Part shown: positions 1 through 64,000 of the stretch, one piece after another
Layout of the letters: every line of letters starts with the position of its first letter
Position numbering within the stretch: the stretch's first letter is position 1
Origin: Yoonia sp. SS1-5
GTDB taxonomy: Bacteria; Pseudomonadota; Alphaproteobacteria; Rhodobacterales; Rhodobacteraceae
Reading direction: 5' to 3'
Assembly: GCF_038443705.2 (NCBI RefSeq)
Contig: NZ_CP151767.2
Location: forward strand, 2,278,501 to 2,342,500
DNA: 64,000 nt
Notes under the pieces: model-generated
Seen by the model: the letters and a program-made list of their open reading frames with translations, nothing else
Told to the model about the DNA's origin: nothing
Databases searched by the model: none
Translations under genes and position numbers: made by a program

Positions 1-805
1 TGCCCTCGTCGGTAAAGGTCACCTGACGGGTCTTTTCGTCCAGGGTAAAGTGGTCGTCAGCGATCTGCGGGACGACGCCATCAATCGTGGCGTACATCTC
101 GCTGCGGTCCTGGGCTGGGCCGGAAATAATCAACGGCGTCCGGGCTTCGTCGATCAGGATACTGTCGACCTCATCCACAATCGCAAAATTGTGTGGCCGT
201 TGATACATCTGGCTCAACTCTGACTTCATGTTGTCGCGCAGATAGTCGAAACCCAGCTCGTTATTGGTGGCATAGGTCACGTCGGCGGCGTAGGCCTCTT
301 TCTTTTCATCATCCGGCTGCTGCGGGTAGATCACGCCGGTTTTCAACCCCAGCGCGCCGTAGACCTTGCTCATCCATTCGGCGTCGCGCTTGGCCAGATA
401 ATCGTTGACCGTCACGATATGAACGCCCTTGCCCGTCAGCGCGTTCAGGTACGCGGGGAAGGTCGCGACAAGCGTTTTGCCTTCACCTGTTTTCATCTCG
501 GCGATATTGCCCTGATGCAGGAAAATGCCACCCATCAGCTGTGTATCAAAAGCCCGCAACCCCAGGGCGCGCTTTGCGGCCTCGCGGCAATTGGCAAAGG
601 CTTCGGGCAGAATGTCGTCAAGGCTTTCGCCGCCCATGGCACGCTGGGCCAACGCCTCGGTCTTGTCCTTGATGCCTTCGTCGGACAAACTCTCGAACTC
701 GGGCTCTAGCGCATTAATCTTGTCGATCAGCGGACGAACGGATTTGACCTTGCGGTCATTGGCGCTGCCAAAGACCTTTTTTGCAATCGTTCCGATACCC
801 AGCAT
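1..805 (-). CDS. secA: SecA preprotein translocase ATPase, N-terminal part (runs off the window)
   Basis: SecA is the cytoplasmic motor that pushes unfolded preproteins through SecYEG. About 268 N-terminal residues are visible, starting [14 protein letters not shown]. Seen in order: the Walker A segment [10 protein letters not shown] at about residues 102-111, the [11 protein letters not shown] segment near 130, and the Walker B-like [14 protein letters not shown] near 215. All are diagnostic of SecA nucleotide-binding domain 1. The gene is intact as far as it can be read and leaves the left edge of the window. It is divergent from the parvulin gene, with about 185 bases between the two starts. 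Identity is essentially certain; only the C-terminal two thirds are unseen. Confidence 0.97.
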
Positions 806-990
806 GTTTTCTCCGGTGGCGCATATTGCGCCTGTCTGACATCTATTTGAGAGGAGGTCGCTTGTCGGCCCCGCGCGGGCCACATACAAAGGGCCAAAGA
901 CCTGCCCCCTCGAGGCATCCATGGGATGTAAGGGGCGGGATATGCCGTGTCAACGCCACGCATCTGCGTGGGCAATCAAGGGATCGTTTA

Positions 991-1833
991 ATGCTGAAAC
1001 ATGTCACATTTCTGAGCGCCATCGCTCTTTCCACCACGCTGAATGCGGGGGCCATTGCCCAAGAGGTGGACGCGAATACGGTGATCGCGAAAGTTGGTGA
1101 TACCGAGATCACGCTGGGCGAGGTGATTGTCGCCCGCCAGCAACTGCCGCAGCAATATAGTCAGTTCCCGAATTCGGTCCTGTTTGATGGTGTCGTGGAC
1201 CAGCTGATCCAGCAGCAACTGCTTGCGGATGCGTTGGAAAACACCCCGCTTGGTATTGATGTGACGCTTAAGAACGAGCGGCGCGCCCTGATGGCCGGTG
1301 AGGTGATCACCGACATCTCGGCCGAGGCCGTCACAGAAGAGGCCGTGCAAGCCGCCTATGACGCCCGTTTCGCTGACGTCGAAGAGGTCAACCAGTTCAA
1401 CGCCTCCCATCTGCTGGTCGAGACCGAAGAAGAAGCCATCGCCGCCAAGGCCCGCATTGACGAAGGGGCTGCCTTTGCTGATGTGGCCCGTGACGTATCA
1501 ACCGGGCCAACGGGCCCGAATGGCGGCAATCTGGGCTGGTTCGGCACCGGTGCGATGGTGCAAGAATTTGAAGCGGCTATCACCGCATTGGAGGTCGGCG
1601 GGGTCTCTGACCCGTTTGAGACCCAGTTCGGTTGGCATGTTGCAACGCTGAATGAAGTCCGGGTCGAACCGCAACCGACACTTGATAATATCCGCAGCGA
1701 AATCGCCGGCGAGCTGCAAGAGGCTGCCGTCACCGCAAAACTGGAAGAACTGGCTGCGTCAACGACCGTCACCAAACCAGAGGAAGGTGACTTTGATCCC
1801 GATATCATCGGCCAGATTGAGCTGTTGGAATGA
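991..1833 (+). CDS. Periplasmic parvulin-type peptidyl-prolyl isomerase (PpiC/SurA-like), 280 aa
   Basis: Predicted peptidyl-prolyl cis-trans isomerase acting on proteins in the periplasm. The N-terminus (MLKHVTFLSAIALSTTLNAG...AQ) is a clear signal peptide. A chaperone-like helical region follows, then a rotamase domain at about residues 130-230 with NASHLLVETEEEA, GPNGGNLGWFGTGAMV and FGWHVATLNEV, the usual parvulin signatures. The reading frame is open further upstream, but the start chosen here is the one that exposes the signal peptide. It lies next to secA and overlaps argJ by 4 bases. The pairing of a secretion gene with a periplasmic foldase fits a protein-export context, although co-regulation with the divergent secA is only inference. 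Confidence 0.9.
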   Translation: MLKHVTFLSAIALSTTLNAGAIAQEVDANTVIAKVGDTEITLGEVIVARQQLPQQYSQFPNSVLFDGVVDQLIQQQLLADALENTPLGIDVTLKNERRALMAGEVITDISAEAVTEEAVQAAYDARFADVEEVNQFNASHLLVETEEEAIAAKARIDEGAAFADVARDVSTGPTGPNGGNLGWFGTGAMVQEFEAAITALEVGGVSDPFETQFGWHVATLNEVRVEPQPTLDNIRSEIAGELQEAAVTAKLEELAASTTVTKPEEGDFDPDIIGQIELLE

Positions 1834-3053
1834 CAAAACTGGCGGTTTCGCCGCTTGCGCCGGATCGCTTTCCCGATCTGCCGGTCATTGAAGGCGTCGC
1901 ATTTGCGACCGTCGCGGCGGGCATCAAATACAGCGGTCGTGATGACGTCATGCTTGCCCGGCTTGCACCGGGCAGCAGTGTTGCGGGCGTCTTCACCCGC
2001 TCGGCCACCCGATCCGCAAATGTACTGGATTGTCAGGCGAAACTCGTCAACAGCCACACGGATGGGGCGGCGATTGTCGTCAACTCGGGCAATTCGAACG
2101 CGTTTACCGGCAAACATGGCGATGGCAGCGTCGCGGCGATCTGCGCCGCCACCGCCGACGCGTTGGGCATGCCACCGGGCAGCGTCTTTACAGCCTCGAC
2201 CGGGGTTATCGGCCAGCGCCTGCCACATGATCGCATCACCTCAAAGCTGAATGATCTGGTAAACGGATTGTCCCCCAACGGGATCGCCGCGGCAGCCAGT
2301 GCGATCAAGACGACAGATACCTTTCCCAAGGGCGCAAGCACACAGCTGGATATTGGCGGCAAGCCCGTCAGGATCGCTGGCATTGCCAAAGGGTCCGGTA
2401 TGATCGCCCCCGATATGGCGACGATGCTGGTTTATATTTTCACGGATGCGCAGATTGGGCAGACGGATCTGCAAGGGTTGATATCCAACCTGAACGACCA
2501 GACATTCAATTGCATCACCGTTGATAGCGACACATCGACGTCAGACAGTCTGATGGTGGCGGCAACCGGCACCTCGGGCGTGGATGTTACCGGGAATGCA
2601 GATTTTGCGGACGCCCTGCACAGGGTGATGCTTGATCTTGCCCACCAGGTTGTCCGGGATGGCGAGGGCGCCACCAAATTTGTGACCGTCCGGGTGACAG
2701 GTGCAACAGATGATGCCGATGCACGGAAAGTCGCCATGGCGACGGCAAATTCCCCCTTGGTCAAAACCGCAATAGCAGGTGAAGACCCCAACTGGGGACG
2801 GATCGTCATGGCCGTTGGAAAGTCTGGCGCGCGCGCTGACCGTGATACATTGTCGATCAGATTTGGCGATATTCTTGTGGCTGAAAACGGATGGGTGTCT
2901 GAAACCTATACCGAGGCCGACGGGGCGGCCTATATGAAACAGCAGGCGCTTGATATCCTCATTGACCTTGGGCTGGGCAATGGCGAAAGCACAGTGTGGA
3001 CCTGTGATCTGACCCATCAATATATCACCATCAATGCGGATTATCGGTCTTGA
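1830..3053 (+). CDS. argJ: Bifunctional ornithine acetyltransferase / N-acetylglutamate synthase ArgJ
   Basis: ArgJ recycles the acetyl group from N-acetylornithine to glutamate and can also make N-acetylglutamate from acetyl-CoA (arginine biosynthesis, cytoplasm). The 407 residues match the family length. Seen: KGSGMIAPDMATML, where the family self-cleaves before the Thr of ATML to give alpha and beta chains and expose the catalytic Thr; also EDPNWGRIVMAVGKSG and the C-terminal DLTHQYITINADYR. The ATG overlaps the parvulin stop (ATGA), and the stop overlaps the start of the NUDIX gene, so the three are probably co-transcribed. Confidence 0.97.
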   Translation: MTKLAVSPLAPDRFPDLPVIEGVAFATVAAGIKYSGRDDVMLARLAPGSSVAGVFTRSATRSANVLDCQAKLVNSHTDGAAIVVNSGNSNAFTGKHGDGSVAAICAATADALGMPPGSVFTASTGVIGQRLPHDRITSKLNDLVNGLSPNGIAAAASAIKTTDTFPKGASTQLDIGGKPVRIAGIAKGSGMIAPDMATMLVYIFTDAQIGQTDLQGLISNLNDQTFNCITVDSDTSTSDSLMVAATGTSGVDVTGNADFADALHRVMLDLAHQVVRDGEGATKFVTVRVTGATDDADARKVAMATANSPLVKTAIAGEDPNWGRIVMAVGKSGARADRDTLSIRFGDILVAENGWVSETYTEADGAAYMKQQALDILIDLGLGNGESTVWTCDLTHQYITINADYRS

Positions 3054-3448
3054 AGGTCGTTCTGGTTTCGGCCGTCGCCCTGATTGACCCCGATGGCCGG
3101 GTTTTGCTGGCACAGCGCCCGGCGGGCAAATCCATGGCCGGTCTGTGGGAGTTTCCGGGCGGCAAAGTCGAAGCCGGCGAAACACCAGAGGCTGCGTTGA
3201 TCCGCGAATTGCAAGAAGAGCTTGGGATCGACACCTGGGCGTCCTGTCTGGCCCCGCTCACATTCGCAAGTCATTCCTACGATGATTTCCATTTGCTGAT
3301 GCCGCTTTTTGCATGCCGCAAATGGGATGGCGTCCCGCAGTCGCGTGAAGGTCAGGCATTGAAATGGGTAAAGCCGGCGGAGCTGCGTGACTACCCGATG
3401 CCCGCAGCAGACATTCCGCTGATCCCGATCCTGCGCGATTGGCTCTGA
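3050..3448 (+). CDS. mutT: MutT-type NUDIX hydrolase, 8-oxo-dGTP diphosphatase
   Basis: A 132-residue NUDIX enzyme expected to sanitise the nucleotide pool by hydrolysing 8-oxo-dGTP. The Nudix box is complete: GGKVEAGETPEAALIRELQEELGI, read here as GGKVEAGETPE (about residues 38-48) followed by REL.EELGI. The start is a TTG that overlaps the argJ stop as TTGA. The second residue onward reads KVVLVSAVALIDPDGRVLLAQRP, typical of MutT. A secA-argJ-mutT neighbourhood is common in Rhodobacteraceae (general knowledge). Substrate is inferred from family; other NUDIX substrates cannot be excluded. Confidence 0.92.
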   Translation: MKVVLVSAVALIDPDGRVLLAQRPAGKSMAGLWEFPGGKVEAGETPEAALIRELQEELGIDTWASCLAPLTFASHSYDDFHLLMPLFACRKWDGVPQSREGQALKWVKPAELRDYPMPAADIPLIPILRDWL

Positions 3449-3468
3449 TTATTTTTCCGGATTTTTTT

Positions 3469-3493
3469 GGAACTCTTTCTGGCGGCGGCCGTT
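3469..3493 (+). promoter_or_regulatory. Candidate EcfG-type (general stress response) promoter
   Basis: The motif GGAAC, 16 bases, CGTT lies about 55 bases upstream of the small secreted protein gene. It matches the published alphaproteobacterial EcfG consensus (GGAAC-N16/17-CGTT) exactly. No comparable housekeeping -35/-10 pair stands out here. Whether this organism has an EcfG sigma factor cannot be seen in the window. Confidence 0.5.
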
Positions 3494-3546
3494 AGTTCAT
3501 CGAAGCAACGCGCAAGTGGCGCTTGCTAAGAAAGAAAGGTAGTACG

Positions 3547-3900
3547 ATGAAAAATATCATGAAAACCACCGCAATTGTTGCCGCACTTGGTATGGGCTCA
3601 GCCGCAGTCGCCGAAGCAAATTTTGGCCTGCAGGCAACCGTCGAAGATGACAGCACAATCACGCTGGATCTGGTCCGTACTTCGGAAAGCGGCATTCTGG
3701 CCATCTATGACTACAGCAAGGGCGAGTTTGGCGACCTGATCGGTACAGCCAGCCTTGACGCTGGTGTGAACACGGACGTCAAAGTATCGCTTGACCCCAA
3801 TGGCGCACAAGACGTGGCCGCTGTGATCTACGAAGGTGAATTGACAACACCGTCAGAAGCATCGAACTGGATTGAGCTGGAAGTCAGCGAAGACAGCTAA
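3547..3900 (+). CDS. Small secreted protein of unknown function, 117 aa
   Basis: No family is recognised. The N-terminus MKNIMKTTAIVAALGMGSAAVAEA is a convincing signal peptide. The mature part is about 95 residues, acidic, without cysteines, and probably all beta: alternating stretches such as ATVEDDSTITLDLV, GILAIYDYSKGEFG and NWIELEVSED. An upstream in-frame TTG exists, but the ATG follows a ribosome binding site (AAAGG) at good spacing and starts the signal peptide directly. It stands alone between mutT and a strong terminator, and a possible EcfG promoter sits upstream, suggesting a stress-induced envelope or exported protein. Confidence 0.8.
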   Translation: MKNIMKTTAIVAALGMGSAAVAEANFGLQATVEDDSTITLDLVRTSESGILAIYDYSKGEFGDLIGTASLDAGVNTDVKVSLDPNGAQDVAAVIYEGELTTPSEASNWIELEVSEDS

Positions 3901-3916
3901 GCGATATTCGCGAATG

Positions 3917-3950
3917 AAGAAGGGGCAGCCGCTGGCTGCCCCTTCTTTGT
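3917..3950. terminator. Strong hairpin terminator between convergent genes
   Basis: A 14-bp perfect stem (AAGAAGGGGCAGCC with its complement) around the 3-base loop GCT, followed by TTTGTGTTT on the plus strand. It sits between the stop of the small secreted protein gene and the stop of infB, so it probably ends both transcripts. The T tract is better for the plus direction. Confidence 0.85.
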
Positions 3951-3952
3951 GT

Positions 3953-6436
3953 TTACAATTCCCGCTCGACTTCTTCGCGTTCGAAAATTTCGATCACGTC
4001 ATCGGGGCGAATATCCTCGTAATTCTCAAATGCCATGCCGCACTCCTGGCCGGACTGCACCTCGGGCACCTCGTCCTTGAAGCGCTTGAGCGTTTTCAGC
4101 GTTCCTTCATGGATCACCACGTTGTCACGCAGCAAACGAACACCGGCCGAACGACGCGCCACGCCTTCGGTCACCAGACAACCGGCAACCTTGCCGACAT
4201 TCGAGACCTTGAAGACCTCTTTGATGTTCGCATAACCGATGAAGTTTTCGCGAATCTCGGCAGATAGCAGACCAGAGGCCGCTTTCTTCACGTCATCCAC
4301 CAGATCGTAGATCACCGAATAATAGCGAATTTCGACGCCCTTCTGGTTGGCGGTATTCCGGGCCGTCGCATTGGCGCGGACGTTAAAGCCAAAGACAGGC
4401 GCGCCGGAGGCTTCGGCAAGGCCGATATCGGTTTCCGTGATCGCACCAACACCGGAATGCAAGACGCGGACCCGCACCTCGTCATTGCCGATTTTCTCCA
4501 TCGCCTGGATAATCGCCTCGGCAGAACCTTGCACGTCGGCTTTGACCACAATTGGCAGTTCGCTGACATTCTCGTCGGCCTTGGCATTGGCCATCAGCTG
4601 TTCCAGCGTCGTTGCAGCACCAGCGGCAGCGCGCTTTTCCTTGGCCGCCTTCTCGCGGTATTCGGCGATTTCGCGGGCCTGCGCATCAGTGTCAACAACG
4701 TTCAGAACGTCGCCGGCCTCGGGTGTTCCGTTCAGGCCAAGCACCTCGACGGGCACGGCGGGGCCGGCCTCTTTCACGCGCTCGCCCTTGTCGTTGATCA
4801 GCGCACGGACCTTACCGTATTGCTCGCCGACGACAAAGATATCACCCTGACGCAGCGTCCCTGTCTGCACCAGAACGGTGGCAACGGGGCCGCGACCAAC
4901 GTCAAGCTGTGCCTCGATCACGGCGCCTTCGGCGGCACGATCGGGGTTTGCCTTGAGTTCCAGAATTTCCGCCTGCAGCGCGATGGCTTCCAACAGGTTA
5001 TCGAGGCCCTGACCGGTGATTGCGGACACTTCAACATCCTGCACGTCACCAGACATTTTCTCGACAATGACCTCATGCTGAAGCAGGTCGGTCCGCACTT
5101 TGTCGGGGTTCGCTTCGGGCTTGTCGATTTTGTTGATCGCCACAATCATCGGCACGTCGGCGGCCTTGGCGTGGTTGATGGCCTCGATTGTCTGCGGCAT
5201 GACCGCGTCATCGGCAGCTACAACAAGCACCACGATATCGGTCACCTGCGCCCCGCGGGACCGCATGGACGTAAACGCCGCGTGGCCCGGTGTGTCGAGG
5301 AACGACAGCACAGCGCCGCTATCGGTCTTGACCTGATAGGCCCCGATATGCTGCGTGATCCCACCTGCTTCGCCCGCCACAACCTTGGCGTTCCGGATCG
5401 CATCCAGAAGCGAGGTTTTCCCGTGGTCGACATGGCCCATGATCGTCACAATCGGTGGGCGCGGCTTAAGGTCTTCTTCCTTGTCCTCGACGGCGGCGAT
5501 GACATCTTCAACATCCGCATCCGAGACACGCACAACCGTGTGGCCGAATTCTTCGATAATCAGTTCGGCAGTATCGGCATCAATCGTCTGGTTCTGTGTG
5601 GCCATGATCCCGTTGGTCATCAGGGCCTTCACAACGTCAGCGACGCGTTCGGTCATGCGGTTCGCCAGTTCAGAGACCGTGATCGCCTCGGGCAAGGCCA
5701 CTTCGCGGAACACCTTTTCACGCTCGGCGGATACACCCATGGCCTTGGCCCTGGCGCGGTCCTGCTTGCGCTTCATTGCCGCCATAGACCGCTGCCGGCC
5801 GCCTTCGCGACCTGCCATTGCATCATTCAATGTCAGCTTGCCGGACCGGCGGCCTTCGTCGCCGCGACCAGGCTTGGACTTGTTCTGCTTGTCACGGCTG
5901 TCGGCATTGCGATCAGCCTTGCGCGGGGCCGCAGTCGGGCGGGAGACAGCCGCCTCACCAGGAACGGCCGCTGCCGCCGGTGGGGCATCTGCCGCCGCCT
6001 TCTTGCGGGCTTCCTCGGCGCGCTTGCGCTCTTCCTCTTCGGCCTTGGCCTTGGCGCGTTCCTCGCGCTCGCGGTCTTCGGCTTCTTTGGCCTCAACTTC
6101 GGCACGGCGCGCCTCACGCTCGGCGGCGCGGGCCTTTTCCTCGGCTTCGCGTTTGGCCGCTTCTTCGGCTTCGCGGGCCTTGGCCATCGCCAATGCCTTC
6201 ATCCGGCGTTCCAGCTCGGCATCCGAGATACCGGCAGGCCGTTTTGATGGATCACCGCCGCTGACCGGGGCCGCCCCGCCAGCGGGCTTGGCCGTACCTG
6301 GCTTTGGCACCACGACACGCTTGCGTTTGGTCTCCACCACGACGTTCTTGGTCCGCCCATGGCTAAAGCTTTGCTTCACGTTGCTTGGACGCGAACCACC
6401 GAGACCGAGTGTCTTTTTACCGTCGTTATCGCTCAT
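3953..6436 (-). CDS. infB: Translation initiation factor IF-2
   Basis: IF-2 is the GTPase that brings initiator tRNA to the ribosome. At 827 residues it has the family layout: a charged Ala/Glu/Arg-rich N-terminal region (about 60-170), an IF2-N segment (about 240-300), then the G domain with G1 GHVDHGKTS, the G2 region [11 protein letters not shown]3 DTPGHAAF and G4 NKID, and the C-terminal domains ending in [10 protein letters not shown]. It is the last gene of rimP-nusA-ylxR-infB; its ATG overlaps the ylxR stop by 4 bases. Long open frames on the opposite strand are GC-driven shadows. Confidence 0.97.
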
Positions 6437-7065
6437 CTAGCTTCTTTATCCTTCCCGGAGGCCGCATCGCCACCGTCATTTTCGCGTAATCCGCGCAGCT
6501 TTGTGGCTTCCTCTACAACACGATTGCTGAGTCCACCAGTGGCAAGCGCGCCATGTATCACAGTTTGCCGCCCAAATGCCAAACCCAATTCGGTTGACGT
6601 CAGGCACCCGAAATAACGGGCGCCTTCGGGCGTCCAGAGTTTTGCTTTGCCCCGTTCAGACCCATCATTGGCCTGCAACAGAACACGGACACGCTCACCA
6701 CCGGCAAGCCAGCCCTTGACCTTCTCAAATCCACAGACCGCACGCCCCGATTTCCGGGTCAGTGCGATCAGATCGACGGTGCGGCGCGCCAACTGACGCT
6801 CGACCTCTTCAACAAGGCCATCCGGCACCGTCACCGGCTGCTTGGCAGAGCGCGAGAATTGGCCCTTCTTGGCCGCTTCCAGCGTTTTGCGATCTGCCGT
6901 CACATACATGCCGCGCCCGGGCAGTTTGCCCAGAATATCCGGCACAATCTGGTTGTCCGGCCCGACAACAAAACGGATCAGCCCAGCCTTCGGCTGCACC
7001 TCACCTGTGACGATGCATTTGCGTTCCGCATCGCCGCGTTCCTTGTTATGGCCGCCCCGCGCCAT
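6433..7065 (-). CDS. ylxR: YlxR-family RNA-binding protein (DUF448) with L7Ae-like C-terminus
   Basis: A 210-residue protein found almost always between nusA and infB. The N-terminal half has the YlxR signature [11 protein letters not shown]...[31 protein letters not shown]. The C-terminal half ([24 protein letters not shown]...) resembles ribosomal L7Ae-type RNA-binding folds, the usual alphaproteobacterial fusion. The frame is open upstream into nusA, but [16 protein letters not shown] is the natural start and lies just after the nusA stop. Function is not settled; a role in RNA metabolism or transcription is inferred from family and operon. Confidence 0.88.
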
Positions 7066-7090
7066 CTGTTGCGAACCCGAAGGCCTGAAA

Positions 7091-8701
7091 TCAGGCCTCC
7101 GCCTCCTCTTCGGCGTCGGTTTCTTCTGCGTCGGCTTCCAGATCAGCCGGATCAACCCAGCCAAGCATCACCCGGGCCGTCATGACCATATTCTGCGCTT
7201 CCTCAAGCGAGACATCAAATGGTTCCAGAACACCGTCATCTTTGCTGCGCTCGCCATCAACAGTGGTCCAGCCACCGGCCAGCTCCCAGTCGGCGCAGGT
7301 TGCGAAATCTTCCAGCGTCTTGACGCCATCATTGCCCAATGCTTCCAGCATTTGGGGTGTCAGACCCTCAAAATCAATAAGGCTCTGCTCGACCCCGGCC
7401 GCGATGGCGGCTTCCATGGCTTTCTTGGCCTGCGCATCAAGATAATCGCGGGCGCGGGCCTGCAATTCACCGGCGGTGCCTTCGTCGACACCTTCAATGA
7501 CCAGCAGTTCCTCGATTTCGACGTAGGCAACTTCCTCGAGGCTGGTAAATCCTTCGGAGACGATCAACTGCGCAAAGAACTCGTCCAGATCCAATGTTTC
7601 CATGAACATTTTGGTGCGCAGCTCGAATTCGGCCTGACGACGCTTGGATTCTTCTTCCTCGGTCATGATGTCGATGTCGAGGCCGGTCAATTGCGACGCA
7701 AGGCGCACGTTCTGGCCGCGGCGACCGATGGCAAGGCTCAGTTGCTCTTCAGGGACCACAACTTCGATTTTGCCGGCTTCTTCGTCCAGAACAACCTTGC
7801 TGACCTCGGCGGGCTGCAATGCGTTCACAAGGAAGGTCGGCATGTCTTCATTCCATGGAATGATGTCGATCTTTTCGCCCTGCAATTCGTTCACAACCGC
7901 CTGCACGCGGGACCCGCGCATACCGACGCAGGCACCGACAGGGTCGATGGAGTTGTCATAGCTGATCACGGCAATCTTGGCGCGCGAACCCGGGTCGCGG
8001 GCGACGGCCTTGATGTCGATCACGCCTTCGTAGATTTCAGGCACTTCCATCTTGAACAGTTCGGCCATGAATTCCGGCGCCGTGCGGGACAGGAAAATCT
8101 GCGGGCCACGCTGCTCACGGCGGACTTCCTTGATGTAGCAGCGGATACGGTCATTCGGGCGATACGCCTCGCGCCCGATCTTTTCGTTGCGGCGCAGCAC
8201 GGCCTCGCCAGCGCCCACATCAACGATGACATTGCCGTATTCTTCACGCTTGACCAGCGCGTTGATGATCGTGCCTGCCTTGTCCTTGAATTCTTCGTAT
8301 TGCTTGTCACGCTCGGCTTCGCGGACCTTTTGCAAGATCACCTGCTTGGCAGATTGGGCGGCGATCCGGCCCAGTTCAACAGGCGGAACCTCTTCGATCA
8401 GCTGTTGGCCGACCTCGGGGTTTTCCATGTATTGCTTGGCCTGTTCGACGGTGAACTCGGCCTGATAATTCTCAAGCTCTTCATCCTCGACCACGGTGCG
8501 GACGCGGGTGAATGTTGCCTTGCCGGTCTTGCGGTCAATCGCGACGCGAATGTCCATTTCGGCGCCGTAGCGAGACTTGGCAGCCCGTGCGAGCGATTCT
8601 TCCATCGCCTCGACCACCAGATTGGGGTCGATCATCTTTTCGCGGGCCACGGCCTCTGCCGTTTGCAAAAGCTCTAGCTGGTTGGCAGACGTAATCGCCA
8701 T
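7091..8701 (-). CDS. nusA: Transcription termination/antitermination factor NusA
   Basis: NusA binds RNA polymerase and nascent RNA and modulates pausing, termination and antitermination. The 536 residues show the N-terminal polymerase-binding domain (ANQLELLQTAEAVAREK...), an S1 domain near 130-200, KH domains with VGACVGMRGSRVQAVVNELQGEKIDI and LAIGRRGQNVRLASQLTG, then helix-hairpin-helix-like repeats and a very acidic tail. Its start codon shares one base with the rimP stop (TGATG), so translation is probably coupled. Confidence 0.97.
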   Translation of the reverse strand: MAITSANQLELLQTAEAVAREKMIDPNLVVEAMEESLARAAKSRYGAEMDIRVAIDRKTGKATFTRVRTVVEDEELENYQAEFTVEQAKQYMENPEVGQQLIEEVPPVELGRIAAQSAKQVILQKVREAERDKQYEEFKDKAGTIINALVKREEYGNVIVDVGAGEAVLRRNEKIGREAYRPNDRIRCYIKEVRREQRGPQIFLSRTAPEFMAELFKMEVPEIYEGVIDIKAVARDPGSRAKIAVISYDNSIDPVGACVGMRGSRVQAVVNELQGEKIDIIPWNEDMPTFLVNALQPAEVSKVVLDEEAGKIEVVVPEEQLSLAIGRRGQNVRLASQLTGLDIDIMTEEEESKRRQAEFELRTKMFMETLDLDEFFAQLIVSEGFTSLEEVAYVEIEELLVIEGVDEGTAGELQARARDYLDAQAKKAMEAAIAAGVEQSLIDFEGLTPQMLEALGNDGVKTLEDFATCADWELAGGWTTVDGERSKDDGVLEPFDVSLEEAQNMVMTARVMLGWVDPADLEADAEETDAEEEAEA

Positions 8702-9276
8702 CAGGTGTTCTCCTCACCATCTATGATAGTTTCAATCTCATCAAATTGGGCCTCGTCGATCTGGCCCGCATCCTTGCGCCCGCGCAAAACGTCGCGGATC
8801 AATTCATCTGTCAGAACCAGCTTGGCATCCGACAACCATTCAAATTTCAGACCAACGGTGCCTTCGGCGATGTTGATCAGTATCTCGTCACCTTCGGTGC
8901 CGGCCAGTTCCCCTTTGAACCTGCGACGGCCGTCGATCAATTGCTCGGTCTCGACCTTCGCTTCAAACCCGGCCCATTGATCAAAATCCTTCATCCGGGT
9001 CAGCGGGCGATCAATCCCGGGGCTGGAGACCTCAAGGTTATAGACATCCAGAATCGGGTCTTCGACATCCAATACCGCACCCAATGCGGTGGAAATCTGC
9101 CCGCATTCGTCCACCTCGATCTGACCGTCGGGGCGTTGCACCATGATCTGCAGAATGGTTTCCTTGCCCGACATCATCCGGACGCGCACAACCTCAAACC
9201 CCATATCCTCGACAACGGGGGTCACAATCTCTGCAATCCGGCGATCTATCGCCGCTTTCGCGATCAAGTCATTCAT
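8701..9276 (-). CDS. rimP: Ribosome maturation factor RimP
   Basis: RimP assists 30S subunit maturation. The 191 residues contain the family core: [21 protein letters not shown], then [20 protein letters not shown] and [20 protein letters not shown]. The frame stays open for about 70 codons upstream, but that stretch reads through a terminator hairpin and is not RimP-like. The ATG of [13 protein letters not shown] was chosen; ATGs three and four codons upstream (MML) are possible. It is first in the nusA-infB operon and has an unusual leader (see the attenuator-like terminator). Confidence 0.93.
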
Positions 9277-9300
9277 CAGCATCATCCGCCATTGCGGCAC

Positions 9301-9324
9301 AAAAAAACGGGCGCGCGGCCCGTT
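9301..9324 (-). terminator. Intrinsic terminator in the rimP leader, possible attenuator
   Basis: On the minus strand AACGGGC, 5-base loop CGCGC, GCCCGTT, then an unbroken run of seven T including the last stem bases. It ends only about 25 bases before the rimP ATG and about 70 bases after a good promoter. There is no room for another promoter between it and rimP, so transcripts must read through it to express rimP-nusA-infB. Confidence 0.75.
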
Positions 9325-9378
9325 GATATTTCCCGGTGGAGCCGTGGGGGTGGAAGCCAAGGCGCCGCTGTTGAGGAT

Positions 9379-9407
9379 GATATACGCCGAGTTCTGCGAG
9401 TCTGCAA
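9379..9407 (-). promoter_or_regulatory. Probable sigma-70 promoter for the rimP-nusA-infB operon
   Basis: -35 TTGCAG, exactly 17 bases, -10 TATATC, on the minus strand. The predicted transcript starts near 9372, giving a leader of roughly 95 bases that contains the terminator hairpin upstream of rimP. Confidence 0.65.
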
Positions 9408-9538
9408 GGGGCACCGGAACCATATCCCGGCTTTGACCCGCGCACCGGCGCGGACCATCCCGCAAGCTATTGGTTTGGCTGCTTATAAGCACCAGCTACG
9501 GGCATCGCATCAATGCCCCCGCCATGACGATGCGTCGT

Positions 9539-10396
9539 TCAATCCGGCGGCGCATCGACCGCAATGTTGTCAATCAACCGTACCCCGGCCAGCCATGCGG
9601 CTGCGAATAGTCGTGCGCCGGGTTTGGTTTGATCCAATAGCGACAAATCCCCCCCGTCGCGCAATTCCAGATAGTCGATCTCGGTGAAGCCCGCATTCAG
9701 AATGCCAGTGCGTGCGTCATCCACGATATCAGACATCGCGGCGCCATCCAAAAGCTGATCACGCAGATCGTTCATGACTTGCGCAAGCATTGGCGCCTTG
9801 ATCCGCGACCGATCCGACAGCAACAGATTGCGCGACGACATCGCGAGACCGTCCTCTTCGCGGATCGTGGGACAGCCCACAACCTCAACCCCCAAATCCA
9901 GATCTGCCGCCATGCGCCGCACGATTTGCAGCTGTTGGTAGTCCTTCTCTCCGAAAAACGCGAAATCCGCTGCTGTCTGGGTGAAAAGCTTGGATACCAC
10001 CGTTGCGACCCCGTCAAAATGCCCCGGACGGGCCTCGCCGCAGAGCATGTCTGTCAGGCCACCAACCGACACGGTCGTCGCAAACCCGTCAGGGTAAATC
10101 TGATCCGGGTCCGGCACGTAAATCAGGTCAACCCCGATGCTTTCCAGCTTGCGTGCGTCTTCCTGCTCTGTCCTTGGGTAGTTCTTGAGGTCGTCGGGAT
10201 CATTGAATTGCTTAGGGTTCACAAAAATAGTCACGATCACCCGATCACATGCAGCCCGCGCCGCACGGGCGAGCGACAGATGACCCTGATGCAATGCCCC
10301 CATGGTCGGCACAACGCCAATCGTCTCGCCCGCCTTGCGCCAGCCACCGGTGAGCACCCGCAGCCCCGCCAGTTGCCGCTCAATCGGGGCGATCAC
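9539..10396 (-). CDS. panC: Pantothenate synthetase PanC
   Basis: Ligates pantoate to beta-alanine with ATP, the last step of pantothenate (vitamin B5) synthesis. The 285 residues carry the nucleotidyltransferase signature [19 protein letters not shown] (about 29-47), [31 protein letters not shown] and [15 protein letters not shown], all typical PanC. The start overlaps the panB stop by 4 bases, so it is translated with panB from one transcript. Confidence 0.96.
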
Positions 10397-11217
10397 TGTG
10401 GCAGCTCATCAGCAAAGATATGTGCCGCTGCCGGGAAGGTCCGCGCGCGCACCTCGGCGGCATAGGCCGCAATGGCCGCTTCGCCATCATCACCCAGCTG
10501 CGCATAGCGTTTCACGAACTTCGCCTTGAAGGCTGTGAACAGCCCAAGCATGTCGTCAACCACCAGGATCTGCCCGTCGCAGCCGGGACTGGCGCCAATG
10601 CCGATGGTGGGGATGGGGATCATCGCTGTCACCTCATCCGCCAGCGTGGCCGGGATCTTTTCCAGGACCACAGCAAATGCGCCCGCGTCGCTGACCGCCT
10701 GCGCATCTGCAACCAGCGCCGCACGGGCATCACCCCGCCCCTGCACCTTGTAGCCGCCAAGCGTGTTCACCGATTGCGGGGTCAGACCAATATGGGCCAT
10801 CACCGGAATGCCCCGCGCCACCAAGAAAGCAATGGTGTCCGCCATATCCACACCGCCTTCCAGCTTGACGGCGCCTGCCCCGGTTTCGGCCATCAGGCGG
10901 GCGGCATTGCGAAAGGCCTGTGCCGGATTTTCCTCATATGATCCAAAGGGCATATCAATGACCATCATCGCCTGCCGCAAGCCCCGTGCGACGGCCTGAC
11001 CATGCATGATCATCATCTCCATCGTGACACCCAGGGTTGAGGGCAGCCCATGCAGAACCATCCCCACACTGTCGCCGACCAACACAAAATCGCAATGCGC
11101 ATCCATCATCTGGGCCATTGGGGTCGTGTAGGCGGTCAGGCTGACAAGGGGCGTCCCCCCTTTGGCCGCACGAATGTCATCGGGCAGCGGTGCGCGTTTT
11201 TTGGCTGTTGCACTCAT
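10393..11217 (-). CDS. panB: 3-methyl-2-oxobutanoate hydroxymethyltransferase PanB
   Basis: Makes ketopantoate from alpha-ketoisovalerate and methylene-THF, the first committed step to pantothenate. 274 residues, family length. Seen: [38 protein letters not shown], the Mg-binding and substrate region; [38 protein letters not shown]; and [22 protein letters not shown]. First gene of panBC, divergent from the ABC transporter operon. Confidence 0.97.
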
Positions 11218-11333
11218 GGCGTCTCCTTTTGTGAAATGGGGGATAACGGCCTTGGCAGGGCCTTTCCAGTGCCAAGGGCTTGATTTGGCAATAGACAGTG
11301 TGAAGACTGATCATAACCATGAGGGGGAAGATC

Positions 11334-12809
11334 ATGACAAAATTTGCACCAACCGGGCTGGCAGCAGCCTTGGCCTTTTGCGCCACAACCGGGCTTGCAC
11401 AGGACAGCATAACCGTCGCCATTCAGCTGGAGCCACCAAATCTTGACCCCACAGGCGGGGCGGCACAGGCGATTGACTCTGTTCTTTATGCGAACGTGTT
11501 CGAGGGGCTGACCCGGTTTGATGCAGAGGGGGCGATTATCCGCGGGCTCGCGCAAAGCTGGGACATCTCGGATGACGGGCTTGTCTACACTTTCAACCTA
11601 GCGGCTGGGGTGACTTTTCACGATGGCACCACCATGGACGCAGAGGACGTGAAATTCAGCCTTGATCGCGCCCGGGCCGAGAACAGTATCAATGCCCAAA
11701 AGGGGCTGTTTGCGGGGATCACCGACGTCACCGTGGTTGAGCCCCTGATTGTGCAAGTGACCCTTGACCAGCCAAACGGGAATTTCTTGTTCAACATGGC
11801 TTGGGGGGATGCGGTTATTGTCGCCCCCGAAAGTATCGAGGATATCGCAAGCAATCCTGTTGGCACCGGTCCATTTACCTTTACGGATTGGGTGCAGGGC
11901 GACCGTCTGGAGCTGACCCGCAACCCGGATTACTGGGGGCCTGCGCCCGCGCTGGAAAGTGCCACTTTCCGCTTTATCGCTGACCCCACAGCGGCGTTCG
12001 CGGCCGTGATGGCCGAAGATGTTGATGCCTTCATAGGCTTCCCCGCACCCGAGAACCTGCCGCAATTCGAGGCGGATCCGCGGTTTCAGGTCCTTGTCGG
12101 GAATACCGAAGGCGAGACGATCCTGTCGACCAACAACAAAATGCCCCCCTTTGATGATGTGCTGGTCCGGCAGGCGGTTGCCCATGCAATTGACCGGCAG
12201 GCCATCATTGATGGCGCCATGTTCGGGCTGGGCACGCCCATTGGAACCCATTTTGCACCGCACAACCCCGACTACGTCGATCTATTGGCAAACTCCCCCC
12301 ATGACCCCGACAAGGCCCGCGCACTCTTGGCCGAGGCGGGCTTTCCGGACGGCTTCACCACAACGTTGAAACTGCCGCCCCCATCCTATGCGCGACGCGG
12401 GGGTGAAATCATCGCGGCGCAATTGCGGGCGGTCGGCATTGAAACCGAAATCACCAATCTGGAATGGTCGCAATGGATCGAAGAGGTCTTTACCAACAAG
12501 GATTTCGGCCTGTCTATCGTCAGCCACACAGAGCCGATGGATATCGGGATTTACGCCAATCCTGACTACTACTTCCAATACGACAATCCGGATTTTCAGG
12601 CATTGATGACCGAACTGAATGCGACGACCGACCCCGCCGGCCGCAGTGATATTCTGGCCAAGGCCCAAACGATCATTTCCGAAGACTACGTCAACGGCTA
12701 CCTGTTCGAATTGGCGGTGGCCACTGTGGCCAAGGCCGGTATTCGGGGGCTTTGGCTGAACCAACCGACAGCTGCGGTTGATCTGACCGGCGTCAGCTGG
12801 GCTGAGTAA
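11334..12809 (+). CDS. Peptide/nickel-type ABC transporter substrate-binding protein
   Basis: Periplasmic solute receptor of the SBP_bac_5 (DppA/OppA) family, 491 residues. It has a signal peptide (MTKFAPTGLAAALAFCATTGLAQ) and family landmarks: QLEPPNLDPTGGAAQAIDSVLYANVFEGLTRF, LAQSWDISDDGLVYTFNLAAGVTFHDGTTMDAEDVKFS, NPVGTGPFTF and VRQAVAHAIDRQAII. An ATG five codons upstream is in frame, but this ATG follows a strong GGGGGAAG ribosome binding site and opens the signal peptide. First gene of a long operon with its permeases, ATPase and catabolic enzymes. Substrate unknown; a peptide or small amide is inferred from the P1 peptidase at the operon end. Confidence 0.92.
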   Translation: MTKFAPTGLAAALAFCATTGLAQDSITVAIQLEPPNLDPTGGAAQAIDSVLYANVFEGLTRFDAEGAIIRGLAQSWDISDDGLVYTFNLAAGVTFHDGTTMDAEDVKFSLDRARAENSINAQKGLFAGITDVTVVEPLIVQVTLDQPNGNFLFNMAWGDAVIVAPESIEDIASNPVGTGPFTFTDWVQGDRLELTRNPDYWGPAPALESATFRFIADPTAAFAAVMAEDVDAFIGFPAPENLPQFEADPRFQVLVGNTEGETILSTNNKMPPFDDVLVRQAVAHAIDRQAIIDGAMFGLGTPIGTHFAPHNPDYVDLLANSPHDPDKARALLAEAGFPDGFTTTLKLPPPSYARRGGEIIAAQLRAVGIETEITNLEWSQWIEEVFTNKDFGLSIVSHTEPMDIGIYANPDYYFQYDNPDFQALMTELNATTDPAGRSDILAKAQTIISEDYVNGYLFELAVATVAKAGIRGLWLNQPTAAVDLTGVSWAE

Positions 12810-13052
12810 GTGGCAAATGCCAATAAACAAGCGCGTGCCCTGATCGAAGGGCGCGCGGTGCGGTCTATCGACAATATGCAGGGCTACAAAGACCGGATGC
12901 TTTTGGCCCGCCGGGCCATCGACAAGGCCCATGATGTGGGCGCCCCGCTGATTTTCATTCAGGACGTCCACCGCCCCGATCTGGTTGATTTTGGTCCCGA
13001 GCTTAACCGGGTGCGCGCAATGGATCGTACCATGCAACGGGCTGCCGAATAG
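12810..13052 (+). pseudogene. Stub of an isochorismatase-like cysteine hydrolase, 80 codons
   Basis: An 80-codon frame starts with GTG directly after the receptor gene's stop. Its middle (RRAIDKAHDVGAPLIFIQDVHRPDLVDFG) matches the segment of isochorismatase/amidohydrolase-type cysteine hydrolases that follows the first catalytic Asp. Both the first catalytic motif (a D-x-Q near the N-terminus in complete members) and the catalytic Cys region are missing; complete members are about 200 residues. It is therefore probably a remnant left by a deletion. It may still be translated because it fits the operon frame and spacing. A short functional protein is possible but unlikely. Confidence 0.6.
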
Positions 13053-13055
13053 TTG

Positions 13056-13559
13056 ATGCAGATCCGTCCAGAGACAGCCAGTGACACAAGGACTATCCGG
13101 GAACTGACCGAAGTTGCCTTTGCCCCCATGCCCTATGGCGACGGGACAGAGGGCGCGTGCATTGATCGGTTGCGCATTGACGGTGACCTGACGCTGTCGC
13201 TGGTCGCGGACGAGGCCGGGGAGATCATCGGCCATGTCGCCTTTTCCCCCGCCCAGATCAGCAAAGCGACCGGCGATTGGTATGGGCTGGGGCCGATATC
13301 CGTGCGGGCGGATCGACAAAAGCAGGGTATCGGCACCATGCTTGCGCAGGCAGGGCTGAAACAGCTCAAAACACGCGGGGCTGCGGGCTGCGTTCTGATC
13401 GGCAGACCCGCAGTCTATGGCCCTATGGGGTTTGTCTCGGACGGGAACCTGACGCATGGCAAGCTCGACACCGCCCTTGTGCAATATATCGGTCTGAATG
13501 GGACACCCCCCAAGGGCGAGGTTACCTTTGCCCCAGCCCTGCAAGAGACAAGCCCGTGA
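13056..13559 (+). CDS. GNAT-family N-acetyltransferase (YhbS-like)
   Basis: 167 residues of the GNAT fold. Seen: MQIRPETASDTRTIRELTEVAFAP at the start; LVADEAGEIIGHVAFSP (beta 4 region); LGPISVRADRQKQGIGTMLAQAGLKQL, the acetyl-CoA binding motif A with QKQGIG; and the YhbS-like end VLIGRPAVYGPMGFVSDGNL. A TTG one codon upstream could also start it. It overlaps the following permease by 4 bases (GTGA), so it belongs to the transport operon and may acetylate the substrate or an amine released from it; that is inference. Confidence 0.85.
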   Translation: MQIRPETASDTRTIRELTEVAFAPMPYGDGTEGACIDRLRIDGDLTLSLVADEAGEIIGHVAFSPAQISKATGDWYGLGPISVRADRQKQGIGTMLAQAGLKQLKTRGAAGCVLIGRPAVYGPMGFVSDGNLTHGKLDTALVQYIGLNGTPPKGEVTFAPALQETSP

Positions 13560-14500
13560 TCCGCTATACGCTTGGCCGTCTCACATCGCTGGTGATCAGC
13601 CTGTTTGTCGCATCCATCGTGATTTTTGCGGTGATCGAGGTGATCCCGGGCGACCCTGCAGCCTTCATGCTGGGTGTGAATGCGCGCCCCGACACATTGG
13701 CGGCATTGCGGGCCGAGATGGGGCTGGATCAGCCATTGGTGCTGCGCTACCTCGACTGGGTGACCGGCTTGCTGCGCGGGGATTTCGGCCAATCCTGGAC
13801 CTACAAGACCCCGGTCGCCGAACTGATCGCGGATCGGATATGGGTCTCGCTTCCGCTGGCGATCTACGCGCTGATCCTATCAACGTTGTTGGCTTTTCCT
13901 GCGGGGATATTTGCGGCCAGTCGCCGTGGCAGTGCAGGTGATGTGACCATCATGGGGGCCACCCAACTGGGGGTAGCGATCCCGAATTTCTGGTTTGCGA
14001 TGATCCTTGTGCTGATCTTTGCCATCAATCTGCGCTGGTTCAGTGCGGGCGGGTTTCCGGGCTGGGACAACCCGTTGCTGGCCCTGCAATCACTGACATT
14101 GCCTGCGATTGCGCTGGCCTTGCCGCAAGCCGCAATATTGGCGCGCGTCATGCGCTCGTCCCTGCTGGACATGCTGGGCGAGGACTTTATCCGCACCGCC
14201 CGCGCCAAGGGGCTTACCGCCCGGCAGGCGCTTTGGCGGCATGCGGTGCGGAACGCGCTGATCCCGGTGCTGACCATCATCGGGCTGCAGTTTTCCTTCC
14301 TGCTTGCAGGCGGGATCATCATTGAGCAGGTGTTCTTTCTGCCCGGGCTGGGCCGGTTGATTTTCCAGTCGATCAGCGCGCGTGACCTGATAGTGGTGGA
14401 AAGCGTCGTGATGCTGTTGGTCTTTACCGTGATCATCGTCAACTTTGCCGTTGATCTGGCCTATGCTGCCGTCGACCCAAGATTGCGGCGCAAGGCATGA
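13556..14500 (+). CDS. ABC transporter permease (DppB/OppB type)
   Basis: First inner-membrane permease of the peptide-type importer, 314 residues. Seen: MIRYTLGRLTSLVISLFVASIVIFAVIEVIPGDPA, the standard first membrane segment; GLDQPLVLRYLDWVTGLLRGDFG; and the EAA loop RTARAKGLTARQALWRHAVRNALIPVLTIIG near residues 205-235. The frame is open far upstream inside the GNAT gene, but the GTG overlapping the GNAT stop gives the canonical N-terminus. Partner of the next gene. Confidence 0.92.
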   Translation: MIRYTLGRLTSLVISLFVASIVIFAVIEVIPGDPAAFMLGVNARPDTLAALRAEMGLDQPLVLRYLDWVTGLLRGDFGQSWTYKTPVAELIADRIWVSLPLAIYALILSTLLAFPAGIFAASRRGSAGDVTIMGATQLGVAIPNFWFAMILVLIFAINLRWFSAGGFPGWDNPLLALQSLTLPAIALALPQAAILARVMRSSLLDMLGEDFIRTARAKGLTARQALWRHAVRNALIPVLTIIGLQFSFLLAGGIIIEQVFFLPGLGRLIFQSISARDLIVVESVVMLLVFTVIIVNFAVDLAYAAVDPRLRRKA

Positions 14501-15312
14501 GCCGGGGTCTGATCATCGGCATGGTCCTGTCGGTCGTCTTCGTGGGGCTGGCAGCGCTGTCATTCGTCTGGACACCCTATGACATCGAAACGCTCGACAT
14601 CCCGAACAAGTTGAAGGCCGCGGGCGGGTCCAATCTGCTGGGGACAGATCATTTCGGGCGGGACATTCTGTCGATGATCATGATGGGCGCGCGGACCTCG
14701 ATTGCTGTCGCCCTGCTGGCTGTGGGCATTGGCATGGCACTGGGGGTTCCGCTGGGTCTGCTGGCAGCAGCACGGCGGGGGTCGTTGCTGGACGAGCTGA
14801 TCATGCGCGGCAATGATCTTGTTTTTGCATTCCCATCGCTGGTGATTGCGATTCTGATTACGGCTGTTTTTGGGGCGTCTGCGGTCAATGCGATTATTGC
14901 CATCGGCATTTTCAATATTCCGGTCTTTGCGCGCCTGACACGCGGTGCCGCTTTGCCCTTGTGGGAACGTGACTTTGTCCTCGCCGCCCGGGTTTGTGGG
15001 AAATCCGCGACACGCATATCCGTGGAACATATCCTGCCCAATATCACCAACCTGATGATCGTGCAGGGAACGATCCAGTTCTCACTCGGCATTCTTGCCG
15101 AGGCCGCCCTGTCCTATATCGGTCTGGGCGCACAACCACCGACGGCCAGTTGGGGGCGGATGTTGGCGGATGCGCAAACCCTGGTCAGTATTGCGCCGCA
15201 TACCGCACTGGTGCCGGGCTTTGCTATCCTGCTGATGGTGCTGGGCCTGAACCTGTTGGGGGACGGGCTGCGCGACTGGCTGGATCCGCGCATCCGGGTG
15301 GCCCGCACATGA
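14497..15312 (+). CDS. ABC transporter permease (DppC/OppC type)
   Basis: Second permease of the importer, 271 residues. It shows TPYDIETLDIPNKLKAAGGSNLLGTDHFGRDILSMIMMGARTSIAVALLAVGI, the LGTDxxGRD hallmark of DppC, and an EAA loop AARVCGKSATRISVEHILPNITNLMIV. The ATG overlaps the previous stop (ATGA) and its stop overlaps the ATPase start, giving strict translational coupling. Confidence 0.92.
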   Translation: MSRGLIIGMVLSVVFVGLAALSFVWTPYDIETLDIPNKLKAAGGSNLLGTDHFGRDILSMIMMGARTSIAVALLAVGIGMALGVPLGLLAAARRGSLLDELIMRGNDLVFAFPSLVIAILITAVFGASAVNAIIAIGIFNIPVFARLTRGAALPLWERDFVLAARVCGKSATRISVEHILPNITNLMIVQGTIQFSLGILAEAALSYIGLGAQPPTASWGRMLADAQTLVSIAPHTALVPGFAILLMVLGLNLLGDGLRDWLDPRIRVART

Positions 15313-16904
15313 GCCTGCTGCATATCAAGGATCTGTCGCTATCAATCGCCGACACGCCAATCCTGCACGGGATCGCGCTTGACATGCAGCGCGGCGAAAT
15401 CGTCGCAATCACCGGCGAAAGCGGCTCGGGCAAGTCGATGACCGCGCTGTCGGTTATGGGGCTGTTGCCGCGCGGAGCTGTCGCACGTGGGCAGATCAGC
15501 CTTGACGGCACGGATATCCTGACAACACCCGAGGCCGCGCTGTGCCAAATGCGCGGCAACGCAATGGGAATGGTGTTTCAGGAACCCATGACCGCGCTGA
15601 ACCCGGTCAAGACCATCGGGGCGCAGGTGGCCGAAACAATCCTGATCCATGAAAAGACCACCAGGGCGGTTGCGCACCAGCGCGCAGCCGACATGCTGAT
15701 CCGGGTCGGGTTGAATGTGTCCCCCTCGCGCTATCCGCATGAATTATCGGGGGGGCAACGCCAGCGGGTTGTCATCGCCATGGCCATCGCCCTGCGCCCC
15801 AAACTGTTGATCGCGGATGAACCGACCACGGCGCTTGACGTCACAACGCAGGCCCGCATTCTTGATCTGCTGCGTGATCTGGTCCGCGAGTTCGATATGG
15901 GGCTCTTGCTGATCACCCATGATCTGGCGGTGGTCGCTGATATCGCGGATCATATTGTCGTCATGCAGCACGGCCGCGTCGTGGAAACAGCCCCGACAGG
16001 GCAGCTGTTGCACAACATGACCCATCCCTACACCAAGGCGCTTTTCGCGGCATCGACACATGCGGTCAGCCTGCCGGATCATCCGCCAAAGGCGCCGCTT
16101 TTGTCTGTTACGGGCGTCACGCGCGATTATGGGCTGCCGCGCGCCCGGGTTCTTGGCCCACGGCCGACCTTCCGGGCGTTGAACAAGGTCAGTTTTGACA
16201 TCGGACAAAGCGAACGTGTCGGGCTGGTGGGCGAAAGCGGGTGCGGAAAATCGACCCTGACCCGCGCCATTCTGGGGCTGGAGCCGGTTCAGGGCGGGCA
16301 GATCACCCTATCCGGTCAGCCCGTCTTTGCCGGGCGCAAACCCAATCTGGCCGTTCGCCGCAAGATGCAGGTTGTTTTCCAGGACCCCTATAGCAGCTTC
16401 AATCCGCGCCATAAGGTTGACCGTTTGATCACCGAACCTTTCCATCTGCTGGAAACCCCGCCCACCAAGGCAGACCGGCGCAACAGAATTGCCAAGGCAC
16501 TGTCCGATGTCGGATTGTCCGAAAGTGATGCGGATAAATATATCCACGAGTTTTCCGGCGGACAGCGGCAGCGTATCGCGATTGCCCGCGCCCTGATCGT
16601 GGAACCGGAACTGATCATCTTTGACGAGGCCGTATCGGCCCTCGATGTCTCCGTGCGGGCGCAGGTTCTGGACCTGATTGCAGCCCTTTGTCACAAGCGG
16701 CCGCTGGCATATCTCTTTATCAGCCACGATCTGTCGGTTGTGCGCAGCATCACCGACCGTGTTATGGTCATGAAATCGGGCGAGATTGTCGAACAGGGCG
16801 ACACAGAGACGATCTTTGCCAATCCAGTGCATGACTACACGAAAAGCCTGATCAACGCCGCCCCCCAACTTCCGGATATCGCGCATGCCACTGTCCCCGT
16901 TTAA
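15309..16904 (+). CDS. ABC transporter ATP-binding protein, fused DppD-DppF type
   Basis: 531 residues with two complete nucleotide-binding domains in one chain, which power the importer. Domain 1: Walker A GESGSGKS (about 36-43), signature LSGGQRQR, Walker B LLIADEPTTALD. Domain 2: Walker A GESGCGKST, signature FSGGQRQR, Walker B LIIFDEAVSALD. The DEA in place of DEP in the second Walker B is common in this family. The open frame extends upstream into the permease gene, but the ATG at the permease stop is the natural start. The 3' end overlaps the aldehyde dehydrogenase start by 20 bases. Confidence 0.93.
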   Translation: MSLLHIKDLSLSIADTPILHGIALDMQRGEIVAITGESGSGKSMTALSVMGLLPRGAVARGQISLDGTDILTTPEAALCQMRGNAMGMVFQEPMTALNPVKTIGAQVAETILIHEKTTRAVAHQRAADMLIRVGLNVSPSRYPHELSGGQRQRVVIAMAIALRPKLLIADEPTTALDVTTQARILDLLRDLVREFDMGLLLITHDLAVVADIADHIVVMQHGRVVETAPTGQLLHNMTHPYTKALFAASTHAVSLPDHPPKAPLLSVTGVTRDYGLPRARVLGPRPTFRALNKVSFDIGQSERVGLVGESGCGKSTLTRAILGLEPVQGGQITLSGQPVFAGRKPNLAVRRKMQVVFQDPYSSFNPRHKVDRLITEPFHLLETPPTKADRRNRIAKALSDVGLSESDADKYIHEFSGGQRQRIAIARALIVEPELIIFDEAVSALDVSVRAQVLDLIAALCHKRPLAYLFISHDLSVVRSITDRVMVMKSGEIVEQGDTETIFANPVHDYTKSLINAAPQLPDIAHATVPV

Positions 16905-18327
16905 CATCCCCCCGGGCCATCACTTGATTGACGGCGCCTGGGTGCCGGCAGAGGCGCGTTTACAGGTCAGCGATCCATCCACCGGGGCGCCGATGACCAC
17001 GATTGCCCGTGGCACGGCATCTGACATTGATGCCGCCGTTAGTGCAGCCCAGCGCGCCGGGGCCGGCAGTTGGGGCGCGATGACGGCCCTCGACCGGGGT
17101 CGCATCCTGACCCGGATCGGACAGGCCGTGCAGACCCATATCGACACCCTCGCCCGGATCGAGGCGATGGACGTCGGCAAACCCTTGTCCCAGGCGCGCG
17201 CCGATGCCTTGGCCCTTGCCCGCTACATGGAGTTTTACGGCGGTGCCGCCGACAAGATCACGGGCGAGACGATCCCGTATCTCGACGGCTACACCGTCTA
17301 CACGCTGCGCGAACCACATGGGGTGACGGGGCATATCATCCCCTGGAACTACCCGATGCAGATTATCGGGCGTTCCATCGGGGCGGCCCTGGCCATGGGC
17401 AATGCCTGCGTATTGAAGCCGGCGGAAGAGGCCTGCCTGACCGCGCTGGCCTTTGGTGCCATCGCAACCGAAGCCGGTTTGCCCGACGGCGCCCTGAACA
17501 TCGTGACAGGGCTGGGGGCAGAGGCCGGTGCCGCATTGGCCGCCCATAGGGGCATTCAGCATATGTCCTTCACCGGGTCGGTGACCACTGGCGGCCTTAT
17601 TCAGGCAGCGGCTGCGGCAAATGTTGTGCCGGTCACGCTGGAACTTGGGGGGAAATCCCCGCAATTGGTTTTCGATGATGCCGATCTTGACCGGGCGCTG
17701 CCCTTTTTGATCAATGCGGGCATTCAGAATGCCGGGCAGACCTGCTCGGCGTCCAGCCGCATTCTTGTGCAGCGCGGGGTGTACGACACGGTGCGCGATC
17801 AAATGGCGGCGGCTTACGGGGCGTTGAAGGTTGGCCCAGCCCTGGATGATCTGAATGTGGGGCCACTGATCTCGGCCCGGCAGAAAGACATCGTGACAAG
17901 CTATATTGCAAAAGGTCAGGACCTGACTGTCGCAGGACAGGGGCAGATCGTGACCGACGCCAAGGGTCACTATGTGCAACCAACCCTGTTTGCCGATGTT
18001 CCCGCTAATCACATTCTGGCCCGCGAGGAAATTTTTGGCCCGGTCCAGGTGATCATCCCCTTTGTGGACGAGGCGGACGCACTGCGGATCGCCAACAGCA
18101 CCGATTACGGGCTGGTCGCATCGGTCTGGACAGCGGATGGCGGGCGGCAGATGCGGTTGGCAAAAGCGTTGAAATCGGGTCAGGTCTTTATCAACAATTA
18201 CGGGGCCGGGGGCGGCGTCGAACTGCCCTTTGGCGGAGTCGGCAAATCAGGGCATGGTCGTGAAAAGGGCTTTGAAGCGCTTTACGGGTTTTCATCGTTA
18301 AAGACGGTCGCAGCATGGCATGGGTGA
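16885..18327 (+). CDS. NAD(P)-dependent aldehyde dehydrogenase
   Basis: Oxidises an aldehyde to the acid. 480 residues of the ALDH superfamily: IIPWNYPMQIIGRSIGAALAMGNACVLKPAEEA (cofactor cleft), FTGSVTTGG, the general-base Glu in LELGGKSPQLVFDDADLD, and the catalytic Cys in GQTCSASSRI near residue 290. Overlap of 20 bases with the ATPase gene shows operon membership. With the SDR and P1 peptidase it suggests stepwise oxidation of an amino-alcohol or aldehyde released from an imported compound; the exact substrate is not visible. Confidence 0.93.
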   Translation: MPLSPFNIPPGHHLIDGAWVPAEARLQVSDPSTGAPMTTIARGTASDIDAAVSAAQRAGAGSWGAMTALDRGRILTRIGQAVQTHIDTLARIEAMDVGKPLSQARADALALARYMEFYGGAADKITGETIPYLDGYTVYTLREPHGVTGHIIPWNYPMQIIGRSIGAALAMGNACVLKPAEEACLTALAFGAIATEAGLPDGALNIVTGLGAEAGAALAAHRGIQHMSFTGSVTTGGLIQAAAAANVVPVTLELGGKSPQLVFDDADLDRALPFLINAGIQNAGQTCSASSRILVQRGVYDTVRDQMAAAYGALKVGPALDDLNVGPLISARQKDIVTSYIAKGQDLTVAGQGQIVTDAKGHYVQPTLFADVPANHILAREEIFGPVQVIIPFVDEADALRIANSTDYGLVASVWTADGGRQMRLAKALKSGQVFINNYGAGGGVELPFGGVGKSGHGREKGFEALYGFSSLKTVAAWHG

Positions 18328-18330
18328 CAT

Positions 18331-19071
18331 ATGAGACTTGAAGGGAAAACGGCAATTGTGACCGGGGCAGGCTCGGGCTTTGGGGCGGGGATTGCGCGCA
18401 AATTCGCTACCGAAGGCGCGATGGTGATCGTCGCAGACATCAATCATGACGCGGCAGTCGCAGTTGCGGGCGAGATCGGCGGCACAGCTTTGGCCTGTGA
18501 TGTCAGCGATGGTGATAGCGTCGCAGCGCTGAAGGCGGCGATGCTTGAAAAGTTCAGTCATCTGGACATCCTGGTCAATAATGCAGGCGTCACCCATTTA
18601 CCCACCGCACTGGAAGACGTCAGCGAGGCGGATTTCGACCGGGTCTGCGCGGTGAATATGAAATCGGTTTACCTGATGGCGCGGGCTTTTGTACCGCATT
18701 TCAAAACCCGCAAGGCAGGGGTTATTCTGAATGTTGCATCAACGGCGGGTATCTCGCCGCGCCCGCGGCTGAACTGGTATAACGCCTCAAAGGGCTGGAT
18801 GATCACCGCAACCAAGACAATGGCCGTGGAACTGGCGCCAACAGGTATCCGGGTCAACGCACTGAACCCCGTCGCCGGCGAAACACCGCTGCTGAAATCC
18901 TTCATGGGTGAGGATACGCCGGAAATCCGCGAAAAATTCCTGGCGACCATTCCGTTGGGCCGGTTTTCAACACCCGAGGACTTGGGAAATGCCGCCTGCT
19001 TCCTGTGTTCGGACGAGGCCAGTATGATTACAGGCGTTGCAATGGAGGTTGACGGTGGACGCTGTATCTAA
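18331..19071 (+). CDS. Short-chain dehydrogenase/reductase (FabG-like)
   Basis: 246-residue NAD(P)-dependent oxidoreductase. Seen: the Rossmann glycine motif TGAGSGFGAGIA (about 10-21), DILVNNAGVTHLP, the catalytic Ser in LNVASTAGIS, Tyr and Lys in WYNASKGWM, and the C-terminal ITGVAMEVDGGRCI. It follows the aldehyde dehydrogenase by three bases and its 3' end overlaps the P1 peptidase gene. Probably oxidises a hydroxyl intermediate in the same catabolic route. Confidence 0.92.
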   Translation: MRLEGKTAIVTGAGSGFGAGIARKFATEGAMVIVADINHDAAVAVAGEIGGTALACDVSDGDSVAALKAAMLEKFSHLDILVNNAGVTHLPTALEDVSEADFDRVCAVNMKSVYLMARAFVPHFKTRKAGVILNVASTAGISPRPRLNWYNASKGWMITATKTMAVELAPTGIRVNALNPVAGETPLLKSFMGEDTPEIREKFLATIPLGRFSTPEDLGNAACFLCSDEASMITGVAMEVDGGRCI

Positions 19072-20080
19072 ACCCGGACCAAGAAACCTGATCACCGATG
19101 TGGCCCGGCTGAAAGTCGGCAACGCGCAGGATGACGTGCTGAAATCCGGCAGCACCGTGCTCACCGCAGATCAGCCATTCACCGCCAGTGTCCATGTCAT
19201 GGGTGGCGCGCCGGGTACACGTGAAACCGATTTGCTGGCGCCCGACCGCACTGTGACCCAGGTCGATGCGCTGGTATTGTCGGGCGGGTCCGGTTTTGGG
19301 CTGGATGCAGGGTCCGGCGTGGCGGATACGCTGCGTGATATGGGGCGCGGATATGCTATCGGCGACATCCACGTGCCGATTGTGCCGGGTGCGATTGTCT
19401 TTGATCTGATCAATGGGGGCGACAAGGCCTGGGTGGATAACCCTTATCGGGCGCTGGGCCGGCAGGCCTTGCTGAATGCATCTGCGGATTTTGACATCGG
19501 GTCGGTCGGGGGTGGCACAGGCGCGCTGGCAGCCATGCAAAAGGGCGGGCTTGGTTCAGCCTCGCTGGTCTTGCCGAACGGAACCACGGTTGGGGCCTTG
19601 GTTGTGATCAATCCATTGGGCAGCGTGACGACGCCGGGGGACCGGCATTTCTGGGCCGCACCATTCGAGGTTGATGCAGAGTTTGGTGCCGCCGGGCCGG
19701 ATCCGGGAACCGGCTATGTCTCGCCCGAGGCCAGCCGCAAGGAACAGGCCATGATGCTGCAGGCCACCGACGGGGCAAATACGACAATTGCAATTGTTGC
19801 GACGGATGCATCGCTGACCAAGACCCAGTGCCACAGGCTGGCGGTGACCGCCCATGACGGGATCGCCCGGGCCATTGTGCCTGCACATACACCGCATGAT
19901 GGTGATCTGGTCTTTGGGGTTGCCACCGGATCAGAGACGGGCGTGGACCGGTTCGCGATGCGTGATATCGGCGCCGCCGCCGCCATCTGCCTTAGCAGGG
20001 CCATCGCGCGGGGGGTCTATGCGGCCACACCGGCGCCGGGCGACATCATTCCGACCTACCAGATGATGAACGAAGGCTGA
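19055..20080 (+). CDS. P1-family (S58, DmpA/NylC-like) peptidase/amidase
   Basis: 341-residue N-terminal-nucleophile-type hydrolase of the DmpA (L-aminopeptidase/D-esterase) family, which includes nylon-oligomer hydrolase NylC. Seen: NLITDVARLKVGNAQD, ALVLSGGSGFGLDAGSGVADTL, and near residue 245 DGANTTIAIVATDASLTK, where family members self-cleave between Asn (or Gly) and the nucleophilic Thr/Ser. The GTG start follows a perfect GGAGG at 6-base spacing inside the SDR 3' end. Last gene of the transporter operon, so it may cleave an imported peptide or oligo-amide. Substrate unknown. Confidence 0.88.
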   Translation: MDAVSKPGPRNLITDVARLKVGNAQDDVLKSGSTVLTADQPFTASVHVMGGAPGTRETDLLAPDRTVTQVDALVLSGGSGFGLDAGSGVADTLRDMGRGYAIGDIHVPIVPGAIVFDLINGGDKAWVDNPYRALGRQALLNASADFDIGSVGGGTGALAAMQKGGLGSASLVLPNGTTVGALVVINPLGSVTTPGDRHFWAAPFEVDAEFGAAGPDPGTGYVSPEASRKEQAMMLQATDGANTTIAIVATDASLTKTQCHRLAVTAHDGIARAIVPAHTPHDGDLVFGVATGSETGVDRFAMRDIGAAAAICLSRAIARGVYAATPAPGDIIPTYQMMNEG

Positions 20081-20089
20081 GTGATTGAG

Positions 20090-20105
20090 CTAGGGTGAGG
20101 ACCCT
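20090..20105. repeat. Palindrome resembling one end of the MITE at 27.4 kb
   Basis: CTAGGGTGAGGACCC differs in one base from the first 15 bases of the MITE end CTAGGGTCAGGACCC. It also forms a 6-bp hairpin (TAGGGT, GAGG, ACCCTA). It lies between the convergent P1 peptidase and urtE genes and supplies the urtE stop codon. Either a solo MITE end or a chance terminator-like hairpin; there is no T tract. Confidence 0.35.
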
Positions 20106-20799
20106 AAAGGGCCAGTTCACCCAATAGCCGATCCGCGCTCATCTCAGCCTTGTCGGCGCGGGTTTTGACCGCCCCGCGGGTCATCACCGCAAAACGATCT
20201 GCCAGCCCATAGGCAAAGTCGAAATTCTGTTCGACCAGCACAATTGCCATATCGCCCTGACTGCGCAAAAGACTGATCGTATGTCCGATCTGCTGGATGA
20301 TGTTTGGCTGAATGCCCTCGGTCGGTTCATCCAATAGCAGGACTTTGGGACGCGTGATCAGCGCGCGGGCAATCGCCAGTTGCTGTTGCTGGCCACCGGA
20401 CAGGTCCCCGCCGCGCCGTCCTTCCATGTCCTTCAGGACCGGGAAAAGCGTAAACACCTGATCGGGGATGTGATGTGCGTCCTTGGGCAGGCATGCAAAG
20501 GCCGTTTCCATATTCTCGCGCACGCTCATCATCGCAAAAATCTCGCGGCCCTGCGGCACATAGGCGACCCCGGCACGGGCAGCGGCATGGGCTGTCGGAT
20601 GGGTCAACAGCGTGCCATCGACGGTCAATGACCCGCCGGAATAGGGATGCCTGCCCGATATGGCCTTGAGTAGGCTGGTCTTTCCCACCCCGTTGGTGCC
20701 CATCACGGCGGTGACTTCCCCCACCTGGGCGGACAGGTCGATCCCGTGCAGGATCTGGCTTTGGCCGTAATGCAGGGTCAGGTTCTCGACATTCAGCAT
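20104..20799 (-). CDS. urtE: Urea ABC transporter ATP-binding protein UrtE
   Basis: Second ATPase of the high-affinity urea importer, 231 residues, LivF-like. Seen: MLNVENLTLHYGQSQILHGIDL, Walker A GTNGVGKTS, signature LSGGQQQQLAIARAL, Walker B LLLDEPTEGIQP, and the UrtE-typical IIQQIGHTISLLR. Last gene of urtABCDE; shares one base with the urtD stop. No urease genes are in the window. Confidence 0.95.
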   Translation of the reverse strand: MLNVENLTLHYGQSQILHGIDLSAQVGEVTAVMGTNGVGKTSLLKAISGRHPYSGGSLTVDGTLLTHPTAHAAARAGVAYVPQGREIFAMMSVRENMETAFACLPKDAHHIPDQVFTLFPVLKDMEGRRGGDLSGGQQQQLAIARALITRPKVLLLDEPTEGIQPNIIQQIGHTISLLRSQGDMAIVLVEQNFDFAYGLADRFAVMTRGAVKTRADKAEMSADRLLGELAL

Positions 20800-21542
20800 C
20801 AGCCACGCCCCAGATAAACGTCAATCACGGTCTGATCGGCGGTCACATGATCCAATGAGCCCTCGGCCAGAACCGATCCTTCATGCAAAACGGTGACTTT
20901 GCAATCCAGACGGCGGACGAATTCCATGTCGTGTTCGACCACGACCACCGCGCGGGTTTCGGCGGCCCGCTTGAGCAGATCTGTTGTATGCTCGCGCTCT
21001 TGTGTGGTCATGCCGGCCGCAGGTTCATCCACCAATAGCAGCCGGGGGTCCTGCGCCAGCAACATGCCGATTTCGAGCCATTGTTTCTGACCATGGCTGA
21101 GCTCGCCCGCGGGCCGCATGAGTTCATCGGTCAATCCGACCTCTACTGCGATTTCCTCGATGCGTTGTCCGCCTTCCTTGGTCTTTTTGTAGAACAGGAC
21201 TGCAAAAGGGCCGCGCGGATTGCGCAGGGCCATGGCAAGGTTTTCCCGAACGGTCTGTGCCTCGAACACGGTGGGTTTCTGGAATTTGCGCCCGATCCCC
21301 TCTCTGGCGATCTGGCTTTCCGACATGCCCAAAAGCGAGATATTCTTGTCCCCCCAGATCACCTGACCTTCATCCGGCTTTGTCTTGCCTGTGATAATGT
21401 CCATAAAGGTTGTCTTGCCGGCCCCATTGGGGCCGATGACAGCCCGCAATTCAGGCTCTCCGATCTGGATCGACAGGTTGTTGATGGCCCGAAACCCGTC
21501 AAACGTCACCGAGACGCCCGAAACCTCTAGCAGCGTGCTCAT
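20799..21542 (-). CDS. urtD: Urea ABC transporter ATP-binding protein UrtD
   Basis: First ATPase of the urea importer, 247 residues, LivG-like. Seen: VSVTFDGFRAINNLSI, Walker A GPNGAGKTTFMDIITGKTKPDEG, FQKPTVFEAQTVRENLAMA (UrtD-typical), signature-region LSHGQKQWLEIGMLL and Walker B LLLVDEPAAGMT. The LSHGQKQWLEI form instead of LSGGQ is normal in UrtD. The ATG overlaps the urtC stop by 4 bases. Confidence 0.95.
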   Translation of the reverse strand: MSTLLEVSGVSVTFDGFRAINNLSIQIGEPELRAVIGPNGAGKTTFMDIITGKTKPDEGQVIWGDKNISLLGMSESQIAREGIGRKFQKPTVFEAQTVRENLAMALRNPRGPFAVLFYKKTKEGGQRIEEIAVEVGLTDELMRPAGELSHGQKQWLEIGMLLAQDPRLLLVDEPAAGMTTQEREHTTDLLKRAAETRAVVVVEHDMEFVRRLDCKVTVLHEGSVLAEGSLDHVTADQTVIDVYLGRG

Positions 21543-22702
21543 GACGGTTTCCTCACCAGATAGTCAAACAACCCGCCAATACCCTTGGGAAAGAACAGGG
21601 TCACAGCAACAAATGAGACCCCCAAAAGGACCAGCCACCAATCGGTCCACTGGATGGTGTAAAAGCCAAGGTCGATTGCAGGGGCCCCACCACCGGTGAA
21701 CCAGCTCGACAAGAGCGAGACAAACGCCGCACCGATGACCGCGCCGTAAAGACGCCCGCGCCCCCCAATGGCAACCCAGACCGCCAGATAGATGGACGCA
21801 ATCGGCGCAATCTCGGCCGGGTTGATGATGCCGGCCTGCGGGTAGTAAAGCGCCCCTGCGATGGCAGAAACGATCGCCGTCAGCGTGAAGACGAACAACT
21901 TGTAGCTTTCCACATTATAGCCGAGGAAACGTACCCGCGCCTCGTCATCGCGGATCGCCTTGATCACGCTGCCCATCTTGCCCGAGACAACCCAGGCAAA
22001 CAGGATATATCCCAAGGCCAATGCAAGTGCGGATGCGTAAAAGAATGCCAGTGAAATTGTCGATTGCGGCGTGGTTTCAAAGCCGGGGATGTTTTGCAGC
22101 CCCGACAGCCCGTTATTGCCGCGCAACCCGCTATCGTTCTGAAACAGGTAAAGCGCCAGCGCCAGCGTCATGGCCTGGGTCAGGATCGACAGATAGACGC
22201 CCGTCACCCGGCTGCGGAAGGCCAGCCAGCCAAAGACAAGCGCCAGCAGGCCTGGCGCAAGGACAACCATCAACAGTTGCAGGAACAGGCTGTCCGAAAA
22301 CGCCCAGAGCATGGGGAATTCAGAAGACCCCACGACCCCGAAAATCTGATTGCCGATGGCGTCGGTGATTTCCTGCGGCGTGGGCGGGATGGTTTGTGTG
22401 GCAAGGCTGTCGATGACGATCCCTTCGGTACGCGCGTACATCAGCCACATCCCGATCGCGTAGCCCCCGATACCGAAGAACGCGAAATGCCCAAGCGACA
22501 GGATGCCGCAATATCCCCATACTATATCCATCGCGATGGCGATCAGGCACAGGCAGAGCGTCTTGCCCAGCGTTTTGACAAAGGATGTGGAGAGTGTCCC
22601 GATCCCGGCCTCTGACAGGATAGTGACCCCGATGGTAAAGAGGCTGAGCGCCAGCAGGAACCACAGCACGGATGGATTGCGGGTGATGAATGATCTATGC
22701 AT
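21539..22702 (-). CDS. urtC: Urea ABC transporter permease UrtC
   Basis: Inner-membrane permease, 387 residues, LivM-like. It begins MHRSFITRNPSVLWFLLALSLF and shows WGYCGILSLGHFAFFGIGGYAIGMWLM, RSRVTGVYLSILTQAMTLALALYLFQND and GRGRLYGAVIGAAFV. The frame is open 21 codons further upstream, but that stretch comes from an intergenic repeat, so the ATG at the hydrophobic N-terminus is preferred. Separated from urtB by a 104-base gap holding a repeat. Confidence 0.94.
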   Translation of the reverse strand: MHRSFITRNPSVLWFLLALSLFTIGVTILSEAGIGTLSTSFVKTLGKTLCLCLIAIAMDIVWGYCGILSLGHFAFFGIGGYAIGMWLMYARTEGIVIDSLATQTIPPTPQEITDAIGNQIFGVVGSSEFPMLWAFSDSLFLQLLMVVLAPGLLALVFGWLAFRSRVTGVYLSILTQAMTLALALYLFQNDSGLRGNNGLSGLQNIPGFETTPQSTISLAFFYASALALALGYILFAWVVSGKMGSVIKAIRDDEARVRFLGYNVESYKLFVFTLTAIVSAIAGALYYPQAGIINPAEIAPIASIYLAVWVAIGGRGRLYGAVIGAAFVSLLSSWFTGGGAPAIDLGFYTIQWTDWWLVLLGVSFVAVTLFFPKGIGGLFDYLVRKPS

Positions 22703-22723
22703 TTGCGCCGCCTTCGGCGTCGC

Positions 22724-22795
22724 GGTGGCAAGGGGGCGTTGCCCCCTCGGGCCTGCGACCCTCACCCCCAGAGTATTTTTGGCAAGATGATAGAT
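22724..22795. repeat. Intergenic hairpin repeat of the type common in Rhodobacteraceae
   Basis: Between urtB and urtC. Holds a 7-bp perfect hairpin AGGGGGC-GTT-GCCCCCT and, close by, GAGTATTTTTGGCAAGATGA. From memory, this last sequence with flanking GC-rich hairpins is a frequent intergenic repeat in roseobacters; only one full copy is in this window. It may stabilise or partly end the urtAB transcript upstream of urtC. Confidence 0.5.
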
Positions 22796-22806
22796 GTGTC
22801 ATGGGA

Positions 22807-24741
22807 TCAATCCGCGGCCGCCCGGCCTTTGAGCGCGACGATGCCCCGCGGCCGGAATTGGATGAAAAGGATGATGAAGAGGATCATGTAGGTTTGTGCC
22901 GCCAGCGTGTTGGACGGATTCATCCATTCGATCCCCTTTTGCAGGAACCCGATCAGCGACGCGCCTGCCAGCGTCCCCCAGACATTGCCCACGCCGCCCA
23001 CGACCACCGTCATGAATGATTGCACGATATAGTCGGCACCCATTTCGGACGTGACTTTGGCGTAAAGCCCGATGGCCACCCCCGCGATCCCCGCGATGCC
23101 CGACCCAAGCCCGAATGTCAGCATGTTGATCCGGTCCGGATTGATCCCCATTGATGCGGCCATTCCGGGGTTTTGCGTCACGGCCCGTACCTCTAGCCCC
23201 AACCGGGTCCGTTTGAGCACATAGAGGATCAGGCATAAAAAGATCAGCGCCAGCACGAAGATGGCAATGCGGATATAACTGATCTGGATCACATCCGAGA
23301 AAACCAGCGCCCCATCCAGCCATTCCGGCGAAGTCAGGGGCCGTGCCTGCGTGCCAAAGATATTTTTGGCCAGCTGCTGCAGCGCGATTGAGATCCCGAA
23401 TGTCGCGAGCAGCGTTTCCAGCGGCCGGTGGTAGAGATGCCGGATCACAAGCCGTTCCATCGCAACCCCGGCCCCGAAAGTCACGGCAAAAGCCAATGGC
23501 AGCGCAATGATGATCGAGGCGGTGTAGCTGGGGACAAAGAGTTGCACCACATAGCCCGTATAGGCCCCCATCATGATGAATTCCCCATGCGCCATGTTGA
23601 TGACCCGCATCACGCCAAATGTAATGGCCAGCCCGATTGCTGCCAGAAAATAGATCGAGGCGAGAGATAACGCGTCGAGCGCAAGATCAGCTGCCTGCCC
23701 CGCCGCAACCCGTGTTTCGACCGATCCGAGTGCGGCCAGTGCGGCATCAGTGATTGCTTTTTCATCTTCGGTATAGGTCTCGAAGAATGTGAATTTTGCC
23801 AGTGCCGCGTCTCGGTCGACCGCTGTCACCAGAGGCGGCACCTTGCCAGCCGCGGCCAACTGGGCATAAGCCCGTTCGCGGTTCGTGTCGGTGTTCAGTT
23901 GCGCGACCGGCACATCGCCAACGCGACCATCGACGATATTGTCCTCCAACGCGGCACGGATCGTTGCGGGGGGTGTGCGCAGGGCAGCAAGGTCGGCATC
24001 AACCAGCAGCGCATAAGCCGCGTCCGATGTCATGTCCTCGCCGGGGTTGAGAATGCGGGCGATGTTCTGGTCAGTCGGCAGTTCCACCGCAAGGCCGGGG
24101 GACGTTGACAGAATTTGGTTCAGGACGGCGCGTGCCTCGACGCTGGTATCGGTCGAAAGGCTTTCAATCGCCGCAATTCTGTCATCGGTGCTGTCGGCAA
24201 ACCGGGCAGACATGAAATTGGCCAATTGGATCTTGCGTGCTTTCAGCGCGGGGTCAGCTTCGCCCTCGATCGAGGCAAGCAACGGGCCAAGTTGTGCGGC
24301 TTCGGGACGGCGCGCAATCGAGGCAACCGCCGTTGTGCGCCGTTGCAGATCGGGATCCATCAGCTGGAACTGGACCAGGGCCGTACCAATCAAACGACGG
24401 ACGCCACCATTGGGTTTGAGTTGCGTAAATTCATCCTTTGCAGCGGTGTCCTGATCGCCTGTGTCGATATCGGTGATCGCCAGGCTGTCACCATCCTCAA
24501 CCGCGATGAAAAACGGGCCGTCATCACGTTGCCAGACGGATTTATCCTGCCATTTTTCCAGAAAAACCGGGACGCCCGGCAGACCGGATGCGGCCAGATC
24601 CGCGAGGACGACATCAACCGACCGGCGGCCGGGCTTTGCCACCTCATCGGCGTGTGTCTGGAGGATGGACTGGATATCCTGGGCGTGGGCAACAGGGGCA
24701 AAGCCCAGAACCAGCGCGAAAAGCAGCAAAAGACGGTGCAT
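22807..24741 (-). CDS. urtB: Urea ABC transporter permease UrtB with long periplasmic N-domain
   Basis: 644 residues. After a signal peptide (MHRLLLLFALVLGFAPVAHAQ) comes a roughly 330-residue soluble domain with HEAT-like helical repeats (VASIARRPEAAQLGPLLASIEGEADPALKARK..., DLAALRTPPATIRAALEDN), then the LivH-like permease (LASIYFLAAIGLAITFGVMRVINMAHGEFIMMGAYTGY..., AVTQNPGMAASMGINPDRINMLTFGLGSGIAGIAG). The extended N-domain is usual for proteobacterial UrtB. Identity is supported by gene order urtA-B-C-D-E. Confidence 0.95.
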   Translation of the reverse strand: MHRLLLLFALVLGFAPVAHAQDIQSILQTHADEVAKPGRRSVDVVLADLAASGLPGVPVFLEKWQDKSVWQRDDGPFFIAVEDGDSLAITDIDTGDQDTAAKDEFTQLKPNGGVRRLIGTALVQFQLMDPDLQRRTTAVASIARRPEAAQLGPLLASIEGEADPALKARKIQLANFMSARFADSTDDRIAAIESLSTDTSVEARAVLNQILSTSPGLAVELPTDQNIARILNPGEDMTSDAAYALLVDADLAALRTPPATIRAALEDNIVDGRVGDVPVAQLNTDTNRERAYAQLAAAGKVPPLVTAVDRDAALAKFTFFETYTEDEKAITDAALAALGSVETRVAAGQAADLALDALSLASIYFLAAIGLAITFGVMRVINMAHGEFIMMGAYTGYVVQLFVPSYTASIIIALPLAFAVTFGAGVAMERLVIRHLYHRPLETLLATFGISIALQQLAKNIFGTQARPLTSPEWLDGALVFSDVIQISYIRIAIFVLALIFLCLILYVLKRTRLGLEVRAVTQNPGMAASMGINPDRINMLTFGLGSGIAGIAGVAIGLYAKVTSEMGADYIVQSFMTVVVGGVGNVWGTLAGASLIGFLQKGIEWMNPSNTLAAQTYMILFIILFIQFRPRGIVALKGRAAAD

Positions 24742-24812
24742 GGAGGGGCTTTCAGGTCTTCAATGGGCGGGCACGGAGGAGAAAGAGAGACCCCGCGCCC
24801 GCACCGGCAGTA

Positions 24813-26102
24813 TCAGTAGTTCGAGGTCAGCTGCACGCAGGTCTCGGTTTCGGTGTTGTACATACCGCAACCAAGCTCTTGCCAATCAGACTTCAGGATC
24901 GCCGATTCCGGCAGGAAATCGGTCCAGGCATCGCCCGGCACTTCGGAAGTCTGGCTGATGATATCAAACTGACCGTCGGCCTGGATTTCACCGATCAGCA
25001 CCGGCTTGGCCAGATGGTGGTTCGGCAACATCACCGCAGTCCCGCCCGTCAGGTTCGGGAATTCCTGCCCGTACATGGCGTCGCGGACGGCATCAACCTC
25101 GGTTGTGCCAGTTTCAGTCACGGCATTCACCCACATGTTGAAGCCGATATAATGGGCCTCCATCGGGTCGTTTGTGACGCGATCTTCGCCGGCAAATGCC
25201 TTCCAGGCGGCGATGAATTCATCATTGGCCTCGGATTCTGCAGACTGAAAGTAGTTCCAGGCGGCGAGGTGACCGACAAGGTTGGATGTGTCCAGTCCGG
25301 ACAGCTCTTCCTCACCAACGGAGAATGCGACCACAGGGATGTCATCAGCCGAAACGCCAGCTGCTGCCAGTTCCTTGTAAAAGCCGATATTGGCGTCGCC
25401 ATTAATGGTCGAGATGACGCCAACCTGCTTGCCATCTTCGCCAAGCGCAACGACATCGGCAACAATTGTGGCCCAGTCGGAATGACCGAAAGGCGTGTAG
25501 TTCACGAAAATGTCTTCCTCGGCAATCCCCGCCTCTTGCAGGTAGGATTCCAGAATGTTGTTCGTCGTGCGCGGATAAACATAGTCCGTGCCAAGCAGGG
25601 CGAATTTCTCGACACCCAGTTCTTCGAGGAAATAGTCGGTTGCGGGGATCGCCTGCTGGTTTGGCGCCGCACCGGTGTAGAAGACGTTTCTGGAGCTTTC
25701 TTCACCCTCATATTGCACGGGGTAGAACAGCAGGCCGTTCAGTTCCTCGATCACGGGAAGAACGGATTTGCGTGAAACGGACGTCCAGTTGCCGAAAATC
25801 ACGTCAACTTCGGAGACGGTCAACAATTCGCGGGCCTTTTCCGCAAAGAGCGGCCAATCAGACGCCGGATCGACGACAACCGCCTCGATTTCGCAACCCA
25901 GAAGACCGCCAGCCGCGTTCTGCTGTTCGATCAGCATCAGCATGGCGTCTTTCAGTGTGGTTTCGGAAATGGCCATGGATCCGGAAAGCGAATGCAGCAC
26001 GCCCACCTTGATAGGTTCGGCACAGTCCTGTGCGACGGCCATGCCAGTACTGCCCAACAAGGCCGCAAAGACAGAAGCGCTAAGAATTTTGGTATTGTTC
26101 AT
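24813..26102 (-). CDS. urtA: Urea-binding periplasmic receptor UrtA
   Basis: 429-residue receptor with signal peptide (MNNTKILSASVFAALLGSTGMAVAQ). Seen: IKVGVLHSLSGSMAISETTLKDAMLMLIEQQNAAGG, VIFGNWTSVSRKSVLPVIEELNGLLFYPVQYEGEESS, GTDYVYPRTTNNILESYL and NHHLAKPVLIGEIQADGQF, all typical of UrtA and the related amide receptors FmdD. First gene of urtABCDE. A possible promoter and inverted-repeat operator lie about 215-245 bases upstream. Confidence 0.95.
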   Translation of the reverse strand: MNNTKILSASVFAALLGSTGMAVAQDCAEPIKVGVLHSLSGSMAISETTLKDAMLMLIEQQNAAGGLLGCEIEAVVVDPASDWPLFAEKARELLTVSEVDVIFGNWTSVSRKSVLPVIEELNGLLFYPVQYEGEESSRNVFYTGAAPNQQAIPATDYFLEELGVEKFALLGTDYVYPRTTNNILESYLQEAGIAEEDIFVNYTPFGHSDWATIVADVVALGEDGKQVGVISTINGDANIGFYKELAAAGVSADDIPVVAFSVGEEELSGLDTSNLVGHLAAWNYFQSAESEANDEFIAAWKAFAGEDRVTNDPMEAHYIGFNMWVNAVTETGTTEVDAVRDAMYGQEFPNLTGGTAVMLPNHHLAKPVLIGEIQADGQFDIISQTSEVPGDAWTDFLPESAILKSDWQELGCGMYNTETETCVQLTSNY

Positions 26103-26193
26103 CGAAACAAAGTCCCCGTTTCGGCGCTGCGATGCCTGTTATCAGGCCTGTCCCAATGGTATTGAGAACGCGCAGCAGTGATGTTGTAGTCGT

Positions 26194-26228
26194 GCGAGGG
26201 GAGTATTTCTGCCACGAAGCCCCCTCGC
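26194..26228. repeat. Hairpin in the urtA leader
   Basis: GCGAGGGG and CCCCTCGC form an 8-bp stem around a 19-base loop that contains AGTATTTCTGCCA. The loop partly resembles the urtB-urtC repeat (GAGTATTTTTGGCA). It lies 92 bases upstream of the urtA ATG, within the predicted leader. Confidence 0.4.
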
Positions 26229-26315
26229 GCGGCGATGGATGTTCAAAAAGAACGCCCAAGGCCTAAAGTTTGCGCAGATGGGAGTCCCCTGCCGCAGGCC
26301 AATTAATTTGTCGCG

Positions 26316-26346
26316 CGTATAGGTTTGTGTCTTTATACGACACAAA
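26316..26346 (-). promoter_or_regulatory. Candidate urtA promoter with overlapping inverted-repeat operator
   Basis: Perfect inverted repeat TTTGTGTC - 7 bases - GACACAAA. On the minus strand it covers a possible -35 (TTGTGT) and is followed, after 18 bases, by TATACG as a possible -10. An operator on top of the -35 suggests repression. It sits between the stop of the upstream hydrolase gene and urtA. The regulator is unknown; the TGTC...GACA half-sites are of a type used by GntR- or TetR-like proteins. Confidence 0.45.
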
Positions 26347-26375
26347 AAGTGGCCAATGCCTAATTATTGGGCGAC

Positions 26376-27305
26376 CTACCGCTTGGCATCCCACACCTCA
26401 GCAAAGAATGGGCGCCACGCGGCGATCACATCGTCCGGGCATTCCTCGGCCAGGTAATGACCACCGGGCAGTGACCAGCCCCGGACATCCGTAGCCCGTT
26501 CGCGCCATAGCGCGAGGCAATCAAAATGCGCCTCGATCGCGCCATCCCTGCCCCACAGGGCCAGAAGGGGCATTTCCAGCATGGCGGTATCATTGTCGTC
26601 ATGGGCGATGTCGATGGTTGCGGCAGCGCGGTAATCCTCGCACGCGCCGTGAATGGCGCCCATATCGCCGAAGGCCGTCAGATATTCATCCAGCGCCTGC
26701 TGCACAAATGGGCGCAATCCGGCAGAGCCCGCACCACATTTGCTAAGCCAAAAGAATGCAGGATCAGCAGCAATCATCGTTTCGGGGAATGGATGGGGCA
26801 GCGTCAACCAGTACCAATGCCAATAGGTGTGGGCAAAGGCGCTGGTACCGTCGCGATACATCTCGCGCGTGGGCGCGATATCCAATGTACTTAGCCCGAT
26901 GACCCGGTCGGGGTGGTCTGCCGCCAATCTATGCGCCACGCGGCTGCCGCGATCATGCGAACCGATCAGAAATGCGTCATGGCCCAGGGCATCCATCACT
27001 GCCAGGATATCTGACGCCATGGCCCGTTTGGAATATGGGGCATGGTCTGGCGTTGTCTGCGGTTTGACAGACCGGCCATAGCCGCGCAGGTCAGGGCAGA
27101 TGACCTGATAGTCCCGCGCAAGGTCAGCCGCCACATGATGCCACATTGCGGATGTCTGCGGGTAGCCATGGAGCAAGACAAGCGGGGGACCATCGCCGCC
27201 AATTCTGCAAAATACCGGACCTGCGGGGCCCTCAAAGAAACGGTCTTCGAAGCCTGCAAAGAAGGTGCTTGCCGGCTGCGCGTCCATGGCCCGCGGATGC
27301 ATCAT
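26376..27305 (-). CDS. Haloacetate (fluoroacetate) dehalogenase-like alpha/beta hydrolase
   Basis: 309 residues, alpha/beta-hydrolase fold. Seen: VLLHGYPQTSAMWHHV (oxyanion region), the nucleophile segment SHDRGSRVAHRLAADHP with Asp followed by Arg at +1 and +4, HTYWHWYWL, and the C-terminal His in GGHYLAEE. These match fluoroacetate dehalogenases, in which Asp is the nucleophile, two Arg bind the carboxylate, and a His-Trp pair holds the halide (family knowledge). The Asp nucleophile also allows ordinary epoxide-hydrolase chemistry, so the true substrate is open. The start follows GAAAGG at good spacing; an adjacent second ATG is equally possible. A long upstream open extension was rejected. 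Confidence 0.8.
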   Translation of the reverse strand: MMHPRAMDAQPASTFFAGFEDRFFEGPAGPVFCRIGGDGPPLVLLHGYPQTSAMWHHVAADLARDYQVICPDLRGYGRSVKPQTTPDHAPYSKRAMASDILAVMDALGHDAFLIGSHDRGSRVAHRLAADHPDRVIGLSTLDIAPTREMYRDGTSAFAHTYWHWYWLTLPHPFPETMIAADPAFFWLSKCGAGSAGLRPFVQQALDEYLTAFGDMGAIHGACEDYRAAATIDIAHDDNDTAMLEMPLLALWGRDGAIEAHFDCLALWRERATDVRGWSLPGGHYLAEECPDDVIAAWRPFFAEVWDAKR

Positions 27306-27398
27306 TGTACCCTTTCGAAGTCTTTGTCCGGGCCAGATTAGCACCAATGCGGCGAAACGCGAGTGCGCCACGATCCCCAAAGTGACCCAACGTTCAAG

Positions 27399-27667
27399 CT
27401 AGGGTCAGGACCCATTAATTCCACGCCGTCAGTTTGACTGATTTTAGTCGTGACGAGGCGCAGCCCCGCCGTAATAGTGTTTCTATTTCAAGGGGATGCA
27501 ACGATGATCACGGCCAAAATCAGCCAAACCCTTCGGGCGCGGATTTCACTTCATCTCAGCGGCGCGGGCCGCTTGCCCGTAGAACAACTATGGCCTGCGC
27601 GTCCCAAACCGCTGATATTTCGTGAAATCTGCGCTGGCGGTGTGGAATTAATGGGTCCTGACCCTAG
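27399..27667. mobile_element. MITE with perfect 26-bp terminal inverted repeats and CTAG flanks
   Basis: The 269-base segment begins CTAGGGTCAGGACCCATTAA and ends with its exact complement; the perfect inverted repeat is 26 bases (27399-27424 and 27642-27667), followed by one mismatch and three more matching bases. The outermost CTAG is palindromic and probably is the 4-bp target duplication, as in the IS5 group (family knowledge), leaving a 261-bp element. No transposase is encoded; the interior has only short frames. It sits between the dehalogenase and nuclease genes. Confidence 0.82.
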
Positions 27668-27682
27668 GCAGGTGCGCGAAAT

Positions 27683-27697
27683 ACACGATTAACGTGT
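27683..27697 (+). promoter_or_regulatory. Small inverted repeat upstream of the nuclease gene
   Basis: ACACG - ATTAA - CGTGT, 5-bp arms, 70 bases before the nuclease start and just outside the MITE. Could be an operator; arms are short and chance is possible. Confidence 0.25.
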
Positions 27698-27767
27698 GTG
27701 TTCTGCAAAATAATGCTGTTACAAATTTCCTAGACATAAAAAGAACTGCAACATCTGGGGAAGTAAC

Positions 27768-30700
27768 ATGACATTTTATCGTCCGAATTTTCAGTTTGGT
27801 ACATTTGGGGATGACGTTCTGACAGGAACCGATGACCGAGATTTCATTTTCAGCTTCTTTGGTGATGACGATATTTCGACCGGGGCCGGCAATGACCGGA
27901 TCATCGCAGGATTTGGCGACGACCTTGTGACCGGCGGGGCCGGGGATGACTACATCAACGGTGGTTTCGGATTTGACATCGCCCGATACGCGGGCGGCAT
28001 CGCGGACTATGACATCCAGATGGGCTATGGCTGGTTTGGCCGGACGACGGTTACGTCCACCACGGCGGTTGATGATGCCGGGCGTGACAGGTTAGTCGGC
28101 GTCGAGGCGCTCTATTTCGCGGCGGATGATTATACGTTGTTCATTGACGGCACCAACAATGCTGTGCTGGCCGAGGATGATGACGGGTTCAGCCTGCCTG
28201 AAAACAATCTGCTGGCGATCAACACGTTTGGCCTGCTGCAGAATGACCGGGATTTTGACGGGGATACCCTGACCATCATCAGCGTGTCCGAGACAAGCGC
28301 ATCCGGCGTGCCCGTGGCTTTGAACGGCGAAACGATCAGCTACACCCCCGGGACGCAGTTTGACAGTCTTCAGGCTGGCGAGTTTGCGGTCGATACATTC
28401 ACCTATGTTGTTGATGACGGCAAAGGCGGGACAGACACCGCCGTGGTCAGCATCACCATCGAAGGGACAAATGATGCGCCTGTGCTCACAGTCGACAACG
28501 CGACCGTCGCCGAGAATCAGGCCGACGTCATCGCAAACATCAGCGCCACGGATGTTGACAGCGACTTTCTGATCTTTTCGCTTGGCGGCGTTGATGCCAG
28601 CCTGTTCGAATTTGACGCAACAGGCACCCTGCGCTTTATCCTGGCCCCCGATTTTGAAGCGCCCGCCGACGATGGCGCCGACAATATCTACAACCTGACA
28701 ATCACCGTCACGGACGAACAGGGTGCAAGCACCAGCGAAGATATCACCGTGACCGTCACAGATGTAGATGAAGTGCCGCCCGTAGTCGCCCGGATCAACG
28801 AATTCCATTACGACAATGTCGGCACAGATGTGGGTGAATTCGTCGAGATACGGACAAATACCGGGGATGATGTCAGCGCCCTGCTGTTGGAATTCTACAA
28901 TGGATCGAATGGTTCGGTCTATCGCACGGCGACGATTGACGCTGCGACCATGACCACTGACGGGACCTATGATTACTATCTGATCAACCTGCCCAGCAAC
29001 GGTATCCAGAATGGCGCCCCTGACGGCCTGGCCCTGTCGAATGGCGGAACCCTGATCGAATTCCTCAGCTATGAGGGTAGCCTGACCGCAGTTGGCGGCG
29101 CCGCAGATGGCGAAAGTTCGACCGATATTGGCGTGGCAGAGGCCGGCGATACGACAGTTGGCTTCTCGCTGCAGCGCGACGAGGATGGCAATTGGGCCGC
29201 GCCCGCGTTGAACACCGCCGGTGCGGCCAATGTCCCTGCCCCCATCGCCCTGGACGCCCGGATCAACGAGTTTCACTATGACAATGACGGGGGCGATGTC
29301 GGTGAGTTCATCGAAATCCGCACCAATGCAGGGGCAGATGCCAGCGGCGTCGGAATAACGCTTTATAACGGGGCCAATGGCGCGCCCTACGACACACTCG
29401 ATCTGTCCGACGCTGTACAGTCGAGCGATGGAACCTACGACTACTACGTCTGGAACCTGCCAGCCAATGGCTTGCAGAATGGCAGCCCGGACGGGATTGC
29501 CTTGTCTGATGGCGATGGGCTGGTCGAATTTCTCAGCTACGAGGGGACGCTGACCGCGATTGGGGGCGTGGCCGATGGTCAGACCTCGGTCGATATCGGC
29601 GTGGAAGAAAGCGGGGCAACGCCGATTGGCGACAGCCTGCAGCGCAACGATGCCGGTGCCTGGGCCGAGGCTGGGCCCAACACCGCGGGGGCCGCCAACG
29701 CATTTGTTGCAGGACCGACAAGCGCCCGGATCAACGAATTTCACTATGATGATGACGGGGCGGACGATAATGAATTTGTGGAAATCCGCGTCAATGCGGG
29801 CGAAGATGTCAGCCTGCTAAGCGTCGATCTGTACAACGGAAACGGCGGCGCGTCATATCAAAGCTTTGCGGTCAGCAGCCTGCCCCGGACAACGGATGGC
29901 ACCTATGACTATTACGTCTTTGAAGGCAGTGTTCAGAACGGCCCTGATGGGATCGCATTGTCCAATGATGGGGTCGTGGTTGAATTCCTCAGCTACGAGG
30001 GGGAAATCACCGCAACCGACGGGCCAGCCAATGGACAAACCTCGGTCGATATCGGCGTGGCAGAGGCCGGCGATCAGGCAGAGGGGCTTTCACTGCAACG
30101 CAATGATGACGGCAGTTGGGGGGCCGCCCGCGCGGCGACATCCGGCGCCGCCAATGATGAGGTTGTCGATCCACCCGCGACCGACGCCCTGATCAGCGCC
30201 ATTCAAGGCAGTGGTGCGGAATCCGCGCTGGTGGGCCAGTCGGTCAATGTTGAGGCGGTCGTCACGCATGTGGTGTCCAACGGCTACTACCTGCAAGAGG
30301 AAGACAGCGATGCAGACGCCGACGCCGCCACGTCAGAGGGCATTTTTGTCTTTACCGGGGCGGCAGCCATGGTTGCGGTCGGCAATCAGGTTCAGGTGAC
30401 GGGCGAGGTGCAGGAACGGTTTGGCCAGACGCAACTTACCAATGTGACCAGCCCGGTTATTGTCATGGACATGGTCGCGACACCCACGGCAGCAGAGGTG
30501 CTGTTATCCCCCGACGCAGCACCCGATTTTGAAGCGGTCGAAGGGATGCTGATCACTGTCTCCAGCGGTAAGCCTGATCCGTTGATCGTGATCGAGAACT
30601 TCAATTTTGACCGTTTCGGGCAGATTGTCATCAGCGCCGGCGCGCAGACGCAGGCAACACAGCTCTTTGATGCGCAGACCGAGGCCGATGAAATCGCAGC

Positions 30701-32147
30701 CCTGCAAGAGGCGAACCAGATCAACCGGTTGATCCTTGATGACGGCGATAGCAGCCAGAATCCGGACCAGTTTGAATTTGTACCCGGTGGACCCGGCGAC
30801 AACGGCAATGGGTTTCTTGACGCAGGCGATGATTTTGGCGATGCGGGATCGACGCTGCGTTTGGGCACCGAACTGACGGATGATGTCACCGGCGTTCTGT
30901 CCTTTGCGTTTGGCGATTACCAACTGATCGTGACCGAAACGCTGGATATTGATGAAAGCACCAATAGCGGGGCGCGTCAGGATACGCCGGATGATGTGGG
31001 CGGTGACCTGCAGGTCGCAAGCGTGAACGTCCTGAACTATTTTGCGACTATTGATGAAGCCGGTGCAGGATCAGGGCCGAACAACCTTGACCCGCGCGGG
31101 GCGGATACGCTGGACGAACTGGGGCGGCAGACCGAAAAACTGGTCGCGGCCATCACCGGAACCGGGGCCGAAGTGTTTGCCCTGCAAGAGATCGAGAATG
31201 GCGGCTTTGGCGCCACGTCTGCAATCGCAACCCTTGTCGGGGCTTTGAATATCGAGGCTGCGGCATCCGGATCCGGCGCATCCTACGCCTTTGCGGACCC
31301 GACGGCGGATGCAGGTTTCATTGGGACCGATGCGATCACGACCGGGGTCATCTACGATCAGAACGCTGTGCGGCTGATACATTCGGAAACACTGGTCTAC
31401 GTGGAACAATCCGCGCAAACGACGTTTGATCTGGCAAATGTGCTGGATACCGCGCTGGGCACTGACCGGGTTGGTGACTTCCAACGCAATAGACCCTCTG
31501 TCGCGGCAACGTTTGAAGATCTTGAAACAGGCGAGATCTTTACCGTGGTGTCATCACACTTCAAATCCAAAGGACCAAGCGGGCTTGATCGGTTGGCAGA
31601 AGCGGCGCAAGACGCGCTTGACGCAGGAACGGCAACCGGGTTCACGCAGGCCGACGTGGATGCGCTTGTCGCCGACCCGAACTTTGATCAGGGCGATGGG
31701 CAGGGTTTCTGGAACCAGGTCCGGCTGGATGCATCCATCGAACTGGGTGACTGGATCGCGAATGGCTACAATGGGGGCGGCACCACGAACTATGTGCTGC
31801 TTGGTGACCTGAATGCCTATGCCAAGGAAGATCCGGTCCAGCACCTTGCAGAGGATGCAGGTCTTGTCGATCTGATCGACCGCGAAATCGGGCAGGACGA
31901 GGCGTATAGCTTTGTCTTTGACGGGCAGCGCGGCACGTTGGATCAGGGGCTCGCCGATGCGGAATTGGCGGCCTTTGTCACCGGCGCGACCGAATGGCAT
32001 ATCAACGCAGACGAGCCTGATCTGCTGAACTATGATACCTCATTCAAGAACTCCGCCTTCTACAATGACGGGGTCTATGGCGCATCGGATCATGATCCAT
32101 TGATCATCGGCCTGGACTTTGACGGGCCAGATCCATTGCTAGGCTAG
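27768..32147 (+). CDS. Large extracellular nuclease of ExeM/NucH type with lamin-tail repeats
   Basis: 1459 residues, no Sec signal peptide. In order: RTX-type Ca-binding nonapeptides at residues 10-75 (FGDDVLTGTDDRDF, GAGNDRIIAGFGDDLVTGGAGDDYINGG); tandem cadherin/VCBS-like domains to about 335; three lamin-tail-like domains (each opening RINEFHYD); an OB-like module (LVGQSVNVEAVVTHVVSNGYYLQEE); and a C-terminal endonuclease/exonuclease/phosphatase domain with LQEIENGG, SSHFKSKG, GDLNAYAKEDP and SDHDPLIIGLDF. This is the layout of secreted DNases such as ExeM, used for DNA scavenging or biofilm turnover (family knowledge). RTX repeats suggest type I secretion although they are N-terminal here. 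The ATG follows GGGGAAG at good spacing. Confidence 0.88.
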   Translation: MTFYRPNFQFGTFGDDVLTGTDDRDFIFSFFGDDDISTGAGNDRIIAGFGDDLVTGGAGDDYINGGFGFDIARYAGGIADYDIQMGYGWFGRTTVTSTTAVDDAGRDRLVGVEALYFAADDYTLFIDGTNNAVLAEDDDGFSLPENNLLAINTFGLLQNDRDFDGDTLTIISVSETSASGVPVALNGETISYTPGTQFDSLQAGEFAVDTFTYVVDDGKGGTDTAVVSITIEGTNDAPVLTVDNATVAENQADVIANISATDVDSDFLIFSLGGVDASLFEFDATGTLRFILAPDFEAPADDGADNIYNLTITVTDEQGASTSEDITVTVTDVDEVPPVVARINEFHYDNVGTDVGEFVEIRTNTGDDVSALLLEFYNGSNGSVYRTATIDAATMTTDGTYDYYLINLPSNGIQNGAPDGLALSNGGTLIEFLSYEGSLTAVGGAADGESSTDIGVAEAGDTTVGFSLQRDEDGNWAAPALNTAGAANVPAPIALDARINEFHYDNDGGDVGEFIEIRTNAGADASGVGITLYNGANGAPYDTLDLSDAVQSSDGTYDYYVWNLPANGLQNGSPDGIALSDGDGLVEFLSYEGTLTAIGGVADGQTSVDIGVEESGATPIGDSLQRNDAGAWAEAGPNTAGAANAFVAGPTSARINEFHYDDDGADDNEFVEIRVNAGEDVSLLSVDLYNGNGGASYQSFAVSSLPRTTDGTYDYYVFEGSVQNGPDGIALSNDGVVVEFLSYEGEITATDGPANGQTSVDIGVAEAGDQAEGLSLQRNDDGSWGAARAATSGAANDEVVDPPATDALISAIQGSGAESALVGQSVNVEAVVTHVVSNGYYLQEEDSDADADAATSEGIFVFTGAAAMVAVGNQVQVTGEVQERFGQTQLTNVTSPVIVMDMVATPTAAEVLLSPDAAPDFEAVEGMLITVSSGKPDPLIVIENFNFDRFGQIVISAGAQTQATQLFDAQTEADEIAALQEANQINRLILDDGDSSQNPDQFEFVPGGPGDNGNGFLDAGDDFGDAGSTLRLGTELTDDVTGVLSFAFGDYQLIVTETLDIDESTNSGARQDTPDDVGGDLQVASVNVLNYFATIDEAGAGSGPNNLDPRGADTLDELGRQTEKLVAAITGTGAEVFALQEIENGGFGATSAIATLVGALNIEAAASGSGASYAFADPTADAGFIGTDAITTGVIYDQNAVRLIHSETLVYVEQSAQTTFDLANVLDTALGTDRVGDFQRNRPSVAATFEDLETGEIFTVVSSHFKSKGPSGLDRLAEAAQDALDAGTATGFTQADVDALVADPNFDQGDGQGFWNQVRLDASIELGDWIANGYNGGGTTNYVLLGDLNAYAKEDPVQHLAEDAGLVDLIDREIGQDEAYSFVFDGQRGTLDQGLADAELAAFVTGATEWHINADEPDLLNYDTSFKNSAFYNDGVYGASDHDPLIIGLDFDGPDPLLG
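28791..30160 (+). repeat. Three tandem coding repeats (lamin-tail domains) inside the nuclease gene
   Basis: The codons for RINEFHYD recur at 28791, 29259 and 29727, an exact 468-base (156-codon) period. Each unit also repeats YEG.(L/I)TA and SLQR.D..W. The third unit is a few codons shorter in the middle. Recent tandem duplication or homogenisation is likely. Confidence 0.85.
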
Positions 32148-32161
32148 GAATATTGAATGTG

Positions 32162-32186
32162 CTGCCCGGGGCATCGCGCCGGGCAG
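32162..32186. terminator. Hairpin between convergent genes
   Basis: CTGCCCGG and CCGGGCAG form an 8-bp stem with a 9-base loop, 14 bases after the nuclease stop and just before the stop of the opposing gene. There is no clear T tract, so termination strength is uncertain. Confidence 0.5.
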
Positions 32187-32189
32187 AGC

Positions 32190-32972
32190 CTATCCGGTGA
32201 TCGCGGCCCAAGAGGCCAACAGGGTGCCGATCGCAGCAGTATCATAGGAAAACAGGCCCGTTTCATTCTTGGCACTGACCAGTGCAACGGCACCCTCGCC
32301 CGCCAAGGCATTTTCCAGACAGATCAGAACGGGCCCGTCCTGATCAGGCCTGACTTTTGCATGAGCCGTGCGAAACGCGACAATCTGTTCGTCCCAAATC
32401 GCCTGCAGCACTTCGGAATCGCCTTCGGCCTCGACAAGCTTGTCATCCACCAGATAAAGCAGACCACCCATCACCCCGGCATTTGCAGCCAGAAAACGTT
32501 CCACCGGAGGCGGCGGCGCCGCATCCAGATCGACACCCCAGGTCACAGCCAGCGCAGTTGCCGGAACGCCGGTGTCAGCGCTTGGGCTGCTGGACTTCAC
32601 CGGGGCGGCAAGCACCGTAATCTTGGCGGCTGCGGTGGATATCGCCGTCAGGGCGGCACCAACGGTGTTGATCGTGTCGGGGTCTTCGGCCGACAGGAAC
32701 TGGCCCACAACGTCATCCTTGTCAGGAACGTCGCCGGTAATCGCCGTAATGCCACGGAACCTGCGGCCAGCCGCAACAAGGCTGACGGTGACATCACCCA
32801 TGGTGAATGTCAGGGTCCGTTCCAGAACGGTATTGTCGACCTCGCGCAGGATCGCGGACATCGGCAGCGGGGCCCCACCGGATGATATCACACGCGCCCC
32901 GCCGTCGACAAAAACCGCATCTGCCGCAACCAGAGCGGCCAGTTTCGTGGAAAGGGATGTATTATCAATCAC
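32190..32972 (-). CDS. Unrecognised 260-aa protein at the end of the GTPase/kinase locus
   Basis: I do not recognise a family. No signal peptide or membrane segment. The N-terminal half is Ala/Val/Thr-rich with alternating beta-like strands (ADAVFVDGGARVISSGGAP, RTLTFTMGDVTVSLVAAGRRF), then a low-complexity Pro/Ser piece, then a helical C-terminal part (DSEVLQAIWDEQIVAFRTAHAKV...). A KVRPDQDGPVLICLENALAGEG segment looks like an alpha/beta core. It starts 33 bases downstream of the LC7-like gene on the same strand, so it is probably the last gene of that operon. Codon use is like its neighbours. Confidence 0.75.
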   Translation of the reverse strand: MIDNTSLSTKLAALVAADAVFVDGGARVISSGGAPLPMSAILREVDNTVLERTLTFTMGDVTVSLVAAGRRFRGITAITGDVPDKDDVVGQFLSAEDPDTINTVGAALTAISTAAAKITVLAAPVKSSSPSADTGVPATALAVTWGVDLDAAPPPPVERFLAANAGVMGGLLYLVDDKLVEAEGDSEVLQAIWDEQIVAFRTAHAKVRPDQDGPVLICLENALAGEGAVALVSAKNETGLFSYDTAAIGTLLASWAAITG

Positions 32973-33005
32973 TTGTGTTGTCCTGCGATCACTATATTTC
33001 TTGGC

Positions 33006-33368
33006 CTAGGTGCCGCCGCTGATGCGGTCAAGACAGGGGCGCGCGTCCGACAGGAATGCAGCAACATCCACATCCGGCGCACAGACGCAGCACAACACAT
33101 CCGTCGGCTCGGCGGGCGCGCGCAGGAAGATACGCAGTTGATCCTTTGTGGCAACAAAGGCGGCATTGCTGGGGCTATCGCCAAAGGCGGGGTTCTTATC
33201 TGTGCCCAGCGCCATCGCGGCCTCTGCACAAAGCTTGTCCAGACTTTCGCGCCGATATGTCGTGTCCGAATTTGTCACCAGAATCATCTGTGTCGACAAA
33301 TCAGCAAATGCCAGCGTATCGCAGCCCGAAAAATTGCCTTTCAGCGCGTCCAAATCATCAACAACCAT
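33006..33368 (-). CDS. Small protein with possible Roadblock/LC7-like fold, 120 aa
   Basis: 120 residues. The order GCDTLAFADLSTQMILVTNS (two strands), RRESLDKLCAEAAMALG (helix), NAAFVATKDQLRIFLRA (two strands), TDVLCCVCAPDVDVAAFLSDARPCLDRI (strand and helix) fits the beta-beta-alpha-beta-beta-alpha pattern of Roadblock/LC7 proteins. In bacteria these often regulate small GTPases such as MglA (family knowledge). I cannot confirm the family from sequence alone. Its place next to dynamin-type GTPases makes a regulatory role plausible. It is about 96 bases downstream of the small GTPase gene. Confidence 0.65.
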   Translation of the reverse strand: MVVDDLDALKGNFSGCDTLAFADLSTQMILVTNSDTTYRRESLDKLCAEAAMALGTDKNPAFGDSPSNAAFVATKDQLRIFLRAPAEPTDVLCCVCAPDVDVAAFLSDARPCLDRISGGT

Positions 33369-33464
33369 GTTTCTCTACCCGTCTTCTCATAGCCCTTGTT
33401 CCTCACTAAGGGAAAATAAGAGATTGGGGAAGCCTGTGAAAGAGGCGCGCGCGATCAAACGCCG

Positions 33465-34298
33465 TCAGCTGTTGCCATTTGAAGAGGCAGCCGCCGGGCG
33501 CACCCGCTTGGGCTGCTCTGTGTCGCTGGACCGTTGCACACGACGCGGAACAACCGGGGCGGCCACATGTTCGGGGACAGCCTGACCGTCGGCAATGTTA
33601 TACAGCGGCTCTGGGCTGCGGGCCGCAAGATCGGACAGCTTTTGCAGCGTTTCGATCAAATGTTCGACAAACGGGCCAGCCCCGCTGCCATCCCACTTTT
33701 CGTAATCATCCCCCGCCTCCAGCGCCTGAAGCAGTGAAATCGGGAACGTGCCGCCGAACTGTCCTTCGGTCTCGCGGCGTACCCGCTTGAAGACACGGCG
33801 GCGGTCCTTGTCGGTCGTCAGCTTGTCGTAACGGGTGATCAGCAGGATGGAATTCTCGCGAACCGATTGCGGCATTGTTTCCCACACCGCAGCCTCGGAT
33901 TGGCGCCAGGCTTGGGTCGCATGGGTGCACCAGATCACGGCGTCAATCTCGGGCAGGACACGTTCCCAGACCTCTGATGACATGTTGGGATCAGAGATGC
34001 CCGGAAAGTCGATCAGGTCGCAAACATCCAGAACGTCGCATTCCATGAAAAGCCGGATAACCCGGGTTTCCTCGACCGGGATCCCTTCGAGGTGATCAAG
34101 CGAGATAGCCTCGGCATGACCGTCGACATCTTCGCGGTAGGGTTGGGCGTTGCCATAGGACATCCACACCGGCGAAAGGCGTGTGGCGGTCACCTTTTCG
34201 GGCAGCGGTCGGGCGCCAAGCAGCAGGTTTGACAAGGTGCTTTTGCCCGCGCTGAATTCGCCCATCAGGGCGATCCGGGGTTTGCGCCGTTCGCTCAT
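33465..34298 (-). CDS. Small dynamin-type P-loop GTPase, 277 aa
   Basis: Essentially a stand-alone G domain. Seen: G1 GEFSAGKST at about 13-21, conserved Thr in ATRLSPVW (G2 region), G3 DFPGI in CDLIDFPGISDPN, and the G4-like TRYDKL. The GEFSAGKST form is typical of bacterial dynamin-like proteins. After the G domain only a short helical region and a basic tail (VPRRVQRSSDTEQPKRVRP) follow, too short for a full dynamin stalk. Its ATG overlaps the stop of the larger GTPase gene by 4 bases, so the two are translated together and may form hetero-oligomers, as paired bacterial dynamins do. Confidence 0.85.
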   Translation of the reverse strand: MSERRKPRIALMGEFSAGKSTLSNLLLGARPLPEKVTATRLSPVWMSYGNAQPYREDVDGHAEAISLDHLEGIPVEETRVIRLFMECDVLDVCDLIDFPGISDPNMSSEVWERVLPEIDAVIWCTHATQAWRQSEAAVWETMPQSVRENSILLITRYDKLTTDKDRRRVFKRVRRETEGQFGGTFPISLLQALEAGDDYEKWDGSGAGPFVEHLIETLQKLSDLAARSPEPLYNIADGQAVPEHVAAPVVPRRVQRSSDTEQPKRVRPAAASSNGNS

Positions 34299-36370
34299 GC
34301 GGCTGATCCGTCGATGGCGGCGCCATGGCTCAGCTCTTCGAAGATGTAGTCAAACAGCTCTTCGCGTTCTTGCTGGGCCTTGATGCCAAAGATATTCTCG
34401 AGGTCATCAACACCAATATTCGATTTCTCGCTGATATCGGTCAGCAAGGCGCGCTGTTCGGCCATGAAATCTGTCAACTCGCGCTCGGCCATTTGCCGAA
34501 TACCGTTGGCTTGCCTGACTTTCAGTTCATCCACGATAGGGGCGGTTTCAGCCTCGATCAGGTCATAAAAGCCACTTGCAAAGGCGCGGTAGCCCTTGCG
34601 GCGTTTCCACCAGCCCTTCCACCAGGATGTCTGCAGATCAAGCGCGATGGTCTGCCCAAGCGATACAGGCGCAGGAATTTCCGGCGCCGCAGGCGGTGTG
34701 ATCGTGAAGTTCTCAACATCGACACCAAACGCTGTCCGGTAGGTTTCCGCCAGTTCGGTGGATGCGACCTGAAACACCTGATCACAGGTCGACGATACAT
34801 TGCGGCGCATGACCTGATAGCTGGTCCGCAGCAACATCCGCAGCCCGTCAGGGCTATATTGCCAGACCTGATCTTCACCATTGGTTTCCAGATGCTGCAG
34901 CAGGGATTCCAGTGCACGATCCAGGAAACGTTTGTGCGATTGGTCAACCCGCGACCCGAACTGCTGGAAAACGATGTCCAGCCGTTCGTTCAGCAGCGCC
35001 AGATTGTCGGCCTCAAGCTTATCGAGATGTGTCACCAGTTCGCCATGCGGCATCACATCGACATTGTCGCCGTCCAGACGCATGGACACGACAGAGTTCG
35101 ACGCGCGCACACCGCTGACAAGGTTCAAGGCACGCTTGCGCGAGGATGTCAGAATTTCCGCACCCGGCCCTTCGGCAATCCGGTCGGCCAACGCCTTGTA
35201 GAGTGCGGGAACCCCTGACAGATGCCAGACAAGCTCGTTCGTTTCCATGCCGGCAGTCTTGGAATCCAGCGCCACTTCAGCCCAGTTATACAAGGCCTCG
35301 GCACTGTCGGACACGATTTCGTTGAGATCTTCAGACAAAGCGATATTCGCCCAATACGCACTGCCAAAGATAACTTCGGGGTTTTCGGGGCCGTTATTGT
35401 CCGCAAGGGTCTGCAAAATGCTGTCGCGAATTTCGGGCACCTGATCAGCGGGGTTCGACAATTCGTCGATCCGGTTCACGAAAATCACAACCTCGCGGGC
35501 CTTTACGTTCGATATCAACCGGATCAGGCCCATATCCATAGAGCTCAACGCCTGATGCGCTGACAGCACAACCACACAGATGCGGCTTTCGCGCAATGCG
35601 TTGATGGTGATCTGCTCGCGCATCATGAAGGTATCGTTCACGCCGGGGGTGTCACGCAGGCAGAACGGCATCGGGATGGCCGGGGCGGACAGATACAGAT
35701 CGGCCGATTTGGTGATATCGGCGAACTGACCCTGCTGATCCTCTTCGTCGAGGTCCTCAAAATCATCGCCCATGCAGACGTAGCGTTCCACCAGCTCGTC
35801 AGTGAGTTCGGCGTAATTGTGTTTCTGACCCAGCAGCAGTTCAAACTTGCGCCCCAGTCGGGCCTTTGTCTTTTCACGCATCTCTGCGATCTGCTCGCGG
35901 ACTTTCTCAAGCTCCTCATCAGCGCCGGCGCGCGACGACAGTTCACCGATTCGGCCGCCATTCTCGACAAGGTGGTCCCATTCGCCCTGGCTAAAGAACT
36001 GGAACGTGGCCGTCGGCGCATCCAGCGGCAAGGGCGCATTCAGATGCAGCGAGGTCACAACCGATGTCCACGGGTTCACATCCGCAGGCAGCAAATCAGG
36101 CCGACCGATCATTGCGTTGACCAGTGACGTCTTGCCAGACTTGATCTGGCCAATCATCGTGATGCTTGGCTCAAAAGCCCTTAAGGATTTGATTAATTTG
36201 GCAGATTTCTTCTCGGTGTCGTTGCTGCCCAGCTTGACGACATCCCCGAGAGTGGCCTCGAGGTCCTTGATCTCGTCATGAAACTCTTCCAGCTTTTCGA
36301 GGCCGAGTCGCATGAATGGGTGGTGCGCTGCCGGGACTTTGTAGCCGTCCCCTTTTGTCAGCTCTTCCAT
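34295..36370 (-). CDS. Large dynamin-type GTPase with Trp/Lys membrane-binding patch, 691 aa
   Basis: G1 GQIKSGKTS (about 74-82), G2 region NPWTSVVTSLHL, G3 DTPGV within PFCLRDTPGVND, G4 NRID within VIFVNRIDELSNP: a complete GTPase. A long helical stalk-like region follows (LDKLEADNLALLNERLDIVFQQFGSRV...). Near residue 590 the segment WWKGWWKRRKGYR is a striking aromatic and basic patch, a good candidate for membrane insertion. A final helical region (VRQANGIRQMAERELTDFMAEQRALL) could complete the stalk. The second of two ATGs was chosen because AGGA lies 6 bases before it; the first gives two extra residues. It likely binds and remodels the inner membrane. Confidence 0.87.
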   Translation of the reverse strand: MEELTKGDGYKVPAAHHPFMRLGLEKLEEFHDEIKDLEATLGDVVKLGSNDTEKKSAKLIKSLRAFEPSITMIGQIKSGKTSLVNAMIGRPDLLPADVNPWTSVVTSLHLNAPLPLDAPTATFQFFSQGEWDHLVENGGRIGELSSRAGADEELEKVREQIAEMREKTKARLGRKFELLLGQKHNYAELTDELVERYVCMGDDFEDLDEEDQQGQFADITKSADLYLSAPAIPMPFCLRDTPGVNDTFMMREQITINALRESRICVVVLSAHQALSSMDMGLIRLISNVKAREVVIFVNRIDELSNPADQVPEIRDSILQTLADNNGPENPEVIFGSAYWANIALSEDLNEIVSDSAEALYNWAEVALDSKTAGMETNELVWHLSGVPALYKALADRIAEGPGAEILTSSRKRALNLVSGVRASNSVVSMRLDGDNVDVMPHGELVTHLDKLEADNLALLNERLDIVFQQFGSRVDQSHKRFLDRALESLLQHLETNGEDQVWQYSPDGLRMLLRTSYQVMRRNVSSTCDQVFQVASTELAETYRTAFGVDVENFTITPPAAPEIPAPVSLGQTIALDLQTSWWKGWWKRRKGYRAFASGFYDLIEAETAPIVDELKVRQANGIRQMAERELTDFMAEQRALLTDISEKSNIGVDDLENIFGIKAQQEREELFDYIFEELSHGAAIDGSAA

Positions 36371-36455
36371 TTTCATTCCTGTCCGTCCTCAATCACAAAA
36401 CTTCTTAACAGTTGTTCAATGCGCCGCCAAATCACGACTCTACGCCAGCTTTATT

Positions 36456-36484
36456 GCTATAATGGAAACAGGTTAGCAGGGCAA
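36456..36484 (-). promoter_or_regulatory. Probable promoter upstream of the large dynamin gene
   Basis: Minus strand -35 TTGCCC, 17 bases, -10 TATAGC, in the 158-base gap between the third and second GTPase genes. The predicted start near 36449 leaves an 80-base leader. It would let the two-GTPase/LC7 part be expressed separately from the kinase part. Confidence 0.5.
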
Positions 36485-36528
36485 AACTATGGCGATTGTT
36501 TCTCATTTCTTTCAAGTGTTGTCGCAGG

Positions 36529-37821
36529 TTACGCAGCCAGGTCGGCCTGCAACTCGTGCTTGATCTGCAAAAGCAGGCTTAACGCCTCAATCGCGGCGCT
36601 GTCGCTCTTTTCCATCTGCATCAACTGCACCAGATCAGCGGCATCCATGGCGGCGTTGCGCGCGATCTGAAGGCGTTCATCGGCAGCATCACCGTTGTCA
36701 TTCAGATGCTCGCTTAACCATTGCATATTTTCGACCGTCTTGGCGATGATCTTTGCAGGTGCCCCATCCTGAGACCCTTCGGCAAGTTTCAGCATCGCCT
36801 GACTTTCAGCCACGATATAGGACACAGCACTTTCATAGGCATCGCGCGTGCTTGGCTGCAAAGTCACGATATCGGCCGGGGTATCGGCTTTCTTGGCGGC
36901 GGCTTTGGGCTTGGCTTTTGATTTCGCTTTCGGCTTTGCCTTGGCGGTGGTTTTTGGTGCGTCGGCAGGCACATCTTCGGCGGTCATGATGTCGGCCAAA
37001 ACATCCATGTTCTGGTGCATCAGCATATCGGCCATATCAATGGCCGTCTGACGCCCTTGATCCACCTGTTTCAGAACAGCCGAGATCAACGCCGTCCCGC
37101 CCGACGCCTTCAGCGCGGCCTTGTCCACATTGCCGTCATCGTCACGTGCGCCAATGGCGTCCAGCGTGGCAATCGGCATGATTTTGTTGAACTCATGCTG
37201 GGCTGTGTTGCGAATTGTGCCTTCGCTCGCTTCCAGCATCCCGTTTGCCTTCAGGAAATCGGCCTTCGTGATCATCAGGAACGCATGGTCCTTGATCAGA
37301 TCAGGCATCACAGACCACAGGGCCTGTTCAAGCGCGTTAAATCCTTGGGTACACCACAGCGCGACATCCGCACGTTTGGCCGCCCACTGGCTGGCCCGAT
37401 GCATGGATGCCTTGTCCTCGGGGGCGACGACCTCCAGCACGGAAATCTTGCGCAAGGCTGGCAGCGGGAGCTGCAGGTCCACAAACACCGGGGATTGTTC
37501 GGCGATCGAGGATGGATCCACACTGATCAGGGTCTGCTGACTGCCATCCGCAAGGGTGCAGGTCGCCTTTGCCTCGTCACCATAGGTCAATTGCAGGCTT
37601 GGCAGGCGGACGCCTTCGGGAACAACCTCGGATCCGACAAGCAGATTCAACAAGGATGACTTTCCAGAAGAAGGCAGGCCCATCAACGCCAGCCGGACCG
37701 GTTGCTCGATCCGTGACAACAGATGTTCGGCCCGTTCCTGAGCGGGTTCAGGCAGCCGCTTTGACGCGACTGCCTGTTTGAGTTGTTCGTGGACGCGTGC
37801 GCCCAGAGATTGGTTCGACAT
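36529..37821 (-). CDS. Dynamin-type GTPase-like protein with degenerate G3, 430 aa
   Basis: G1 GLPSSGKSS at about 46-54 and a G4-like TKAD in FLMITKADFL are clear. Where a DxxG (G3) motif is expected the sequence reads KISVLEVVAPEDKAS, so Mg-coordinating DxxG is absent and GTP hydrolysis is doubtful. From about residue 288 a Lys/Ala/Pro-rich linker (KPKAKSKAKPK) separates a C-terminal helical domain (YESAVSYIVAESQAMLKLAE..., MQMEKSDSAAIEALSLLLQIKHEL). The start overlaps the phosphatase stop by one base. It may be a regulatory partner of the two other GTPases. Confidence 0.8.
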   Translation of the reverse strand: MSNQSLGARVHEQLKQAVASKRLPEPAQERAEHLLSRIEQPVRLALMGLPSSGKSSLLNLLVGSEVVPEGVRLPSLQLTYGDEAKATCTLADGSQQTLISVDPSSIAEQSPVFVDLQLPLPALRKISVLEVVAPEDKASMHRASQWAAKRADVALWCTQGFNALEQALWSVMPDLIKDHAFLMITKADFLKANGMLEASEGTIRNTAQHEFNKIMPIATLDAIGARDDDGNVDKAALKASGGTALISAVLKQVDQGRQTAIDMADMLMHQNMDVLADIMTAEDVPADAPKTTAKAKPKAKSKAKPKAAAKKADTPADIVTLQPSTRDAYESAVSYIVAESQAMLKLAEGSQDGAPAKIIAKTVENMQWLSEHLNDNGDAADERLQIARNAAMDAADLVQLMQMEKSDSAAIEALSLLLQIKHELQADLAA

Positions 37822-38918
37822 TACTTACCTCCGGCGGCTAACTTAGCCGGCGGCGTTGCCTCTTCAACCTCCTTTTTCTTGCCAGCGCCTTTTGGCGACT
37901 GCGATTTCGCGTCAGTCTTGCCATCTACGGACTTCAACGGCGCGACCTCTTTGACGGTCGGCGGCAGTTGCAAATCCTTGACGCGGGCCGCTTCGGGGTT
38001 GCGCGGCTTCATACCGTCGGGAGTCACAATCGCGTCTTTCTTGTCCATATCGACAACACGCGTGATGTTCGACCCGTGCGTATCAATCTGACCTGCAGGC
38101 TTGGCGCGGATCGCGCGGATCACCGGCTTGTTGTGGTTCAGCTTGATCACAGAGAACGTGCAGTTGTCCTGATCAGGATCACCCAGCGCCTCGATTGCCT
38201 CGAGAAGGTGACCGCAGATTTCGGCGCTCTTGCGACGGCGATACCGGTGCAGGATCTTCTGGATATGCGGCTCTTCGAGATATTGCAGGCCGTCAGACGA
38301 AACGACAACGATATCACCAACCTGCAGCTCAAACGGTGTCCGGGGACAATCCGATTTCGCCACGCGATCGCCAAGGATGACCGAGGTCAGGCAGTTGCGA
38401 TCCGGATGGTTTTTGCCGGCAGCCGGGTCCAGCAAACCTTGCTTGACCATAAAGTCGATCTGCGGCGCCATCGAATGGTCTTCGTTCAGCTGCTGCATCT
38501 TTCCGGCACGGAAATGATAAAGCGGGCTGTCACCAATCGACATCCAGAACATCCGGTTTTCGATCAGGACCAGGGACACCAGAGTAGCCCCCATTCCGCG
38601 TGTATCCGGGTTCTCTTTGACGTGTTCGCGCACAACATTGTTGGCGTTCACAGCCGCAGAGGTCAGATATTGCGGGATCTCATTTTCGAAATCCGTGAAA
38701 TTCGCACTTTGGAATTTCAGCTCACTATACACTTCGGTCACGACGATCTTGCTGGCGACATCACCAGCGGCGTGACCGCCCATGCCGTCTGCAAGAACCA
38801 CAACACCACTGTCCGCCCCAAACGGGAAGTCGGTGACAATTGCGTCCTCTTGATAGTCTCTACCGCCCTGACAAATCGCTGACGCGACGTCAAAACGTGG
38901 TTCAGGCGATCGCCACAT
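37821..38918 (-). CDS. PP2C-type Ser/Thr protein phosphatase
   Basis: 365 residues. PP2C motifs in order: GGRDYQEDAIV (metal Asp), VVVLADGMGGHAAGDVAS (DGMGG), GMGATLVSLVL, SIGDSPLYHFR, VVVSSDGLQYL, and the last metal Asp in GDPDQDNCTFSVIKL. About 100 further residues are Pro/Lys/Ala-rich and probably disordered. The frame opens further upstream, but ATG-TGG lies 9 bases after GGGGAGG; two ATGs just before it are alternatives. It overlaps the FHA gene by 17 bases. Expected to reverse phosphorylation by the neighbouring kinase. Confidence 0.9.
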   Translation of the reverse strand: MWRSPEPRFDVASAICQGGRDYQEDAIVTDFPFGADSGVVVLADGMGGHAAGDVASKIVVTEVYSELKFQSANFTDFENEIPQYLTSAAVNANNVVREHVKENPDTRGMGATLVSLVLIENRMFWMSIGDSPLYHFRAGKMQQLNEDHSMAPQIDFMVKQGLLDPAAGKNHPDRNCLTSVILGDRVAKSDCPRTPFELQVGDIVVVSSDGLQYLEEPHIQKILHRYRRRKSAEICGHLLEAIEALGDPDQDNCTFSVIKLNHNKPVIRAIRAKPAGQIDTHGSNITRVVDMDKKDAIVTPDGMKPRNPEAARVKDLQLPPTVKEVAPLKSVDGKTDAKSQSPKGAGKKKEVEEATPPAKLAAGGK

Positions 38919-39696
38919 CTTCATCATCCTCCCCGTCTGCACTGTCTTCTGTCCAGCTGAAATTTTCATCACAGAGGGCTACGAAGCGCAGAACCGTCTC
39001 ACCAATACGCATGACGTCACCCGTTTTCAGCGTCTCGTTGCTGATCAAAGGCTTGTCGTTCAGGCGCACAATATTCGACTTGCCGCCATGGCCCAGCGTG
39101 AATTCCTTTGCTTCTGGGTCATAGACGATCGCCGCATGGTTTGTGCGCGAAATAGAGTTGTCGCCAAAATCAAGCTGCACAGCCTGATCTTCGCCACGGC
39201 CAATCTGGGACATTCCAGCAAACAGCGAAAAGCTTTCGCCGCGGCCCGGACCTTCGGAAACCACGATCCAGCCCACTGGGAACTTGGACCGTTGTGCCGG
39301 GGCGGATTTGGGCGCATCGTTGAAGATGTCCACAACATCGCCGTCGGACTTGTCAAAGCCGATCAACCGGGTCTTGGTCCGGCGGGCACGTGCTGGCGAC
39401 CGCATTGCGGCGCTGGCAGCGTCAGCTGCACCTGCGGAAGGCAGATCCGGCACTTCGGTTGGCAGCTCGGTCGAGCCGTCTTCCATGTCCCAGATGTTCA
39501 CACCACCGGCCGCGCCGCCATCACCAGCATTTACCTTGCTATTGATGTTGGTGAGCATATCGCTGACCCCGGCATCGCCATTCTCATCCTCGACGATCGA
39601 ACCGATTGTGTCCCGATAGGACTGTTCGAGCGTTTCCGCATCAGATCGGCCAGCGTTTCTGTCTTTTCTACCGAATAGAGCAAGAAGAAATTTCAT
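38902..39696 (-). CDS. FHA-domain protein, 264 aa
   Basis: Phosphothreonine-reading adaptor. The C-terminal FHA domain (about 150-250) shows FAGMSQIGRGEDQAVQL, then NSISRTNHAAIVYDPEAKEFTLGHGGKSNIVRLND and LKTGDVMRIGETVLRFV; the core Gly-Arg, Ser-Arg-x-(N)H and Asn are present. The N-terminal 140 residues are low-complexity, with Thr-rich parts (ETLEQSYRDTIGSI) and KTRLIGFDKSDGDVVDIF, possible phosphorylation sites. It lies between the kinase and phosphatase genes, the usual signalling triad arrangement (as in type VI secretion control by PpkA/PppA/Fha), but no type VI genes are in the window. Confidence 0.9.
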   Translation of the reverse strand: MKFLLALFGRKDRNAGRSDAETLEQSYRDTIGSIVEDENGDAGVSDMLTNINSKVNAGDGGAAGGVNIWDMEDGSTELPTEVPDLPSAGAADAASAAMRSPARARRTKTRLIGFDKSDGDVVDIFNDAPKSAPAQRSKFPVGWIVVSEGPGRGESFSLFAGMSQIGRGEDQAVQLDFGDNSISRTNHAAIVYDPEAKEFTLGHGGKSNIVRLNDKPLISNETLKTGDVMRIGETVLRFVALCDENFSWTEDSADGEDDEDVAIA

Positions 39697-39754
39697 TTTA
39701 CCTACCTTCCATCTAAATCACAGGGCGTGGCCGCAAGGCCTGCCGTCCCGTAAA

Positions 39755-42079
39755 TTATTCCTCATCACCAGTGTAATTCATTGGCGCCACCCACGTACTT
39801 TCGCCCCGCCGAACCGAGAAAATGAACTGTTTCGTTCCTTTTTCGAGTTCGCTTTCGACGATCGTCGCGATCGCGTCACGGCTTACAAAATCCTGACCAG
39901 TCGGGATGTAGCTGACAAGCACATCGCCCACCTTCAACTCACCCGCACCGCTTTCCGGTGCGTCGGTCACAACTGTCCGCCATTCTGTTCCGGTATAGCT
40001 TGTCTGGAATTTCACGCCGTTGCGCAGTTCAGTCTGCTGAACCACTGGCAGGATCCAGGGCTGATCGACGCTTTCGCTTGTCGCGGGGTCCAAGGTGCCG
40101 AATGCGACTTCGATCTGATCGGCCTCACCGATATCAGTGGCGTTGCGCAATACGCTTGGGATCTGGCTGATCGCATCAACGGGTGTACCGTTTACGGATG
40201 TGACCACCAGGCCGGGCTTGACCCAAACCGGTGAGATCGCACCGACCTGACCAATCACGTTGGATCCGGCTGCATCTGCTTCGAACGGCAATTGAACCGT
40301 CCATTGTGTTTCCACGGATGCTGGCGGCAGTTCATTACCAGGCTTTACAGCAACAATCTCTTGCGCTTCAGGACCGGGGCCAACCGCACTGACCGTTGAC
40401 GGCGTGCTGGGCAGCGCAACCGCTGGGGTCGCACCATCGGCAACCGGACGGTTTGCTGTCTGGCTTGGCAGATCGCGGGTGCCTTCCAGCGCGTCGGTCT
40501 CAGGCCGCGGCGTCGCAACAGGCTCTGGCAGTGGCGCGGGCGCTTCGATGACCGGCGCGGCTGCAATCTCTACACTTTCGGGACGCACGGCAGGGCGAAC
40601 TGCCGGAACGGGCAGGGTCGCGGCTTCGGTGCCGGATACGATCACGGGACCATTTGGCGCTTCTTCTGCCGCATCGGTGCCGGTGTCGGTTGTGATGACA
40701 ACAGGACCCACAGGTTCCGGTGTTTCGGCAGCCGGTGCTTCCTCGGCCGGGGCTTCAACCACAGGCTCGGTGACGGGGGCGGCGGCCTCTTCAACAGGGG
40801 CCACGGCGGCGTCGTCCGTCGTTACGGTCGGCGCTTCGGGCGCAGTTGTAACAGGCGTGGTCACTTCGGGGGTGGTCACTGTCTCGACCGGTGCGACCGC
40901 AGCGGTTTCAACTTCGACGTTTGCGGGCGCCTCGGGCACTGCAGTGGACACCTCGGGTGCCGCAGCCACCGGGGTCGCTTCGGGCGTATCATTGCCGGTT
41001 GCCACAAACGCACCAACGCCGATCAGCAACGCAACAGCGGCGGCCGATCCAAGGAGCATTGGCATTTTTGATCGGGTCTGTGTCCCTTCATCCGCAGCCA
41101 CGGCGGCAACAGGTGCAGCACCGGCAACGTTCAACGCCGTGACGTTGTCGGTATTGCCGTCCATCATGTCGATCCAGGCCTTGGCGGACTGCAAACGATC
41201 TTTCGGCAGGACGGCGAGCGCCTTGTCGATGGATGCCAGGAAATCATCGTCGTAATCGGGGAAGCGGCCGATCAGCGGCACATATGGGTCAGCTTCGCCG
41301 GATGCGATAGCGGCAAGACGAGCCTGCGAGTTGGGCGGCACGTCCTTTGCAATCAGGTGGTGGAAGGACGCAGCCAGCGCGTACAGGTCACTGCTTGGGC
41401 TTTGCTCGGACCCTGCAATGTAGAATTCCTGCGGGGAATAGCCGTCCTTGACCACGCGCAGCGCAGACAGAACCCGGCTTTGCTTGGTTGCTTCTTCACG
41501 CGCAGCACCAAAGTCGATCAGGACCGGGTGAAAGTCGCTGTTGATCAGAATGTTGTCCGGCGAAATGTCACGGTGCAGGATGCCCTGATCGTGGATAAAG
41601 CCCACAGCGCCCAGAATTTCCTTGAGGATCGACTTGATCTGCGCAGGCGTCAGCCCGTGATTAGGATCCTCAATCGTGTCCAGAAGGTCGCGACCTTCCA
41701 CGAAATCCAGCGCCATATAGGCGGTTTCGTTATCCTCGAAAACCTGGTGCACGCCAACGATGTTGGGGTGATCAAGCTTGGCGAGACTGCGCGCCTCTTG
41801 CACAAACAGGCGAACAATGGACTTCAGCTCGTTCTGGTGCGCACGGGAACGGGCCTGCACGATATAGCGGCTCCGACGGCAGAAGGCACCGGGGAAACAC
41901 TCTTTAATAACGATCTTGCGGTCGAGGCTGTCTTTGGCAAGATACGTGATACCAAACCCACCCGCGTTCAAGAAATTCTCGATCGTGTACTGACCGTGCA
42001 TCAACTTGGTGCCCGGCTTCAGTTCATCGACGAAACTGTCCTTGTCGTCCGCGTTATCTTTTACTTGCGCCTTACCCAT
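39755..42079 (-). CDS. Membrane Ser/Thr protein kinase with extracytoplasmic PDZ-like region, 774 aa
   Basis: Cytoplasmic kinase domain (about 31-310): glycine loop NAGGFGITY, Lys59 in IVIKE, HRDISPDN (169-176) and DFG (189-191). Ser replaces the usual Lys two residues after the catalytic Asp, as in some bacterial kinases. One membrane segment (340-361) follows, then about 200 residues of Pro/Glu/Ala/Thr-rich linker, then two PDZ-like pieces in the periplasm (ISPVWVKPGLVVTSVNGTPVDAI; GELKVGDVLVSYIPTGQDF). This suggests sensing of an envelope signal. The ATG of MGKAQVKDNADD was chosen; the frame extends 23 codons further. First gene of the locus; the FHA gene follows 58 bases downstream. Confidence 0.9.
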   Translation of the reverse strand: MGKAQVKDNADDKDSFVDELKPGTKLMHGQYTIENFLNAGGFGITYLAKDSLDRKIVIKECFPGAFCRRSRYIVQARSRAHQNELKSIVRLFVQEARSLAKLDHPNIVGVHQVFEDNETAYMALDFVEGRDLLDTIEDPNHGLTPAQIKSILKEILGAVGFIHDQGILHRDISPDNILINSDFHPVLIDFGAAREEATKQSRVLSALRVVKDGYSPQEFYIAGSEQSPSSDLYALAASFHHLIAKDVPPNSQARLAAIASGEADPYVPLIGRFPDYDDDFLASIDKALAVLPKDRLQSAKAWIDMMDGNTDNVTALNVAGAAPVAAVAADEGTQTRSKMPMLLGSAAAVALLIGVGAFVATGNDTPEATPVAAAPEVSTAVPEAPANVEVETAAVAPVETVTTPEVTTPVTTAPEAPTVTTDDAAVAPVEEAAAPVTEPVVEAPAEEAPAAETPEPVGPVVITTDTGTDAAEEAPNGPVIVSGTEAATLPVPAVRPAVRPESVEIAAAPVIEAPAPLPEPVATPRPETDALEGTRDLPSQTANRPVADGATPAVALPSTPSTVSAVGPGPEAQEIVAVKPGNELPPASVETQWTVQLPFEADAAGSNVIGQVGAISPVWVKPGLVVTSVNGTPVDAISQIPSVLRNATDIGEADQIEVAFGTLDPATSESVDQPWILPVVQQTELRNGVKFQTSYTGTEWRTVVTDAPESGAGELKVGDVLVSYIPTGQDFVSRDAIATIVESELEKGTKQFIFSVRRGESTWVAPMNYTGDEE

Positions 42080-42538
42080 CTCACATCCAGCTTTCAAACT
42101 TCGGTTGCACACGGAGAAAGCCCGTTTGCACTCAGTGTCTAGTCTCATTCAAATTGGGCTAAAAAGTGACGCCAACTTGTTGTTTCGAGGCCCGTAATCC
42201 GGACCATTCTGTGCCATTGTTCTCTAATCGTAAACGGAATAGCGGCAAAAAACCGCCGATACCCGTTATTTATATTCATTTTTGGCGGTCAAGCGCCGTT
42301 CGGACACATTTCCGCACCTTCGTTTACCTTAAATTCGAAAAAACAGGCATTTTGCACAGTTTCCCCGGTTCGCCTGCGCCGCTCTGCGGGGATTTACAAG
42401 TGATTCCCCGGCGCTGATTGAAGGTCGTCTTAACGATTCCTTTACCGAAAACGTATAGCGGCCTCGTCCGCAGACTTGAAACCCTCCTTGTTGTCGCGCT
42501 TGCTACGGTGCAGCATTGCCGCAACGGGGGATGTGTGA
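42080..42538. other. 459-base divergent intergenic region, no gene seen
   Basis: Lies between the kinase gene (minus) and the gap-like gene (plus), so it should hold both promoters. AT-richer than its surroundings. It contains an inverted repeat ACCGCC ... GGCGGT (42259-42292) around the AT-rich core TTATTTATATTC. No convincing -35/-10 pair for either gene was found. Confidence 0.5.
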
Positions 42539-43519
42539 ATGGCGAAAGTCTTTATCAACGGTTTTGGTAGAATCGGCCGTACGGTGCTGCGCGCCTGGGC
42601 GACCGGATATGCGCCGGACATAACCATTACTGGTATAAATGACATTGCCGCACCCGATCTGTGCGCGCACCTGTTTGCCTATGACAGCGTCTTCGGGCCG
42701 TTCCCCGGACAGGTGGGATTGGACGGCCCGGATCTGGTGGTGAATGGCCATCGCATTCCGCTGCATCGCAGCGATACCATGCGCGGGCTTGATCTGGGCG
42801 GCGCGGATATTGTCATGGAATGCACCGGCAAAGCGAATGAGCCAGAGGTTGCGAAGCGCGGTCTGCAAGCCGGGGCGCGGCGGGTCCTGATCTCTGGGCC
42901 CTCTGACGCGGCTGACCTGACCGTTGTGCTGGGGGCCAATGATGCATTGCTAGGCGACCAACCCATCGTGTCGAACGCATCCTGCACCACCAATGCGCTT
43001 GCGCCGCTTGTCAGGCTGATTGACGACCATTGGGGGGTTGAGACGGGATGGATGACGACGATCCACTGCTATACAGGCAGCCAGCCAACCATTGACGCCC
43101 CGCGCGATGATTTTCTGCGTAGCCGGGCGGCGGGTCTGTCCATGGTGCCGACGACGACATCTGCCCAACGGTTGCTCAATCAGGTCCTGCCAGACATCGC
43201 CGGGCGGATAGAGGCCGCGGCCGTCCGGGTTCCTGTCGCAAGTGTGTCGGCCGTGGATTTGACCATTGTTCCAAAGAGGCCGTGCAGCCTTGCAGATTTA
43301 CATGCGATTCTGCGCCAGCAAAACGGGATTATCGGGCAGATTGATGCGCCGCTGGTATCATCGGACCTGCGCGCACGGCCTGAAAGCGTGATCGTTTCAC
43401 TTCCTGAAACGCGGGTCACGCAGGGCGGGCTGGCGCGCGTATTTGGCTGGTACGACAATGAATGGGGCTTTTCCTGCCGAATGCTGGATGTCGCCGGGAT
43501 GATGCGGATCCAGCCGTGA
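42539..43519 (+). CDS. Glyceraldehyde-3-phosphate dehydrogenase-like protein, divergent
   Basis: 326 residues with the GAPDH fold: KVFINGFGRIGRTVLRAW (NAD site), the catalytic Cys in SNASCTTNALAPLV (about 145-153), and a C-terminal GWYDNEWGFSCRMLDV. Several positions normally invariant in glycolytic GAPDH differ: HCYTGSQPTIDAP instead of HSYT.DQ..LD, SMVPTTTSAQ instead of NIIPTTTGAA, ISGPSD instead of ISAPAK. It is probably a paralogue with another phosphorylated aldehyde as substrate (erythrose-4-phosphate dehydrogenase is one option). It stands alone upstream of a tRNA gene. Confidence 0.8.
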   Translation: MAKVFINGFGRIGRTVLRAWATGYAPDITITGINDIAAPDLCAHLFAYDSVFGPFPGQVGLDGPDLVVNGHRIPLHRSDTMRGLDLGGADIVMECTGKANEPEVAKRGLQAGARRVLISGPSDAADLTVVLGANDALLGDQPIVSNASCTTNALAPLVRLIDDHWGVETGWMTTIHCYTGSQPTIDAPRDDFLRSRAAGLSMVPTTTSAQRLLNQVLPDIAGRIEAAAVRVPVASVSAVDLTIVPKRPCSLADLHAILRQQNGIIGQIDAPLVSSDLRARPESVIVSLPETRVTQGGLARVFGWYDNEWGFSCRMLDVAGMMRIQP

Positions 43520-43563
43520 CGATGATGTAAGTTTCAAGCGTGGCATTTGCTGCAATTTTTCGC

Positions 43564-43592
43564 TTGTGGTCTGCAGATGACAGATTTATAGA
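43564..43592 (+). promoter_or_regulatory. Promoter of the initiator tRNA gene
   Basis: -35 TTGTGG, 17 bases, -10 TATAGA. The predicted start lies a few bases before the tRNA 5' end, as is usual for short tRNA transcripts. Confidence 0.65.
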
Positions 43593-43604
43593 ACGCGAAC
43601 TTGG

Positions 43605-43681
<77 letters not shown>

Positions 43682-43690
43682 ATTACAACG

Positions 43691-43729
43691 GACGCCCCGC
43701 AGACATACCTGCGGGGCGTCGTTTTTTTT
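43691..43729 (+). terminator. Strong intrinsic terminator after tRNA-fMet
   Basis: GACGCCCCGCAG and CTGCGGGGCGTC form a perfect 12-bp stem with a 6-base loop, followed by G and eight T. Confidence 0.93.
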
Positions 43730-43763
43730 CGCCAACCCTGTACATGATCCCACCCAGCTGACC

Positions 43764-44143
43764 ATGCGGTTCCACATCAAGCCCAGTGTCTATGGTGGTT
43801 CGCTTGATGTGGGCGATCAAATCTTGGATGGCATGAATAGCACGTTCATGGAGTTAGGATCGCTCAGACCATCGGTGAGTTGCGTGATCCTGGTGCGGTA
43901 CAGTTGTTCGATGTTGCAAATCAGGATGGCTGTTTTGGTAAGCCGCCCGAAAACGAGGGCCTCGCGGAAGCAAAATACAGTGACCCGCTGATCATGAGCA
44001 TCTTGAAGGAAACGTTAGAACAAACTGGTAACCCAAAGTGTCTTGCCCCACCTTGGCTAGCTGACGCGGGCACCCTGGCTCCAGCCGCCGCGCAGGATGG
44101 GCGTTTCGTTTACCAAACTGACGCGCAGAACATCACCTCTTAG
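43764..44143 (+). pseudogene. Possible broken gene of unknown family
   Basis: Two overlapping frames look partly protein-like. One begins MRFHIKPSVYGGSLDVGDQILDG (from 43764). The other, shifted by two, reads TIGELRDPGAVQLFDVANQDGCFGKPPENEGLAEAKYSDPLIMSILKE and runs to 44143. A frameshift near 43850-43870 could join them. The second frame overlaps the 3' end of phnM on the opposite strand by 87 bases. I do not recognise the family; it may be chance. Confidence 0.3.
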
Positions 44144-45199
44144 CCTGGTTTCTAGCCGTCCGCGATCTTTCAAACCCGCAGCTTCGGCTGGGTTTCTCGT
44201 TACCGTGGAAATTGCGCGGGGCAGATCGCTCCAAATCTGTGCCAATCGGAAGGCTGACAACAACAGCGCGGCGGGCACATAATCGGATGAGACGATGTCC
44301 AGAAGATCTGCTTCGGCCAGTTCCTGGGCCGCAACGTTGCCGGAATGGGACGCGCCCCGGATCAGGTTCGGTGCGCCCATCATGATAGCAATACCATGAT
44401 CCCGACAGGCCTGCGCAGCCTCTCGCGTAGTTGGAAACTCTGCGAACCCGACACCATTTTTGGCAGAGGTCGCCACATGCGCCGCTGTTGTGTCGTCATG
44501 ACTTGCCAGAACCGCCTCAAGCCGTTTCGCCTCGGCAACGGCGCCGATTTCATGCTTCGCCCCGAAACGTTCCTGCAATCGCAGCAGGTTCTGAACATGC
44601 GCTGCAAACTCGGCATCATTCATGCCACGTTTCTTGGCTACGTAGTTCTTGAAGGCGGTCATATCGCGGAATTGGCGCTGCCCCGGTGTGTGATCCATCA
44701 GGCTGACGATGCCGACACGGTCTTTTGCGCAAAACCTACCGAGTTCCTCAAGAAGCGTCTCAGAGCAAATCTCGGCCCGCAAATGCAGAAAATGACTGAT
44801 CTTGAACATGCCAGCGGCACGCGCTGCAAGCAATTCGTCAGCGAGCTTGCGGGCATAGTCGATATAGCGGCCTTTGCCGCTATGGATGGAGCCGACCCGC
44901 ATCGCATCGAACACGGTCGTGATCCCGGTTGATGCCAGCTCCGCGTCATGGGCTATCAGCGCTGGCAGATGCGGCCAATCCACCTTGGGCCGCGGTTCGA
45001 TATGGCGTTCGACATTGTCGGTGTGCAGTTCCACCAGACCCGGCAGAACGAAGTCTTGCGCGCAGTCGACAGCACCATCCGGTACCTGATCCCCTTCAGT
45101 TATGTCGGCAATCACACCATCTTCGATGGTCAGCGACCCCAACAGAACTTGATCAGCCAGAACCAATCGCGCATTTGCCAAACACAGGTGATTTGACAC
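44057..45199 (-). CDS. phnM: PhnM, alpha-D-ribose 1-methylphosphonate 5-triphosphate diphosphatase
   Basis: Amidohydrolase-fold enzyme that removes pyrophosphate from the ribose-triphosphate phosphonate before C-P bond cleavage. Seen: LPGLVELHTDNVERHIEPRPKVDWP (metal ligands in ELHTDN), SLMDHTPGQRQFRD, LASHDDTTAAHV, FPTTREAAQA, MGAPNLIRGASHSGNVAA and DIVSSDYVPA. The GTG at 45199 puts the start where family members begin and gives 380 residues. An in-frame ATG at 45250 would add 17 residues and overlap the start codon of the divergent DUF1045 gene. It is separated from the other phn genes by phnN and the DUF1045 gene. Confidence 0.93.
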   Translation of the reverse strand: MSNHLCLANARLVLADQVLLGSLTIEDGVIADITEGDQVPDGAVDCAQDFVLPGLVELHTDNVERHIEPRPKVDWPHLPALIAHDAELASTGITTVFDAMRVGSIHSGKGRYIDYARKLADELLAARAAGMFKISHFLHLRAEICSETLLEELGRFCAKDRVGIVSLMDHTPGQRQFRDMTAFKNYVAKKRGMNDAEFAAHVQNLLRLQERFGAKHEIGAVAEAKRLEAVLASHDDTTAAHVATSAKNGVGFAEFPTTREAAQACRDHGIAIMMGAPNLIRGASHSGNVAAQELAEADLLDIVSSDYVPAALLLSAFRLAQIWSDLPRAISTVTRNPAEAAGLKDRGRLETRLRGDVLRVSLVNETPILRGGWSQGARVS

Positions 45200-45248
45200 G
45201 TTAATGTCATGCGCATTCTTCAAAGAGGACGGGGAAACAGGGGAATTC

Positions 45249-45920
45249 ATGTCATACTCTCGATTTGCAATCTATTACGTCCCGCCCGAGGGTCCGCTCG
45301 CCACATTCGGCGCGACATGGCTGGGCTGGGATATTCTGCGCGGGGCCACAATGCCGCAGTTTAATGTGCCCGGGTTGGATGACATCACGATGACACCGCG
45401 GAAATACGGGTTTCACGGGACGCTGAAACCGCCGTTCCATTTGAAGCCGGGACAAACCCAGGCCGCGCTTGAAACAGCGGTTGCCGCCATGGCCAGCCGT
45501 ATCGCGCCTGCCATATGTGATGGGTTGCGCCTGACACCGCTGAGCCGGTTTCTGGCTCTCACGCCTTATGGCGCGTTGGGGCAACTCCAGCAGGTCGCAG
45601 AAGCCTGCGTCCGCGAGCTTGACGATTTTCGCGCCCCAGCCAGCGCGTCCGAATTGACCAAACGGCGCGCGGCGGGCCTGACCGAAAGGCAGGACGCTTT
45701 GCTGACGCGCTGGGGCTACCCCTATGTCATGGAAGAATTCCGGTTCCACCTGACCTTGACGGGAAAGCTGCCGGAAGATGCGGTGCCACACTGGACAACG
45801 GTTGTGGTGCGCGATCTGCCCAAGCTGCCCCGACCGTTTGTCGTGAACCAAATTGCGTTGTGCGGCGAGAGGCGCGATGGGCGCTTTGAACTGATCCATC
45901 GCTACACGCTCGCGGGCTGA
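45249..45920 (+). CDS. DUF1045 phosphonate-operon protein, 2H phosphoesterase-like
   Basis: 223 residues, a family found almost only in phosphonate operons (family knowledge). Two HxT-type motifs are visible, YGFHGTLKPPF at about 56-66 and FRFHLTLTGKL at about 161-171, with the spacing of 2H phosphoesterases. These enzymes open or close cyclic phosphodiesters. No phnP gene is seen in this locus, so the protein may hydrolyse 5-phosphoribosyl 1,2-cyclic phosphate, the PhnJ product; this is inference. The start was chosen for AGGGGAATTC-ATG. It runs opposite to phnM and phnN and overlaps the phnN 3' end by 19 bases. Confidence 0.85.
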   Translation: MSYSRFAIYYVPPEGPLATFGATWLGWDILRGATMPQFNVPGLDDITMTPRKYGFHGTLKPPFHLKPGQTQAALETAVAAMASRIAPAICDGLRLTPLSRFLALTPYGALGQLQQVAEACVRELDDFRAPASASELTKRRAAGLTERQDALLTRWGYPYVMEEFRFHLTLTGKLPEDAVPHWTTVVVRDLPKLPRPFVVNQIALCGERRDGRFELIHRYTLAG

Positions 45921-46447
45921 AGCGCCGACACCGCGCGCGCGACTGTTTGTGACAGATCGCCGTCATTTGACAACGTGATGACATTCAGGCCTTGCGGTAG
46001 CGGCTTTACCGCCTGCGCGAGCCGTTTTGCGATCTCGTCGGGCGTCTCCCGGCCCCGCGCGGCCAAACGGGACGCAAGCGTTTTCGGGCTCGCTATGATG
46101 TTGAGCACCAAGAAATTGTCGAAGGCGTCTGCCCCTGCGGTCAGTGCCCCGCGCGAAAAATTCGCAAGGCAATCTGTGCCCTTGTTCAACTGATACCGGA
46201 CAGATACCGGGATGCCGTAATGCAAGCCATGCGCGCCCCAGTGTACCACAAAGGCCCCATCCCGGGCCATCGCCTGAAATTCAGGAACGGTGACCGGATC
46301 GTAGACCTCGCCCCCAAGTTCGGGCGCACGGGTGATCACGCGCCGGACAAGGTGGCTCTGTGGTAAAACTTCATTGATCCCGCGCATCACGCTGTCTTTG
46401 CCGACACCAGACGGGCCGACGACGGCGATGAGGCGCCCGGGCTTCAT
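45902..46447 (-). CDS. phnN: PhnN, ribose 1,5-bisphosphate phosphokinase
   Basis: Makes PRPP from ribose 1,5-bisphosphate with ATP, the last step of C-P lyase ribose recycling. 181 residues, guanylate-kinase fold: P-loop VVGPSGVGKDSVM (about 9-21), RRVITRAPELGGEVYDPVTVPEF, and WGAHGLHYGIPVSV. The ATG overlaps the phnL stop by 4 bases. Confidence 0.93.
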   Translation of the reverse strand: MKPGRLIAVVGPSGVGKDSVMRGINEVLPQSHLVRRVITRAPELGGEVYDPVTVPEFQAMARDGAFVVHWGAHGLHYGIPVSVRYQLNKGTDCLANFSRGALTAGADAFDNFLVLNIIASPKTLASRLAARGRETPDEIAKRLAQAVKPLPQGLNVITLSNDGDLSQTVARAVSALQPASV

Positions 46448-47127
46448 GCGGCAGCCCGTGGGGTGAAGCGGCTTACGTCAATTTCGCGGTCACAGACACG
46501 GGCACGGGCGGCTTCATCGTGGAAGATGCCGATGATGGCAGCGCCCCGTTCTTTCGCGGCCTCGATCAGTGATAGCACCACCTCGCGATTGGTCGGGTCG
46601 AGACTTGCGGTCGGCTCATCCAACAGCATAGCCGGGTAAGAATGCGCGAAGCCGCGCGCGATATTGACCCGCTGCTGCTCTCCGCCCGAGAATGTGGTGG
46701 GCGACAAGGACCAAAGCCGTTCTGGAATGTTCAACTGCGCAAGAAGGGACCTCGCCCGATCCTCGGACTCCTCCGCCCCGATGCCAATGGCGCGCAACGG
46801 TTCGGCGACCACGTCAAGTGTCGGCACCCGTGGCACCACCCGCAGGAACTGGCTGACATATCCCAGAACTTCGCGGCGCAGGGCAATCACGTCGCGCGGT
46901 TCTGCCTGCACCAGATCCACGTCGCCGATCCGGATTTCGCCCGCCTGGGTCAGGTAGTTGCCATAGATCATCCGCATCAGCGTCGATTTGCCGGCACCAG
47001 AGGCGCCGGTCAGGGCAACGCATTCACCGGGGGACACTTTCAGCGACGCGTTGCTGATCACCTCGATCACCGCGCTGCCCTGATTGTGCAGCGTAAAGGT
47101 TTTGGAGACGTCTTTGAGTTCAATCAT
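46444..47127 (-). CDS. phnL: PhnL, ABC-type ATPase-like C-P lyase component
   Basis: 227 residues; accessory subunit of the C-P lyase complex despite its ABC-ATPase look. Walker [13 protein letters not shown], signature FSGGEQQRVNIARGF, Walker B MLLDEPTASLDP, and GYVSQFLRVVPRVPTLDVVAEPL, typical of PhnL. The frame is open 21 codons upstream into phnK; the ATG just after the phnK stop was chosen. Confidence 0.94.
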   Translation of the reverse strand: MIELKDVSKTFTLHNQGSAVIEVISNASLKVSPGECVALTGASGAGKSTLMRMIYGNYLTQAGEIRIGDVDLVQAEPRDVIALRREVLGYVSQFLRVVPRVPTLDVVAEPLRAIGIGAEESEDRARSLLAQLNIPERLWSLSPTTFSGGEQQRVNIARGFAHSYPAMLLDEPTASLDPTNREVVLSLIEAAKERGAAIIGIFHDEAARARVCDREIDVSRFTPRAAA

Positions 47128-47131
47128 CGGC

Positions 47132-47902
47132 TCAGACCTGCAAGACAGAGGAGACAAGAAGCTGGCTATAGGCATGTTGCGGATCGTCAAGAACCTGATC
47201 CGTCAGACCCGCCTCGACCACCCGGCCGGATTTCATCACCATCAGACGATCTGCCAAAAGCCGCACGACGGCGAGGTCATGGGTGACGATGATCGCCGAC
47301 AGGCCCATATCGCGCACCAGCCCGCGCAACAGGTCAAGCAGGCGCGCCTGAACGGAGACATCCAAACCGCCGGTTGGCTCATCCATAAACACCAGTCGCG
47401 GCCCGGTGACGAGGTTGCGCGCGATTTGCAAGCGCTGCTGCATCCCGCCCGAGAAAGTCGTCGGGCGGTCATCGACGCGGTCGGCGTCAATCTCCACGCG
47501 CTCCAGCCAGTCGGTAGCCCGGCCACGGATATCGCAGTAGTGGCGTTCACCCACGGCCATCAGCCGCTCACCCACATTGCCGCCTGCGGAAACCCCCATG
47601 CGCAGCCCGTCGCGGGCGTGCTGGTGGACAAAGGCCCAGTCTGTCCGGCCCAGCATGCGCCGTTCAGGTTCGGACATCGTCACCGTATCTTTCGGACCAT
47701 CGGCACGGGTGTCGAAGACGACAGCGCCCGCATCAGGGGCAAGGTGGCCTGCCATGCAATTCAGCAGTGTCGATTTTCCAGAGCCACTTTCGCCGACGAT
47801 GCCCATCACTTCGCCGGGATAAAGGTCGAATGACACGTCAGCACAGCCGACGTGAGCGCCATAGTTTTTAGCGATGCCCTGAACAGAAAGAAGCGGTGTC
47901 AT
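47132..47902 (-). CDS. phnK: PhnK, ABC-type ATPase-like C-P lyase component
   Basis: 256 residues; binds the PhnGHIJ core complex in known systems. Walker A GESGSGKSTLLNCMAGHLAPD, signature FSGGMQQRLQIARNL, Walker B LVFMDEPTGGLD, and the PhnK-typical WAFVHQHARDGLRMGVSAGGNVGERLMA. The start overlaps the phnJ stop by 4 bases. Confidence 0.95.
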   Translation of the reverse strand: MTPLLSVQGIAKNYGAHVGCADVSFDLYPGEVMGIVGESGSGKSTLLNCMAGHLAPDAGAVVFDTRADGPKDTVTMSEPERRMLGRTDWAFVHQHARDGLRMGVSAGGNVGERLMAVGERHYCDIRGRATDWLERVEIDADRVDDRPTTFSGGMQQRLQIARNLVTGPRLVFMDEPTGGLDVSVQARLLDLLRGLVRDMGLSAIIVTHDLAVVRLLADRLMVMKSGRVVEAGLTDQVLDDPQHAYSQLLVSSVLQV

Positions 47903-48774
47903 GCGGCGGCCTCACTCTGTGTTGCAGCGGGGCCAGTATGGCCTGCGTTACGGCGGCCCAGGCAATAATCTGTGTCCGAACAGCAAAAGAGCCGCCCGCC
48001 TTGATCGTCGATGATCACCTCATCCAGATAGCTGTCTTCGGCCCCGCAAAGGCCGCAGACCTGATCGGCCTTGGAAGGCGCGAACGGGTGGTCCTCGAAA
48101 TCGAGGCTGACGACCTTCGTATAGGGCGGCAATGCGTAGATGCGCTGTTCGCGCCCAGCGCCGAATAGCTGGATGGCGGCCATGTCACCCAGTTTCGGGT
48201 TATCGAATTTGGGGATCGGTGACGGGTCCATCACATAGCGCCCTTCCACCTTCACCGGGTAAGCGTAAGAGGTTGCGATATGGCCATGACGGCTGATGTC
48301 TTCGTAAAGTTTCACATGCATTAGCCCGTATTCTTCAAGGCTATGCATCTTGCGGCTCTCGCTCTCGCGCGGCTCAAGAAAGCGCAGCGGCTCCGGGATC
48401 GGGACCTGATAGACGAGGATCTGATCCTCGGTCAGCGGTTCCTCCGGAATGCGGTGGCGTGTTTGAATGATTGTGGCGTCACCGGTCACCGTTGTTGTGT
48501 CCACCCCTGCAGTACGCTCAAAAAAGCTGCGGATGGAAACGGCATTGGTCGTGTCATCCGCGCCCTGATCAATGACTTTCAGCGTGTCATCGGGCGTCAG
48601 CACAGCCGCAGAGACCTGCACGCCGCCTGTGCCCCAGCCATATGGCATTGGCATTTCGCGGCTGGCAAATGGTACCTGATAGCCGGCGATAGCCAATCCC
48701 TTGAGGATGGCACGGCGGATCATCCGCTTGGTCTGCTCATCCAGATAGGCGAAGTTATACGCGCTTTCGGTCAT
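47899..48774 (-). CDS. phnJ: PhnJ, radical-SAM C-P lyase catalytic subunit
   Basis: Cleaves the carbon-phosphorus bond of ribose 5-phosphate 1-phosphonate, giving the alkane and cyclic phosphate. 291 residues from MTESAYNFAYLDEQTKRMIRRAILKG. The four cysteines of the family motif CX2CX21CX5C are present: VCGLCG, then the second Cys of LFCC, then SDTDYC. The N-terminal MPMPYGWGTGGVQ holds the glycine radical region. The frame is open 30 codons further upstream inside the HAD gene; the ATG overlapping the HAD stop (ATGA) is the family start. Confidence 0.97.
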   Translation of the reverse strand: MTESAYNFAYLDEQTKRMIRRAILKGLAIAGYQVPFASREMPMPYGWGTGGVQVSAAVLTPDDTLKVIDQGADDTTNAVSIRSFFERTAGVDTTTVTGDATIIQTRHRIPEEPLTEDQILVYQVPIPEPLRFLEPRESESRKMHSLEEYGLMHVKLYEDISRHGHIATSYAYPVKVEGRYVMDPSPIPKFDNPKLGDMAAIQLFGAGREQRIYALPPYTKVVSLDFEDHPFAPSKADQVCGLCGAEDSYLDEVIIDDQGGRLFCCSDTDYCLGRRNAGHTGPAATQSEAAA

Positions 48775-49367
48775 AGCAGACCCCTTGCTTGCAAACCTGA
48801 TTTCAATATCTCGGGACCCGTGAAATGGATCGCATCCATCCCGGCGACCTGCGCCCCAAGACAATTATGCAAACCATCATCGGTGAAGATGCAGTCGTTG
48901 GCGTTCACACCCGCTTCGGCACAGAAATGCGTGAAAATCCTGACGCTTGGCTTCACCATACCAATTTGCCCGGAAACGATGGTCGTCTCAAAAACCTCGG
49001 CCAGTTCGGGATGCGCCTTGCATCCTTCCGGCCAGGTTTCAGCGGACCAGTTGGTGATGGCAAAAACGCGGATACCAGCATCTTTGAGTGCATAAAGAAT
49101 GTCCCATGTTTCAGAGATTTTCTGCGGCACGGTTTGCTGATACCGCCCGACATATTGCGTCAGGCGTTGACGGTCGCCGGGATCGGGCAGCATGCGGGCC
49201 GCGTCCAGGAAAGACGCGCCCGCATCGCAGGCAAAGTTCAACTTGTCGAACTTGATACGGTCCAGAAAGGTGTCTGTTTCCGCCTCTCCCAAATCATCAA
49301 GCCAAGCCAGTGCCGGGTTCCAATCGACAAGGACGCCGCCGATATCAAAGACAACGTGTTTGGTCAT
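48771..49367 (-). CDS. HAD-superfamily hydrolase inserted between phnI and phnJ
   Basis: 198 residues. HAD motifs: I DIGGVLVDWN (a YihX-like form in which Gly-Gly replaces the second Asp's usual neighbourhood), II ITNWSAE, III VKPS, IV FTDDGLHN. Insert helices suggest a small-molecule phosphatase or haloacid-dehalogenase-like cap C1. It overlaps phnI upstream and phnJ downstream by 4 bases each, so it is fully built into the C-P lyase operon. The lone Asp after DIGG suggests phosphatase activity is not certain. Possible roles: removing phosphate from a pathway side product, or pretreating a substrate. Confidence 0.87.
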   Translation of the reverse strand: MTKHVVFDIGGVLVDWNPALAWLDDLGEAETDTFLDRIKFDKLNFACDAGASFLDAARMLPDPGDRQRLTQYVGRYQQTVPQKISETWDILYALKDAGIRVFAITNWSAETWPEGCKAHPELAEVFETTIVSGQIGMVKPSVRIFTHFCAEAGVNANDCIFTDDGLHNCLGAQVAGMDAIHFTGPEILKSGLQARGLL

Positions 49368-50452
49368 TCTGCGGCCTCCTGCACCTGGCCTGCACCCGCC
49401 TCGCGGCGCAGCTTGCGCACAAGCTCCAGCTCTGACTGAAAATCAACGTAATGGGGCAGCTTGATATGCTCCAGAAAGCCCGTCGCCTGGATGTTGTCGG
49501 CGTGGTAGAGCACAAATTCGGTGTCCTGCGCAGGTGCGCCGACATTGTCCTCGCCCAGTTCTTCCCATCGCAAAGCGCGGTCAACAAGCGCCATTGATAT
49601 GGCCTTGCGCTCTGTCTGGCCAAAGACCAGCCCATAGCCGCGCGTGAACTGTGGGGGCTCTGTCTTGGAGCCTTTGAACTGGTTCACCGTTTCGCATTCG
49701 GTCAGCATGACCTCTCCGATCTCGATGGCAAAACCGAGTTCAGGTATCTCCATTTCCACAGGCACTGTCCCGATGCGCAATTCGCCGACGAAGGCGTGAT
49801 TGCGGGCGTAGCCGCGCTGGGTGGAATATGCGAGGCCCAGCGTAAAACCTTCGTCAGACCGTGTCAGCGCCTGCAAGCGCAGGGCACGGTCCGCTGGCAT
49901 CTCAAGAGGCTCACGCGTCAGGTCTGGCGGTTCGGTGTCATCATGCGGGGCCTCTTCGATCAGACCCTCGCGGTTCAGAAAATCCGTCACATGGGGGACG
50001 GCGTCGGCGCTGGCTTCGCGCGCGGGTGCCTCGGTCACGTCACCATCGGCGGCCAGTTTGAAATCCAGCAAACGATGGGTGTAGTCGAAGGTCGGCCCGA
50101 GGATCTGGCCACCCGGCAGGTCCTTGAACGTCGCCGAAATCCGGCGGTCACAATCCATCGCGCCCGTATCAACCGGCTCCGACGACCCGAAACGGGGCAG
50201 CGTCGTGCGGTAGGCCCGGATCAGAAAGATCGCCTCGATCAGGTCGCCCCGCGCCTGTTTGATCGCCAGCGCCGCAAGGTCGGGATCATAAAGCGAGCCT
50301 TCGGCCATAACCCTGTTCACCGCAAGCGACAGCTGTTCGCGGATTTGTGCGACGGTCAGTTCGGCGACATTGGTATCCCCGCGCCGTTCCTCCGCGAGCC
50401 AGGCATGGGCGTTTTCGATGGCGCGCTCGCCGCCTTTGACTGCGACATACAT
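49364..50452 (-). CDS. phnI: PhnI, C-P lyase core subunit
   Basis: Transfers the phosphonate onto ATP's ribose, displacing adenine, together with PhnG, PhnH and PhnL. 362 residues: MYVAVKGGERAIENAHAWLAEERRGD at the start, LSLAVNRVMAEGSLYDPDLAALAIKQARGDLIEAIFLIRAYRTTLPRFG, RRISATFKDLPGGQILGPTFDYTHRLLDF, YGLVFGQTERKAISMALVDRAL, all diagnostic. Shares one base with the phnH stop. Confidence 0.97.
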   Translation of the reverse strand: MYVAVKGGERAIENAHAWLAEERRGDTNVAELTVAQIREQLSLAVNRVMAEGSLYDPDLAALAIKQARGDLIEAIFLIRAYRTTLPRFGSSEPVDTGAMDCDRRISATFKDLPGGQILGPTFDYTHRLLDFKLAADGDVTEAPAREASADAVPHVTDFLNREGLIEEAPHDDTEPPDLTREPLEMPADRALRLQALTRSDEGFTLGLAYSTQRGYARNHAFVGELRIGTVPVEMEIPELGFAIEIGEVMLTECETVNQFKGSKTEPPQFTRGYGLVFGQTERKAISMALVDRALRWEELGEDNVGAPAQDTEFVLYHADNIQATGFLEHIKLPHYVDFQSELELVRKLRREAGAGQVQEAAE

Positions 50453-51012
50453 CAGGACACCTCGGTTGAGCGGGGCAATGCAGCAAGCTGATCATCGCAG
50501 GTGAATATGAAATCAAGCCCCAGCGGGAACATCGCGTGGTTTGCCTGAAACGCGGCCAGGTCCGGCAGGTTCAAACTGCTTGTATCCTTGATCCCCGGCC
50601 CCGACAGGGTGGTGCCCCCGGCCAGTTCGTCGCTTTCGACGATCAGAGTGGCTGACCGGTCCGGATATTCGGAGGTGCCAACCTGATAGGCTGATAGCGG
50701 CAGCAGGTCGTCCCACGTCCCAACCGCGAACATTGCATGAGATGGGCCCATCATGGGGGCGCCTGTGTGGAACGCCAGCCAGGCGCGGATTTCCGGAGTA
50801 TCCGTCCCCCCGGCGAGGTAGACAGGGGTGTCACTGTCGCACAGCGTCAGCAGAACAGACCCGGCGGCGCGCGACAGCGGGGCGGGCGGTTCTGCCCCGG
50901 CGATGTCGCAGATTTTGCCGGGCCGGGCGATCGCCTCCATCACGCTACGAAAGGCATGAGCAGATTGAATGGCAGGGTCCATGAAACCGCCGCCAAGGGT
51001 TTGCGCATCCAT
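50452..51012 (-). CDS. phnH: PhnH, C-P lyase core subunit
   Basis: 186 residues, a PLP-fold-like structural subunit of PhnGHIJ. Seen: LGGGFMDPAIQSAHAFRSVMEAIARPGKICDIAG, LLTLCDSDTPVYLAGG, WLAFHTGAPM, YQVGTSEYPDRSATLIVE and NHAMFPLGLDFIFTC, typical of PhnH. Shares one base with phnG. Confidence 0.96.
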   Translation of the reverse strand: MDAQTLGGGFMDPAIQSAHAFRSVMEAIARPGKICDIAGAEPPAPLSRAAGSVLLTLCDSDTPVYLAGGTDTPEIRAWLAFHTGAPMMGPSHAMFAVGTWDDLLPLSAYQVGTSEYPDRSATLIVESDELAGGTTLSGPGIKDTSSLNLPDLAAFQANHAMFPLGLDFIFTCDDQLAALPRSTEVS

Positions 51013-51467
51013 CAGTCGTCCCCCCGTACCATCGTGAAAAAGTCCACCTTGGTGGCCGCTGCCTTCTGGGCACGTGTGCTCTTGCGCGCCGGCGCCTCTG
51101 TGGCGAGCGGCGCCAGAACAGCAGCTTGAATATCTGCGGCCGCCCCGGTCTGCATCAGCGCATCGACAAGCGCGGCGGCCTCTACATCGGCCTTGCGACG
51201 CCCTTGGATATAGGCGTGGCCGACCTCGCCACTTTTCAGTGTCAGCGCACAGCGCGTCACCGTCATCTCACCCAGATTGAACGGGGCACCCGTTGCGCCA
51301 GCGCGGCCGCGCACCATGGTGCTGCCGATCTCTGGCGCACGGAGCCATGTGAAATCAGGGCGCGCGCCGTGTTGGTCCAGCAGGTCGCCAACGCGCCCGG
51401 CGGGCGCTTTCGCCAAAAGGCTCATCCATGCTTTACGCGGGTTTTCGTCGTCAAACGTGTCTTTCAT
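51012..51467 (-). CDS. phnG: PhnG, C-P lyase core subunit
   Basis: 151 residues; first gene of the C-P lyase operon. RKAWMSLLAKAPAGRVGDLLDQ, APEIGSTMVRGRAGATGAPFNLGEMTVTRCALTLKSGEVGHAYIQGRRKADVEAAALVDALMQ match the family. About 80 bases separate it from the divergent regulator phnF. Confidence 0.96.
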   Translation of the reverse strand: MKDTFDDENPRKAWMSLLAKAPAGRVGDLLDQHGARPDFTWLRAPEIGSTMVRGRAGATGAPFNLGEMTVTRCALTLKSGEVGHAYIQGRRKADVEAAALVDALMQTGAAADIQAAVLAPLATEAPARKSTRAQKAAATKVDFFTMVRGDD

Positions 51468-51482
51468 CTCGACAACTTTTCA

Positions 51483-51506
51483 GATATCTATACAACTATA
51501 CATATC
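51483..51506. promoter_or_regulatory. Candidate PhnF operator between phnG and phnF
   Basis: GATAT and ATATC arms flank a core with the direct repeat TATAC-AAC-TATAC. It sits in the short divergent region, 16 bases from the phnG start codon. TATAC/GTATA-type cores resemble those reported for other PhnF proteins. Binding is inference. Confidence 0.4.
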
Positions 51507-51548
51507 CTATCATAACTGGCCGATCTTGACAGAGAAGTTTTGTGAAAT

Positions 51549-52298
51549 TTGCGTGACAGATCCAAACGAACCCCTGTGTGGCAGGCCATCGCAACCGCGT
51601 TGCGCGCTGACCTTGCCGAAGGGCGCTACGTCCCCGGCGACAAGCTCCCCACCGAGGCAGCACTCGCCGAACGGTTTGGCGTCAATCGGCATACGGTACG
51701 GCACGGGATATCGACGCTGGTGGATGAAGGGTTAATCAGGACCCGGCGCGGTGCAGGCGCCTTTGTGGCCGCAACACCAACTGACTATCCCATCGGGCGT
51801 CGTGTCCGCTTTCATGAAAACCTTGTTGCGGCAGGCCGCAGGCCGGAAAAGCGCGTGTTGCACCTGGAAGACCGCGCCGCGTCCGATGGCGAGGCCCACG
51901 CGTTGCAGATTGCAGCGGGCGACCGGATTTGCGCCTATTTCGGGCTGTCGCTCGCCGACGGTCAGCCGATTGCGGTGTTCGAAAGCCTGTTCCCGTTGGA
52001 ACGCCTTCCGGAAATCACTGCAGCTTTGCAAGAGACGCCAAGTGTGACGGAAGCGCTAAGCCGCGTTGGTATCGCGGACTACACCCGGGCCTCGACCCGC
52101 CTGACTGCGGTGCGCGCTTCGGCCACGCAGGCGTTGCATTTGCAGCTGGCTGAAGGTGACCCGCTGTTGCGGTCGTCTGGCGTGAATGTGGGCCGCGATG
52201 GGACGCCGGTAGAGTACGGCCGCACATGGTTTGCTGGTGATCGCGTCACACTGACACTTGGGAATGACGACCCCCCGATCAAACCAGACCGGGGGTGA
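51549..52298 (+). CDS. phnF: PhnF, GntR/HutC-family regulator of phosphonate genes
   Basis: 249 residues. N-terminal winged helix-turn-helix: VWQAIATALRADLAEGRYVPGDKLPTEAALAERFGVNRHTVRHGISTLVDEGLIRTRRGAGAFVA; the VNRHTVRHGI recognition segment is PhnF-like. The C-terminal UTRA ligand domain spans about 85-245 (FHENLVAAGRRPEKRVL..., PVEYGRTWFAGDRVTLTL). The TTG at 51549 is the first start after an in-frame stop. Divergent from phnG; expected to repress the locus when no ligand is bound. Confidence 0.9.
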   Translation: MRDRSKRTPVWQAIATALRADLAEGRYVPGDKLPTEAALAERFGVNRHTVRHGISTLVDEGLIRTRRGAGAFVAATPTDYPIGRRVRFHENLVAAGRRPEKRVLHLEDRAASDGEAHALQIAAGDRICAYFGLSLADGQPIAVFESLFPLERLPEITAALQETPSVTEALSRVGIADYTRASTRLTAVRASATQALHLQLAEGDPLLRSSGVNVGRDGTPVEYGRTWFAGDRVTLTLGNDDPPIKPDRG

Positions 52299-52322
52299 AG
52301 GCAGTCATCAATTTCAGGTGGT

Positions 52323-53537
52323 TTATTCCAAACCCATGCAGTTCGCGTAGTAGGTCACCGTGGCAGGCCAGTCAGAGAAGATCCCCTCAACCCCCACATC
52401 CATCGCCAGCGCGTCAATATATTCGTACATGATGCCATCGCTGTTGGTGATGTCGCCAATCGACTGGTAGTACCACCCACCGCCATTCACCAGCGGGCCC
52501 GAACGTTCGATGGTCCATGTGATGATCTTCAGACCAGCGGCTTTCGCCTGGATCGCCAGTTCAGATGGCACGATCTCTTCGTCATCCAGCGTCACCAGCA
52601 TCCATGTTGGTGGTGCGATATAGTTCACGCCCATCGCCTTCAGCTCTGCCATCGTATTTGGCCAGGTCGCCGGGTCCATCGGGGAATACCCTTGGATGTC
52701 ATATTCATCCATCAGGTAGACCGCCTGCGCGCCGAATGCAGGCTCCGCTTTGATCCAGTAGAGCACGTCATCGAGGTTGAAGGATTGCAACCAGACGTCT
52801 GACGCGGGAATGCCAGCGGCCTTGTATTCATCCACCAGTTTCTGTGCGTAGTCCTGCTGCGTGAACCCGTTGAATGGCATCTCGACCGATGGGGTTTTCA
52901 GTTCCGGCGTGAATTTCGCGCCAAGTGCACGAAACAGTTCAATCGATTCCGCGTGTGTCATGATCGTGGCGGGCTCTGCCGAATAAAGGTCGGTGCGCCA
53001 ATCGGCTGTTCCACCAAGATAGGCCTCGACCGTTGTGGCAGCGCCGTCGGCGGCGTCCATTTTCGGCGTCAATGTGCGGTACTCGGCCAGCGTGATCTCG
53101 GACGTGCGGCACTCTGCCGTGGCAGAGCTGTCACCGCTCGCGGGGGTAAAGGGCGTTGCACAGGTCGATGCGAGTGGCGTGGCCAGAATATCGGTTGTGG
53201 TATGCAGATCGTTTTGCGCGTGACGGCAGACCAGTTCCAGATCTTTGGTAAAGGTCACGTCGCATTCCAGAATACCCGCGCCCATCCGTGCCGCAGCAAG
53301 GTTGGATTCCGCAGTATGTTCAGGGAATTGCATGGGTGCACCCCGGTGGCCGATAGAAAACAGCGACGGCGATGCATCCTGGCCGCTGCAGGAAAGCAGC
53401 TTTTGCTTCAATGGACCATCTTCCATACGGTCGATCAGATAGTAGGGCCGTGGGCCGTATTCGACCCGGTCAACGGACTGCGCGACTGCGGTCGTGCCGA
53501 CCAACGATAGCGACGCCAAAGCGATAATGCGAAACAT
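52323..53537 (-). CDS. Secreted glycerophosphodiester phosphodiesterase
   Basis: 404 residues, GlpQ/GDPD TIM barrel with signal peptide ([20 protein letters not shown]). Seen: [57 protein letters not shown], with the HR...E...E.D catalytic set, and [13 protein letters not shown] roughly 50-residue insert with three Cys (STCATPF..., AECRT) follows the catalytic part, seen in long GDPDs. It would release glycerol-3-phosphate from periplasmic glycerophosphodiesters. It follows the acetyltransferase gene by 112 bases on the same strand, so it may share the phn phosphate-scavenging regulon. Confidence 0.92.
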
Positions 53538-53649
53538 AATGTCCCCTTTGAGTTTGTTTGTGCGCAGGGGGTCGCAGCGCGAGGTAACTGCAATATGACG
53601 GATCTGCCAAGCTTTTGTGACGGAGGCAAATCATCACAAAATCAAGGTG

Positions 53650-54264
53650 TTATTCGTATTTCTCCAGGAACGCATTTGCCGTCAAGCTGCGAAAATCCTT
53701 TAGCGCGGCGCGCAGGGTTTCATGCGGCCAGTCCCACCAGGCAAGCGCGATCAGACGGTCCGCGATGGCGCGCGGCTGGCGCAGGCGGAGGGGTTTTGCG
53801 GGGGTACCTGCAACAATGGTGTAGGGGGCGACATCCTTGGTAACGACCGCGCCCGCCGCGACGACCGCACCATCGCCCAACGTCACCTCTGGCTTGATCA
53901 TCGCGCCCGCGCCGATCCAGGTGTCATGACCGATGGTCGCAATCCGTGATCTGCGGTGGGCAAAAAAATCCGCGTCAAAGTCGGCATCATCCCAGTAATC
54001 GCCCGAACGATAGAGAAAGTGATGCAATGACGCTGTGTGCAGCGGATGGTCGGTGGCACCGATGCGGCTGAACGCGGCAATGTTGGCGAATTTGCCGATC
54101 TTGGCGTTGGCAATATCTGCATACCGGTCACAATAGCTGTAATCGTCAAAATGGGTAAAGGCGACGCGGCTGCCTTTACCGATCTCAACGAAGGCGCCGA
54201 ATGTGCTTTCGGTGATTTCGCAATCTGCATGAATGAAAGGCATCTCTGCCGTCAATCGAGCCAT
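53650..54264 (-). CDS. Hexapeptide-repeat acetyltransferase of phosphonate loci
   Basis: 204 residues of left-handed beta-helix repeats: [60 protein letters not shown], then [52 protein letters not shown]. This form (xenobiotic acyltransferase type) is frequent in phn operons (family knowledge) and may protect or modify aminoalkylphosphonates. It is unrelated to the GNAT enzyme PhnO. It lies downstream of phnE with a broken SDR fragment between. Confidence 0.88.
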
Positions 54265-54266
54265 GG

Positions 54267-54454
54267 TCAGAACGCCCTTTCTTCATCGGTAAGATCCATG
54301 TCACGTGGTGACTGCCGCGCGGGTGACATCACGCCAGCACTCTTGATCAGGATGTCGACAGGACCAACATCATACAGCTGCGATGCGATGGCCGCAGTGT
54401 CGTCTAGCACATGTTTCACGGTGCCCCTATTGCTGCCCGTCACAGGAATTCTGG
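54267..54454 (-). pseudogene. Remnant of a short-chain dehydrogenase
   Basis: In the frame directly after the phnE stop the codons read RIPVTGSNRG, the glycine motif of an SDR, then soon ASQLYDVGPVDILIKSAGVMSPAR, which resembles the D-I-L-V-N-N-A-G segment. In a full SDR these are about 70 residues apart; here only about 30. No catalytic Tyr-Lys part follows, and a TGA ends the frame before the acetyltransferase gene. An SDR gene appears to have been reduced by deletions within the phn transport operon. Confidence 0.5.
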
Positions 54455-55771
54455 TCACTGGTCTTTGCGCCCGATCAGTCTGCCGCGCAGCCAGCCCGAG
54501 AACCAGTCCATGAACATCACCATGATGACGATGAGCACGATGTAATAGGCGACCTCTTCCCAATCCTTCTGGGTCTGGATGGCTTGGGTCAGCATCAGGC
54601 CGATCCCGCCACCGGTGATGGCCCCGATGATCGTCGCGGAACGGGTGTTGGATTCGAGGAAATAGAGGATTTGCGCAAGCAACACAGGCACAACCTGCGG
54701 GATCACGCCAAAGCGGTAGCGCTGCAGTGGTTTTGCCCCGGTGGAGGAGACGTCTTCGATCTGTTTCTGGTCCACATTTTCGAACGCTTCAGAGAAGGTT
54801 TTGCCAAAAGTACCTGTATCCGTGATCAGGATCGCCAGCGTCCCCGTCAGCGGCCCCGGTCCAAAAGCGCGGGCCAGCACGACAGTCCAGATCAGCGCAT
54901 CGACCCCCCGCAAGAAATCGAACAAGCGGCGGGTCGCGGCGCGGATGATCATGATGGGAGAGAACCGTTTCGCCGCAAGGAAGGCCAAGGGCAGTGCAAG
55001 CATCGCCGCCCCCATTGTCCCAAGAAAGGCCATCAGGATTGTCTCTCCAATCGCCCAGGCCACATCCTTGTGCCGCCACATCTTGTTATTCCACCAGTCT
55101 GACAAAGCGCCGGTGATGTTTGCCCGGTCAGGATCAATCCGGTCGCCGAACAAAATGTCCATAAAGCTCTGCCCGTGATAAGGACTGTCGAGCGTGAACC
55201 AGAAAAGCTCCCATCCCGGGAAATAGTTGAACACCTCGCTCCGCGCGCCGGTGAGGGTGATACGCCCCTCTGGCGTTGTGATGCCAATGCGCCGGTTCGA
55301 GGCCGAGATCCAATCGGGCAAATCATCAGGGAGGTTGCTGGTCAGCGTGCGGCCCTCTGCCTGCACCGCGATCAATTGAAATCCGGGAATTTCGATTTCA
55401 GTCCGGTTGTCTGGCAGGTAACGGACGATGTGATCCGCGCCGATGTCGATCGTGATGATGTCATCACCACTTACCCAATCCGGGCGCTGGCCTACGGGAT
55501 AGCTGCCTTTGCGCTCACCCTCGACGGCGTAAGACACGTCACCAGACCGGTTATCGCGTGTCACATGCACCTTGTGGGACCAGCTGTCAGACGCGAGCGT
55601 GACGGCATTGTCCCAGTTCGCACGGCCTGCAAGCCCCGCAACATCGAAGGCAAAAAAGATATAGACAAGATAGGCAAAGATCACTGCAGGTATGCCGAAA
55701 CCAATCAGCGTCTTGCGCTGGAACAGCTGGTCTGCCTGGGATTTGACAGCATTGATATCGGTGGCAGTCAT
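54455..55771 (-). CDS. phnE: Phosphonate ABC transporter permease PhnE (second copy, long)
   Basis: 438 residues. After one membrane segment (TLIGFGIPAVIFAYLVYIFFAF) there is about 190 residues predicted outside the membrane (WDNAVTLASDSWSHKVHVTRDNR...), then the permease core: AIGETILMAFLGTMGAAMLALPLAFLAAKRF, FLRGVDALIWTVVLARAFGPGPLTGTLAILITDTGTFGKTFSEAFENVDQKQIEDVSSTGAKPLQRYRFGVIPQVVPVLLAQ (the EAA loop). Pairs with the shorter PhnE encoded upstream; starts overlap by 4 bases. Confidence 0.93.
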   Translation of the reverse strand: MTATDINAVKSQADQLFQRKTLIGFGIPAVIFAYLVYIFFAFDVAGLAGRANWDNAVTLASDSWSHKVHVTRDNRSGDVSYAVEGERKGSYPVGQRPDWVSGDDIITIDIGADHIVRYLPDNRTEIEIPGFQLIAVQAEGRTLTSNLPDDLPDWISASNRRIGITTPEGRITLTGARSEVFNYFPGWELFWFTLDSPYHGQSFMDILFGDRIDPDRANITGALSDWWNNKMWRHKDVAWAIGETILMAFLGTMGAAMLALPLAFLAAKRFSPIMIIRAATRRLFDFLRGVDALIWTVVLARAFGPGPLTGTLAILITDTGTFGKTFSEAFENVDQKQIEDVSSTGAKPLQRYRFGVIPQVVPVLLAQILYFLESNTRSATIIGAITGGGIGLMLTQAIQTQKDWEEVAYYIVLIVIMVMFMDWFSGWLRGRLIGRKDQ

Positions 55772-56643
55772 TGGCCGTGCCCTTCGGTCAGACGGTTGCG
55801 GTAGCGGCTCGACATCTGATCAAAGAAGACGATCGTGCCGAAGAGCAGGATGAAAATAGCGGCCGCCTCATCAAACCGGCCAGGCCCCCACGCCATCGCG
55901 TTGCGGAGTTCGTAGCCTATGCCACCCGCCCCAACAAAGCCGAGGATGGCGGAGGCGCGGATATTGATCTCAAACCGCAGGAGTGCATAGCTGATGTAGT
56001 TGGGGGCCACCTGCGGCAACACACCCAAAAGCATGCGTTGCGACCATGTGGCGCCGGTAGAGGCGAGCCCCTCAACCGGCTTCAGATCGGCATTCTCTGC
56101 AACCTCCGAGAACATTTTTCCCAATGCGCCCGCCGTGTGGATAGCAATCGCGATCATTGCAGGCACCGGGCCGCCGCCAAGAACAAAGATAAGGACCAGT
56201 GCGATCACAATCTCGGGCACCGCGCGCATGATGTCTGAAATACGCCGAAAGAGCGGGATCAACCGCGGCCATTTCGCCAGCCCGCGTGTGCCAAGAAGCG
56301 ACAGGAACAGCCCCCCGAGCGCACCGATCAGGGTTGAGACGGCTGCGATATTGATCGTTTCAACCAGGGCCGGGAAATACTTGGAGATGAGGCCCGGGAG
56401 ATCGGCGCGCTTTTCCCAAGCCTCTGACAGCACATCCGCAGGGTAGTCGCCAATCTGGTGCAAACCGTTCCAGAAACCACCGGCATTGCGGTCATCGGCA
56501 ATGTTGAACCCTGACACCAGCAGGACAACAAAAAGCAGCAACGTCAGTCCACCATAAAGCCTGCGACGTTGCACCTGCGCCATGTAGCTGGCCTGAATAT
56601 TATTCACGCCGCCCGGCGCATCACCCAAGGATATGTCTGTCAT
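55768..56643 (-). CDS. phnE: Phosphonate ABC transporter permease PhnE (first copy)
   Basis: 291 residues. Seen: LTLLLFVVLLVSGFNIAD (membrane), FPALVETINIAAVSTLIGALGGLFLSLLGTRGLA, ISDIMRAVPEIVIALVLIFVLGGGPVPAMIAIAIHTAGALGKMFSEVAENADLKPVEGLASTGATWSQRMLLGVLPQVAPNYISYALLRFEINIRASAILGFVGAGGIGYEL, all typical. The ATG of MTDISLGDAPGG was chosen over an upstream in-frame start because the upstream part overlaps the leader after phnD. Confidence 0.94.
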   Translation of the reverse strand: MTDISLGDAPGGVNNIQASYMAQVQRRRLYGGLTLLLFVVLLVSGFNIADDRNAGGFWNGLHQIGDYPADVLSEAWEKRADLPGLISKYFPALVETINIAAVSTLIGALGGLFLSLLGTRGLAKWPRLIPLFRRISDIMRAVPEIVIALVLIFVLGGGPVPAMIAIAIHTAGALGKMFSEVAENADLKPVEGLASTGATWSQRMLLGVLPQVAPNYISYALLRFEINIRASAILGFVGAGGIGYELRNAMAWGPGRFDEAAAIFILLFGTIVFFDQMSSRYRNRLTEGHGQ

Positions 56644-56706
56644 CCTGTCCCCGCACAAAGAAATACCGGCAGCCACGCATGGCTGCCGGACGCGTCATGA
56701 AAAGGC

Positions 56707-57618
56707 TTAGTTGCCAATCACGGACTCGCGGGCTGCGACGATGCTTTCATACATCTTATGTGACACAGGCTGAAAACCCAGCGTGTCGCCAGCGGCCACG
56801 CCATAGGCGCGGTCAGGGTCATTTTCGTAGAGTTCGTCGACAAGGGTGGTCATTTTGACTTTCACCTCCTCGGGCAGCGCACTGCGCAGAACGACGGGAC
56901 CTTCAGGGATAACATTCGACTTCCAGATCTGGACAAGATCGTTCATGTCGACAAGACCGGCATCCACCGCGCGGCGCAGCGCGCCGGAGTTATAGCCGTC
57001 TTCCCAGTTGCCCTGGCCGTCGGCCCATGTGACGCCGCCATCAATATCGCCGGCATTGACGGCAACAATGGTCTGCTCATGGCCGCCGGTGAATTTCACA
57101 TCACCAAAGTAGTCGCCGGACTCCATGGTGACGCCGTCTTTGTACTGCGGGATTTCGATAGAGGGGATCAGATAGCCGGAGGTCGAGTTCGGATCACCAA
57201 AGCCGAAGACCTTGCCCTCCATGTCGTCCAGCGACGTGATGCCGCTGTCAACACGCGCAAACCCGATGGAGTGGTAACCGACAGAGCCGTCGAGATTCAC
57301 CTTGATCAGCACAGGCTCAACCGCATCGGGATCTTGCAGATAGGTGGCGGCGTAAGATGACGCGCCCAACCAGGCCATATCAATTGTGCCGCCCAAGAGC
57401 CCCTGGATCACACCGTTATAGTCCGCCGGCGCAAACAGCTTGGTTTCCACGCCCAAAAGCTCGGTCGTGTAATTCACCATGCATTCGTAGTTGTTCATCC
57501 GGTCCTGGGCGTTTTCGCCGCCCAGAATGCCGATACGGAATTCTGTGATTTCCTGAGCGGTCGCAGCCGCAGTCAGGGCAGTCGTGGCGACAAGCGCCAG
57601 GGCGAGGGTCTTTTTCAT
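56707..57618 (-). CDS. phnD: Phosphonate-binding periplasmic protein PhnD
   Basis: 303 residues with signal peptide (MKKTLALALVATTALTAAATAQ). FRIGILGGENAQDRMNNYECMVNYTTELLGVETKLFAPADYNGVIQGLLGGTIDMAWLGASSYAATYL is the classic PhnD N-lobe; FGDPNSTSGYLIPS holds the phosphonate-binding STSG. The receptor collects alkyl phosphonates and delivers them to PhnE. Confidence 0.95.
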   Translation of the reverse strand: MKKTLALALVATTALTAAATAQEITEFRIGILGGENAQDRMNNYECMVNYTTELLGVETKLFAPADYNGVIQGLLGGTIDMAWLGASSYAATYLQDPDAVEPVLIKVNLDGSVGYHSIGFARVDSGITSLDDMEGKVFGFGDPNSTSGYLIPSIEIPQYKDGVTMESGDYFGDVKFTGGHEQTIVAVNAGDIDGGVTWADGQGNWEDGYNSGALRRAVDAGLVDMNDLVQIWKSNVIPEGPVVLRSALPEEVKVKMTTLVDELYENDPDRAYGVAAGDTLGFQPVSHKMYESIVAARESVIGN

Positions 57619-57675
57619 CGTTCTCTCCGTTGGGTTTGATGAAGGTGGCCCGCGTCTGGCGCGGGGGTAGCTGGC

Positions 57676-58485
57676 TCAGGCGTAGGCTTTTTCGACCGCA
57701 GGCCTGTCCAGTGTCTGAATCTCGGTGGATGTTGCGGCCTCTGAAAAATCCGCGCCAGCGCCGTAAATGTCGCGGGCGACGCCGGTGGTCAGTTGTGCGG
57801 GCGTGCCGTCGAAAACGATCCGCCCATCGCGCATGCCGATCACCCGGTCGCAATAGCGCCGCGCGGTGTCGAGTGTATGCAGGTTGGCAATCACCATGCG
57901 CCCGTCTTCTTCGTGAATCCGGCGCAGCGATTGCATCACCACTTGCGCATTCATCGGATCAAGCGAGGCGATGGGTTCGTCCGCCAGAATGATCTTGGGG
58001 TCTTGCATCAAGGCGCGCGCAATCGCGACGCGCTGTTGCTGCCCGCCAGAGAGCGCTTCGGCACGCTTAGGGGCTTGTTCGGCGATGCCAAGGCGGTCGA
58101 GAATTTCAATCGCTTTGTGGATGTCGGATTGCGGATAAAGGTTGAACAATGTGGCAAAGGTTGACCGCCTGTTCAGCGTGCCGTGTAGCACGTTCGAAAC
58201 AACATCCATACGTGGTACAAGGTTGAACTGTTGAAAGATCATCGCGCAACGCGATTGCCATTTGCGCCTGGCCGACCCACGCAGCGCTGTAATCTCTTCG
58301 CCTTCAAATGTAATGGCGCCTTCGGATGCGTCACTCAGCCGGTTCACCACGCGAAGCAGGGTGGATTTCCCGGCCCCGGAACGCCCGATGATCCCGATCA
58401 TCGTCGGCGTGCCCACATGAATGGTAGCAGCGTTAACGGCGGTCTTGTTTCCGAACCGTTTTGTTAGCGCATTGATTTCTAGCAT
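57676..58485 (-). CDS. phnC: Phosphonate ABC transporter ATP-binding protein PhnC
   Basis: 269 residues. Walker [19 protein letters not shown]-loop [21 protein letters not shown], signature [15 protein letters not shown], Walker [14 protein letters not shown] and [18 protein letters not shown], a PhnC form. First gene of phnCDEE. The long A/T-rich upstream gap probably holds its promoter, but no clear Pho box could be assigned. Confidence 0.95.
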
Positions 58486-58701
58486 CTGAACCCCTGGACC
58501 CCACGCGCCAAAGTAAATGCAGTCAAAGCGACAGGACCGTGAAGCTTTCGATTCAGAATTGTTTAATTTTGAAAACGGTTTTGTAACGGTTGCAGCGATG
58601 GGCGTGTCAACTGACGCGGCTCTACAGCCCTTTTTTGCGATTTATCCACAGGACGTCATAAAGCTGTTACATCCGCGCCACCGATCGGCTAACTTTTTCT
58701 T

Positions 58702-58995
58702 ATGTCCATTATTCGAAACCTCTCTGCCCTCCTGTTCCTTGCGCTGCCGACGCTTGGCCACGCGCAAATATCTGACCTCAGCTGCGATGACAGTGTCCGC
58801 ATGACGCAACGATTGGTCGAGGTTCTGGGCGCGACACGTCAAAGCTCGGGGCTGCGCGACCCAGAGACGATATTGGAAATCTGGGTGCTACCCCGAAACA
58901 GCGAATGGCTGATCTTACAAAGCTACGCCAACGGCACGTCCTGCATCGTCGCAATGGGAGAGCACTGGGAAACCGCAGTGATTGGCCCGGCCTAG
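58702..58995 (+). CDS. Small periplasmic protein of unknown function, 97 aa
   Basis: Signal peptide MSIIRNLSALLFLALPTLGHAQ, then about 75 residues with two cysteines (LSCDDSVRM and GTSCIVAMG) that could form a disulfide. SDLSCDDSVRMTQRLVEVLGATRQSSGLRDPETILEIWVLPRNSEWLILQSYANGTSCIVAMGEHW... has the look of a small conserved roseobacter secreted protein, but I do not know its family. Monocistronic, divergent from phnC. The ribosome binding site is weak. Confidence 0.75.
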   Translation: MSIIRNLSALLFLALPTLGHAQISDLSCDDSVRMTQRLVEVLGATRQSSGLRDPETILEIWVLPRNSEWLILQSYANGTSCIVAMGEHWETAVIGPA

Positions 58996-59279
58996 GGGAT
59001 CGCCTCTTGCAGTTGACCGGTCGCGGATGCCGGGCAAAAAGATTGCCCTGCAATTCGCCCACATGCATCTTTGGTGTCGGCGATATCCTTAATACCAACG
59101 GCACTTTCAATTGACCGATGGATGAATGTCAGTTTTCCGCGGTCAGCATATATCAGATCTAATTTTGCATGCGCGCCGGTTCTCTTTCTTCGACTTCGCA
59201 GTCCTGATCGGCTGCTTTCAACCCTTCAAGATGATGAAAGAGGAGACGGTGCCGGCTCGCTAGCACACGTGGTACCGCC
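58996..59279. other. Non-coding stretch, nothing recognised
   Basis: 284 bases between the small periplasmic protein gene and the IS3 remnant. No gene, RNA or clear repeat is seen. GC is lower than average for the window. Confidence 0.5.
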
Positions 59280-59523
59280 TGACCTGCCCCCCGAAACCTC
59301 CCGCACTTTAATGTAGAGTTTGCTCAACTTTTCGAAGGAGCATACGAATGCGAATGAGCCGTTTTACCGAGGCACAGATTGTCGGGATGATCAAAGAACA
59401 AGATGCTGGGATGCCGACGGCGGAGGTGTGCCGCAAGCGGCGTCGGTTTGGCTACCGCCGGGTCGACGTGATGTTGGAGCGCGAAGGATACGTCATGAAA
59501 CACAAGAAGCTGTATCGTCTTCG
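59280..59523 (+). mobile_element. IS3-family remnant (left end, orfA start, orfB fragment)
   Basis: The left end TGACCTGCCCCCC and the spacing to an ATG-led frame fit IS3-family elements. The frame starts SRFTEAQIVGMIKEQDAGMPTAEVCRK, the orfA helix-turn-helix, and jumps directly to RFGYRRVDVMLEREGYVMKHKKLYRL, part of orfB. About 60 orfA and 100 orfB codons are deleted between. No catalytic DDE residues remain. Confidence 0.8.
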
Positions 59524-59745
59524 CCCTGGCAGAAAGGCACTGTCAAAAACACCAATCGCCGCGCTCGAAGGTGGCTGCCAAAGAAGCGTGACATCACGGC
59601 GGTCTCAGATCATGAATTGAAAATGATCTGCGACCGCCTCAATGCGACACCTCGAAAATGCCTCGGATGGAAGACACCGGCCGAGGTCTTCCGCGAAAAG
59701 ATGATGGAGGAAATGGGGCGATCCCCCTACCCTCAAGAGGAATAG
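59524..59745 (+). mobile_element. IS30-family transposase C-terminal remnant
   Basis: In a different frame from the IS3 piece and joined directly to it: PWQKGTVKNTNRRARRWLPKKRDI...CDRLNATPRKCLGWKTPAEVF, the end of IS30-type transposases (complete ones read WQ+GT.EN.NG..R...P). The final catalytic Glu region is altered (VKNTN instead of VENTN). The preceding two thirds of the gene are absent. Confidence 0.8.
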
Positions 59746-59796
59746 GAGTCGCAGTTCAAGTATCGCTCACACTCTTCGCGTGGTAGAGATGTCGTC

Positions 59797-60009
59797 ATGC
59801 AATCCAGAGCGACAGTAGATTTAAGAACTGTTTCTCGTATCGAGGGGTGGCAAGGCATACTTGGTTTTGGCAGAGGAGATGCTATCCGGGGCTTGAAATT
59901 GATTATTGAACGCGGTTCAACTGCTAATCGCTCAACTTGGTATGTTAGCGTATTGCTTGTAGTTATAGAGGTGGGCTTGTTTGTTGTTGGCAGTTTGAAT
60001 CATAGTTGA
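59797..60009 (+). CDS. Possible small membrane protein, 70 aa
   Basis: MQSRATVDLRTVSRIEGWQG..., with a hydrophobic stretch near the end (YVSVLLVVIEVGLFVVGSL). AT-rich compared with the core genome. No ribosome binding site of note. Coding status is uncertain; the rest of 59746-60263 shows no other convincing gene. Confidence 0.3.
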   Translation: MQSRATVDLRTVSRIEGWQGILGFGRGDAIRGLKLIIERGSTANRSTWYVSVLLVVIEVGLFVVGSLNHS

Positions 60010-60263
60010 TTTCGGGACTGACGATGTATCGCGTACTCGTAGCCCAACTCCTGCATTTTGCGGTTGTATTTTCTTGCGGACAATGGGTTGTATAGTATCA
60101 GCTGTTCAACTTGGAAACACAAAAGGTGTGATAGGCTTGCTACACCGGTGGAGTTGGAGCTTCTGATCACATTGTGGAGTTGGTCACAATACTGCGGTGG
60201 TGGATATGATTTCCATTTGGTGGCTTTTGTAAAGGATCTGCGGAATAGATAACGGAGTGAATT

Positions 60264-60824
60264 GTGCCCCATGCAGAATTGCTAAATTGTTTAGTTGTGC
60301 GCTTTGGTGTAAGCGTAAGGCTTTTTCTAGTGGCCATCGCGATCATTTGGTTTTCGATGCCTGCTCTTGCCCAAGAGGATGAATGGATTCCGTTCAATCC
60401 AGATACTGGCGCACCACTTAAGCTAAGCGTTTTCCAAGAGATTCCGGAGTTTCGATCGCACCTCTATCGCTTGGACCTAAAATCCAACCTAATTGATAAG
60501 GGCGATGAATGGACGCCGATGGTGGATGCCGACATCTGGGTGTTTCTTTTAAAGAGCCGAGCCGACGCTATATTTCTCCCTGAAATAGTGCTTGATCCTT
60601 TGAAAGATTATTACGAGGGTACTCCCGCTTTTGCCATAACAGGCAATATGTCAATCAATGGTATGGTTGGTGAAAGATTGATGTTTTTTGTATTCTTGGA
60701 GGATTTTGGGGAAGATGATTTTGGTGCTATCGGATGCGATGTCGCAACGCTTCTCTATTCCAAGCTAGGCGGTAATGAACTAGCCGACGTTCAGGCGGCA
60801 CAAGTTGATTGTTACGATAACTAA
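60264..60824 (+). CDS. AT-rich orphan secreted protein, 186 aa
   Basis: No family recognised. Signal peptide (SVRLFLVAIAIIWFSMPALAQ). The mature part of about 150 residues is acidic (DEWIPFNPDTGAPLKLSVFQEIPEF..., FLEDFGEDDFGAIGCDVATLLYSKLGGNELADVQAAQVDCYDN) with two Cys near the end. The GTG start follows GGAG at 6-base spacing. Codon use is far more AT-rich than its neighbours, and it lies between transposase remnants, so horizontal acquisition is likely. Confidence 0.65.
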   Translation: MPHAELLNCLVVRFGVSVRLFLVAIAIIWFSMPALAQEDEWIPFNPDTGAPLKLSVFQEIPEFRSHLYRLDLKSNLIDKGDEWTPMVDADIWVFLLKSRADAIFLPEIVLDPLKDYYEGTPAFAITGNMSINGMVGERLMFFVFLEDFGEDDFGAIGCDVATLLYSKLGGNELADVQAAQVDCYDN

Positions 60825-61024
60825 TTGTAATTTTATAGATAAATTTGGAGACGGACTGTGGGTGGGCTAGCGAGCAATCTTTCCTTCGGACTTGAGAATG
60901 GCCTTAGCTATGGCATGATTGGTACCGATGCGGCTTTTGTTGGGTTTTCGGGAGATATTAAGCTGGCGAAGATATCAGGGTGCCCGTCCGTTAAACCCGC
61001 CCTGTTGAGCGGGAATGTGACCTG
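60825..61024 (+). other. Possible truncated gene next to the IS66 remnant
   Basis: A GTG-led frame from 60858 reads GGLASNLSFGLENGLSYGMIGTDAAFVGFSGDIKLAKISG and then runs into the IS66-derived segment, where it stops at 61046. It may be the start of a gene cut by the insertion. No family recognised. Confidence 0.3.
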
Positions 61025-61182
61025 TTACGCTGCTTGTGCAGCGTAACGCCAGGGGAGGAGCTCATCGAGGCGTGTGATCTTGTGGTCGGCGATCTGGGCA
61101 AGGACCCATGTGAGCCAGGCTTGTGGATCAACGTCGTTGAGCTTGGCGGTCTCGATGAGGGTGAAGGCGAACGCCATGGCCC
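61025..61182 (-). mobile_element. IS66-family TnpC C-terminal remnant
   Basis: Minus-strand codons read [51 protein letters not shown], the conserved end of IS66 transposases. Only about 52 codons remain. The stop region forms a hairpin GTTACGCTGC-TTGT-GCAGCGTAAC. Confidence 0.88.
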
Positions 61183-61212
61183 TAGGTCGGGTTCAACGGA
61201 CGCTCACTGCAT

Positions 61213-61289
61213 TGGCTATCGGAGTAGGATTCGAGCCTACGACCTTCGGATTGTTCGTTTGGCGAGCTAACAAGCTGCCTTATCCCGCA
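61213..61289 (-). pseudogene. Decayed initiator tRNA-fMet gene
   Basis: Aligns end to end, without any gap, to the intact tRNA-fMet at 43605, with about 21 differences over 77 bases, mostly transitions. The T arm GTAGG-CTCGAAT-CCTAC is intact, but the anticodon stem (CCAAA/TCCGA) no longer pairs, the anticodon position reads AAC, and the 3' acceptor strand no longer matches the 5' strand. It sits where Rhodobacteraceae usually keep tRNA-fMet, just after 5S rRNA. Confidence 0.75.
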
Positions 61290-61356
61290 CCAGCGGTCGC
61301 CTGATTTCCTGAATTTAGGGTGTATCGTCAGAGAGATACCCCGATGTTCCTTATTA

Positions 61357-61474
61357 GGTTTGGCAATGACTTACTCTCCCACGCCTTAAGACGCAGTACC
61401 ATCAGCGCTGCGGCACTTAACTGCCGAGTTCGGGATGGGATCGGGTGTTTTGCTCGCGCTATGATCACCAAACC
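61357..61474 (-). rRNA. rrf: 5S ribosomal RNA
   Basis: On the minus strand it begins GGTTTGGTGATCATAGCG, includes CCCGATCCCATCCCGAACTC, and ends in GTCATTGCCAAACC; the two ends pair (GGTTTGG with CCAAACC). About 118 bases, normal length. It lies about 80 bases downstream of the 23S gene. Confidence 0.95.
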
Positions 61475-61553
61475 AAATAAAGAACATCAGGTTCCAAGTC
61501 GCATACGACTGAAGTGTGTGTATGTATCTTGCTTCACCAGTCTTACTATTACT

Positions 61554-64000
<2,447 letters not shown>

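Follow-up and report, generated by a model that had tools for sequence, protein, structure and literature searches.

The eight-gene cassette

The window, which is the whole stretch of 64,000 nucleotides analysed from Yoonia sp. SS1-5, carries a cassette of eight genes, shared by many species of marine bacteria, on its minus strand at positions 32190-42148. All eight open reading frames were found, as the original prediction of eight minus-strand genes at 32190..42079 had claimed, and they stand in the order K-F-P-A-B-C-R-H.

39755..42148, minus strand: K, Ser/Thr kinase; longest frame 797 aa; Pkinase at 107 bits (Pfam, over the cut-off)
38902..39696, minus strand: F, FHA-domain protein; FHA PF00498 at 29 bits, over the cut-off
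39355..39375, minus strand: KTRLIGF motif of F, residues 108-114; candidate phospho-threonine Thr109, with Ile112 at +3
37821..38972, minus strand: P, PP2C phosphatase; PP2C_2 at 43 bits (Pfam, over the cut-off)
38043..38063, minus strand: TRVVDMD motif of the P tail; Thr304 is the second phospho-threonine candidate
36529..37821, minus strand: A, degenerate GTPase; Dynamin_N below the cut-off only (Pfam)
34295..36376, minus strand: B, large dynamin-like GTPase, 693 aa; Dynamin_N at 46 bits (Pfam, over the cut-off)
34577..34654, minus strand: QTIALDLQTSWWKGWWKRRKGYRAFA stretch of B, conserved in the B alignment
33465..34298, minus strand: C, short dynamin-type GTPase, 277 aa; Dynamin_N at 43 bits (Pfam, over the cut-off)
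33006..33368, minus strand: R, protein of predicted Roadblock/LC7 fold, 120 aa
32190..32972, minus strand: H, 260 aa; one Pfam match, below the cut-off; C-terminal half (about residues 152-260) possibly Roadblock-like

The internal ATG at 42079, which codes for residue 24 when K is read in its longest frame, is probably the better supported start of the kinase, because this methionine is kept in most of the aligned kinases. P probably starts at 38918-38927, 45-54 bases inside its longest frame. A scan of the cassette for promoters and terminators stayed at shuffle level.

Conservation of the gene order

The exact order K-F-P-A-B-C-R-H is kept in 76 of 120 loci, every one of which was fetched for carrying B, so that the count tells how often B has the other genes beside it and is silent on K-F-P sets that lack B. 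Clustering B at 99% identity to remove near-copies leaves 113 clusters, 70 of them with this order, and clustering at 90% leaves 84, 56 of them with it. About 21 of the 44 loci without the exact order are cut by contig ends. Because the order is kept to this extent, chance adjacency of the K-F-P triad and the GTPase genes was rejected as an explanation. The conserved co-occurrence of all eight families, which the original prediction had named as a check, is borne out; the GTPase genes and the kinase triad are parts of one conserved cassette, and the homologues were not found to belong to a known pathway.

The units can nevertheless separate. Six uncut loci have F-P-A-B-C-R-H with no adjacent K, one locus from a MAG lacks K-F-P, B-C pairs also occur alone, and additional K-F-P triads exist without GTPase genes. 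Of the six genomes without an adjacent K, five carry a good homologue of it at another site (E below 1e-120), and in the sixth the best is at 3e-12 only. Two of these six genomes were inspected and have further K-F-P triads at other sites, as well as K with LysM-type proteins. A branch in the tree of B has all 14 cassette-type rows on the same side; it is weakly supported (69/98), and the tree has long branches in other places. The kept gene order counts in favour of the cassette being one functional unit.

The kinase, FHA protein and phosphatase

The catalytic columns of K (Lys, HRD and DFG) are conserved in the alignment, and the nearest solved structure is the kinase domain of PpkA (5hnv, E 4e-43). 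The kinase domain is followed by a transmembrane helix, a linker rich in Ala, Pro and Val, and a part beyond the membrane. The transmembrane-like stretch is also present in close orthologues; among 85 K tails it is found in 51, and the other 34 lack it and are shorter. A periplasmic PDZ-like sensor had been proposed for K. This is not general, given the 34 tails without the stretch, and what stands of it is the PDZ-like look, by eye only, of the part beyond the membrane in the kinase of the window. Pfam gave no PDZ match for this K and one match below the cut-off in one orthologue. LysM or substrate-binding-type proteins are encoded inside or directly beside K-F-P in five loci (L048, L063, L109, L117 and L118).

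The FHA domain of F is conserved at the columns that we take to mark phospho-threonine binding, with Arg167 in 76 of 97 aligned rows, Ser183 in 74 of 87, Asn208 in 74 of 80 and Asn213 in 73 of 79. N-terminal to this domain lies a conserved motif of the KTR[LI][LI]GF type. In the form [KR]TR[LIVM][LIVM]G[FHY] it is present in 90 of 98 F proteins, or 64 of 71 clusters at 90%, and 94 of 98 have the looser TR[LIV][LIVM] (shuffle mean 3.6, maximum 9). Its conservation makes Thr109 a candidate site of phosphorylation. Binding by an FHA domain of the protein's own N-terminal phospho-threonine, with Val at +3, is described for DgcB (PMC6733907).

In P the eight catalytic and metal-site columns examined are invariant. 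The choice of metal-binding residues among them follows what we assume to be the PP2C pattern. The motif in its tail, TR[VLI][VIL]x[MIVLF][DN], occurs in 28 of 104 P proteins and in 24 of 96 clusters at 99%. The pattern TR[LIV][LIVM] was also counted in the GTPases, where it is present in 30 of 126 B proteins (shuffle mean 16.7, maximum 27) and in 24 of 124 C proteins (shuffle mean 9.8, maximum 17). No position is dominant in either, and a threonine motif in B and C is not established.

The GTPases

B and C are adjacent genes of dynamin type, both with intact G1-G4, the motifs being named by what we take to be the usual convention. The key residues of G1, G3 and G4 are present in 120 of 120 aligned rows of B, and the G1-G4 columns of C are conserved in 111-120 of 117-120 rows. 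The profile of B matches Cj-DLP (5owv, 5e-17) and BDLP (2j68, 1e-13). C looks like a G domain alone, without the long stalk. The QTIALDLQTSWWKGWWKRRKGYRAFA stretch of B is possibly an element that contacts the membrane.

Three dynamin-type GTPases had been predicted, and this holds for B and C, the two with Dynamin_N over the cut-off. A keeps the P-loop, has lost the DxPG of G3, and carries an Ala/Lys-rich linker and a C-terminal extension. Its profile matches that of C at E 4e-61 over 224 columns. As the column counts took one row per locus, a few of the A rows are really C, and A was recounted separately: among the rows from loci having an A, DxPG is absent from 99 of 111, present in 9 and gapped in 3. 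Judged by its sequence, A is a paralogue of C that has degenerated, not a full dynamin-type GTPase.

The pairing of B with C resembles Cj-DLP1/2 and BDLP, in that the cassette has adjacent dynamin-type genes with profile similarity to both. The Campylobacter pair is described as forming a mixed tetramer (PMC6104087). The cassette differs in that its C is a short G domain, there is a degenerate third member, and kinase, FHA, PP2C and Roadblock genes are added; the words kinase and Roadblock are absent from the main text of the Campylobacter paper (PMC6104087).

The predicted Roadblock proteins

The small protein R, thought from the start to be LC7-like, is predicted to have a Roadblock/LC7 fold, which confirms that assignment at the level of the model. 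There is no Pfam match to R, and no usable match to R or H came from Pfam, NCBIfam or PADLOC. H had been called an unknown protein. It indeed has no clear family match, but its C-terminal half may be Roadblock-like, with the N-terminal half left without an assignment.

A Roadblock-named protein also stands beside B-C pairs in a second arrangement, in six of eight fetched loci that hold only such pairs (L049, L051-L054 and L056, but not L050, which is cut, nor L055). An extra B-C pair in L122 has one as well. Pfam gave nothing for this second Roadblock family, the name of which comes from another source, and no Roadblock chain was found when its profile and that of R were compared with PDB sequences. 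A further small gene family (f11), found behind B-C-B-C, was not accepted as Roadblock because profile comparison found nothing.

Distribution

B is present in all 41 genomes of its own genus that are at least 96% complete. Its distribution in the order is patchy, with B relatives in 60 of 149 genomes, a count that takes any relative at E 1e-5, includes B-C pairs without K-F-P and pools the arrangements. At E 1e-20 B is found in 2 of 289 genomes of a class sample and 4 of 299 of a phylum sample, only in its own family; at most four and three candidates per genome were scored, respectively, and the phylum sample includes several family members without a match. The titles of 80 of 485 confirmed contigs read Rhodobacteraceae, Alphaproteobacteria or Pseudomonadota. 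A, R and H are annotated as hypothetical proteins on two Leisingera plasmids, as are R and H in Ruegeria.

A proposed phosphorylation switch

We put forward, as a reading for which the case is evenly balanced, that a threonine-phosphorylation switch controls the assembly of dynamin-type GTPases with Roadblock-fold regulators, the cassette acting as one unit. K would phosphorylate F at Thr109 of KTRLIGF and, in this lineage, also P at the TRVV motif of its tail. Once phosphorylated, the F motif would be bound by an FHA domain, either that of the same F or that of another, and the docking of F on the GTPase module would change as a result; P would reset the phosphorylation state. B, C and the pseudo-GTPase A would form a mixed assembly bound to the membrane, for which R and H may serve as a platform or as GTPase regulators. 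The likely job would be to maintain or remodel the membrane of the cell envelope when an envelope signal is received; in several relatives that signal may arrive via the LysM or substrate-binding-type proteins encoded beside K. The computation itself reaches as far as the gene set and its order, the predicted folds, the catalytic motifs and the conserved threonine motif, and everything on phosphorylation, binding, assembly, the membrane and the signal is inferred from there.

Counted in support of the switch are the kept gene order, the threonine motif of F, the intact catalytic columns of K, P, B and C, and the predicted fold of R and probably of part of H. To these are added the K homologues elsewhere in genomes without an adjacent K, the DgcB precedent, the Roadblock proteins beside B-C pairs and the LysM-type proteins at K-F-P. 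A parallel to the last is found in Corynebacterium, where the Ser/Thr kinase that acts on an FHA protein by phosphorylation is itself under the control of a periplasmic binding protein (GlnH-GlnX-PknG-OdhI). The output there is a metabolic enzyme, and the cascade as described has no GTPases (PMC9769921).

Other explanations

Phage defence was among the roles originally suggested, with B and C protecting membranes or aborting infection like DynA or LeoBC-type dynamins, triggered via the kinase. DynA of Bacillus is reported to delay phage lysis (PMC8844932), and the patchiness in the order would suit such a role. PADLOC gave partial matches to LeoA/LeoBC only (B at 2.9e-9, C at 1.9e-5 and 2.1e-4) and nothing for A, F, P, R or H. 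The best NCBIfam and PADLOC models of K are the defence kinase MAD6, though at 121 bits against an NCBIfam cut-off of 460, and many kinase models match K. Defence is disfavoured because B is in every nearly complete genome of the genus, 21 of 23 close loci keep the neighbouring GAPDH gene, and no relative was confirmed in the viral contigs searched. We consider it unlikely.

It is similarly doubtful that the dynamin module, under control of the kinase, shapes intracytoplasmic membranes for photosynthesis or another light-related role, or releases vesicles. Of 60 genomes with B relatives 34 have reaction-centre genes, against 30 of 89 without such relatives (p 0.007, or 0.027 without its own genus, ancestry being uncorrected in both), and in Leisingera caerulea genes for heme oxygenase and an HWE histidine kinase adjoin K. 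Against this, 26 of the 60 genomes have no reaction centre, five of 14 from the genus among them, and no reaction-centre or pigment genes are found in three annotated neighbourhoods.

A system of cell polarity or localisation, in which R, H and the GTPases work like MglB/MglA with K-F-P as the input, is an equally improbable account. As in MglA/MglB and the actinobacterial conservons, a Roadblock protein is encoded with a GTPase, and conservons also include a kinase (PMC4316618). The cassette kinase is of Hanks type and not a histidine kinase. Its GTPases are of dynamin type or degenerate: neither Pfam nor NCBIfam found a small GTPase of the Ras type in the cassette, none adjoins R, and the PDB relatives of B are dynamin-like, not MglA. 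The word dynamin is absent from the main text of the survey of MglA/MglB and conservons (PMC4316618).

The likening of the kinase, FHA and PP2C set to that of type VI secretion holds by the nearest solved structure to K. As in the PpkA-Fha-PppA pathway, where type VI activity is gated through the binding of Fha to phospho-threonine (PMC3953482), a kinase, an FHA reader and a PP2C eraser are encoded together; the cassette differs in having no Tss genes, with GTPases and Roadblock proteins as the partners. No secretion genes are found among its neighbours, in line with the first reading of the locus. VipB is lacking in 39 of 60 B-positive genomes, so the cassette is neither encoded with type VI genes nor limited to genomes that have them. 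That K-F-P act in trans on a secretion system, with the GTPases as accessories, is very improbable even though a type VI system lies in the source genome, at a distance of about half a megabase, for that locus has its own PP2C and kinase, VipB is missing in 7 of 14 sampled genomes of the genus, all with B, and its frequency is 21/60 in genomes with B relatives against 20/89 in those without (p 0.13, kinship uncorrected), or 14/46 against 20/89 when the genus is left out (p 0.40).

Implications

Among the best matches in the open-access literature no description of the eight-gene set was found, and the original prediction likewise knew of no named system. It is possible, if somewhat short of probable, that the cassette is a new machine leading from signalling to the membrane, in which a Hanks-kinase/FHA/PP2C switch gates a mixed dynamin assembly of an active large B, an active short C and the pseudo-GTPase A. 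Roadblock-fold proteins would hold and regulate this assembly as a counterpart of Ragulator/Rag or MglB/MglA logic, with optional sensors of peptidoglycan-associated ligands upstream.

Roadblock regulators have been described mostly alongside Ras-like GTPases, and little is known of what activates bacterial dynamins. The cassette would allow a direct genetic test of whether a dynamin machine is under phospho-control and whether Roadblock proteins regulate dynamins. The analysis also gives likely identities to A, R and H, genes that have been carried as hypothetical.

Conservation of the cassette

The eight close-packed minus-strand genes of the original prediction are confirmed, encoding, in order, a Ser/Thr kinase (K), an FHA protein (F), a PP2C phosphatase (P), a degenerate paralogue of C (A), a large dynamin-like GTPase (B), a short dynamin-type GTPase (C), a Roadblock/LC7-fold protein (R), and a 260 aa protein whose C-terminal half is probably Roadblock-like (H). 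The end coordinate given in the original prediction, 42079, corresponds to an internal ATG of K where most of the aligned kinases have a methionine, and is the likelier start. The closest named relatives of this genome are Yoonia and Loktanella, which places it in or near the genus Yoonia. In the window, a divergent glyceraldehyde-3-phosphate dehydrogenase (GAPDH) gene borders the operon on one side and an ExeM-type nuclease gene, convergent with it, on the other:

27768-32147, plus strand: long protein carrying a nuclease domain of the ExeM/NucH family

GAPDH is nearby in 21 of the 23 closest loci (L077-L099). An ExeM/NucH-type nuclease gene is downstream of the cassette in six fetched loci (L057, L077, L078, L079, L082, and L092), of which L057 and L078 are near-copies.

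A total of 120 loci, all selected for holding B (40 B neighbourhoods from genomes of the order and 80 mostly named ones), were screened with a profile for each of the eight families, and the gene order was then read. The exact order K-F-P-A-B-C-R-H on one strand was identified in 76; collapsing loci whose B proteins share 99% identity or more gives 70 of 113, and collapsing at 90% gives 56 of 84. About 21 of the remaining 44 run into a contig end where the missing genes would lie. Three loci are complete with a small difference: C is in two ORFs in L098, R and H overlap in L115, and L156 has additional K and P genes downstream. Annotated Leisingera and Ruegeria plasmid records display the gene set independently. 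B relatives from Leisingera, Ruegeria, and one Rhodobacter (18 records; L186-L188) map to plasmids or chromids whose assigned mobility type is non-mobilizable. On one of these, Leisingera caerulea plasmid L187, heme oxygenase and HWE histidine kinase genes (2444-5579) adjoin the cassette kinase gene and are a possible light-sensor pair.

Variant arrangements and distribution

F-P-A-B-C-R-H is found without K in six uncut loci (L112, L124, L129, L130, L132, and L138); another four show this order but are truncated at a contig edge. In L117 and L118, the latter from Leisingera, B-C-R-H is accompanied by A-P-F-K on the opposite strand. L048 has the layout B-C-R-H-B-(A or C)-K-F-P, also seen in Ruegeria annotation; L044 has K-F-P-B-C, metagenome-assembled L099 has A-B-C-R-H without K-F-P, and L122 has an additional B-C pair ahead of K. 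L128 is of ambiguous layout. Eight loci (L049-L056, L050 being a 3.4 kb contig) contain B-C pairs alone, one or two each. A different arrangement places a small protein with a Roadblock name next to the B-C pair or pairs (L049, L051-L054, L056, and L122); kinase genes are absent from L049 and L051-L056. Another conserved small family, f11, lies behind B-C-B-C in L051, L052, and L054, and a Pfam search of its L052 member found no domain.

When B-C pairs without the K-F-P switch are counted too, 60 of the 149 genomes sampled from the order have a B relative, as do 26 of 72 genera. Within the window's own genus it is found in 47 of 56 genomes, including every one of the 41 with a completeness of 96% or more, one of these copies (in G462) being partial. 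The nine genomes without B are small and 83-95% complete, which leaves room for true loss in some of them. In the order sample, genes for the photosynthetic reaction centre occur somewhat more often in genomes that have a B relative (34/60) than in those that do not (30/89), uncorrected for ancestry.

The GTPases

The G1, G3, and G4 residues of B are kept in all 120 aligned rows, and profile comparison relates it to the Campylobacter dynamin-like pair and BDLP. Its conserved Trp-rich stretch, TIALDLxxxWWxxWW, could make contact with the membrane. C, at just 277 aa, keeps its GTPase motifs. The profile alignment of A with C spans 224 columns (E 4e-61). Among the 111 aligned rows from loci with an A, the P-loop GK is kept in 104, and DxPG is missing in 99, gapped in three, and present in nine, some of which resemble C sequences. 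A is therefore likely to be a pseudo-GTPase.

The proposed phospho-switch and its possible inputs

Across the aligned sequences, K and P keep their catalytic residues. The nearest solved structure to K is type VI PpkA (5hnv, E 4e-43), with StkP at 1e-20. A second kinase in the window's genome (L170, 8838-10313) is 56% identical to K over the kinase domain, with no cassette partner genes within the 20 kb examined.

Upstream of its FHA domain F is mostly variable, yet 90 of 98 F proteins contain [KR]TR[LIVM][LIVM]G[FHY]. Grouped at 99%, 85 of 92 clusters have this motif, and at 90%, 64 of 71 do; its commonest position is 43 residues ahead of the FHA GR. The looser TR[LIV][LIVM] occurs in 94 of 98, against a mean of 3.6 and a maximum of 9 in shuffled sequences. 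A similar TRVVxLD-like motif is in the tail of 28 of 104 P proteins. The FHA domain of Bdellovibrio DgcB binds its own N-terminal phospho-threonine, with Val at +3 (PMC6733907), and FHA selectivity is set by +3 residues (PMC5549992). K is predicted to mark the threonines of the F and P-tail motifs.

Kinase tails, measured to the C terminus from a point 120 residues past HRD, have a transmembrane-like stretch in 51 of 85 cases (median 453 residues); the remaining 34 have shorter tails, with a median of 157. Secreted LysM/substrate-binding-type proteins lie next to K, F, and P, or among them, in L048, L063, L109, L117, and L118, and such proteins are beside other K copies in L156 and two Rhodobacter/Tabrizicola-type genomes. 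In L175, L178, and L183, secreted LysM and/or substrate-binding-type proteins adjoin kinase genes. These kinase-adjoining proteins come in one to three copies, some without a LysM match. Homologues are found in 26 of the 60 genomes that have a B relative, versus 9 of the 89 that lack one (14 of 46 versus 9 of 89, own genus left out). Since the window's own genome has no homologue at E 1e-20, they can be no more than an optional component.

Role of the cassette

Dynamins are able to delay phage lysis (PMC8844932), and K has a distant likeness to defence kinases, its best NCBIfam model being MAD6 (121 bits against a cut-off of 460). However, B is found throughout the genus, its genomic site is stable, and no relative in viral contigs was confirmed; phage defence is therefore disfavoured and is probably not the role. 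Nor is the cassette likely to belong to type VI secretion, as VipB is present in 21 of the 60 genomes that carry a B relative versus 20 of the 89 that do not (p 0.13), and the type VI locus of the window's genome, about half a megabase off, encodes a PP2C and a kinase of its own. Also near that locus (L184, L185) are genes for a caspase-domain protein and an M23 peptidase.

The individual parts are of known kinds; as far as the open-access literature searched goes, the combination is undescribed. The cassette is best read as a phospho-threonine-switched dynamin/Roadblock system, the output of which we infer to be at the membrane.
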